Source: Oscillospiraceae bacterium
GTDB lineage: Bacteria > Bacillota > Clostridia > Oscillospirales > Oscillospiraceae
Assembly (NCBI GenBank): GCA_017457285.1
Contig: JAFTHT010000051.1
Coordinates: forward strand, 1 to 36,010
Direction of reading: 5' to 3'
Length of the DNA stretch: 36,010 nucleotides
Each line of letters begins with the position of its first letter. Position 1 is the first letter of the stretch. Below the pieces are notes generated by a model. That model did not search any database, was not told where the DNA came from, and worked only from the letters and a program-made list of their open reading frames with translations. Of this stretch, positions 1-36,010 are shown piece by piece. The position numbers were made by a program, and so were the translations under genes.

Positions 1-727
1 CCTCGACGGCCTCGCTGTACTCCAGGGTGACCTCGGCGGGGATGGTCAGGCTCTTGTAAGCGATGTTGAACTTGCCCTCAGCGTCGGTGAAGTAGCAGTT
101 GCACTCGGCGCAGTACCAGTGCTCCTGCATGCCATTGACATGGCAGTAGGGCTCGGTGGCCTCGAAGTGCTCCAGGGCGGAGCTGGCGGGGATGACCAGG
201 CTCAGGCGGGCGATGTTGTACTTACCCTCAGCGTCGGTGAAGTAGCAGTCGCAGCCCTCGCAGTACCAGTTCTCCAGCATGCCGTTGGTGTGGCAGCCAG
301 CCTCGACGGTCTCGTTGTGGACCAGAGCGTTCTCACAGGGGATGACCAGGCTCAGGCGGGCGGTGTTGTACTTACCTTCGGCATCGGTGAAGTAGCAGTC
401 GCAGCCTTCGCAGTACCAGTTCTCCAGCAGACCATTGCTGTGGCAACCGGCTTCGTAGCCCTCGTCGTGGACCAGGGCGTTCTCGGCGGGGATGACCAGG
501 CTCAGGCGGGCGATGTTGTACTTGCCCTCAGAGTCGGTGAAGTAGCAGTCGCAGCCTTCGCAGTACCAGTATTCCTGCATGCCGTTGGTGTGGCAACCAG
601 CCTCAACGGCCTCGCTGTAAGTCAGGGTGTGGACGTGCTCAGCCTCTTCCGCGGAAGCAGCCACGGTCAGGCAGGTGAGCATGAAAACAGCCAGAATCAC
701 AACGAGCAGATTTCTCATGATTTTCAT
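1..727 (-). CDS. Secreted Cys-repeat protein, 5' part only (runs off left edge)
   Basis: The minus strand is open from an ATG at 727 to the window edge (242 codons, no stop), so the C-terminus is missing. Residues 1-26 form a signal peptide (basic start, hydrophobic core, ASA cleavage site). The rest is four near-identical 50-residue repeats (150-bp period), each carrying CH-NGM/L, a WYCEGC core, YFTDAEGKYN and a hydrophobic SLVIPAE segment. The paired cysteines suggest a small rubredoxin-like knuckle, but metal binding is not proven. Repeats of this style occur in secreted Clostridia proteins, usually without assigned function. The start is chosen because AGGAG lies 8 nt upstream; an in-frame ATG three codons later (718) is less well placed. 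An exported, possibly surface-bound role is inferred. Confidence 0.85.
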   Translation of the reverse strand, partial: MKIMRNLLVVILAVFMLTCLTVAASAEEAEHVHTLTYSEAVEAGCHTNGMQEYWYCEGCDCYFTDSEGKYNIARLSLVIPAENALVHDEGYEAGCHSNGLLENWYCEGCDCYFTDAEGKYNTARLSLVIPCENALVHNETVEAGCHTNGMLENWYCEGCDCYFTDAEGKYNIARLSLVIPASSALEHFEATEPYCHVNGMQEHWYCAECNCYFTDAEGKFNIAYKSLTIPAEVTLEYSEAVE

Positions 728-764
728 TCTTTGCACTCCTTTATTAAATTAAATAATTTGCCAG

Positions 765-817
765 GGATCCAGACGCTACGGATAACGCTTAGGGGTGCCG
801 ATACCCTAAAAGGATCC
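765..817 (-). promoter_or_regulatory. Structured leader of the Cys-repeat gene
   Basis: Two GGATCC hexamers (765-770 and 812-817) can pair, enclosing a perfect 6-bp hairpin TTAGGG/CCCTAA (789-794 with 804-809, 9-nt loop). It lies between the predicted promoter and the start codon. It matches no riboswitch class that I recognise; a regulatory role is only possible. Confidence 0.3.
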
Positions 818-834
818 AAATAGGTCCTGAAGCA

Positions 835-863
835 ATTGTAACACTAAAAAAAGGATAATGCAA
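835..863 (-). promoter_or_regulatory. Putative sigma-A promoter of the Cys-repeat protein
   Basis: On the minus strand TTGCAT (858-863) and TACAAT (835-840) are separated by 17 bp. The -10 is good and the -35 is weak. It would give a leader of about 100 nt before the ATG at 727. Confidence 0.45.
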
Positions 864-1012
864 CTAGTTTGTGAAAAATTTAGAAATAAATAGTTAGAAA
901 TTTTCCGAATTTTTTGATGGAAACCCGGTTTTTTGAGTGGATAAATGTATACAAACATACATGTCTATGACTTGGTATCTGGATGGCGCACAATGGTGCG
1001 GCAAACAAAGAT

Positions 1013-1038
1013 ACCCCCAAACACAACGGTTTGGGGGT
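1013..1038 (-). terminator. Hairpin terminator after the small lipoprotein gene
   Basis: A perfect 10-bp stem (1013-1022 with 1029-1038, GC-rich core CCCCC/GGGGG, 6-nt loop) lies 60 bp past the lipoprotein stop codon. On the minus strand it is followed by only a moderately T-rich stretch. The rest of 864-1100 holds nothing else that I can identify. Confidence 0.5.
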
Positions 1039-1100
1039 GGCGATTGATAATCCCGGTGATTGGGGGTTCAAAAATGGAAAGCGATGCTTTCGGTGGGCCA

Positions 1101-1430
1101 TCAATGCCCCCGGACGTTGACCGTTTCAATCTTTTCGATGATCCACTCATAGTTGAAGGTCTGATTGCTGCCGAAGTTGATGAAGCCCTTCTCCTGGCTG
1201 ATTTTGTCGCTGCGGTAATTGATGCTGATGAAATCATTGACCTGGATGGAATCGCTGGCTTTGGGGTAGAGGATATAAACGCTCCCCAAGCCGTCGATTT
1301 GACCGGCAAAGCCCTTGGAGTCGACGTGGGATACATACATTTGCTGGGAGAGTACTTTTGTATCGCTGCAGGCCATCAAACAGGGCAAAACCAATGCGAT
1401 CAAAAGTAATAGCGCGATGAATTTTTTCAT
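1101..1430 (-). CDS. Small putative lipoprotein, function unknown
   Basis: A 109-residue protein with a lipoprotein signal: MKKF start, leucine-rich hydrophobic core and the lipobox LMAC with Cys21, followed by SDT. It is therefore expected to be lipidated and anchored on the outer face of the membrane. The mature part of about 88 residues has one clear motif-like stretch (VDSKGFAGQIDGLG) and looks like a small beta-rich domain; I do not recognise a family. The start at 1430 is preferred over an ATG at 1481 because AAGGAG sits 8 nt upstream and the signal peptide begins there; the upstream ATG would also lie on the -35 element. It is monocistronic, with its own promoter and a downstream hairpin. 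Confidence 0.75.
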   Translation of the reverse strand: MKKFIALLLLIALVLPCLMACSDTKVLSQQMYVSHVDSKGFAGQIDGLGSVYILYPKASDSIQVNDFISINYRSDKISQEKGFINFGSNQTFNYEWIIEKIETVNVRGH

Positions 1431-1452
1431 ACCATCAACTCCTTTTTGGAGA

Positions 1453-1481
1453 ATTATATCATAATGTTGAAGCGGATGCAA
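1453..1481 (-). promoter_or_regulatory. Promoter of the small lipoprotein gene
   Basis: On the minus strand TTGCAT (1476-1481), a 17-bp spacer and a perfect TATAAT (1453-1458), ending 22 bp before the start codon. Confidence 0.65.
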
Positions 1482-1552
1482 TAAGGGGATTTTCGAAATG
1501 TGGATAATTGATACTTAAATCGACCTTCGATTCTGGTGAATAATGAATAAAT

Positions 1553-1588
1553 AAAAACTACATTCCTCTTCCGAAGAATGTAGTTTTT
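1553..1588 (-). terminator. Intrinsic terminator, distal, downstream of the tRNA pair
   Basis: A 13-bp stem (1553-1565 with 1576-1588) with A-run on one side and T-run on the other, so it could act on both strands. It directly abuts the tRNA-like 3' tail at 1589-1608. It may end read-through transcription from the tRNA operon. Confidence 0.75.
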
Positions 1589-1687
1589 GGTGGGGGAGGA
1601 CGGATTCGCTTTTCTGCGGAAAAGCCACGGCCGGGCAAACAGTCCACCGGACTGTTTGCATGGACCGGCCTTTCGAATCCGTCCTCC
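1589..1687 (-). repeat. tRNA-Tyr-tail palindromic element, predicted three-way-junction RNA
   Basis: Positions 1589-1608 repeat the 3' end of the neighbouring tRNA-Tyr (T-arm half, acceptor strand and CCA). The stretch is not a tRNA. Instead 1595-1608 pairs perfectly with 1674-1687 (14 bp). Inside are two hairpins: GCTTTTC/GAAAAGC (1608-1614 with 1619-1625, loop TGCG), and a long one with 11 bp (1635-1645 with 1649-1659, loop ACC) extended by GGCCGG/CCGGCC (1629-1634 with 1665-1670) across a 5-nt bulge. Read on the minus strand it ends CCCACCA and runs straight into the terminator at 1553-1588. It looks like a mobile or dispersed element that has captured or invaded a tRNA 3' end. Confidence 0.7.
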
Positions 1688-1704
1688 AAAGGCCCATACC
1701 AAAT

Positions 1705-1735
1705 AAAAACACCAGCCGTTATGGCTGGTGTTTTT
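1705..1735 (-). terminator. Intrinsic terminator directly after tRNA-Tyr
   Basis: A 13-bp stem (1705-1717 with 1723-1735, loop GTTAT) flanked by A- and T-runs; in minus-strand direction it follows the tRNA-Tyr CCA by only 3 nt. Confidence 0.85.
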
Positions 1736-1738
1736 ACT

Positions 1739-1823
1739 TGGTGGGGGAGGACGGATTCGAACCATCGAAGCGATACGCAGCAGATTTACAGTCTGTCCCC
1801 TTTGGCCACTCGGGAACTCCCCC
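1739..1823 (-). tRNA. tRNA-Tyr (GUA)
   Basis: On the minus strand a complete class II tRNA: acceptor stem GGGGGAG/CTCCCCC (1817-1823 with 1743-1749), a 17-nt anticodon segment with GTA in the loop, a long variable arm as expected for bacterial tRNA-Tyr, a GGTTCGAATCC T-arm, and an encoded CCA (1739-1741). It lies 18 bp after tRNA-Thr and shares its promoter. Confidence 0.95.
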
Positions 1824-1841
1824 ATATTAAGTTCACACGGC

Positions 1842-1917
1842 TGGAGCCGGTAGACGGACTCGAACCCCCGACCTACTGATTACAAATCAGTTGCTCTACC
1901 AACTGAGCTATACCGGC
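1842..1917 (-). tRNA. tRNA-Thr (UGU)
   Basis: On the minus strand a 76-nt class I tRNA: acceptor stem GCCGGTA/TACCGGC (1911-1917 with 1846-1852), D-arm AGCTCAGTTGGTAGAGC, anticodon stem CTGAT/ATCAG with TGT, T-arm GGGGGTTCGAGTCC, and encoded CCA (1842-1844). It is the first gene of the tRNA pair. Confidence 0.95.
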
Positions 1918-1937
1918 GTCTCGAACCGAACACGCTT

Positions 1938-1965
1938 ATTATAGCATGCAAAAGCGATTTGTCAA
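1938..1965 (-). promoter_or_regulatory. Strong promoter of the tRNA-Thr/tRNA-Tyr operon
   Basis: Consensus TTGACA (1960-1965) and TATAAT (1938-1943) on the minus strand, 16-bp spacer, about 20 bp before the tRNA-Thr 5' end. Confidence 0.85.
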
Positions 1966-2134
1966 GCATTATTTTGTGTTTTTTGAAAAAAGATCGTATT
2001 AATACATCAATGCTAAAAATCAGAAGAGGATTTATGCGCATGCCCATCCGCCGACTAAATGCCACAGGTAATATAAACGCCCTTTGATACGTATTAGACA
2101 ACGGATATATTTGGAAAGAATTTGATAATTCTTG

Positions 2135-2163
2135 TTGAAGTTAATATGTTTTTGATGTATAGT
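2135..2163 (+). promoter_or_regulatory. Promoter of the zinc-ribbon/YbjQ unit
   Basis: TTGAAG (2135-2140), 17-bp spacer, TATAGT (2158-2163); 18 bp before the ATG at 2182. Confidence 0.6.
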
Positions 2164-2181
2164 GTTATTGGGGGTGGAAAT

Positions 2182-2478
2182 ATGAAATCCTTGGTATGCC
2201 AAAACTGTTGTGCACCTGAGCTTCGGATGGAAAAAGGATATTGGGTTTGCAATTATTGTGGATCACGATTTATGGTCTCGAATGAAGAGTTGGATTTTTA
2301 CTCCAAAACGATAGGGAGTTCAATTGGTAATTCAACAGTTTCTTCTTCGATTTGTCTTTCTGACGATGTGGAAAAGCTGTTGCAAAAATGTAGAACCGAT
2401 AGAAAAAACGCAAGAAAATATGCAAATTTAATCCTGGATATAGACCCTGATAATTTAGAAGCATTACAATATCTTTAA
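2182..2478 (+). CDS. Small zinc-ribbon protein
   Basis: A 98-residue protein with an N-terminal zinc ribbon (Cys6, Cys9, Cys23, Cys26 in CQNC and CNYC) of the TFIIB/RPC12-like type. A Ser-rich linker (about 40-58) follows, then a helical C-terminus with LILDIDPDNLEALQYL, which resembles one tetratricopeptide-type helix. No signal peptide, so cytosolic. The start at 2182 fits a GGGGGTGG-type ribosome site; an upstream ATG (2122) would give an N-terminus outside the zinc ribbon and lies upstream of the promoter -35. It is followed after 18 bp by a YbjQ-type gene and both probably form one transcript. The pair is clearly AT-richer than the flanking genes. The function is unknown; protein or nucleic-acid binding is inferred only from the ribbon. 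Confidence 0.8.
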   Translation: MKSLVCQNCCAPELRMEKGYWVCNYCGSRFMVSNEELDFYSKTIGSSIGNSTVSSSICLSDDVEKLLQKCRTDRKNARKYANLILDIDPDNLEALQYL

Positions 2479-2496
2479 TACAAGGAGACGAAGCAG

Positions 2497-3117
2497 ATGA
2501 AGGAAAAAGAAATTAAAGCGAAGTATAATATCGATATGTATGAATTTGCTAATTTTTTGCGTCGCAATCAACTGTCTTATTCAGAATCTTATTTTACAGG
2601 GAATCTGACTGTTGACGATAATCTTATAGATTTTTATGTTAAGAATTTTTTGAAGGAGCAACAGAAAGAAGAATTTGAACGTGCGGAAGAAAAAGCGCGA
2701 GAAGATGAAGCGAAGGCACAAGAAGCAGAGGAAGCGGCACGAAAGAAGAAGGCAATGGCTGAAATGCTGATCACGTCTGGTTTCAATTTTGACGGGTACA
2801 CGATCACTAAGTATTCTGGGTATATTTCGGGAGATGATGCTATCTCCGTTGAACGCGGAATGGCTATATTTGGAAATGGTGTAAATGTAAAAGATAAATT
2901 GATGGAGTCTTTGGTTACTATTCGTAGAAATGCACTGAGAGAGTTGAAAGAAGCGGCATATAACCTTGGGTGTAATGCTGTGATTGGCGTTGATTTTGAC
3001 TATTTGACACTCGATCCGCAAACAGCTAACTTTTCTGGTGGAACCACCTATCAGCCGTATGTTTTCGGGGTTACCGCCAATGGTAATGCGGTCATTATTG
3101 AGAAAAATAAAGATTAA
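2497..3117 (+). CDS. YbjQ/DUF74-family protein with N-terminal coiled coil
   Basis: A 206-residue protein. Residues 1-60 are mixed; residues 62-90 are a highly charged Glu/Lys/Ala coiled coil. From about residue 92 to the end it matches the YbjQ (heavy-metal-binding domain, DUF74) pattern: MLITSGFNFDGYTI, an RRNALRELKEAAYNLGCNAVIGVDFDY segment and a final beta strand. YbjQ proteins form pentameric rings; their biological role is not settled. Start at 2497 has AAGGAG 9 nt upstream and lies 18 bp after the zinc-ribbon gene. No signal or membrane segment is seen. Fusion of a coiled coil to a YbjQ domain and the zinc-ribbon partner recall small gut-Clostridia cassettes whose task is unknown. Confidence 0.8.
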   Translation: MKEKEIKAKYNIDMYEFANFLRRNQLSYSESYFTGNLTVDDNLIDFYVKNFLKEQQKEEFERAEEKAREDEAKAQEAEEAARKKKAMAEMLITSGFNFDGYTITKYSGYISGDDAISVERGMAIFGNGVNVKDKLMESLVTIRRNALRELKEAAYNLGCNAVIGVDFDYLTLDPQTANFSGGTTYQPYVFGVTANGNAVIIEKNKD

Positions 3118-3201
3118 CTGTTCAGATTGTTTTGTACAGGTGGGCCTTATCTCTGCCGCTTCCTTCCGCAACCACATAGTGCTTAATTATCCTACCTGGT
3201 C

Positions 3202-3231
3202 GGCGGGGATAATATCCCCGCCCTACGAAAT
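3202..3231 (+). repeat. Intergenic palindrome with CGCCCTACGAAAT tail
   Basis: A perfect palindrome of GGCGGGGATA and TATCCCCGCC around one base (3202-3222), followed by a tail whose 13 nt (3219-3231) recur in inverted orientation at 6141-6153. It has no T-run, so it is more likely a dispersed repeat than a terminator. The remaining gap 3118-3282 shows nothing else. Confidence 0.6.
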
Positions 3232-3282
3232 ACATTCAAACAATTATCTGCTTCATTGGAAATTGATTATCAAAATAGTTCG

Positions 3283-3318
3283 AACCGCCCTGTCCGGGAA
3301 TGGACAGGGCGGTTTTTT
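3283..3318 (+). terminator. Terminator between convergent ybjQ-type gene and ileS
   Basis: 13-bp stem (3283-3295 with 3302-3314, loop GGGAAT) with six T (3313-3318) on the plus strand. It can also fold on the minus strand just past the ileS stop, but with a poorer T-tract there. Confidence 0.85.
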
Positions 3319-3323
3319 GGGGG

Positions 3324-6113
3324 TTAAATCTCGATATCCAGCTTGGCGATGACGGCGGCGCAGCGGGGGCAGAGGCCTTCGGCGTTTGCGGCCTCGGAGT
3401 GCATCCAGCAGCGGGGGCACTTTTCGCCCTTGGCTTCGGATACGCCGATGGTCAGGGCAGGGAAGTTCACACCGGTGCCAACCTCGGCACCCTCAGGAGC
3501 GGTTTCCCAGGCGCAGTTGGAGACGATGCAGATCTCCGCCAGGTTCAGACCCTCGCAGGCGGCCTTCAGCTCGTCGCTGCCGGACAGGGATACCTGGGCC
3601 TCCAGGGCCTTGCCGATCCGCTTGTCGGCCCGGGCCTTCTCCAGCACGCCGTTGACATCCTGGCGCAGCTTCATGACCATGGCCCACTTCTCCATGGCGG
3701 CATCGTCCAGGGCGTAGGCGGCAAAGTCGCTGGGCATCTGGTTCAGCAGCACGTTGCGGACATCGTCGCTTTCCAGGTGGGGCATGGACTGCCAAATCTC
3801 ATCGCAGGTGAAGGCCAGGATGGGGGCGAATAGCTTCGCCATGGCATCCACGATCAGGTACAGGGCGGTCTGGGCGGAGCGGCGGCGGTTGCCTGCGGCC
3901 TCGTCGCAGTACAGCCGGTCCTTCAGGATGTCCAGATAGAAGCTGCTCAGCTCCACCACGCAGAAATCATTGATGGCGTGGGTGATGACGTGGAACTCAT
4001 AAGCGTTGTAGGACTTCCGGACCGCGGCCACCAGCTCGTTCAGCTTGGTCAGAGCCCACTTGTCCAGCTCCTCCATATCGGCGGCGGGGACCATGTCCTT
4101 GTTGGGATCGAAGTCCGCCAGGTTGCCCAGGCAGTACCGGGCGGTGTTGCGGAACTTCAGATAGTTCTGGGCAATCTGCTTGAAAATCTCCTTGGAGCAG
4201 CGGACATCCGCATGGTAGTCGGAGGATGCGGCCCAGAGGCGGACGATGTCGGCACCGAAGTCCTTGATCAGGTCTGCGGGGTCAACGCCGTTGCCCAGGC
4301 TCTTGTGCATGGCCCGGCCCTGGCCGTCCACCACCCAGCCGTGGGTCAGCACCTGCTTGAAGGGGGCACCCTGGTCCAGGGCACCAACGCTGGTCAGCAG
4401 GCTGGACTGGAACCAGCCACGGTACTGGTCAGCACCCTCCAGATACACGTCCGCAGGCCACAGCTCGGGGGTCCGGTGCATGAGGGAGGCATAGTGGGTG
4501 GAGCCGGAGTCGAACCAGCAGTCCAGGGTATCGGTTTCTTTGTCGAACTGGGTGCCGCCGCAGTGGGGGCAGGTGAAGCCGTCGGGCACCAGCTCCATGG
4601 CCTCCTTCTCGAACCAGATATTGGAGCCATGCTCGTCGAAGAGGGCGGAGATTTTGGCGATGGAATCGGGATTGGACACGGGCTTGCCGCAGTCCTTGCA
4701 GTAGAACACGGGGATGGGCAGACCCCAGCGGCGCTGACGGCTGATGCACCAGTCGGCCCGCTCCCGGATCATGCTGACCATCCGGTCGCCGCCCCAGCCG
4801 GGGAACCACTGGACGTTTTCGATGGCCTCGATGGCCTGATCCTTGAAGGATTCCACGGAGCAGAACCACTGGGGGGTGGCCCGAAAGATGACGGGCTTCT
4901 TGCACCGGTCGTGGTGGGGGTAGGAGTGGACGATGTTTTCAGAGGCGAAGAGCATACCGCTCTCCTTCATATCTGCCAGAATGACGGGGTTACTGTCCTC
5001 GGTCTTGAGACCGGCATACTTGCCGGCGTAGTCGGTGTGGCGGCCGTAGTCGTCCACGGGCACCACCAGGTCCATGCCATAGCGCATACAGGTCTGGTAG
5101 TCGTCGGCACCGAAGCCGGGGGCGGTGTGGACACAGCCGGTACCGGAATCCATGGTGACATACTCGGCCCAGACCAGACGGCTGGTCTTGTCGATGAAGG
5201 GGTGCTGGGCCAGCATATTCTCGAAGAAGGCGCCGGGGTAGGTGGCCAGGACCTCGTAGTTTTCGAAGCCGCCCATCTTCATGGTCTTTTCCATCAGGGC
5301 CTCGGCCATGATGTAGGTTTCGCCGTTGTCGGCCTTCACCAGCACATAGCTGTCCCGGGGGTGCAGGCAGATGGCCATGTTGCCGGGGAGGGTCCAGATG
5401 GTGGTGGTCCAGATGACGAAGAAGGTCTTGCTCAGGTCGAATTCGGAGAGCTTGCCCAGGTCGTCCTTCATGGGGAACTTGACATAGACGGAGGTGCAGG
5501 GGTCATCCTGATACTCGATGTCGGCCTCGGCCACGGCGGTGGCGCAGAAGGGGCACCAGGTCACGGGCTTCAGGCCCTTGTAGATGTAGCCCTTGTCGAA
5601 CATCCGGCCAAAGACCTTGACCTCCTGGGCTTCGAAGTGACGGTCCATGGTGCGGTAGGGGTTGGCCCAATCGCCCACGACACCCAGGCGGCGGAAACCG
5701 CCCATCTGCTTCTGAATGAAGTCCTCGGCGAAGGCCTCGCAGGCCAGCCGGAACTCGGACACGGACATATCCTTGTTGAGCTTGGACTTGGACTTTTCGA
5801 TGGCCCGCTCGATGGGCAGACCGTGGTTATCCCAGCCGGGGACGTAGGGGGTGTAGTAGCCCATCATGGCATGGGAGCGGATGATGAAGTCCTTCAGGGT
5901 CTTGTTCAGGGCGTGGCCCATGTGGATGTAGCCATTGGAGAAGGGAGGGCCGTCGTGCAGCACGAAGGGGGGCAGGTCCTTGTTTTTCTCCAGCAGGGCG
6001 TTGTAGAGGTCGGACTGGTTCCAGCGCTCCAGCATAGCCGGCTCCCGGGCCGGCAGACCGGCCTTCATGGGGAAGTCGGTCTTGGGGGTGATGATGGTGT
6101 TCTTAAATTCCAT
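3324..6113 (-). CDS. ileS: Isoleucine-tRNA ligase
   Basis: A 929-residue class I synthetase that charges tRNA-Ile with isoleucine in the cytosol. It has the HIGH-type motif HMGH (64-67) in GYIHMGHALNKT, the editing (CP1) domain with WTTTIWTLPGN, and the second signature in GRAMHKSLGN (601-605 is AMHKS, a departure from the usual KMSKS that keeps the second Lys). The helical anticodon-binding region follows, then a C-terminal zinc knuckle with Cys899, Cys902, Cys915 and Cys918. Length is typical for bacterial type 1 IleS. The start is supported by GGAGG 9 nt upstream. It follows divIVA and is preceded by a T-box leader with an Ile specifier, so expression should rise when tRNA-Ile is uncharged. 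Confidence 0.97.
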   Translation of the reverse strand: MEFKNTIITPKTDFPMKAGLPAREPAMLERWNQSDLYNALLEKNKDLPPFVLHDGPPFSNGYIHMGHALNKTLKDFIIRSHAMMGYYTPYVPGWDNHGLPIERAIEKSKSKLNKDMSVSEFRLACEAFAEDFIQKQMGGFRRLGVVGDWANPYRTMDRHFEAQEVKVFGRMFDKGYIYKGLKPVTWCPFCATAVAEADIEYQDDPCTSVYVKFPMKDDLGKLSEFDLSKTFFVIWTTTIWTLPGNMAICLHPRDSYVLVKADNGETYIMAEALMEKTMKMGGFENYEVLATYPGAFFENMLAQHPFIDKTSRLVWAEYVTMDSGTGCVHTAPGFGADDYQTCMRYGMDLVVPVDDYGRHTDYAGKYAGLKTEDSNPVILADMKESGMLFASENIVHSYPHHDRCKKPVIFRATPQWFCSVESFKDQAIEAIENVQWFPGWGGDRMVSMIRERADWCISRQRRWGLPIPVFYCKDCGKPVSNPDSIAKISALFDEHGSNIWFEKEAMELVPDGFTCPHCGGTQFDKETDTLDCWFDSGSTHYASLMHRTPELWPADVYLEGADQYRGWFQSSLLTSVGALDQGAPFKQVLTHGWVVDGQGRAMHKSLGNGVDPADLIKDFGADIVRLWAASSDYHADVRCSKEIFKQIAQNYLKFRNTARYCLGNLADFDPNKDMVPAADMEELDKWALTKLNELVAAVRKSYNAYEFHVITHAINDFCVVELSSFYLDILKDRLYCDEAAGNRRRSAQTALYLIVDAMAKLFAPILAFTCDEIWQSMPHLESDDVRNVLLNQMPSDFAAYALDDAAMEKWAMVMKLRQDVNGVLEKARADKRIGKALEAQVSLSGSDELKAACEGLNLAEICIVSNCAWETAPEGAEVGTGVNFPALTIGVSEAKGEKCPRCWMHSEAANAEGLCPRCAAVIAKLDIEI

Positions 6114-6140
6114 TGGATATTTCCTCCATAGTGAAATATA

Positions 6141-6176
6141 ATTTCGTAGGGCGAGGGGGGTGCCATGCCCGCAAAG
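6141..6176 (-). repeat. Short dispersed repeat between T-box terminator and ileS
   Basis: Contains the inverse of the CGCCCTACGAAAT tail found at 3219-3231, followed by a GGGTG/GCCCGC imperfect inverted stretch. It sits in the untranslated leader of ileS between the T-box terminator and the ribosome site. Confidence 0.5.
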
Positions 6177-6180
6177 ACAG

Positions 6181-6416
<236 letters not shown>

Positions 6417-7052
6417 TTACTTGCGGTTGGGGTCGTAATTCCGGCCGAACTGCAGGTTTGTAAATTTATTGGTGTCGGTGGAAACCTTGGGCTCCACCCG
6501 GACAGGGACATTTTCGGTGGTGCCCACCAATGCCTCCAGATTCTGAGAAATCTCTTCGGCCATATCCTCTTCGTCCGCCTGGGAAACAGGTTCCACGGGC
6601 ATATTGCCCTCCCGAATCAGGGCCAGGGTTTCCAGGAAGCCCTTCAGCTCATCCTCCAGCTTGCTGATTTCGTCAGCGGCGGCACGGCGGGCTTTTTCTA
6701 CCCGCTCCTGCTCAGCGGCAATCAGGGCATCGGCGTTCTTGGCATTCTCAGCGGCCTGGACATTGGCCTCGTTGAGCATCTGGGTGCATTTGGCCTCCGC
6801 GTCCTTGACCATGGAATCGCAGGTCTTCTGGGCATCGATGATAGCGGCCTTCATGCTGGCTTCATTGGCCCGGTATTCCTCCAGCTTGCCAACCAGAACG
6901 CGCATCTTGCTTTTCAGCAGGGCGTTTTCTTTGTAGAGGGTGATATAATCCTCGGTCAGGGGCTCCAGAAATTCATCCACAGCCTGCATATCATACCCGC
7001 CGAAGGTGGCGCGGCTGAAGGAGATCTGTTCTATCTGCTGCGGTGTAAACAT
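6417..7052 (-). CDS. divIVA: DivIVA-family cell-division/polarity protein
   Basis: A 211-residue protein with the DivIVA N-terminal signature (IEQISFSRATFGGYDMQAVDEFL, residues 7-30, including the FxGY membrane-binding loop), then two coiled-coil stretches (about 32-62 and 65-150, Ala/Glu/Lys-rich) and an acidic, poorly ordered tail. DivIVA binds negatively curved membrane at septum and poles and recruits division or peptidoglycan partners. It lies 21 bp after sepF and just before the ileS T-box, the conserved Firmicutes arrangement. The start at 7052 has AGAGG 8 nt upstream. Cytosolic, membrane-associated. Confidence 0.92.
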   Translation of the reverse strand: MFTPQQIEQISFSRATFGGYDMQAVDEFLEPLTEDYITLYKENALLKSKMRVLVGKLEEYRANEASMKAAIIDAQKTCDSMVKDAEAKCTQMLNEANVQAAENAKNADALIAAEQERVEKARRAAADEISKLEDELKGFLETLALIREGNMPVEPVSQADEEDMAEEISQNLEALVGTTENVPVRVEPKVSTDTNKFTNLQFGRNYDPNRK

Positions 7053-7073
7053 GGCATAACCTCTCTGTATCGA

Positions 7074-7550
7074 TTAGAGATAGCTCTCGGTTTCCACGGA
7101 GGGGACAGCCTCCAGATCACCCACAACGGCCATGGAGTGGGGGGAGAACAGGTAGGTGGACTGGGCAATCTTGTTCATCTTGCCGTCCAGGGCGTAGGCA
7201 ACGCCGGACAGGAAATCCACCACCCGGCGGGCCAGGGAGGGGTCTACATTTTCCATATTGACGATGATGGCCTTCTTGTCACGCAGGTCGTCGGCGGCCT
7301 TGGTGCTGTCGTTGAAGTTGGTGGGGTGGAACAGGACAACCTCCTGCTTGCCGGAGTTGATGTTCAGCACCTGACCGCTGAAGCCGGATTTGGCGGCGGG
7401 AGCGGGGGCAGCCTCGGGGGCGGCAGCCTCGACGGCCCGGCGGCTGGGGCGGGGAGCCTCTTCCTCGTAGCCATCCATCTCGTCGTAATCATCGTATTCG
7501 TCGTCCGCGTAGGGCTGGGCGAACTTCTTCACATTATCCCAAAAGCTCAT
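7074..7550 (-). CDS. sepF: Cell-division protein SepF
   Basis: A 158-residue protein. The N-terminal amphipathic helix MSFWDNVKKFAQP (membrane anchor in SepF) is followed by an acidic Asp/Glu/Tyr-rich linker, an Ala/Pro-rich linker (about 35-62) and the SepF core (about 68-150: VVLFHPTNFNDS, DLRDKKAIIVNMENVD, RRVVDFLSGVAYALDGKMNKIA, YLFSPHSM). SepF bundles FtsZ and tethers it to the membrane. The start at 7550 is chosen because GGAGG lies 8 nt upstream and the amphipathic helix starts there; an ATG at 7577 would add nine unusual residues. It is between yggS (39 bp) and divIVA (23 bp to its start), so co-transcription is likely. Confidence 0.93.
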   Translation of the reverse strand: MSFWDNVKKFAQPYADDEYDDYDEMDGYEEEAPRPSRRAVEAAAPEAAPAPAAKSGFSGQVLNINSGKQEVVLFHPTNFNDSTKAADDLRDKKAIIVNMENVDPSLARRVVDFLSGVAYALDGKMNKIAQSTYLFSPHSMAVVGDLEAVPSVETESYL

Positions 7551-7589
7551 GTTGGTTTCCTCCATATCATACATCATTGGTGATGAAAT

Positions 7590-8288
7590 TTACTTGTTGT
7601 AGTTTCGGGCGCCGAAAATGGCGGTGCCGACACGAATCATGGTGCTGCCGCAGCGGATTGCGTCCTCGTAATCCCCGGACATACCCATAGACAATATATC
7701 GACCCATACATTATCGTATTTTTTTGCCCTGATGTCAACAGCCAGACGATGAATTTTTAGAAAAAATTTGTCATTATCCCCGGAATTTTCGCAAATCGGG
7801 GGGATGGCCATGAGTCCGCGGAGCCGAACGTTGGGGAAATCTGCCATTTTTTCGGCCAGGGGGAGGATGTCGTCCATGGCGAAGCCGCTTTTGCTGGCCT
7901 CCTCGCCGACGTTGATTTCCAGCAGGATATCCTGGATGATGCCCTGCTTCGCGGCCTCGGCCTGGATGCATTCCAGCAGCTTCAGCCGGTCCACGCTTTG
8001 GATCAGATCCACCTTGCCCACCACCTGCTTAACCTTGTTGGTCTGCAAATGGCCGATGAAATGGACGGGGGCTCCGGTGTAGGCATTTTCGGAGAGTTTC
8101 TGGGTCAGCTCCTGAACCCGGTTCTCACCGCAGCAGTCAACTCCGGCGGCAATGGCCTGCCGGACGGCATCGGCATCGTTCATTTTGGTGGCGGCGCAGA
8201 GCAAAATCTCTTTCGGGTCACGGCCGCAGCATAAAGCGGCCTTTTCAATATCCGCCTTGATGGCGGCAACATTCTGGGCGATGGACAT
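7590..8288 (-). CDS. yggS: PLP homeostasis protein, YggS/YlmE family
   Basis: A 232-residue single-domain alanine-racemase-fold protein that binds pyridoxal phosphate through Lys35 in CAATKMND and regulates PLP and amino-acid balance. Family motifs visible are GENRVQEL, HFIGHLQTNKV, IQSVDRLKL, INVGEEASKSGF, LRGLMAIPP, LSMGMSGDYEDAIRCGSTMIRVGTAIFG. In Firmicutes it is ylmE, upstream of sepF (ylmF). The start at 8288 is supported by homology (MSIAQNV) and an AAAGG site 11 nt upstream; a longer frame up to 8360 would be encoded by the palindromic repeat and is rejected. It is the first gene of the cell-division cluster here. Confidence 0.93.
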   Translation of the reverse strand: MSIAQNVAAIKADIEKAALCCGRDPKEILLCAATKMNDADAVRQAIAAGVDCCGENRVQELTQKLSENAYTGAPVHFIGHLQTNKVKQVVGKVDLIQSVDRLKLLECIQAEAAKQGIIQDILLEINVGEEASKSGFAMDDILPLAEKMADFPNVRLRGLMAIPPICENSGDNDKFFLKIHRLAVDIRAKKYDNVWVDILSMGMSGDYEDAIRCGSTMIRVGTAIFGARNYNK

Positions 8289-8318
8289 GGTGGTTCGACC
8301 TTTCTGTACAAAATATGC

Positions 8319-8359
8319 TGTCATTGCCACGCCAGTCTGCGGACTGGCTCGCAATGACA
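8319..8359 (-). repeat. Palindromic REP-like element upstream of yggS
   Basis: Perfect terminal arms TGTCATTGC/GCAATGACA enclose a second inverted pair GCCAGTC/GACTGGC around TGCG. The same element occurs four times inside mutL and in variant form near miaB and 18520. Confidence 0.85.
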
Positions 8360-8371
8360 TGATGTTTCATC

Positions 8372-8410
8372 ACAAAAAGGCGACGGAATGTTACTCCGTC
8401 GCCTTTTTGT
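8372..8410 (-). terminator. Bidirectional-looking terminator after hfq
   Basis: A 16-bp perfect stem (8372-8387 with 8395-8410, 7-nt loop) with A-run and T-run on opposite sides, 8 bp past the hfq stop codon. It should end the miaB/mutS/mutL/miaA/hfq transcript. Confidence 0.9.
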
Positions 8411-8417
8411 GTCGGTT

Positions 8418-8648
8418 TCATGCGGTGGGTGTTGCGGCTTTCAGCTGCTTCATGGGTGCCAGGGTGGAGATGGCGTGTTTGTAGATCATCTGCTGCTTGC
8501 CATCGGTCACCAGCACCACAACGAAGCTGTCGAAGCCCGTAATGATACCCCGGAGCTGGAAGCCGTTCATCAGGAACAGTGTCACCGGAACCCGGTCCCG
8601 GCGCACTTCATTCAGAATGGCGTCCTGTAAATTCAATGTGTCTGACAT
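8418..8648 (-). CDS. hfq: RNA chaperone Hfq
   Basis: A 76-residue Sm-like protein. The Sm1 motif with Gln8, the [21 protein letters not shown] strand region and the Sm2 motif YKHAIST (56-62) are all present. Hfq forms a cytosolic hexameric ring that binds U-rich and A-rich RNA; in Gram-positives its role in small-RNA regulation varies. Sm2 has YKHA, as is frequent in Firmicutes, in place of the enterobacterial YKHAI/V-S pattern only at the flank. The start at 8648 has AGAGG upstream. It follows miaA with a 43-bp gap, the conserved miaA-hfq order. Confidence 0.96.
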
Positions 8649-8691
8649 ATGTATGACCTCTTTCTTTGGGATGCATACATCATAACACTAT

Positions 8692-9621
8692 TCACTTGTC
8701 GGTTTCCTGAATAAGCCGTCGGGCGGATGAAAGAATTTCCTCCCGGTCCCGGATGAGCCAGTTCATATTGGGATTGCGGCGGAACCAGGTCAGCTGCCGC
8801 TTGGCGTACCGCCGGGAGGATTGCTGGACCAGAGCTGCCGCTTCTTCGATGGTAGCCTGGCCCTCCAGGGCGGAAACGAACTCCTTGTAGCCGATGGCCT
8901 GCATGGCGGTGCATTTGGGGGGGACCCCTTCGGAAAGCAGGGACTTGATTTCGTCAATCAGCCCCATTTTCAGCATGATGTCCACCCGCAAATCGATGCG
9001 GCGGTACAGCTCTGCCCGGTCATCGAATCCGATTCCCAGCCACAGGGGAGAATATTTCGGGGGGATGGCCTGGGTTTTGCGGTTGTGGGCGGTGATGGTT
9101 TCGCCGGTTTCCAGGTAGACCTCCAGGGCCCGGATAATCCGCTTCCGGTCGGACAGGTGGAGTCTTGCGGCGGATTCCGGATCGATTTCTTTCAGCCAGT
9201 CCATCAGGACTTCGATGCCCTCCCGGTCGGCTCGCTCCTCCAGCTCCTCCCGGCGGCCGGTGGCGGGGTAGGGGGCAAAATCGTTGCCTTTGATGAGGGC
9301 ATCCATGTAAAGGCCGGTGCCTCCGGCGATGATGGCGGTCTTGCCCCGGGCGAGGATATCATCCACAATGGGGGTGGCCAGGGCGCAGTAGCGGCTGACG
9401 GAAAAATCCTCCCATGGCTCCGCCACATCCAGCATATGATGGGGGATGCCTTGCATTTCATCCCTGGTGGGCTTGGCGGTGCCGATGTCCATCCGGCGGT
9501 AGACCTGCATGGAGTCGCAGGAAACCACCTCGCCGTCAAATTCCTTCGCCAGCTCCACCGCCAGAGCGGTCTTCCCGGAGGCGGTAGGCCCGGCGATGCA
9601 GATAATGTTGTTCATGGGCAT
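8692..9621 (-). CDS. miaA: tRNA dimethylallyltransferase MiaA
   Basis: A 309-residue enzyme that transfers a dimethylallyl group to N6 of A37 in tRNAs reading UNN codons; MiaB, encoded upstream in this cluster, acts on the product. The P-loop GPTASGKT (11-18), the DSMQVYRRMDIGTAKPT segment (about 36-52), IPHHMLDV, IIAGGTGLYMDALIKG and RRYAKRQLTWFRRNPNMNW are all family signatures, and the length is typical. Two starts are possible: ATG at 9621 (GGAG 4 nt upstream) or ATG at 9615 (10 nt); both precede the P-loop. It lies 80 bp after mutL and 43 bp before hfq. Confidence 0.96.
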   Translation of the reverse strand: MPMNNIICIAGPTASGKTALAVELAKEFDGEVVSCDSMQVYRRMDIGTAKPTRDEMQGIPHHMLDVAEPWEDFSVSRYCALATPIVDDILARGKTAIIAGGTGLYMDALIKGNDFAPYPATGRREELEERADREGIEVLMDWLKEIDPESAARLHLSDRKRIIRALEVYLETGETITAHNRKTQAIPPKYSPLWLGIGFDDRAELYRRIDLRVDIMLKMGLIDEIKSLLSEGVPPKCTAMQAIGYKEFVSALEGQATIEEAAALVQQSSRRYAKRQLTWFRRNPNMNWLIRDREEILSSARRLIQETDK

Positions 9622-9701
9622 GAATCTCCGATAGAATGTTGTGGGGATGTTTTTGCGGGAAATGATTGTGTGGCGCTTTCATAGTGCGCGAAAACAACCA
9701 T

Positions 9702-11834
9702 TCAGCTTCTCTTAAACTGCTTCTCCAGCTGTTTTTTACTCAAGGTGACGCAGATGGGTCTGCCGTGGGGGCAGTATTTCAGGTCTTCCCTTGCCATGAC
9801 CTGCTTTACCAGGGCCAGCAGTTCCTTTTCGTCGGTGTGCCAGCCGGCCTTGATGGCGGCTTTGCAGGCCACGGTGTGCAGAATCTCGTCCCGGACGGTG
9901 TCTTTGCTATCGTGGCGGCCACTCAGCAAATCCGCAGCCAGACTTTCCGCCGCCTCGGCGGCATCGGCCGGGGACAAATCCATGGGGATTTGTCGCAGAA
10001 GAACCGTATTTTCGCCAAATTCATCGATTTCAAAACCCAGTTCATCCAGAACTGCCCGATTGGCAAGCAGCTCCGCCGCCCCCTCGGCACTGAGCCGCAC
10101 CGGGATGGGGGTCAGCAGGGCCTGGCCGGAAATGGCCTCCTGATTGGCTTTCAGCTTGTCGAAGAGAATCCGCTCATGGGCGGCGTGCTTGTCGATGAGG
10201 AAGGCATCCTCGCCCTCTTCTACTATAATATAAGTATGGTACAGCTCGCCCACCATACGCCATTGGATTTCCTCGGGCATATCCATGGCGGTCTGTTCCA
10301 TAGGCTCCGTCAGATCTGCGTCATTGGGAGGAGCCGAAGGCGACGTGGCAGGCTCCTTTGGAATTGTGGGGATATCGGAGGGGATTGCCACACCAGTCTG
10401 CGGATTGGTTCGCAATGACAGGGAATCGGGGAGATTGCCGTGCCAGTCTGAGGACTGGCCCGCAATGACAGTGTGCTTCGGAGGCGGGGCGATGTGGGCA
10501 TCGGCCCCTACGGAGGGGAGGATGACCGTTTCCCGCAGGGGCAGGGGAGCGGGCTGTTCCAGCTTGGCAACCGTTGCGATGGCGGCCTCCTTTTTGGGCT
10601 GGGGCGCATCGGCAATGGCGGCAGAGAAGGTCTTGAATTCCGCTGGGGTCATGGTGCGGAAGAAACCCGGTTGGGCAGGTTTGTTGGGGAGATTGCCACG
10701 CCAGTCTGCGGACTGGCTCGCAATGACATTGTTATTTTGGGGTGCAGGTTTATTGGAGGGGATTGCCACGCCAGTGTCCGCACTGGCTCGCAATGACACG
10801 GTGTCGGAGGGGGTTACAGGTTTCTTAAACTCCACCTGGGGCCGGTCGGGGGTTTTGTTCAGGGCTCCCAGAACGCCGTAATGGACGCAGTCAAAAACCG
10901 CCTTTTCCGACAGGAATTTTACCTCCGTCTTGGCGGGGTGGACGTTCACATCCACCGCCGTGGCAGGCAGCCGCAGATGCAGCACGCAGGCGGGGAATTT
11001 TCCCACCATGATCTGATTCCGGTAGGCCTCTTCCACAGCCGCAATCAGCAGCTTGGATTTCACCGGCCGGTCGTTGACGAAGAAGGTCTGCAAACTCCGG
11101 CTGGGCCGGGAATCCGTGGGCTTGCTGACGAAGCCTGTCAGGCTGTAGCCCTCCCAGCGGCTGTCCACTTTTACCATTTTGGCACATTCTCTGCCATAGA
11201 CGCAGTAAACCGCCGCCTCCAGCCCACCGGTGCCGGGGGTGGACAGGGCCTGCTTGCCGTCCCGGATGAAGGTGAAGGCCACCTCCGGATGGGCCAGGGC
11301 CTGCATCTGCACCGCAGCGGCCACCCGGCTGCCTTCCACGGAATCGGCTTTCATAAACTTCATCCGGGCGGGGGTGTTGAAGAACAGATCTCTTATTATA
11401 ATAGTAGTGCCGTCGGGGCAGCCGGCTTCCGATTCCTCGGTGACGGCACCGGCCTCCAGATGAAGGCTCACACCCATGAGAGAACCGGCGGTTTTGGTCA
11501 TCAAATCGATGCGGCTGACAGAGGCGATGGCTGCCAGAGCCTCGCCCCGGAAGCCCATGGTGGCAATGGATGCCAAGTCCTCGGCGGTGCGGAGCTTGCT
11601 GGTGGCATGGCGGAGGAAGGCGGTTCTGGCATCTTCGGCTGTCATGCCGCAGCCGTTGTCCGTGACCCGCAGGAAAGTCATGCCGCCGTCCCGAATCTCC
11701 ACCGTGACCTTGGAGGCCCCGGCGTCCACGGCGTTTTCCAGCAGCTCTTTCACAACGCTGGCCGGACGCTCCACCACCTCACCGGCGGCAATCAAATTGG
11801 CAATATGGGGGGATAATTGGATGATTTTTGGCAT
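9702..11834 (-). CDS. mutL: DNA mismatch repair protein MutL, linker expanded by repeats
   Basis: A 710-residue MutL. The GHKL ATPase part has ENAVDAG (33-39), DNGCGM and GFRGEALAAI. The C-terminal dimerisation/endonuclease part has DKHAAHERILFD (548-559; the last metal-motif Glu is Asp here), an ACKAAIKAG segment and CPHGRP (about 686-691). It couples MutS mismatch recognition to strand cutting. B. subtilis MutL is about 627 residues; the excess lies in the linker (about 345-483), where four in-frame copies of a 37-bp palindromic repeat are translated in two frames (SLRASADTGVAIPS and VIASQSADWRGNLP). The start at 11834 has GAGGTG 6 nt upstream, 5 bp after the CPBP protease stop. Confidence 0.96.
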   Translation of the reverse strand: MPKIIQLSPHIANLIAAGEVVERPASVVKELLENAVDAGASKVTVEIRDGGMTFLRVTDNGCGMTAEDARTAFLRHATSKLRTAEDLASIATMGFRGEALAAIASVSRIDLMTKTAGSLMGVSLHLEAGAVTEESEAGCPDGTTIIIRDLFFNTPARMKFMKADSVEGSRVAAAVQMQALAHPEVAFTFIRDGKQALSTPGTGGLEAAVYCVYGRECAKMVKVDSRWEGYSLTGFVSKPTDSRPSRSLQTFFVNDRPVKSKLLIAAVEEAYRNQIMVGKFPACVLHLRLPATAVDVNVHPAKTEVKFLSEKAVFDCVHYGVLGALNKTPDRPQVEFKKPVTPSDTVSLRASADTGVAIPSNKPAPQNNNVIASQSADWRGNLPNKPAQPGFFRTMTPAEFKTFSAAIADAPQPKKEAAIATVAKLEQPAPLPLRETVILPSVGADAHIAPPPKHTVIAGQSSDWHGNLPDSLSLRTNPQTGVAIPSDIPTIPKEPATSPSAPPNDADLTEPMEQTAMDMPEEIQWRMVGELYHTYIIVEEGEDAFLIDKHAAHERILFDKLKANQEAISGQALLTPIPVRLSAEGAAELLANRAVLDELGFEIDEFGENTVLLRQIPMDLSPADAAEAAESLAADLLSGRHDSKDTVRDEILHTVACKAAIKAGWHTDEKELLALVKQVMAREDLKYCPHGRPICVTLSKKQLEKQFKRS
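10384..10420 (-). repeat. REP-like palindrome copy A inside mutL
   Basis: 37 bp with arms ATTGCCACACCAGTC and a diverged GATTGGTTCGCAATGACA; translated on the minus strand as SLRTNPQTGVAIP. Confidence 0.85.
10434..10470 (-). repeat. REP-like palindrome copy B inside mutL
   Basis: 37 bp, arms ATTGCCGTGCCAGTC and GACTGGCCCGCAATGACA; only 13 bp from copy A; translated as VIAGQSSDWHGNLP, a different frame from copy A. Confidence 0.85.
10692..10728 (-). repeat. REP-like palindrome copy C inside mutL
   Basis: 37 bp, identical in sequence to the core of the intergenic copy at 8319-8359; translated as VIASQSADWRGNLP. Confidence 0.85.
10762..10798 (-). repeat. REP-like palindrome copy D inside mutL
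   Basis: 37 bp, arms ATTGCCACGCCAGTG and CACTGGCTCGCAATGACA; the arm change is compensated on both sides (GTG with CAC), which keeps the hairpin. Translated as SLRASADTGVAIP. Confidence 0.85.
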
Positions 11835-11839
11835 TTTTA

Positions 11840-12508
11840 TCACCTCATTGACAGAGTGCCGATGGTATTGACGGCGATATGGATCGCCAGGGGCGCGGCG
11901 ATGCTGCCGCTGAACTCATAGGCCCAGGCCAGCACCAGCCCGGCGGGGAGGTACTGGACGAAGCTTACCGGGTCCAGCCCATGGACATGGATGGCGGCAA
12001 AAACCAACGTGGAAACGGCGTAGGCCAGAATCCGGCTCCTGCGGTGGAGCGTCCCAAAGACCAGCGCACGGTAAAACAGCTCCTCCGCCACCGGGGCCAG
12101 CAGGACGGTGCCCACAGCCATCAGATAGAAATTCTGCCGCCCGGCATGGTTGATGACCACATCGTTGGTGTTTACATAACTCGGAAATAGCCGGTAGGTG
12201 ATGGCAGACACGGCGAAGATGGAAAGGTAGTACACCAGAAAACCAAGGCTTGCCGCCATCAGGGATTTCCTCCAGCGGTTGGAGAAATCCCCTGCGCTGG
12301 CCTGGAGGTAATCCCGGAAAATCCAACAAACAGCGGCGAAATTTACGGAAAAATAGGAAAAATTCAGGTGTGCGCTGTTGTATCCGGGAAACAAATAGTA
12401 AAGGGCATAGCTCAGAATGGTGGCGAGAAACACCAGCTGGAACAGCAGGTAGCGAATGCCCCAGCGGGTTTCTGAAATATTTAATTGGATGGGGAGTTGT
12501 TTGTGCAT
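11840..12508 (-). CDS. CPBP-family (CAAX-like) intramembrane protease
   Basis: A 222-residue membrane protein with about six hydrophobic helices (20-40, 50-66, 84-105, 126-140, 162-178, 185-215). The three CPBP/Abi motifs are present: EELFYRA (Glu142, Glu143, Arg147), FAAIH (170-174) and HIAVN (His210, Asn214). Such proteins are intramembrane metal-independent-looking glutamyl proteases; bacterial members serve in bacteriocin immunity, protein maturation or unknown tasks. The start at 12508 follows the mutS stop by one base and has no good ribosome site of its own, so translational coupling to mutS is likely; a TTG at 12517 is an alternative. Its position between mutS and mutL is unusual, and no repair role is implied. 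Confidence 0.88.
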   Translation of the reverse strand: MHKQLPIQLNISETRWGIRYLLFQLVFLATILSYALYYLFPGYNSAHLNFSYFSVNFAAVCWIFRDYLQASAGDFSNRWRKSLMAASLGFLVYYLSIFAVSAITYRLFPSYVNTNDVVINHAGRQNFYLMAVGTVLLAPVAEELFYRALVFGTLHRRSRILAYAVSTLVFAAIHVHGLDPVSFVQYLPAGLVLAWAYEFSGSIAAPLAIHIAVNTIGTLSMR

Positions 12509-12509
12509 A

Positions 12510-15110
12510 TCAATCAAGCATCCGTTTCAGTTTGTACAGCTCGTTCATGGCTTCGATGGGGGTCAGGGTTTCCACGGTAATGGCCCCCAGGGCGGCGCAG
12601 ACCTGCTGGGCCGTCAGATCCAGCATGGAAATCTGGTCGTCGGGTTCTTCTTTGATGATCCGCTGAACGCCTTCCTGGCTTTCCAGCTCCGAGAGGATCT
12701 CTCTGGCCCGGGCGATGACGCTGTTGGGCAGCCCCGCCAGCTTGGCGACTTCCACGCCGTAGCTGTCGTCAGCGGCACCGGGGACGATTTTCCGCAGGAA
12801 AATCATCTGGTCGCCCCGTTTTTTGACGGCAATATTGTAATTTTTGACGTTGGGAAGCTCCTCCTCGATGGTGGAAAGCTCGTGGTAATGGGTGGCGAAG
12901 AGGGTCTTGGCCCCCAGTTTTTTGGGACTGGCGGCGTACTCCAGCACCGCCCGGGCGATGGCCATGCCATCGTAGGTGGAGGTGCCACGGCCGATTTCGT
13001 CCAGAATCAGCAGGGAGCGGGAGGTGGCGTGCTTCAAAATGGAGGCCACCTCACTCATTTCCACCATGAAGGTGGACTGGCCGGAGGCCAGATCGTCGCT
13101 GGCACCGATGCGGGTGAACACCCGGTCCACGATGCCGATTTTGGCGGATTTCGCCGGGACGAAGGAGCCCATCTGGGCCATCAGCACAATCAGGGCCACC
13201 TGCCGCATATAGGTGGATTTACCCGCCATATTGGGGCCGGTGATGATGGAAACCTGGTTTTCGGCAGAGCCCAGCCGGGTATCGTTGGGCACGAACAGGG
13301 TGTCCTTCAGCATCACCTCCACCACCGGATGCCGTCCGTCGGTGATGGAAATTTCGCCACCCAGGGTGATTTCCGGACGGCAATAGCCCCGCTGAATGGC
13401 CACGGTGGCAAGGCTGCACAGGGCATCCGCCGCCGCCACGGCTCCGGCGCTGAGCTGCACCCGGGCGGCCTGAGCGGCCAGATGCTCCCGCAGCTGGGTA
13501 AAAATCTGGTACTCCAGAGCCGTCAGCCGGTCCTTGGCGGTGAGCACCTGGTCTTCCAGCTCCTTCAGCTCCTGGGTGATGTAGCGCTCGCAGTTGGCCA
13601 GGGTCTGCTTGCGGATATAGTGGCCGGGTACCTGATTCATAAAGGACTTGGAAACTTCGATATAGTAACCAAAAACCCGGTTAAAGCTAACTTTCAGCGT
13701 GCGGATTCCGGTTTTCTCCCGCTCCGCCGCCTCGATGGCCAGAATGGTGCCGGAGCCGCCCTCCATGATATCCCGGAGCCGGTCGGCATCGGCATTGGCC
13801 CCCTTGCGGATGATGCCGCCCTCCCGGACGGTCAGGGGTGGCTCGTCCACGATGGTGTTTTCAATCAGTTCGGCGCAGTCCGTCAGGGGGTCGATGGCCT
13901 GCTCCAGCTTCCGAAGCAGGGGGGATTCGGTGGCGGAAAGCTGGGCCTTTACCAGCGGCAACGCCCGCAGGCCCCGGGCCAAGCCCAGCAGATCCCGGCA
14001 GTTGACGGTGCCGGTGACCACCCGGGTCATGACCCGCTCCAGGTCGGTCACGTCCTTCAGAGCCTCCAGCAGCTCGCCCCGGCAGATGGGGGAACTGACC
14101 AGCTCTTCCACAGCGGACTGCCGCCGGCCGATTTCGATGGGGTCCAGCAGGGGCTTTTCCAGCCAGCTGCGGATCAGCCGTCCGCCCATGGCGGTGCGGG
14201 TCTTGTCCAGCACCCACAGCAGGGTGCCCTTCTTCTCCTTGGAGCGCATGGTTTCCGTCAGCTCCAGATTCCGCCGGGCATCCAGATCCAGCTCCATAAA
14301 CCGGCCGGTGGTGTAGTATTGCAGTTCCCGGATGTGGGAAAGGTCGTTCTTTTGCAGGGTCAGCAGGGTCTGCAGCAGGGTGCCGCTGGCGATGATGGCG
14401 GCGGGCAGACCCGTCAGCCCCAGCTGAGCCATGGGGGCACCGAAATGCCGCTCCAGCAGGGCTTCGGAGGCGTTCAGATCAAATTGGCCGGGCTTTCCCT
14501 CGTCCACGCAGCAGTTCAGGCGGCGGAACAGGGCATCCTCCAGGGCCTCATCGTCGATGCCCGCGCCGCCCCGGATGACTTCGGAGGGGGCGAAGCGGCC
14601 CAATTCCGAAATGGCGGCGGCAATATCGGCGCAAACCGTGGCGAAAAAGGCACCGGTGGATACATCGCAGAAGGCCAGGCCGAATTTCCCCCCCTCGCCG
14701 TAGAGGCAGGCCAGATAATTATTCCGGTTTTCGTCCAGCATACAGCTTTCGGTGACGGTGCCGGGGGTGACGATGCGGGTGATGTCCCGCTCCACCAGAC
14801 CTTTGGTGGTGGCGGGGTCCTGCATCTGCTCGCAGATGGCCACCTTGTAGCCCTTCTGCACCAGCCGGGCGATGTAGGCATCCACGCTGTGGAAGGGCAC
14901 GCCGCACATGGGGGTCTGCTCCTCCTTGGGCTTGCCCCGGTCCCGGGTGGTCAGAGTCAGGTCCAGCTCCTTGGCGGCGACCCGGGCATCGTCGTTGAAC
15001 ATCTCATAGAAGTCGCCCAGCCGGAAAAACAGGATGCAGTCCTGATTCCGCTCCTTGATTTCATTGTACTGCCGCTGCATGGGGGTCAGTTCGGTATTGG
15101 ATTTTGCCAT
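12510..15110 (-). CDS. mutS: DNA mismatch repair protein MutS
   Basis: An 866-residue MutS of the standard MutS1 length. The N-terminal mismatch-recognition domain has the Phe-X-Glu motif (Phe34-Tyr35-Glu36 in RLGDFYEMF). The clamp and lever domains are followed by the ATPase with Walker A GPNMAGKST (625-633), Walker B LLILDEIGRGTSTYDG and the signature ATHYHEL, then a short C-terminal dimer helix. It binds mispairs and recruits MutL, encoded two genes downstream. The start at 15110 has AGAGG about 9 nt upstream. It overlaps no neighbour; the CPBP gene begins one base after its stop. A 268-bp repeat-filled gap separates it from miaB. Confidence 0.97.
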   Translation of the reverse strand: MAKSNTELTPMQRQYNEIKERNQDCILFFRLGDFYEMFNDDARVAAKELDLTLTTRDRGKPKEEQTPMCGVPFHSVDAYIARLVQKGYKVAICEQMQDPATTKGLVERDITRIVTPGTVTESCMLDENRNNYLACLYGEGGKFGLAFCDVSTGAFFATVCADIAAAISELGRFAPSEVIRGGAGIDDEALEDALFRRLNCCVDEGKPGQFDLNASEALLERHFGAPMAQLGLTGLPAAIIASGTLLQTLLTLQKNDLSHIRELQYYTTGRFMELDLDARRNLELTETMRSKEKKGTLLWVLDKTRTAMGGRLIRSWLEKPLLDPIEIGRRQSAVEELVSSPICRGELLEALKDVTDLERVMTRVVTGTVNCRDLLGLARGLRALPLVKAQLSATESPLLRKLEQAIDPLTDCAELIENTIVDEPPLTVREGGIIRKGANADADRLRDIMEGGSGTILAIEAAEREKTGIRTLKVSFNRVFGYYIEVSKSFMNQVPGHYIRKQTLANCERYITQELKELEDQVLTAKDRLTALEYQIFTQLREHLAAQAARVQLSAGAVAAADALCSLATVAIQRGYCRPEITLGGEISITDGRHPVVEVMLKDTLFVPNDTRLGSAENQVSIITGPNMAGKSTYMRQVALIVLMAQMGSFVPAKSAKIGIVDRVFTRIGASDDLASGQSTFMVEMSEVASILKHATSRSLLILDEIGRGTSTYDGMAIARAVLEYAASPKKLGAKTLFATHYHELSTIEEELPNVKNYNIAVKKRGDQMIFLRKIVPGAADDSYGVEVAKLAGLPNSVIARAREILSELESQEGVQRIIKEEPDDQISMLDLTAQQVCAALGAITVETLTPIEAMNELYKLKRMLD

Positions 15111-15150
15111 GGGCGTGACCTCTTTCTGTGTTATGTAATAAGTAGGATAA

Positions 15151-15382
15151 ATGATTGTTTCGCTTAGGATGCACCCTCAAAAAAACGCATGTCATTGCGA
15201 GGCCGAAGGCCGTGGCAATCTCCCGGTGAAATGCCGGAAAAGCAACATATTAGGTGGTTGCAACCAGGTTTATAAGATTTTGCATCCCATCAAATTTCTT
15301 TTTTCGTGAGATTGTACCAGGAGATTGCCACGGCCCTTCGGGCCTCGCAATGACATCCTAATCTGATACGCTAAACAATCAT
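15151..15382 (-). repeat. Composite inverted-repeat element between miaB and mutS
   Basis: ATGATTGTTT (15151-15160) and AAACAATCAT (15373-15382) are exact inverted ends, with an inner inverted pair TTAGGATG/CATCCTAA. Inside are two facing REP-like palindromes: 15190-15223 and 15320-15355 (TGTCATTGCGAGGCC...GGCAATCTCC and its inverse). The central 95 bp have no recognised gene. The stop codon of miaB (15379-15381) lies inside the right terminal arm. This stretch fills the whole gap between miaB and mutS, including the region where a mutS promoter would be; none is clear. Confidence 0.75.
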
Positions 15383-16788
15383 TTTTCTTTCCGGTTTCCG
15401 GTCAGACTCCATGTTGTGGAGCCGGTGATGGTGATGGTTTGGTAGGTGCCGATGAGGGCATCGTCGCCGCTTAGCCGGACCAGGCGGCCGCCCTCTGTCC
15501 GGGCGGTGAGCTGATCGCCGTCTTTGCCGTCCACCAGACAGCGCAGGGCCTTGCCCACATAGGCGGCGTGAATTTCTTCGGAGATCCGGTTCTGGACGGC
15601 GCAGAGCTTGTCGAACCGGCGGTTCTTTTCTTCCTTCGGGGTGGGGTCCTCCATGGAGGCCGCCGGGGTGCCGTGCCGGGGGGAGAAAATGAAGGTGAAC
15701 AGGGCATCATAGCGCACGGCTTCGATGAGGGAGATGGTTTCCTCAAATTCCTCCTCGGTTTCCCCGGGGAAGCCCACGATCACATCGGAGGTCAGCACCA
15801 AATCCGGCATGACGGATTTGGCGTATGCCACCGCCGCCAGATATTTCTCCCGGTCGTAGTGCCGGTTCATGGCCTTCAGCACACGGCTGGAGCCGGACTG
15901 GAAGGGAAGATGCAATTGCTTTGCGATTTTGGGGTATTTGGCCATGGTGTCGAAGAGCTTCCGGCCTGCGTCCCGGGGGTGGCTGGTCATGAAGCGGATG
16001 AGAAAATCTCCCTCCAGCTCTGCAATCATGGAAAGCAAATCGGAAAAATCCACGCCGCAGTCCAAATCCTTGCCATAGGAATTGACGTTTTGCCCCAGAA
16101 GGGTGATTTCTTTGATGCCGGCGGCAATCAGGTCTTTGCATTCGGCCAGGATGTCGTCGGGCTTGCGGCTCCGCTCCCGGCCCCGGACGTAGGGGACGAT
16201 GCAGTAGGTGCAGAAATTATTGCACCCATACATGATGGATACCCAGGCCTTCAGCTTGTTGTCCCGGATCTGGGGGATGCCCTCGGCGATGGAGCCGGGC
16301 TCGTCGGCCACATAGAACTGCCGCTTGCCCCGGTAGAGGACATTGCACAGGATTTCCGGGAACTGCCACAGGTGGTGGGTGGAGAACACGCCGTCCACAT
16401 GGTGGTAGCTGTTTTTGATGCGGTCGGAAACGATGGTCTGTCCTGCCATGCAGCCACACAGGAAGATTTTCTGCCCCGGATGCCGCCGCTTGGTGTGGAC
16501 CAGGGCGCCCAGGTTGCCGAAAACCCGCTGCTCCGCGTGCTCCCGGATGGCGCAGGTGTTCATCACCACCACGTCGGCCCCCTCGGCTTCGTTGATAATG
16601 GAATAGCCGCTCTGGGCCAGGTAGCCCCGGATTTTTTCGGAATCCGCCTCGTTTTGCTGGCAGCCGTAGGTTTCCACATAGGCCTTGGGGACGGTGTCCC
16701 GCTGCTGCCAGTAGGCGGCGATTTGGTCGCAATATTCAAACTGCTTTTGCAGCTGTTCATCGGAAATCAGGGTGGTTTTATTGGACAT
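15379..16788 (-). CDS. miaB: tRNA-2-methylthio-N6-dimethylallyladenosine synthase MiaB
   Basis: A 469-residue radical-SAM methylthiotransferase that adds a methylthio group to C2 of i6A37 in tRNA, the product of MiaA. The N-terminal auxiliary [4Fe-4S] cluster ligands are Cys43 (YGCQQNEADS), Cys79 (NTCAIREHA) and Cys113 (LCGCMAGQ). The radical-SAM CxxxCxxC is Cys189, Cys193, Cys196 in GCNNFCTYC. Further motifs are PYVRGRERSR, LLGQNVNSYG and HLPFQSGS; residues about 370-455 form the TRAM RNA-binding domain. The start has GGGAG 9 nt upstream. It has its own promoter and heads the mutS/mutL/miaA/hfq group on the same strand. Confidence 0.96.
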   Translation of the reverse strand: MSNKTTLISDEQLQKQFEYCDQIAAYWQQRDTVPKAYVETYGCQQNEADSEKIRGYLAQSGYSIINEAEGADVVVMNTCAIREHAEQRVFGNLGALVHTKRRHPGQKIFLCGCMAGQTIVSDRIKNSYHHVDGVFSTHHLWQFPEILCNVLYRGKRQFYVADEPGSIAEGIPQIRDNKLKAWVSIMYGCNNFCTYCIVPYVRGRERSRKPDDILAECKDLIAAGIKEITLLGQNVNSYGKDLDCGVDFSDLLSMIAELEGDFLIRFMTSHPRDAGRKLFDTMAKYPKIAKQLHLPFQSGSSRVLKAMNRHYDREKYLAAVAYAKSVMPDLVLTSDVIVGFPGETEEEFEETISLIEAVRYDALFTFIFSPRHGTPAASMEDPTPKEEKNRRFDKLCAVQNRISEEIHAAYVGKALRCLVDGKDGDQLTARTEGGRLVRLSGDDALIGTYQTITITGSTTWSLTGNRKEK

Positions 16789-16823
16789 GGATATTCGCTC
16801 CCATCATACTATCTCAACTTAAA

Positions 16824-16852
16824 ATGATACCACCATTGTCCGGATTTTTCAA
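16824..16852 (-). promoter_or_regulatory. Promoter of miaB
   Basis: On the minus strand TTGAAA (16847-16852), 17-bp spacer, TATCAT (16824-16829), 36 bp before the start codon. It abuts the MITE-like element at 16861. Confidence 0.65.
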
Positions 16853-16860
16853 GTGATTAT

Positions 16861-17030
16861 AATTGGGGATCTCTAAAAACTCCTTTTCAGCGAAGCGGCG
16901 TATCTTTTGCCGCAACTTTTCGCCCCGAAAATGCCGAAATACATCCAGTATTCCTGGCATTTTCGTGACTTCAATTTGCGACAAAATATCCACCGCCCGC
17001 TCGAAAATCAGTTTTTAGAGGTCCCCAATT
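16861..17030. mobile_element. MITE-like element with 21-bp terminal inverted repeats
   Basis: The ends 16861-16881 and 17010-17030 are inverted copies with one mismatch (AATTGGGGA, then CTCTAAAAACT on the left; the mirrored right end differs at one base). The 128-bp interior has no coding potential but holds further hairpins, notably CGAAAATGCC/GGCATTTTCG around 16926-16966 and GCGGC/GCCGC near 16895-16915. The length and non-coding structure fit a miniature inverted-repeat element, inserted between the divergent miaB and foldase genes. No target-site duplication is certain. Confidence 0.7.
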
Positions 17031-17051
17031 GTAAATAATTTGTGTTTTCCC

Positions 17052-17080
17052 TTGAAAATAAATCCCCTCCATGATAGACT
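17052..17080 (+). promoter_or_regulatory. Promoter of the foldase gene
   Basis: TTGAAA (17052-17057), 17-bp spacer, TAGACT (17075-17080). The expected transcript start near 17087 rules against an ATG at 17090 and favours 17123. Confidence 0.55.
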
Positions 17081-17122
17081 GGGCTCATTATGGACCGGCA
17101 AATGCCGGAGAAAGAGGAAGCT

Positions 17123-18499
17123 ATGAAGTGTAAACACTGCAAGGCGGAGCTGAAGGCGGGGGCCAAGATTTGCCCTTCCTGCGGCGAGTCTGTGAAGCAG
17201 ACCATGAATAAAGTGGAAAAGCAGCCGAAGCTCAAAACCTGGCATTGGGCGGTCATCATCACCGTGTCCGTCATCGCAGTACTGGTGGGGGCCATCGCCA
17301 TTTGGTGGGCGGCTGCGGATGTGGAGAGCTTTTCCGAGGGCATCACCCTGATTAACAATGCTTTTAATGAGCCGGATAATGATGTTTTTTATAAGAAATC
17401 CTATACTGTTTCCGATAAAAAGGCAGAAAAATGGCGGGATAAAGTTGTGGCCACTGTGGGCGGGAAAGAGCTGACCAATGGTCAGCTGCAGATTTTTTAC
17501 TGGCAGAACGTCCGGGATTTCCTGAATAACTACGGCTATTACGCAGTCTATGCGGGCCTGGACTACACCAAGCCCCTGGATGAGCAGACCTGCCCCGAGG
17601 TGGACGGCACTTGGCAGCATTTCTTCCTGGACGATGCCCTCAGCGGCTGGCACAATTACCAGGCCATGGCGATTTTGGCCGAGAAGGCCGGCATGGAGCT
17701 GGACGACGCACTGCAAAACGATATCGACAATATGCGTAATACCCTGACCCAGTCCGCCATTCAGGGAGGGTACGCCAGCATCGACGCCATGCTGAAGTCC
17801 GATATGGGCGCAGGCTGCACCTATGAGGACTATCAGTCCTATATGCAGATTTATTATATGGGCTATATGTACTTCGAAAAGATGTACGCCGAGGCCGAGG
17901 GAAAAATTACGGATGAAATGATTCAGTCCTGGTTTGACGAGAATCAATCCAGCCTGGCGGAAAGCAAAATCACCAAGGATTCCGGTGACTATTACGATGT
18001 GCGCCACCTCCTGATTTTGGTTGAGGGCGGCACAAAGGACGACAAGGGCAACACGGTTTACACCGATGCCCAGTGGGAAGCCTGCCGCCAGGAGGCTCAG
18101 AAGATTTACGACGAATGGCTGGCCGGGGACAGAACCGAGGCAACCTTTGCGGCTCTGGCGAACAAGCATTCCGAAGACAACGGCTCCAATACCAACGGCG
18201 GCCTTTATGATAATTTGACCGCTGATTTGAAGGATACTGCCAATCTGGACGAGAATTTTGTGGCCTGGTATACCGATGACGACCGCAAGGCCGGGGACCA
18301 CGCCCTGATTAAGACCCAGTACGGCTACCATGTAATGTACTTCGTGGATGCGCAGCCCCAATGGGAGAGCGCCTCCCGGGAGGGCATCATGAAGGAGAAG
18401 TCCGCTGAGATTGTGAACAACGCCATCAAGCAGTTCCCCATTTCTGTGGAGTACAAAAAAATCGTCCTTGGCACCGTGAATTTGGACAAGAGCAAATAA
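17123..18499 (+). CDS. Membrane-anchored parvulin-type peptidyl-prolyl isomerase with N-terminal zinc ribbon
   Basis: A 458-residue protein. Residues 1-24 carry a zinc ribbon (Cys3, Cys6, Cys17, Cys20), 41-64 a single membrane helix, and the remainder is expected outside the cell. Residues about 95-270 are a helical SurA/PrsA-like chaperone region (VGGKELTNGQLQIFYW); about 290-410 is the parvulin domain (DVRHLLILVEGG, FAALANKHSEDNGSNTNGGLYDN, TQYGYHVMYFVD). It probably assists folding of secreted proteins at the membrane, like PrsA but with a transmembrane anchor in place of a lipid. The start at 17123 is chosen by AGAGG 6 nt upstream and by the promoter; the ATG at 17090 is too close to the -10. 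The neighbouring giant secreted protein could be a client, which is inference. Confidence 0.88.
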   Translation: MKCKHCKAELKAGAKICPSCGESVKQTMNKVEKQPKLKTWHWAVIITVSVIAVLVGAIAIWWAAADVESFSEGITLINNAFNEPDNDVFYKKSYTVSDKKAEKWRDKVVATVGGKELTNGQLQIFYWQNVRDFLNNYGYYAVYAGLDYTKPLDEQTCPEVDGTWQHFFLDDALSGWHNYQAMAILAEKAGMELDDALQNDIDNMRNTLTQSAIQGGYASIDAMLKSDMGAGCTYEDYQSYMQIYYMGYMYFEKMYAEAEGKITDEMIQSWFDENQSSLAESKITKDSGDYYDVRHLLILVEGGTKDDKGNTVYTDAQWEACRQEAQKIYDEWLAGDRTEATFAALANKHSEDNGSNTNGGLYDNLTADLKDTANLDENFVAWYTDDDRKAGDHALIKTQYGYHVMYFVDAQPQWESASREGIMKEKSAEIVNNAIKQFPISVEYKKIVLGTVNLDKSK

Positions 18500-18520
18500 A
18501 AGCGGACCTCAAAAAAACGA

Positions 18521-18612
18521 TATCATTGCGAGAAGGCCTTGGGCCGACGTGGCAATCCGTTCTTCAAAAGGAAACGGATTCCCACGGTCGCCTTACTCCC
18601 TCGGAATGACAG
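18521..18612. repeat. REP-like composite inverted repeat
   Basis: Two facing elements: ATCATTGCG...CGTGGCAATCCGTT on the left and AACGGATTCCCACG...CGGAATGACA on the right. The inner arms 18548-18561 and 18573-18586 pair with a single mismatch. Related to the mutL/yggS/miaB repeats by its CATTGCGAG and GTGGCAATC words, but a different variant. It lies in the gap after the foldase stop codon. Confidence 0.7.
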
Positions 18613-18631
18613 ACTACTTTTTGACACGCTG

Positions 18632-18679
18632 AAAAAACACATCGGCTGACCCCTTTCGGGGCCAGCCGATGTGTTTTTT
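18632..18679 (+). terminator. Shared terminator between convergent foldase and small Cys protein genes
   Basis: A very strong hairpin: 17 bp (18632-18648 with 18663-18679), one A/C mismatch, then CCCC/GGGG with loop TTTC; A-run on the left, T-run on the right, so it can serve both strands. The stop codon of the 87-residue gene is 3 bp away. Confidence 0.92.
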
Positions 18680-18682
18680 TGT

Positions 18683-18946
18683 TTAAGAATTGAATAGTGC
18701 CGAAGTGGCAGTAGGAACATGGTAGCACAGGTAGTTGGCCATGGCGCTGCCATCTTCCACCACATAGCCGCCTTGCTGCTCGCAGCCTGCTATGCCGTCC
18801 AGAAACACCGTTCTGCCGCCGAGATTAACGCCGCAATTACCGTCTGCGAAGGTCTTGACGTTTTTTGCACAGCCGCCGGAGGCAATATTCGTGCAAAGGG
18901 AGAAGCGCTCGAAAGCAATATCCGGTTTGGAATAAGACTTTTTCAT
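18683..18946 (-). CDS. Small five-cysteine protein coupled to the giant surface protein, function unknown
   Basis: An 87-residue protein with Cys18, Cys26, Cys38, Cys55 and Cys74. The N-terminus KKSYSKPDIAFERFSLCTNIA has the look of a conserved recognition or leader segment, followed by a Gly-Gly-Cys at 24-26; the rest is Gly-rich with a YLCYHVP motif and ends FNS. It has no signal peptide or membrane helix. I recall similar KPxIxFExFxLxTNIAxGC openings in small proteins of gut Clostridia but no assigned function. The ribosome site AAGGAGG overlaps the TAA stop of the 4057-residue gene, with 11 bp between the two reading frames, so expression should be coupled. It could be a peptide precursor, a partner, or a small surface protein; none is proven. 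No modifying enzyme is in view. Confidence 0.8.
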   Translation of the reverse strand: MKKSYSKPDIAFERFSLCTNIASGGCAKNVKTFADGNCGVNLGGRTVFLDGIAGCEQQGGYVVEDGSAMANYLCYHVPTATSALFNS

Positions 18947-18957
18947 TTGCGTCCTCC

Positions 18958-21900
18958 TTAGCTGAAGTAAGTTTTGGCGCAGCTGCCATAGACGGCCATG
19001 GCCTTGGCCAGCGCCTGCATTGCGGAGCCGTCCTTGGCTGCGATGTTCTTGCAGTAGGCTGCCAGGCTGTAGGCCCGAATGCCGGTGCAGTACTGAACAC
19101 CATCCACCTGGTAAACCATGGCGATGAACACGCTGTCCTCGATTTCTTTGGCTGCGATGCCGCTGATTGCTCCGAACAGCTCGCCTTCACCCGACATGAT
19201 TATGGAGCCGGTGGCATTTTCAGCCGTCAAAACATCTGCTGCGTTGTAATCGGCAAGCCGCCAGTAGTACATGGTGACGGTGGCATCTACTGCGACAGAT
19301 GCGTAGTAGTTAATGGCGAATGCACCCTCCAGGGATACGCTGGTTCCGAAGTTCGCGAAGCCACCGGTGGCCACGAAGCTGCCAACCTTGCTGCTGTCGG
19401 CAGGGAAGGGGCTGGCAATGCGATTGGCATCGTAGGCAGGTGCCAGGGCTTTCTGCTCGTCGGTCAGGAAGCTGTTCATCAGATTCTCGGTGTTGTAGCC
19501 GAAGTACTTCTGGGCTTCGGCACCGTAGTTCACCAGAGCCACTACCAGAGCCTTGCTCTCAGCGGAAGCGGATTCCTTGTTCAGAATGTTCTTGGCGTAG
19601 GTGGCGGCGCTGTAACCAGCCACGTTGGAGTAGGCATAGCTGCCGTCGGACAGCTTGGCGTAAATCTTGAAGTAGAGGATGTCGCCCATCTTTTTGGCGG
19701 GGATGCCGCCCGTGCTGACCATGTACTCCACACCGTTGGTGACGAAGCCGGGAATCACTTCCACAGCGTCGTCCATGGTGCCGTCCTCCAGCCGCTGGCT
19801 GAAGAGAATCAGGCCCATTTCAACGATGTCCGAAGGATTGTCCACGGTGTAGTAAACATTGTACTGTACCTCATCCTCCAGGGACAGGCTGGCATCGGTG
19901 GGGGTAATGGTGGGAAGGGTCACATCATTCAGCACTGCCATGGCCATGTTCAGGGTATTGGGATTGGAGAAGAGGGCCTCATCGGCCATCAAATCGATGG
20001 CCTGCGTGGGCTGCTCCCGATAAGTAATCTTGAAATTGGTGATAGACAGGGTGGCTTCACCGGTGTTGCGAATCAGCACATTGGCATTACCCAGGACGGT
20101 GATGTCATAGTACAGGTCGGTGGCGCTCGCGATATCCTTGTCCAGGATTATCTTACCGTTGTCGTCCAGGTTGATGATTTGCACATGAGCGGTGCCGCCG
20201 ACACTCTTCATGGACAGGTGGATTTCATCCACAACCTCCGCAAAGGGTTTGAACGTACCATTTTCCATGGCCTGGCCTTTCTCAACGCTCAGCGCATTGA
20301 GCTTGAAGGCCACGGCCTGCTTGTTACTCAGATAGACCTCGTTATTGGGACCGTAGCTTGCGTAATCTGCAATGGCTGCCTTGCCGATGGTGCCGATGCC
20401 ATCGATGAACACCGCGCCGGGGGTGGTGCCGTCGGCACCGAAGTCCTTGGCGAAGATGAGCATATTCCGCAGCTCCTGGTAGCTGGGCCAGCCCTCGCCG
20501 TCGCCGGTGTAAGCACCCTGGATGATGGCATTGCCGGTGCCATTGTTAGCAGGATTGTAGATTCGGATGGCATCCAGATAGAAGTCGTAGCTGTTGTTGC
20601 CATATTGGCCGTGGTCGAACAGGTTGCCATAGCCCACAAAAATCTCGACTGCGTACTTGCCGTAGTCCAAATCCTCCAGTTTCATGACGGGGATTTGGTA
20701 CAGGGCATTGGGGTCGTTTTCGCAAATCTCCCACTGACCGTCGGCATTCTGCTTGTAGCCGTAGTAGGTATCCACCATCAGGTAGCGGTCCTGCACGGTA
20801 TCATCATCCAACCGGTCCACAGTAACCATGATGGTGCCGGTGGTGTTGCTGGTAAGGCTGATGATATCGAAGCCGGTGCCCCAGAAGGTGAAGGTGGCAG
20901 TGGCAGTTTTTCGGGAGATGACATTCCCTGCTGCGTCGGTATCCTCATAGACGTTGACCATCATAGCGGTAGCCATGGAGTACTGAGCCATGTTGACGTA
21001 CTGACTATCATAGCCGTAGAGGTTGCCGGTACCCACGCGGTCGGTGCTCTGGAGCTTACTCAGGGCGTCCTTGGCGTTGCTGTCGGTGGGAGTCCAGCCG
21101 GCATCGACACCGTTGGTGGAGCTGATATCGAACTCCACAAAGTTATCCTCATAGTAGATTGTGGTGGCGGGGATGATGGTCACCATGCCATAGTAGTGGC
21201 CGGCCTGGTCACCCACGGTGTACTCTACGACATAGTAGAAGGTTTCGTGGGTGTTCATCTGCATACCCATGGCCTTGGTCAGGGTGTAGCGGACAGAACC
21301 ATCAGTGATATCGTGATCCGCATCCTTCATCTGCAGATTGCCGAAGGCACCATTGGCCGTGGAGGAGAAGGCATTCGGCATGGTGACAGGCTCTTCACGG
21401 AGGATGCCGACCAGCTTGCTGTTGGCCGCCAGCAGGGTATCGTTGTCCAGCAGATTGATTTCCACGCTGAGACCAAAGTCAATGACAACCTTATCCTCCA
21501 CCAGGGTGCCGGTGTGGATTGTGAACTCGATGCTGTCGGCGGTGCCAAGGTGCTTTGCCACATCTTCGTCATCATTGTGGTTAATGTCATCGCCACAGGC
21601 GTCCCACTTGAAGAGGACTACACCCATAATATCCGTGGTGGTATTATCGGGATTGATGCAGGTGATGGTGACCTGGACATTGGTTTCCGCCATAATCTGC
21701 GTGGGTGCATCGTAGGTCAAAGTCAGGGTAGGCTCGGTATTGGGGTCGGTAGCATCCCCCTGCTCTCTGGTAATGATATCCACCCAAATGGGACCGGAAG
21801 TGAAGTTCTCCTTAGACACATTAGGCTTGTAACCCACGGGAACGGTGGTATCGTGGAAGGTGAACTCCGGTACCAGAATGTTGACATGGCTGGTTCCGGT

Positions 21901-24900
21901 TTTGGTGGAGCTTTCGCCGGTCTGCTTATTGACCAGCGTGACAGAGAAGGGGTAATCGCCCGGCTTGGTGTTGCTGATTTCGTCAGCGAAGGATGTTGAG
22001 TCAATCACCGTGGTTACATTGCCATCGGCACCGGTTTCGGTGTGCTTGGTCCAATCGATGGTGACGTAGTCATCCATCCAGTCCGCCGCGGGCTTGAAGC
22101 CCTCGGGCGTAATCTGTACATCCACACCGCCGGCGGTGACCTTCAGCAGATCCGTCAGATCCAGTTGATCACCATTGTTGCCGTCGAAGGTATGCAGGCC
22201 CCCAAAGTAAATGGTCTTGTCCTCGGTTTTCAGCTGAATCTGAACATCTATGGGAACATTGACCTCGGGCACCGGGAAGATTTCCACGGGAACATCGGAG
22301 TCAGGGGGGTACAGACCGGTGGTCACATCGTTGGTGGCCACATTGTCACCGCCCCAGAAGCCGTCCTTGGTTTTCACATCCACTTCCAGAACCAGCTTCT
22401 TGCCGTAATACTTGGTGTTGATGACGTTGCCGTTGGCATCCTTCAATTCTCTCGGCAGGTCGGAAACGTATTCCTCGGCATAGTCGAAGCCGGTTACGGC
22501 GACCTTATTAACGTCACTGCCGGGAATTTCGGAAACGGTCACCTTCACGGAGTTAATCAGTTCCTTGTCGTACCAATCGCCGGAGCCCTCACCCTTGTAT
22601 GCCTGGGTATAGACATGGACTTCCGCTTCATCACTATGGTTTTTGATGAACTCGAAGTATTCCGTCAGAACTTCCACCAGAATGGCGGTATCGTCCAGTG
22701 TAACTTCTGTGGTGGTGAACTGGTTGGTAATACTGCCGAAGGCCAAATCCAGATCGCCGAATGCGTTGACCTCCTTGGTGTACTTCGGTGCGCCGGTAAT
22801 GGCCGCACCGGGAGTAGCAAAGCCGGTAGCATTGGGATAATCAGAGGAAGAATAATTCAGGAAATGCCGGTCACCATCACCCATGGTGGCGGTACTGATG
22901 GAGTAAACCTTTGCGCCAAGGGTCTGCTTGGTGTACTGGGCTTTCTTAACCACCTCATCATAAATCTGGGTAGCGGTGGTGGACGGGTTGCCCTCTTCCT
23001 CGCCAATCAGGACATTGGGGATACCATCCGTAAACAGGACCACAATCCGATCACGCTTGGATGCATCCACCTTGTTGGCCTCCAGCACCTCGTTGGCCAG
23101 CTGCAAACCGGCTGCGGGACAGGTGTAGGAGTCGTTGGTATGGATGGCATCAATTAGTGTCAGCAGTTCCTCGTATTCCTGATCCACCGCCACGCTCTTC
23201 ATGGACTTTACATACAGTTCATTCCGGCGTGCCTGTGTGGTATTGACATGGTGAAGCGCATCGTAAGACTTGAAATCAGTCTCATCACCGCCCACGTAGA
23301 CCCGGGTGCCGTCGGTAGTGGATCCTGCAAAGCCCACAATGGACACGCTGTGGGCCACATCGGACTCCCGCAGTTCCTTGACGAAGGACAGTACGGATTC
23401 GTACAGCATTGCATACTGGGTCTTGTAGAAGACCAGCTGCTCGGGCAATTCATCATAGCTCCAATCCTGCTCCATGGTATGTTCCGTCCAGCCGGTTTTA
23501 TTAACGATACTTTCCGTGGTGGGAACACTGTAGCCCCTCCACTTTGCCGTGGTGGGATTGTATTCCATGACGAACCAGCCCAGGTATTTGGCGCTTTGTG
23601 CCACATAGTAGCCCATCCGCTGACCCTTAGCCGGATCAAGCTGATCTTTGGTCAATTGTCCCTTGTCGGTCTTGTACTGTTCACCATAGAGCGTGCCGCT
23701 CTTCAGAACTTTTGTTGCACCAACGGGGGTACGCATCGATCCGGAGTGGTCCAGAACCAGGACGATGTCCGCAGGCTTGGTGGCCACCATTTCCTTGACC
23801 TTGCCGGTGGCGTAAGCCTCCAGGGTCAGGCGGAACTTGGTATTGGTGTTGTCCAAAGGCGTAGCGGTCTTATTGGTAATCAAACCGTTGGCATCATTCT
23901 CGATGGAGGACACATGGATCCAGAAGTCCACCTGATTCTCATCGGCCTTGTGGGTGGGAATGGTTGCCTCATCGTGCAGGGTGCTGGAGCAGGGAGTCCA
24001 CTCGAAATAGGCCACGGAGTTGATGACCTCGCCATCCCGATACACGGTGACATCCAGCGCAGTATCCTCGGTGAAGCTACCCTCGCGGGAATAAGTCAAA
24101 TCCAGCGTGGGCTCGGTACCCAGGGTGACGGTGTTGCTGATATCCGTGAGCTTACCGTTGGAATCGTAGGGGCTGACCATGTCTACCCATTTGATGAGAT
24201 TGTCGCCCAGGTAGTTGGTGGCGTTGTAGTATTCCGCATCTGTGTGCTTACCGGAGAGAATCATGGAGTCCATGAAGGTCAGCACGGGCACCAGGACGCT
24301 GACTTTGCCCACGGCGGTAGCGGTGTAACCCTCAGTGGGAACAACCTCGCCAACGGAGGCGACCTCTGTTTCCTTGGGGGTAGCCACAACGCCAAAGCTG
24401 TAAGCGTTTACCTCCTTGCCGGAAACCGGTGTCTGGCTATTGGAGAAGTCCGCAGACCAGTTCAGCTCAGCATAGTCATCCATCCATTCCTCGGCGGGAG
24501 TCAGGGTCTGTGCATCGATTGCGATGCCGCCGAGCGTGATGGACTTCAGCAAATCTTTGCCGGTGATGCCGCTTTGACCATAGTAAACCACCTGGTCCAG
24601 CGCCTCAATCACAGGCTTCACCGGCACATTCACATGGGGCACCGGGAATACGCTGACCACCGTCTCCTCGGAGCCGGTTACATCATAAATCGCGGTATCG
24701 TCCTTGTTGGTGGGCACATTGTTGCCGCCCCAGAAGCCTTCGCGGACTTTTACGGGGATTTTCACAATGAGCTTGCTGCCGTAGTAGTCGGCGCCGTCCT
24801 TCTGGCGGGGAGTGATGGAGAAGCACTCGGTGTGGTAATCGTAGCCGGTGATATTCACAATATCATACCGGTTGCTACTGGGATTGGTCTTGCCCAGCTG

Positions 24901-27900
24901 GATTCCGGCGGTGCTCAGAGGAATCCACTGATTCTGGGGTACCACAGAGCCGTCGGCATTGAAGGCCGCGGTATAGACCTTGATGCCGGCCTTGATTTCA
25001 TCCGGAGTGTTCCCGATGAATGCCATATAGTCTGACAGCACATCCCGCAGGACATCCTCCTGATCCAGCTCCACCGTCGGTGTCGTGGTGGACTCCATAA
25101 CGAAGGTGAAGGCCTCCAGCGTCAGCAGGAAGTTCTCCTCCTGGGTCTCGACCTTCTTGTCAACGTTCATGCTGTCGCCCCAGAAGAACTCGGGAGAAAT
25201 GGTATCCACTATCTCGTCGTGCCCTCTGTAGTTCACATAGTAGAGCTTGGCACTCTCGTTGGTGGGATAGACACCAATCTCGGGAATCTGGGCAGGATCT
25301 TCGGAATCAGAACCGGTCAGCACCACGGGGTAGTCCAGCACCAGCTCCGTGACACCGATATTGCCCACCTTCCAGTAGAAGGTCTCCGGAGCCAGCTCGA
25401 AGTCCACCACCTTATCGCCATCAGTGTCCAGCCAAACCGTCTGATCCACATTGGTATTGTACCAGAAATTTTTCGCCGCAATCAGGCCGTTGTCCTGCCA
25501 GATATCGGGGTACTCCACCACGGTCAATTCATTGCCGTTGGCATCGGTGGAAACCGTGGCCCTGAACACTGCGCTGGACTTGGCAATGCCGTTACCAGCG
25601 AAGGTGACACGCTCCATGACGATGGGATCGCCGACACGCTCGTGGGCGTTGTTCAGGGTGTACTCCCGCACCTCAATGGCAGGCTCCATGTTCTTGATGA
25701 TGGTGGTTTGCAGATCGTAATCCTCGCCCAGCGTATCCACGAAGTAGCCGTCGGTGGCAGCGTGGGCCACGGAGGAAGCAATCGACGCAAAGACCTTGCT
25801 CAAATCCTCGCCGGAGTAGGCCGCATAAGCGAAGCTGGGGCCGCTGGAGATGTTCTCCAGAACCTGTACCGTGTCCTCGTTGGAAATCAGCACCGTATCG
25901 CCGATGGACATGGCCAGCGTGTAAATCGGGATATCCAGACCCCGGAAGCCGCCCATGTAGTCCTTCCCGTTCCAAGCCGCGCCGGAACCGTCGGAATAGT
26001 AGTTACGAATGGTGCCGTTGTAGCCGTCGTAGCTTTCATCGTGGGCATACTTGTTAATCACAGGGTAGAGCTTGTCCGTATCACCCTTGATTGCCTCGGC
26101 CCACCAGTTCTTGCCCTCGGCATTATAGAAATAGCTGTAGGGGCTGAGGGTCGCCCACTCGTAGCCGTCCTGGATTGTGGTGACCTCTGCAAAAATCTCC
26201 TTGATCATGTCCTGCAGGTCATACTCGACCCCGTCCACAACCACAAAACCCAGAGAGTCGCCACCCTCTTTGTCATCGACCCGGTCCGCGCTGCGGTAGG
26301 CCATTTGGATGATATCCAGCTGCGTAATCTCCCGGCCCAACAGCGCTTCGACGGATGCATACAGGTCCGTTGCGTCGGGATCATACAGGAAGCGGCTCGG
26401 GTTTTTGGTTGTGGGATATCTCAGGGTCAGCGCACCCGGCTGTTGCTGTTTGGCAATCTCCAGCAGTGCCTGATCCGCCGCGGTAATCTGTTCCTGGGTC
26501 GCGTTCTTCACGTCGATGACGACACCGTTGGCGTCGCAAATTCGTTGGAAACTCAATGTATCCAGCAGGATGCCGTTTCGGGCCATGACGGAGTAAAAAG
26601 AGTTACAAGTTTGGAGGTCATTTTCCAGGAAGAAATATGCCTCCGCGCCATTGTCCATTGCGGTCCAGGCCAGCCAGCCCACATCATCTTCTACCGTATT
26701 CTTGGCATTTCCGGGATAGGTGGCATCCTTCGGATAACCCCGAACGGCACTGTTCTTTTCGTACTTGGCAGTACCGTCGGCATTGACCACACCGGAGTTG
26801 ACCAATCGGGTCTCCGCATCGTCGGAGCGATAGAACAGCGCATCCGGATTCGCCAGGGAATGCTGCTTCGTTTTCAGGATCTCAAGCATCAGCGCCTCCA
26901 GCTGTGTCAGCTTGGAAGGCTTGTTGTCTTTGTTGAAGGCAGCGCTTTGGAACTTGTTCGGATCAATTGCGCCGGTAAACCAGTCCGGCCAGGCGTTGGT
27001 GATGGTACGGCCGGAGAAATAGTTATACTGCATGGGGGCGCCGTCGGACATGAACACCGCGACCACTTCACGGTTGCGGCCCTGATTGATGTTATCCTGC
27101 TGAATCGCGTAGCCCAGCCGATACATATACTCCATGCCCCAGTCGTAGTTGGTGCCATAGAGGTAGCCCTCGCCCTGCTTGAAGCCATCAATCAGAGCTT
27201 CCCATTCCTCATAGGTCCGGTCTTTCACGGAAACGAAGGCATCCGCGTCCACCCGGGTGCTGCCGGTGTATACGTTGGGTTCCAGACTGCCCATATACTG
27301 GTCGTGGACCTTGTTCCACTTGGTGATGGTGTCCGTCCAGGGCTGGTCACGGTTCATATTGTAGTTTTTCTTCTGCTCCGCTGTCAGCTGATCGAAGGTG
27401 GCCTGGTCGATTATGTGCGGCAGCGTAGAATCCTTTACGGTGGAGTGGCGGTAGTAGGTTGCCACGTTATAGTCCGTGTACACATAGTTCAGGTGGTTAT
27501 AGTACTCATAGAAACTACCGAACTTGGTGTCTGCGTCGTTCCAGTCCGTACCGTTGGTCACGTCAAAGAAGGACATCTCCCGGATGCTCTCATCCGCCAC
27601 CGCGTCATCGAACATGAAGTGGTCCAAATCGCCGAAATCGGAAATCGCGATTCGGAATTCGATGTCGCTGGCCTGCAGCGTCTTAATCAGTTCCTTCATG
27701 GAAGCCTTCAGCTCCGACAGGCGGCTGTCGGGGTCCTGGTTACTGATTGCGTAAGACATGGAGCCGGACATATCCAGCGTGATAATCATATCCACGCCCT
27801 CGGTCACCGGCACACCGGTTGCAGACAGCTGGATATTGGCGATACCGGAAGTGGAGAAGCCGGCACCGCCGGCTGTGCCGGTCTTATTCACCAGCACGGA

Positions 27901-30900
27901 GCCGGGCTGGGGATAGCTGGGCTGATCCAGCTCTTCAATCGTCTGCACCGTCAGCTTGAAGTCATCGCTGACCACCATGCCGGCATAGCGCAGCGTCAGG
28001 CCGTCGTACACCGTGCCGGGCTCCACAGCGGTCTGCACCAGCGTGCCTTCCACGCCGGCGCTGACAGCACTGCCACCCGGGGCGGTGACGGTGGTATCAG
28101 CATCATAAGTCAGCATACCCACATTGACGGACACTTCCCGCCGCTCATAGCCGTCCGCGGTGTCCACCACAACGGTCATGGTGCGGTCGGTGACGATGCC
28201 GTCGTCAGTGCGGCTTTCGAACACATTGCCGGTGATGGAGGAACCCGCTGCCGCCAGGCCCTCGGAAACCACCTCATGATTGACCAGCAACTCCTTGCGA
28301 ACGTTCAGTGTCAGGGTCGTAATCTCGGTATCGGTGCCGTCATCGTTGCGGTACTTCACCAAAATTCTGGAAGAACCGGCAGTGTCGGTGGAGAAATCAC
28401 CATCGAGCCAGTAGTAGCCGGTCTTGGGGGTGGTACCACTGCAAGGAATCTCGATATCCCGGCGATAGGTATCCTTTACAGTCAACTGATAGTTAATCGA
28501 CCCAATCAGTTCCTCCGAATCCATCCCCACGATGGTATCGAAGGTCCGCGGGCCATCACAGCCCACATGTCCGGGTGTCGAGGTGACATAGTACTTATAA
28601 AGACGCAGCTTCAGATTATCCAGATCCGCTTCTGCGGCGGAAACGGAGGTATAAGTCTTTTGAATCCAGTTGCCCTCGTTATCCACCGTCAGGAAACGGA
28701 AGTCATTGCTGCCGTCGCTGTAATAGATTATACAGGTATCGCAGCCTTCGATTATGCCGTCCCCATCCACATCCGTGGTGGCGTTATTGGCGAAGAACTC
28801 GATACGGGTGTTATAGCTGGGGTCCTGAGAGCCCTGTCTAATCAGACCGGCATTGCCCGGGACAAGGAACCGCCAGGCGGTATCCCCATTCGCGGGGTCG
28901 GTGTACCAGTAGACTTCCTCGGAGGACAGCCCCTTCATCCAATAGGAACGATAGATGTATTCCTCTGCGTTGCCGCCGAATTTGGGGGAATAACCACTAT
29001 GCTTCACCTGATCGCTGTCGGCGTACTTATCAAAGATATCGTCCAGCGTGAACTCCCACAGAATTGCGTCACGCATATACGGGATAAAATAGAGCTTGTC
29101 ATCGTAGGTCTTGCCGCTGGCGTATCTGAAATACAGGTCAAACGTTCCGGCATCCACGCCCGGACGGGTGCCTGCGGTCAAAGAGCCGGGTCTGGCCGGG
29201 TCCTCAGTTCCGGTAAGAGGCGAGTAGCTCAGAACCAGATTGGTCTTGTCGTGGACGATGATGTACTTTTCGCCGGAAATCAGCAGATCATTCGTCACTT
29301 CGTTAGAACTCAACTCCACGGCGTCACCACGGATGGTCAGGCTGGTGACGGGGACCTTCTCGACGGAAGCCACATCAGATCCAATCACATTGGAAAACAG
29401 CGTCCATCCCTCATAGGCAAAGTTGGGGGCCGCCTTGGTATACACGGAGTAGCCGGTGGGATCTTCCGTATCCCGGGCCATGCCCAGCGCCGTCGCCTCG
29501 GCAAAGGCCTTGTTCTCACCGAACACGATTACGGCAGTTTCGTTGCCCTCCCAGTAGGTCTTGTGGGCAGCAGTGGTGTTGAAGTACAGATCCTCCTTAC
29601 CATCCCCGTCCGCATCCTGCTCCTGCATCTCCAGGAAGAGGTTGCGAAGGTTGGGGCGGTAGGTGCCGGCCGCATCCTTGGTGGTATAGTCCCCATCCGG
29701 GCCATAGATGGCCTGCTTATGCTGGGTGTACAGGAAGATATCCGCACCGGACATGGCCACCAGCTCCGGGTGAGCGTCATGGCCGTGGTGGGGAACCATC
29801 ATGATATCGGTGGCCAGCACAGAAGGATTATATGTATCAATTATAATCTGGTCGGCCAGATTGGTATCGGCATAGAGGACTGTATCATAATCCCGGTCCG
29901 CGCCGGTCAGCTCCTTGGGGAAGGTGATTTTCACCACCGTGGAGGTGTCGTTGAAGTCGAACTTCCCGCCATCGGGGTATTCCTTCAGATCCTGCAGGAA
30001 ATCCCGGTAGGTGCCGCCCTCACGGAGCTTGCTGGATACTTTGCCCGTTTTCAGCTTGTTGTTGGCATCCGGCAGGAACCGGTCCTCCTGGGTGTAGATT
30101 ACATCGAACGTAATCCCGCAGATGTCGAACTTATCGCCGGTGTGGGGCTTGTAGTACTTGACCTCGGGGAAATAGGCCTTGACCATTCGCATCACGGGAG
30201 TCATGTCCCGGGTGGAACCGGTCATCTCGTCGTCCAGACTGTACATCACGTTCTTGATGTCAATCTGGTCGTGATACTTGTCAAAGAACCGGGGGATGCC
30301 CTCAAAATGGTCCGAGTGGGCATGGGAGATGAACCAGGTGTTGATGACCACCTTTTCTCCCTCGGTCTTGCCGGTCACTTTCCGGCAGAAGTCCATGAAA
30401 TCCGCACAGACCTCATCGCTCCACTGCTGCAGATCGCCGCCGTCGTTGATGAACAGGCTGTTGTCCGGCATCCGGATTACAATCATCGCGCCGCAGTTAC
30501 GCATCTTCAGGTCGTACTCTGTCTTGGTGCTGGTGGTGTCGTAGCCGTGGGGCGCCATGGACAGGCCATACATGGTCATCATGACCTCAGCCGTCTCATT
30601 GGTGGCGCTTTCATACACGAAGCCACCGGAGAAGTACTTGACGATATCCTCGGCGGTATCGGCAACAATCTTCACCTCCTGATAATCGGGGGTGTAGTAG
30701 ACCGTCAGCACATAGTCCCCCTTGGGCGACAGCCAACGGGTGGAGATGTTATTCTGCCCCGCTTGCAAAGCAGGCAGCGTATTTTCTGCCATTTTGGTGA
30801 ACTGGTTCTCTGCCAGTTTGGTCAGGTAGGCGTTGAATTGCTCCAGAGTCGTTTCTCTGACCATGCGGAAATAGCTCTTGGCATTATCCTGCGTCAGGCC

Positions 30901-31131
30901 GTTGCCGCATTCAGTCACCAGTTCCTCCGAAACCAATCCACCATCATAGGCCGGGATGTCCGTAGGAACCGCAGGCACCCATTTCTTCTCCTCGGAATCG
31001 GATTGCGCTGTGAATTGTTGGGTTTCGGTGTCGCGTTGTTCTGCTGCGAATGCCAGCCCGGTCAGGTTGGGCAGCAGCATCGCAAAGCACAGCAGCAACG
31101 CCAGAAACCGTTTGATTGCGCTGTTTTTCAT
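18958..31131 (-). CDS. Giant secreted protein: metallo-beta-lactamase fold plus two von Willebrand A modules
   Basis: A 4057-residue protein. Residues 1-30 are a signal peptide (AFAA/E). A metallo-beta-lactamase fold of the ComEC-like type follows (HAHSDH at about 268-273, VPHHGHDAH near 445). From about 1110 a vWA domain with MIDAS DMSGSM (about 1119) and a second with DHSGSM (about 2460, FTDGIP near 2700); both are followed by GFWGG-N-V, FPVP-VNVP, a YYG/YFGG strand and a WMDDY module, so the region is an old tandem duplication. The last 315 residues repeat a domain also found at the end of the neighbouring lysozyme. No LPXTG, SLH or dockerin is seen. Start 31131 has GGAGG 8 nt upstream; a TTG at 31233 (AGGAGG close) would lack the signal at its N-terminus. 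Adhesion or surface display is inferred. Confidence 0.9.
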   Translation of the reverse strand: MKNSAIKRFLALLLCFAMLLPNLTGLAFAAEQRDTETQQFTAQSDSEEKKWVPAVPTDIPAYDGGLVSEELVTECGNGLTQDNAKSYFRMVRETTLEQFNAYLTKLAENQFTKMAENTLPALQAGQNNISTRWLSPKGDYVLTVYYTPDYQEVKIVADTAEDIVKYFSGGFVYESATNETAEVMMTMYGLSMAPHGYDTTSTKTEYDLKMRNCGAMIVIRMPDNSLFINDGGDLQQWSDEVCADFMDFCRKVTGKTEGEKVVINTWFISHAHSDHFEGIPRFFDKYHDQIDIKNVMYSLDDEMTGSTRDMTPVMRMVKAYFPEVKYYKPHTGDKFDICGITFDVIYTQEDRFLPDANNKLKTGKVSSKLREGGTYRDFLQDLKEYPDGGKFDFNDTSTVVKITFPKELTGADRDYDTVLYADTNLADQIIIDTYNPSVLATDIMMVPHHGHDAHPELVAMSGADIFLYTQHKQAIYGPDGDYTTKDAAGTYRPNLRNLFLEMQEQDADGDGKEDLYFNTTAAHKTYWEGNETAVIVFGENKAFAEATALGMARDTEDPTGYSVYTKAAPNFAYEGWTLFSNVIGSDVASVEKVPVTSLTIRGDAVELSSNEVTNDLLISGEKYIIVHDKTNLVLSYSPLTGTEDPARPGSLTAGTRPGVDAGTFDLYFRYASGKTYDDKLYFIPYMRDAILWEFTLDDIFDKYADSDQVKHSGYSPKFGGNAEEYIYRSYWMKGLSSEEVYWYTDPANGDTAWRFLVPGNAGLIRQGSQDPSYNTRIEFFANNATTDVDGDGIIEGCDTCIIYYSDGSNDFRFLTVDNEGNWIQKTYTSVSAAEADLDNLKLRLYKYYVTSTPGHVGCDGPRTFDTIVGMDSEELIGSINYQLTVKDTYRRDIEIPCSGTTPKTGYYWLDGDFSTDTAGSSRILVKYRNDDGTDTEITTLTLNVRKELLVNHEVVSEGLAAAGSSITGNVFESRTDDGIVTDRTMTVVVDTADGYERREVSVNVGMLTYDADTTVTAPGGSAVSAGVEGTLVQTAVEPGTVYDGLTLRYAGMVVSDDFKLTVQTIEELDQPSYPQPGSVLVNKTGTAGGAGFSTSGIANIQLSATGVPVTEGVDMIITLDMSGSMSYAISNQDPDSRLSELKASMKELIKTLQASDIEFRIAISDFGDLDHFMFDDAVADESIREMSFFDVTNGTDWNDADTKFGSFYEYYNHLNYVYTDYNVATYYRHSTVKDSTLPHIIDQATFDQLTAEQKKNYNMNRDQPWTDTITKWNKVHDQYMGSLEPNVYTGSTRVDADAFVSVKDRTYEEWEALIDGFKQGEGYLYGTNYDWGMEYMYRLGYAIQQDNINQGRNREVVAVFMSDGAPMQYNYFSGRTITNAWPDWFTGAIDPNKFQSAAFNKDNKPSKLTQLEALMLEILKTKQHSLANPDALFYRSDDAETRLVNSGVVNADGTAKYEKNSAVRGYPKDATYPGNAKNTVEDDVGWLAWTAMDNGAEAYFFLENDLQTCNSFYSVMARNGILLDTLSFQRICDANGVVIDVKNATQEQITAADQALLEIAKQQQPGALTLRYPTTKNPSRFLYDPDATDLYASVEALLGREITQLDIIQMAYRSADRVDDKEGGDSLGFVVVDGVEYDLQDMIKEIFAEVTTIQDGYEWATLSPYSYFYNAEGKNWWAEAIKGDTDKLYPVINKYAHDESYDGYNGTIRNYYSDGSGAAWNGKDYMGGFRGLDIPIYTLAMSIGDTVLISNEDTVQVLENISSGPSFAYAAYSGEDLSKVFASIASSVAHAATDGYFVDTLGEDYDLQTTIIKNMEPAIEVREYTLNNAHERVGDPIVMERVTFAGNGIAKSSAVFRATVSTDANGNELTVVEYPDIWQDNGLIAAKNFWYNTNVDQTVWLDTDGDKVVDFELAPETFYWKVGNIGVTELVLDYPVVLTGSDSEDPAQIPEIGVYPTNESAKLYYVNYRGHDEIVDTISPEFFWGDSMNVDKKVETQEENFLLTLEAFTFVMESTTTPTVELDQEDVLRDVLSDYMAFIGNTPDEIKAGIKVYTAAFNADGSVVPQNQWIPLSTAGIQLGKTNPSSNRYDIVNITGYDYHTECFSITPRQKDGADYYGSKLIVKIPVKVREGFWGGNNVPTNKDDTAIYDVTGSEETVVSVFPVPHVNVPVKPVIEALDQVVYYGQSGITGKDLLKSITLGGIAIDAQTLTPAEEWMDDYAELNWSADFSNSQTPVSGKEVNAYSFGVVATPKETEVASVGEVVPTEGYTATAVGKVSVLVPVLTFMDSMILSGKHTDAEYYNATNYLGDNLIKWVDMVSPYDSNGKLTDISNTVTLGTEPTLDLTYSREGSFTEDTALDVTVYRDGEVINSVAYFEWTPCSSTLHDEATIPTHKADENQVDFWIHVSSIENDANGLITNKTATPLDNTNTKFRLTLEAYATGKVKEMVATKPADIVLVLDHSGSMRTPVGATKVLKSGTLYGEQYKTDKGQLTKDQLDPAKGQRMGYYVAQSAKYLGWFVMEYNPTTAKWRGYSVPTTESIVNKTGWTEHTMEQDWSYDELPEQLVFYKTQYAMLYESVLSFVKELRESDVAHSVSIVGFAGSTTDGTRVYVGGDETDFKSYDALHHVNTTQARRNELYVKSMKSVAVDQEYEELLTLIDAIHTNDSYTCPAAGLQLANEVLEANKVDASKRDRIVVLFTDGIPNVLIGEEEGNPSTTATQIYDEVVKKAQYTKQTLGAKVYSISTATMGDGDRHFLNYSSSDYPNATGFATPGAAITGAPKYTKEVNAFGDLDLAFGSITNQFTTTEVTLDDTAILVEVLTEYFEFIKNHSDEAEVHVYTQAYKGEGSGDWYDKELINSVKVTVSEIPGSDVNKVAVTGFDYAEEYVSDLPRELKDANGNVINTKYYGKKLVLEVDVKTKDGFWGGDNVATNDVTTGLYPPDSDVPVEIFPVPEVNVPIDVQIQLKTEDKTIYFGGLHTFDGNNGDQLDLTDLLKVTAGGVDVQITPEGFKPAADWMDDYVTIDWTKHTETGADGNVTTVIDSTSFADEISNTKPGDYPFSVTLVNKQTGESSTKTGTSHVNILVPEFTFHDTTVPVGYKPNVSKENFTSGPIWVDIITREQGDATDPNTEPTLTLTYDAPTQIMAETNVQVTITCINPDNTTTDIMGVVLFKWDACGDDINHNDDEDVAKHLGTADSIEFTIHTGTLVEDKVVIDFGLSVEINLLDNDTLLAANSKLVGILREEPVTMPNAFSSTANGAFGNLQMKDADHDITDGSVRYTLTKAMGMQMNTHETFYYVVEYTVGDQAGHYYGMVTIIPATTIYYEDNFVEFDISSTNGVDAGWTPTDSNAKDALSKLQSTDRVGTGNLYGYDSQYVNMAQYSMATAMMVNVYEDTDAAGNVISRKTATATFTFWGTGFDIISLTSNTTGTIMVTVDRLDDDTVQDRYLMVDTYYGYKQNADGQWEICENDPNALYQIPVMKLEDLDYGKYAVEIFVGYGNLFDHGQYGNNSYDFYLDAIRIYNPANNGTGNAIIQGAYTGDGEGWPSYQELRNMLIFAKDFGADGTTPGAVFIDGIGTIGKAAIADYASYGPNNEVYLSNKQAVAFKLNALSVEKGQAMENGTFKPFAEVVDEIHLSMKSVGGTAHVQIINLDDNGKIILDKDIASATDLYYDITVLGNANVLIRNTGEATLSITNFKITYREQPTQAIDLMADEALFSNPNTLNMAMAVLNDVTLPTITPTDASLSLEDEVQYNVYYTVDNPSDIVEMGLILFSQRLEDGTMDDAVEVIPGFVTNGVEYMVSTGGIPAKKMGDILYFKIYAKLSDGSYAYSNVAGYSAATYAKNILNKESASAESKALVVALVNYGAEAQKYFGYNTENLMNSFLTDEQKALAPAYDANRIASPFPADSSKVGSFVATGGFANFGTSVSLEGAFAINYYASVAVDATVTMYYWRLADYNAADVLTAENATGSIIMSGEGELFGAISGIAAKEIEDSVFIAMVYQVDGVQYCTGIRAYSLAAYCKNIAAKDGSAMQALAKAMAVYGSCAKTYFS

Positions 31132-31200
31132 GATAGTGTCCTCCGTGCAATGGGATTTTCTTACAAGTTGTCTTTCGTAAGGCAACAAATATACACCGTA

Positions 31201-31229
31201 AATATAACATGACACCCCCTTAAAATCAA
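31201..31229 (-). promoter_or_regulatory. Promoter of the giant surface protein gene
   Basis: On the minus strand TTGATT (31224-31229), 17-bp spacer, TATATT (31201-31206), about 70 bp before the ATG at 31131. An AGGAGG at about 31236-31241 lies upstream of it and is not explained. Confidence 0.5.
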
Positions 31230-31340
31230 GCAAAGTCCTCCTGTCTTTGCCTAAAAAGGCATATTGTACAAAAAATCAGATGGACGCTTGTGGATTGTGC
31301 CGTTTTTGTACTATGTACTGGGGTTTTCCTCTTATTTCCT

Positions 31341-31368
31341 TTGAAAAATATTCTAATAATGGTATAAT
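31341..31368 (+). promoter_or_regulatory. Promoter of the NlpC/P60-GH25 hydrolase gene
   Basis: TTGAAA (31341-31346), 16-bp spacer, perfect TATAAT (31363-31368). It gives a leader of about 118 nt. The 361-bp gap between the divergent genes holds this promoter, the opposite one and the leader hairpin. Confidence 0.8.
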
Positions 31369-31422
31369 GAAAAGGGTCTGGTCACCGCACCCACATATTG
31401 TAATCAACTATATTTATTATAG

Positions 31423-31492
31423 AAGGGAGGATTTGATACATCGCCTGTGGCCCCAATAGCTGTTTACACCGGCGTATGTATCATACAACATC
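31423..31492 (+). promoter_or_regulatory. Strong Shine-Dalgarno separated from its ATG by a hairpin
   Basis: AAGGGAGG (31423-31430) is 62 nt from the ATG at 31493 and no closer site exists. Between them TGATACAT (31434-31441) pairs with ATGTATCA (31476-31483), continued by CGCC (31442-31445) with GGCG (31471-31474) past one bulged T. Folded out, the effective spacing falls to about 12 nt. The reading frame has an in-frame TAG at 31457, so the start cannot lie further upstream. Confidence 0.6.
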
Positions 31493-34400
31493 ATGAAACA
31501 AGTACCCATAAAATCCAGAATCATCAGTTTACTCCTGTGCGCTGCCCTGGTTTTGGGACTGGTGCCCGTCCTGAGCCGGTCAAACCCCGTTCACGCCGCC
31601 ACCGAATCCCAGAACAATATCGTGGCCCGGGCCGATTACTTCTACAACATCACCTGGACCTGTAAGCAGGATGTCTACGGCTGGAACTACAACACCCTGT
31701 TCTCTGCCGGCACTACATACCGCATTCCTTACGGTCAACCCATCTATTCCGGTGCATATATTGGCTACTATGTGGAAATTGACGACTTCCTCACCGCCGC
31801 CAATACCGCCGGAAGCGTCTTCTATACCTCCCGTTCCACTTACGACACTACCTCCTCCGTCTACTACGCCACCGACTGCTCCGCCTTTGTTTCCTGGTGC
31901 TGGGGCGTGGACCGGAAGACCACCTACTCCATCCCTCAGATTTCCACTTACATCGGAATGGCCACCGCTGCCAATACTTCCCTGCTGCAGCTGGGTGACT
32001 GCCTCAACTCCAATGATGTGGGCCACGTGGTGCTGGTTACGGATCTGATCTACAATTCCTCCGGCACCCTGACCTCCATTGAGATCACCGAGCAGACACC
32101 TCCCCAGATGAAGCGCTCCTACTGGACTCCTTCGGAGCTGGGCAGCTATTATGGCACCTACTACGGCATCTACCGCTACTCTGGCACCGTCCCTGCCGCC
32201 CCCGATGGCTCTACCAACAGCGGCTCCAGCTCCGGCAGTATCACCAGTAAATACTATCCTGCCTGTGATTCCTCTCAGACCAGCCTGATTCCCGCTATGG
32301 CCTCCATTGGCGTCACCCTGGACTGGGATTTGCAGACCAAGATTGCTGAGGCTAACGGCATTACTGATTTTTCCGGCACTGCCGAGCAGAACACCACTCT
32401 GCTGAATCTGCTGAAGGCCGGCAAGCTCCTGAATCCCAATTATGTGCCTGTTACTTATTACCCCGCCTGCTCCTCCTCTGCCACCACCTTCTATGGTGGT
32501 ATGTCCGAAATCGGTGTCACCTGTGACTGGGATTTGCATACCAGAATCGCGCAGGCCAACGGTATCACCGACTTCTCCGGCACCGCCGAGCAGAACGAAA
32601 GCCTGCTGGCACTGCTGAAAGCCGGCAAGCTGATTAACCCCGATGCTTCGGGTGACACCGGCAGTACCGGAGGTTCCGGCTCCTCCGGTACCGTTACCAG
32701 TGGCTCCAACGGCTATGAACGGGGCTACACCGGCGGTATGGCCGGCACCGGCGAATACAAAGCCTTCGGCCTGGACGTATCCAGCTGGCAAGGCAGTGAC
32801 CTGAGCTTTACCCGGATTAAAAACGCCGGCTACGACTACGTCATTCTCCGGGCCGGTACCAGCAATGGCAAGGACGAATGCTTCGAAACCTACTACACCA
32901 ACGCAAAAGCCGCCGGTCTGGATGTTGGCGCATATTACTATACTTATGCCACCAGCGTCTCCGCCGTACAATCGGATATGGAAGATTTCCTCTCCTATAT
33001 CAGCGGCAAAACCTTCGAATACCCCATTTATTTCGACTATGAATCCAGCGATCAGCAGGCGCTCAGCGCCTCCGTCAACCAGCAGATTTGCCTGACCGCC
33101 ATGGACATGCTGGCGGCGGAGGGGTATCTGGTGGGTATGTACACCGGTAAATATTTCTCCACCCTTCTCCCCATAGACACCATTTGCGCCAAATATGAGA
33201 TTTGGATCGCTCACTATCTGGCAGTAGGCGACGGCAGCTATGACGGCACCAACGACTACACCACCTACGGCCCCACCTACTCCACCCAGTATGGTATGTA
33301 CCAGTTCACCGACTCCGTGTGGATCAATGGCTACGGCCCCTACGACGGCGACGTTTGCTACAAAGACTACCCCTCCATCGTCAAGACCTACGGCTTCAAC
33401 GGCTATGAAGCCGAAATTCAGGAAGAATCCTACATTGATAAGAACTGCACCTTCTATCCCTCCCACGGTCAGCTGAAGGTCACCACTGCCACCACCGTCA
33501 AGTCCGAACCCCGCAGCGCCTCCGACGATTTGGAAACCGCAGCCCTGGACGCGAAATACGTGGCCAACGGTCTGTACATCAATGGCGGCGGCAACCTGTG
33601 GTATCGGGTCACCACTGCCTCCGGCGCTACCGGCTATATCTACTCCGGTCGGGTGGAGTATGTGAAATCCCTTTATACCGATGTTACCATCACCGGCCAT
33701 GGCCTTCCCAGCAATCATGTGGTTGGCAACGTATTCTCCGTCAATGGCACCGTCAGCTCCACCTACAATACGCTGGACAAGGTAGGTGTCCACATCTATT
33801 CCGGCACGGATATCAGCGCCAGCCCCCTTACCGGTGGCTCGGCCTCTGCCAGCAATAATAAATACAGCCTCTCCGGCAGTACCATCGACGATGCAACTTC
33901 CTTTGGCGATTTGGCCATCGGAACCCACACCTACCTGATTACCGCCGAATGCAGCAGCTACTACGCTGCCACCACCAAGGAACTGGGTACCGTCAAGCAA
34001 ACCGTCAACCTGGTGAAGCACCCCTTTAAGGTAATTTCCGCATCCACCAGCACAAGTGACTATTTTGCCAATTGTACCTTCTACCCCTCCCACTGCACGT
34101 TTACCACTATCCAGGATACCGGCATTTTCAGCGAACCCCGTACCGAAAAGACCGGCAATACCTCTATGACCCTGGAAGCCGCTCCCAATGGCACTACCTA
34201 TACCTCCACCGGCCTCTACCTCAACTCCGGCGGCAATATCTTCTATCGGGTCAAAACTGCCGATGGTTTGGATGGTTACATCTATTCCGGATATACGGAA
34301 TTCGGCAAAAAAGTTTACTCCGATATCAAGATTAGCGGCTATACGGCGCCCAATGCTCATGTTAAGGGCAACGTTTTCGTTGTCGCAGGTACAATCAAAT

Positions 34401-36010
34401 CCACTTACAACACCCTGGGTACCGCTAAGGTTTCCATCTACTCCGGCTTTGGTACCTCCGGCGAGATTGTGACCGGCGGCTCCGATACCATTACGAATAA
34501 TAAATATGTGCTTGCAGGCAGCGCCATCGACGATGCCACCTCCTTCGGCGACCTGCCTCTGGGACAGTATACCTACGTCATCCAGGCTACCTACACCAGC
34601 TATTATGCCGTATCCGCCAAGGAACTGGGCACCATTACCGGTACCCGGACCATCAAAAAGGCCTATTTCACCGTGGTCAGCAGTGCGGTTGACAGCAGCA
34701 CCTGCACCCACAGCAATTCTGAAACCGTCATTGAAAAGGCAACCTGTACCGAAACCGGCACGAAGGTGGTTTCCTGCTCCAAGTGCGGTCTGACAGAAAA
34801 GGTTACCATCGAAATCGATGAAAGCACCCATGACTACGGCAGTTATGTGGTCACCAAGGAAGCCACCTGTACTGAGGCCGGCTCGAAGAGTAAAACCTGC
34901 TCCGGCTGCGGCAAAGTCTATACCAAGGAAATCGCCGCCACCGGCCACAGTTATGGCGAAGCAAGCTGTACAGAAGCTGCAACCTGCACAGTCTGCGGTG
35001 CGAGCAGCGGCACTACCCTGGGCCACAGTTACACCAGCGTGGTAACCAAACCGACCTGTGACAGCAGCGGATATACTACCTATACCTGCTCCGTCTGTGG
35101 CGACAGCTACAAAGATAACTACGTTTCCGCCGCCGGACACACCTATACCGCCAAGGTCACTGCTCCCGGCTGTACCACCGATGGCTACACCACTTACACC
35201 TGTACCACCTGTGGTGACAGTTATAAGGATAGTTATGTTTCCGCCTCTGGCCACAGCTGGACCGAGGCCACTTGCAACACGGCCATGACTTGCGCTACCT
35301 GTGGTGCTGTTTCCGGCAATAGTCTGGGACACAGCTACAAGTCTTTGGTCACTGCCCCCGGCTGTACCACCGATGGCTACACCACTTACACCTGTACCAT
35401 CTGTGGTGACAGTTATAAGGATAGTTATGTTTCCGCCTCTGGCCACAGCTGGTCTGAGGCTACCTGTACCGCACCTATGACCTGCACCGCTTGCGGTAAA
35501 ACCAACGGTAATGCCCTGGGGCATAGCTACAAATCCGTGGTCACCACCGGCACCTGTCTGACTGATGGCTATACTACCTACACTTGTCTGGTGTGTGGTC
35601 ACAGCTATAAGGACAATTATGTGACTGCCTCCGGTCATAGTTGGACCGATGCCACCTGTACCGCGCCTATGACCTGCACCGTTTGCGGCAATACCGCCGG
35701 TACCGCCCTGGGTCACAGCTATGTGGGCGGCGTTTGCCAAAATTGCGGCGAGGCGGAGCCCTCCACCGTCATCAAGCCCACCATGACCGTCACCGGCACC
35801 AGCCTGTCCTTTGAGGATGAGATCTTCTACAATATTTACTATACTGTTGACGATGCATCTTCCGTTGTGGAAATGGGTCTGGTGACCTTCACCGAGAAGC
35901 TGGCCGACGGCACCCATGAAAATGCCGTTGACGTTATCCCCGGTTACGTTTCCGGCGGCGGCGAATACATGGTTCACACCAACGGTATCCCCGCCAAGAA
36001 CATGGGCGAC
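31493..36010 (+). CDS. Secreted bifunctional cell-wall hydrolase, NlpC/P60-like plus GH25 lysozyme (runs off right edge)
   Basis: 1506 codons, open to the edge, no stop. Signal peptide 1-36 (VHA/A). Residues about 90-200 form an NlpC/P60 or CHAP-like cysteine peptidase: catalytic Cys129 in TDCSAFVSW and His178 in GHVVLV. Two 62-residue repeats (256-318, 322-385; PAC, SIGV, ANGITDFSGTAEQN, LLKAGKLLNP) are a putative wall-binding module. A GH25 muramidase spans about 424-645 (LDVSSWQG, ILRAGTS, catalytic YFDYE with Asp515 and Glu517). Two copies of an SH3-like plus Ig-like unit follow (653-830, 861-1050), then several CxxC repeats (1073-1425) and, from about 1425, a domain also at the end of the giant neighbour. 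It should cut both peptide stems and glycan strands of peptidoglycan. The start is set by the signal peptide. Confidence 0.92.
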   Translation, partial: MKQVPIKSRIISLLLCAALVLGLVPVLSRSNPVHAATESQNNIVARADYFYNITWTCKQDVYGWNYNTLFSAGTTYRIPYGQPIYSGAYIGYYVEIDDFLTAANTAGSVFYTSRSTYDTTSSVYYATDCSAFVSWCWGVDRKTTYSIPQISTYIGMATAANTSLLQLGDCLNSNDVGHVVLVTDLIYNSSGTLTSIEITEQTPPQMKRSYWTPSELGSYYGTYYGIYRYSGTVPAAPDGSTNSGSSSGSITSKYYPACDSSQTSLIPAMASIGVTLDWDLQTKIAEANGITDFSGTAEQNTTLLNLLKAGKLLNPNYVPVTYYPACSSSATTFYGGMSEIGVTCDWDLHTRIAQANGITDFSGTAEQNESLLALLKAGKLINPDASGDTGSTGGSGSSGTVTSGSNGYERGYTGGMAGTGEYKAFGLDVSSWQGSDLSFTRIKNAGYDYVILRAGTSNGKDECFETYYTNAKAAGLDVGAYYYTYATSVSAVQSDMEDFLSYISGKTFEYPIYFDYESSDQQALSASVNQQICLTAMDMLAAEGYLVGMYTGKYFSTLLPIDTICAKYEIWIAHYLAVGDGSYDGTNDYTTYGPTYSTQYGMYQFTDSVWINGYGPYDGDVCYKDYPSIVKTYGFNGYEAEIQEESYIDKNCTFYPSHGQLKVTTATTVKSEPRSASDDLETAALDAKYVANGLYINGGGNLWYRVTTASGATGYIYSGRVEYVKSLYTDVTITGHGLPSNHVVGNVFSVNGTVSSTYNTLDKVGVHIYSGTDISASPLTGGSASASNNKYSLSGSTIDDATSFGDLAIGTHTYLITAECSSYYAATTKELGTVKQTVNLVKHPFKVISASTSTSDYFANCTFYPSHCTFTTIQDTGIFSEPRTEKTGNTSMTLEAAPNGTTYTSTGLYLNSGGNIFYRVKTADGLDGYIYSGYTEFGKKVYSDIKISGYTAPNAHVKGNVFVVAGTIKSTYNTLGTAKVSIYSGFGTSGEIVTGGSDTITNNKYVLAGSAIDDATSFGDLPLGQYTYVIQATYTSYYAVSAKELGTITGTRTIKKAYFTVVSSAVDSSTCTHSNSETVIEKATCTETGTKVVSCSKCGLTEKVTIEIDESTHDYGSYVVTKEATCTEAGSKSKTCSGCGKVYTKEIAATGHSYGEASCTEAATCTVCGASSGTTLGHSYTSVVTKPTCDSSGYTTYTCSVCGDSYKDNYVSAAGHTYTAKVTAPGCTTDGYTTYTCTTCGDSYKDSYVSASGHSWTEATCNTAMTCATCGAVSGNSLGHSYKSLVTAPGCTTDGYTTYTCTICGDSYKDSYVSASGHSWSEATCTAPMTCTACGKTNGNALGHSYKSVVTTGTCLTDGYTTYTCLVCGHSYKDNYVTASGHSWTDATCTAPMTCTVCGNTAGTALGHSYVGGVCQNCGEAEPSTVIKPTMTVTGTSLSFEDEIFYNIYYTVDDASSVVEMGLVTFTEKLADGTHENAVDVIPGYVSGGGEYMVHTNGIPAKNMGD
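35168..35450 (+). repeat. Recent 192-bp tandem duplication within the CxxC repeats
   Basis: The stretch beginning GGCTGTACCACCGATGG at 35168 recurs at 35360 (offset 192 bp, 64 residues) with about 92 bp nearly identical (one C/T change noted). Each copy codes for a YTC-x-x-CGDSYKDSYVSASGHSW unit; diverged copies lie on both sides (35050 and 35550). Confidence 0.8.

Follow-up and report, generated by a model that had tools for sequence, protein, structure and literature searches.

The question raised by this locus is what kind of protein is encoded by a gene of 87 codons that lies immediately behind a giant surface gene. The window, i.e., the whole stretch of 36,010 nucleotides that was analyzed, contains the small gene at 18683-18946 on the reverse strand, with its ATG at 18946, as read from the open reading frame and the family alignment. 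Its Shine-Dalgarno sequence AAGGAGG (18953-18959, reverse strand) overlaps the TAA of the giant gene (18960-18958), and 11 bp separate this stop codon from the ATG; both elements of the original prediction are borne out by the coordinates. The strong terminator announced 3 bp after the small gene's stop codon is also found: the hairpin (18632-18679, reverse strand; -40.7 kcal/mol, z -10.65) has its first base, 18679, 3 nt beyond that codon, and none of 200 shuffled sequences is equally stable. That the giant gene and the peptide are made together can fairly be inferred from this spacing.

The upstream partner (18958-31131, reverse strand; VWA_2, E 3.3e-8) encodes 4057 aa. The 12-kb surface gene described earlier is thus confirmed, except that its start is more likely ATG 31131 than TTG 31233, judging from the sequence. 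The giant protein has a signal-peptide-like start, an HxHxDH motif and VWA domains. The metallo-beta-lactamase-like segment with HxHxDH has no Pfam match and only weakly matches an anti-phage MBL model (16.9 bits vs. a cut-off of 220). A second giant surface gene (31493-36010, forward strand) diverges from the first and ends at the contig end, inside a C-terminal region of similar appearance. The intergenic stretch 18500-18640, ending CTCGGAATGACA, has the appearance of a dispersed repeat.

The 87-aa peptide has no family in Pfam or NCBIfam, and a PDB search gives no relative up to E 1. The source genome (G000; 65.7% complete, 82 contigs) contains two more full copies (C49:3482-3742 and C16:14657-14908, about 65-67% identity), which lie 11 and 13 bp, respectively, behind the last codons of another giant gene, as translated at the contig ends. 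The orphan peptide of C16 or C49 may follow the second giant gene of the window; the end sequence common to these two contigs is absent from the window. A fourth, distant copy is located on C30, with E 0.24 for the single sequence and E 3.6e-21 for a profile already containing that copy. It adjoins an HprK-like gene: a membrane protein, the distant precursor and the HprK-like gene are placed between two giant genes (L013, 8740-10987), and there is no radical SAM gene in the 19 kb around this locus. Among the three close copies, for which dS approaches saturation, the dN/dS ratio is 0.09-0.18; one closer pair in a different genome has 0.38. Paralogues, purifying selection and the recurrent spacing behind giant genes indicate that the 87-codon gene is real.

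The peptide is found in 31 of 136 genomes of the genus (profile, E<=0.05). At the level of the order it is found in 10 of 394 genomes, three of them of the same genus (48-row profile, E<=0.001). At the level of the class there are 6 genomes upon 391, i.e., G000, G159 (same family), G808 (E 2.5e-8) and three weak matches (E 2.6e-4 to 4.0e-4), one of which is interrupted by stops. When the single protein is used as the query against contigs of named genomes, one locus is obtained, L005 (Oscillospiraceae genome, goat colon); L005 and G083:C38 share genes and are counted once.

The alignment of 48 members divides the protein into two parts. Residues 1-25 (18872-18946, reverse strand) form a candidate leader with a YxKP motif (Y5, K7, P8), E13, F15 and I21-A22. 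Residues 26-87 (18686-18871, reverse strand) form a candidate core with C26, C38, C55 and C74, a variable middle and a conserved CYH...F.S end. M1, Y5, P8, C26, C55 and C74 are invariant; K7 (92%), I21, F48, Y75 and the final Ser are present in at least 90% of the members, E13 in 90% and C38 in 88%. The mean majority frequency is 0.63 for residues 1-22, 0.30 for 27-54, 0.21 for 56-73 and 0.55 for 74-87. The leader is better conserved than the middle of the peptide, and the N-terminus that had looked conserved in the single sequence is so across the family. All five predicted Cys (18, 26, 38, 55 and 74) are present; four belong to the family, while C18, in the leader, is not conserved. In the same manner, the Gly-Gly-Cys at residues 24-26 exists in the window copy and in both G000 paralogues, but its Gly-Gly is not conserved among the 48 members. 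The conserved signal of the leader is rather the invariant YxxP, of the kind bound by the recognition proteins of lasso peptides and of linear polyphosphorylated peptides (LPP). A lipoprotein reading of the IAxxC motif was rejected because no hydrophobic signal precedes it in the sequence.

Two features extend to a larger set of 74 distinct precursors, with start codons assigned by rule in the relatives. A [Y/W]xxP motif occurs within the first 45 residues in 73 of the 74 (counted by script; the sole miss is a mis-started row and one 5'-truncated row matched spuriously). Two divergent precursors have WxxP. A final Ser is found in 71 of the 74 complete precursors vs. 18 of 463 flanking ORFs, the latter being a mixture of real and spurious ones; the other three precursors end with SF, SY and SG. 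It must be noted that the profiles contain the final column, hence a slight bias to Ser, and that a single column cannot decide a match. This count leaves out L072 (a fragment of a precursor already represented on another contig) and L128 (no stop codon). The C-terminal Ser87 of the window copy (codon 18686-18688, reverse strand) is the proposed kinase target. Two divergent candidate precursors of 140-146 aa (L129 6922-7362, reverse strand; L142, i.e., C30 of G127, 7799-8221, forward strand) have WxxP and NEYIAAC leaders and a Ser at the end. The profile may capture only part of the peptide family, since these candidates lie beside the same enzymes and score only about 16 bits (16.6 bits for L142).

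The genomic context was mapped for 64 peptide loci fetched by a peptide match, i.e., 51 of 66 places from the genus search and 13 of 14 new places from the order search; G027 C25 and C26, G097 C44, G125 C32, G022 C62 and G446 C36 were left out. Five of these loci supplied the seed sequences of the cassette profiles (two in the case of PqqD); the seed of the giant profile was the window protein together with its matches. The recurring order on the profile maps is giant gene, peptide, membrane protein, HprK-like gene, radical SAM/SPASM-like enzyme and PqqD. In a second arrangement PqqD is followed by the peptide, the HprK-like gene and the radical SAM gene, and the genes of the membrane protein and the giant are found close by or on the opposite strand; some genomes have an altered order or no membrane gene. 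Within 6.5 kb of the peptide are found HprK-like genes in 47 of the 64 loci, radical SAM genes in 42, PqqD in 37 and the membrane protein in 32. An HprK-like or radical SAM gene is present at this distance in 49 loci and neither in 15, some of these being truncated at contig ends and some being genuine giant-peptide pairs without enzymes. Nine further places from the genus search (L133-L141) all have radical SAM and/or HprK-like genes. In other families of the order the cassette is complete in G436, and G474 and G486 have all of it except the membrane protein. The expectation that homologues would lie near radical SAM enzymes and giant genes is thus positive for most loci of the 64-locus tally. 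Three giants of other cassettes were compared with Pfam: one has no family, one has Big_2 and a metallophosphatase, and one has VWA and Big_2.

In 35 of the 64 loci the gene directly upstream of the peptide, in the same orientation, is a giant, and the spacing is 11-20 bp in 28 of these 35 (a giant being a match to the profile of the window giant, and a few starts being uncorrected). The C49 and C16 loci, recognized by translation as described above, come in addition to the 35. Such tight spacing is also observed outside the family (G436, G474). Enzyme-free giant-peptide pairs are those of the window, C49 and C16, of G153 (C14, C25), G103 (C71) and G436 (C24), and the same genomes have a maturase module elsewhere (G000 C35, G153 C31, G103 C56, G436 C1). 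In G000, the only radical SAM match with E<=1e-10 (C35:480-1532, E 1.9e-160) is located between PqqD and HprK-like genes, and HprK-like matches are restricted to C35 and C30. The earlier statement that the window has no maturase is therefore true of the window, but genes for PqqD, radical SAM and HprK-like proteins stand together on C35 of G000. Since the enzymes of G000 are on C35 and its peptide pairs stand elsewhere without enzymes, maturation probably acts in trans, a reading that relies on a module located on a different contig, in an assembly of 65.7% completeness.

Other genes of the window deserve a mention. The radical SAM protein at 15379-16788 (reverse strand) is MiaB (tRNA modification; 467.9 bits vs. 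a cut-off of 355.3) and not a peptide maturase. A convergent gene (17090-18499, forward strand) encodes a peptidyl-prolyl isomerase-like protein (46.5 bits, below the cut-off of 303) that begins with a zinc-ribbon-like segment, contains a hydrophobic stretch and might help to fold secreted giants. A CPBP-type intramembrane protease, MroQ/MrtJ-like and below cut-offs, is encoded between MutL and MutS (11840-12508, reverse strand).

Peptide and radical SAM enzyme also occur together at the level of genomes. The radical SAM gene (E<=1e-90, a threshold set after viewing a gap in the list) is present in 33 of the 136 genomes of the genus: 29 have both, 2 the peptide only, 4 the radical SAM only and 101 neither. 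Fisher's p is 5e-23 and is only indicative, because the genomes are related. At a preset threshold of 1e-60, 38 genomes have the radical SAM gene, and the corresponding values are 29, 2, 9 and 96. In both peptide-only genomes the radical SAM gene is truncated by the contig end (L055, L017). Among the four radical-SAM-only genomes, G076 has, between its PqqD and radical SAM genes, a divergent candidate precursor that scores weakly (16.3 bits), with a WxxP leader, NEYIAAC and a C-terminal Ser; in the other three the contig stops where the precursor would be.

The enzymes belong to recognizable kinds. Three radical SAM members match Pfam with E 5e-24 to 2e-29. CxxxCxxC and seven further Cys of the C-terminal half are invariant in five members, except that the first motif is missing in L005 because this gene is read from a later start. 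These seven Cys have a spacing much like the SPASM consensus; of three radical SAM members compared with Pfam, two match SPASM below its cut-off and the third has no SPASM match reported. The radical SAM protein is not assignable to a named subfamily because it is under the cut-off of every NCBIfam model among the best 25 listed per protein. PqqD is over the Pfam cut-off (E 4e-16 and 4e-14 in relatives, 1.9e-17 in the G000 copy), and the best NCBIfam models for the G000 copy are lasso PqqD chaperones, below cut-off. In the HprK-like family, His, GKST and NGD are invariant (32 aligned members). There is no Pfam HPr-kinase match, and the PDB matches up to E 0.01 are only two HPr kinase sequences (1jb1, 2qmh; E 0.0011). 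The ScmC and HprK-related-A models match the protein weakly (35.2 vs. 125 bits for ScmC). Compared with the motifs of lasso kinases, His, GKST and the last Asp are kept and the first Asp of DD is replaced by Gly (NGD); on the basis of the alignment, this change from DD to GD is the chief reason not to take kinase activity for granted. The membrane protein belongs to no family, with a sub-threshold FxLYD match in one member only.

No peptidase or exporter was found adjoining the window gene or the C35 module. Elsewhere, Wzz, CpsB and MsbA-like exporter genes are close to several cassettes. An SpI-like gene overlaps the end of the exporter gene in L060, L074 and L118 and is next to PqqD in L125; these are the only four SpI-like genes among the loci scanned (one query, which could miss a divergent copy), and the single match in G000, on a different contig, is sub-threshold (23.5 bits). 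NTP_transf_5 lies near the cassettes of L018, L054 and L060; as a cassette part it was rejected as unspecific, because 17 of 18 genomes have it over cut-off and few have it near a cassette. When 67 of 153 selected flanking ORFs were compared with Pfam, 77 families matched; among the 25 listed, AAA_31 (6 members) and Wzz (5) are the most frequent, and no constant further partner of the cassette is found among the families listed.

Taken together, the 87-aa protein is probably a RiPP-like precursor that belongs to the giant surface protein. The reasons are that many relatives adjoin radical SAM, PqqD and HprK-like genes and that nearly all end in Ser. The proposal of a ribosomally made, modified peptide is thus supported by the YxxP leader, the enzyme cassette and the C-terminal Ser instead of the Gly-Gly route. 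The mechanism would be as follows: (i) PqqD would bind the YxKP leader and present the precursor in trans to the radical SAM and HprK-like enzymes; (ii) the radical SAM enzyme would probably install cross-links, most simply thioethers on the conserved Cys; (iii) the HprK-like enzyme would phosphorylate the C-terminal Ser; (iv) the leader would then be removed by some peptidase; (v) the product would be exported and act at the cell surface with the co-expressed giant protein. The tight spacing, which persists even in enzyme-free pairs, argues that the product works together with its giant protein. Two characterized HprK-like RiPP kinases, BsfK and LppK, described as acting on the core Ser3 (PMC10368454, PMC13381572), speak against a simple reading of step (iii).

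Several other explanations have to be weighed against the precursor reading, and they differ mainly in what becomes of the leader and of the product. The original prediction considered a possible leader cleavage at Gly-Gly, which would imply export by a C39 peptidase-ABC transporter. The GGC of the window copy and its two paralogues suggests this, and it is nevertheless highly improbable: Gly-Gly is not conserved among the 48 members, and 8 of 18 genomes have one match each to Peptidase_C39 (PF03412), of which 7 are over cut-off and none is inside a cassette, the only one on a cassette-bearing contig (G153 C32) being about 10 kb away. The Gly-Gly cleavage and C39 export were rejected on these two grounds. 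The opposite view, i.e., a modified small protein that is never cleaved and serves as a structural partner of the giant (its modified Cys and phosphorylated C-terminus acting as a fold or an attachment device, not as a released product), is a possibility to be kept in mind, if a minor one. The same lack of conserved Gly-Gly is in its favor, as are the absence of a peptidase consistently beside the cassette and the giant-peptide pairs without adjoining enzymes, from which it follows that the pair travels as a unit; moreover, with a core as long as about 60 residues the protein might stay uncleaved. On the contrary, the contrast between leader and core conservation and the YxxP leader resemble cleaved precursors, and SpI-like genes accompany the exporter or PqqD in the four loci mentioned above.

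A free secreted signal or antimicrobial peptide, linked to the giant gene by shared expression only, would agree with the variable middle of the core, the MsbA-like exporters near some cassettes and the patchy spread within the genus. It is unlikely in view of the spacing of 11-20 bp in most of the directly downstream loci, including those outside the family, and of the several giant-peptide pairs per genome. Finally, the lack of any Pfam or NCBIfam family could be taken as the sign of an ordinary small cytosolic protein or of a spurious ORF. This is hardly credible for conserved paralogues under purifying selection, for a cassette that recurs in other genera and for a protein with no PDB relative up to E 1.

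The precursor reading can be extended, as a rather doubtful proposal, to a new class of surface-bound RiPPs. Each giant would be translated with its own Cys-bearing precursor, and one central PqqD/radical-SAM/HprK-like machine would act in trans on all of these precursors, cross-linking their Cys and phosphorylating their C-terminal Ser. Through this phospho-Ser, which a nucleotidyltransferase might have extended, the peptide would be linked to an envelope polysaccharide and would tie the giant to the capsule. If the precursor reading is right, the system joins the modification of peptides by radical SAM enzymes, the HprK-type phosphorylation of a Ser at the C-terminus and giant surface proteins, three elements that were not found together in the open-access literature. 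Small ORFs without a Pfam or NCBIfam model would gain a testable chemistry, one machine would serve several substrates per genome, and the system would suggest a means by which a bacterium could anchor its very large surface proteins or add decorations to them.

No description of this cassette was found in the open-access literature, and LPP phosphopeptides (linear polyphosphorylated peptides, Popov et al. 2026, PMC13381572) are the closest known kind. As described in that text, LPP clusters contain a recognition protein and an HprK-like kinase, are found in capsule loci, and require YxxP for binding of the recognition protein; the target of LppK is the core Ser3. The common points are a discrete recognition protein, an HprK-like kinase (by similarity), a YxxP leader and precursors with a conserved N-terminus and a variable remainder (PMC13381572). 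LPP are in capsular polysaccharide loci, and some of the present cassettes are near NTP_transf_5, MsbA-like, SpI-like and Wzz/CpsB genes. Unlike the LPP clusters as presented there, the present cassette includes genes for a radical SAM enzyme and a membrane protein as well as a giant surface gene; the LPP main text contains none of the terms "radical SAM", "rSAM" and "surface" (0 occurrences; PMC13381572). The reported target is Ser3 of the core vs. a conserved C-terminal Ser here, and of the reported leader YxxPxVLxHQxIxFETxxS (PMC13381572) YxxP is kept while the remainder differs. Membership of LPP was rejected on the leader consensus and on the inconsistent presence of the SpI-like gene; the likeness in the way of working holds nonetheless.

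Paeninodin-type lasso peptides, whose kinases are reported to phosphorylate a C-terminal Ser (PMC8498205, PMC10368454), share a kinase homologue, a recognition protein, a C-terminal Ser and a [Y/W]xxP leader with the present system. The same accounts give BsfK the core Ser3 as its target (PMC10368454). The differences from the lasso systems as reported are the radical SAM enzyme and a longer, Cys-bearing precursor, and a lasso peptide was rejected because the B2 peptidase PF13471 is over cut-off in none of 18 genomes (sub-threshold in 5 of 18). The SynChlorMet/HprK-related-A systems, compared by the names of their NCBIfam models only, have HprK-like, PqqD-like and radical SAM/SPASM proteins named likewise and no surface gene among those names. 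The present proteins are far below the curated cut-offs (cf. ScmC above), and a SynChlorMet cassette was rejected, no Scm protein being over its cut-off. The radical SAM/SPASM maturases PqqE, StsB and PapB resemble the present enzyme by CxxxCxxC, SPASM-like Cys, a PqqD partner and a Cys-bearing precursor nearby, and differ in that the present proteins are below the cut-offs of the best 25 models listed per protein. The parts are thus of known kinds, while the combination of a radical SAM enzyme, an HprK-like protein, the coupling to a surface gene and a near-universal C-terminal Ser seems new.
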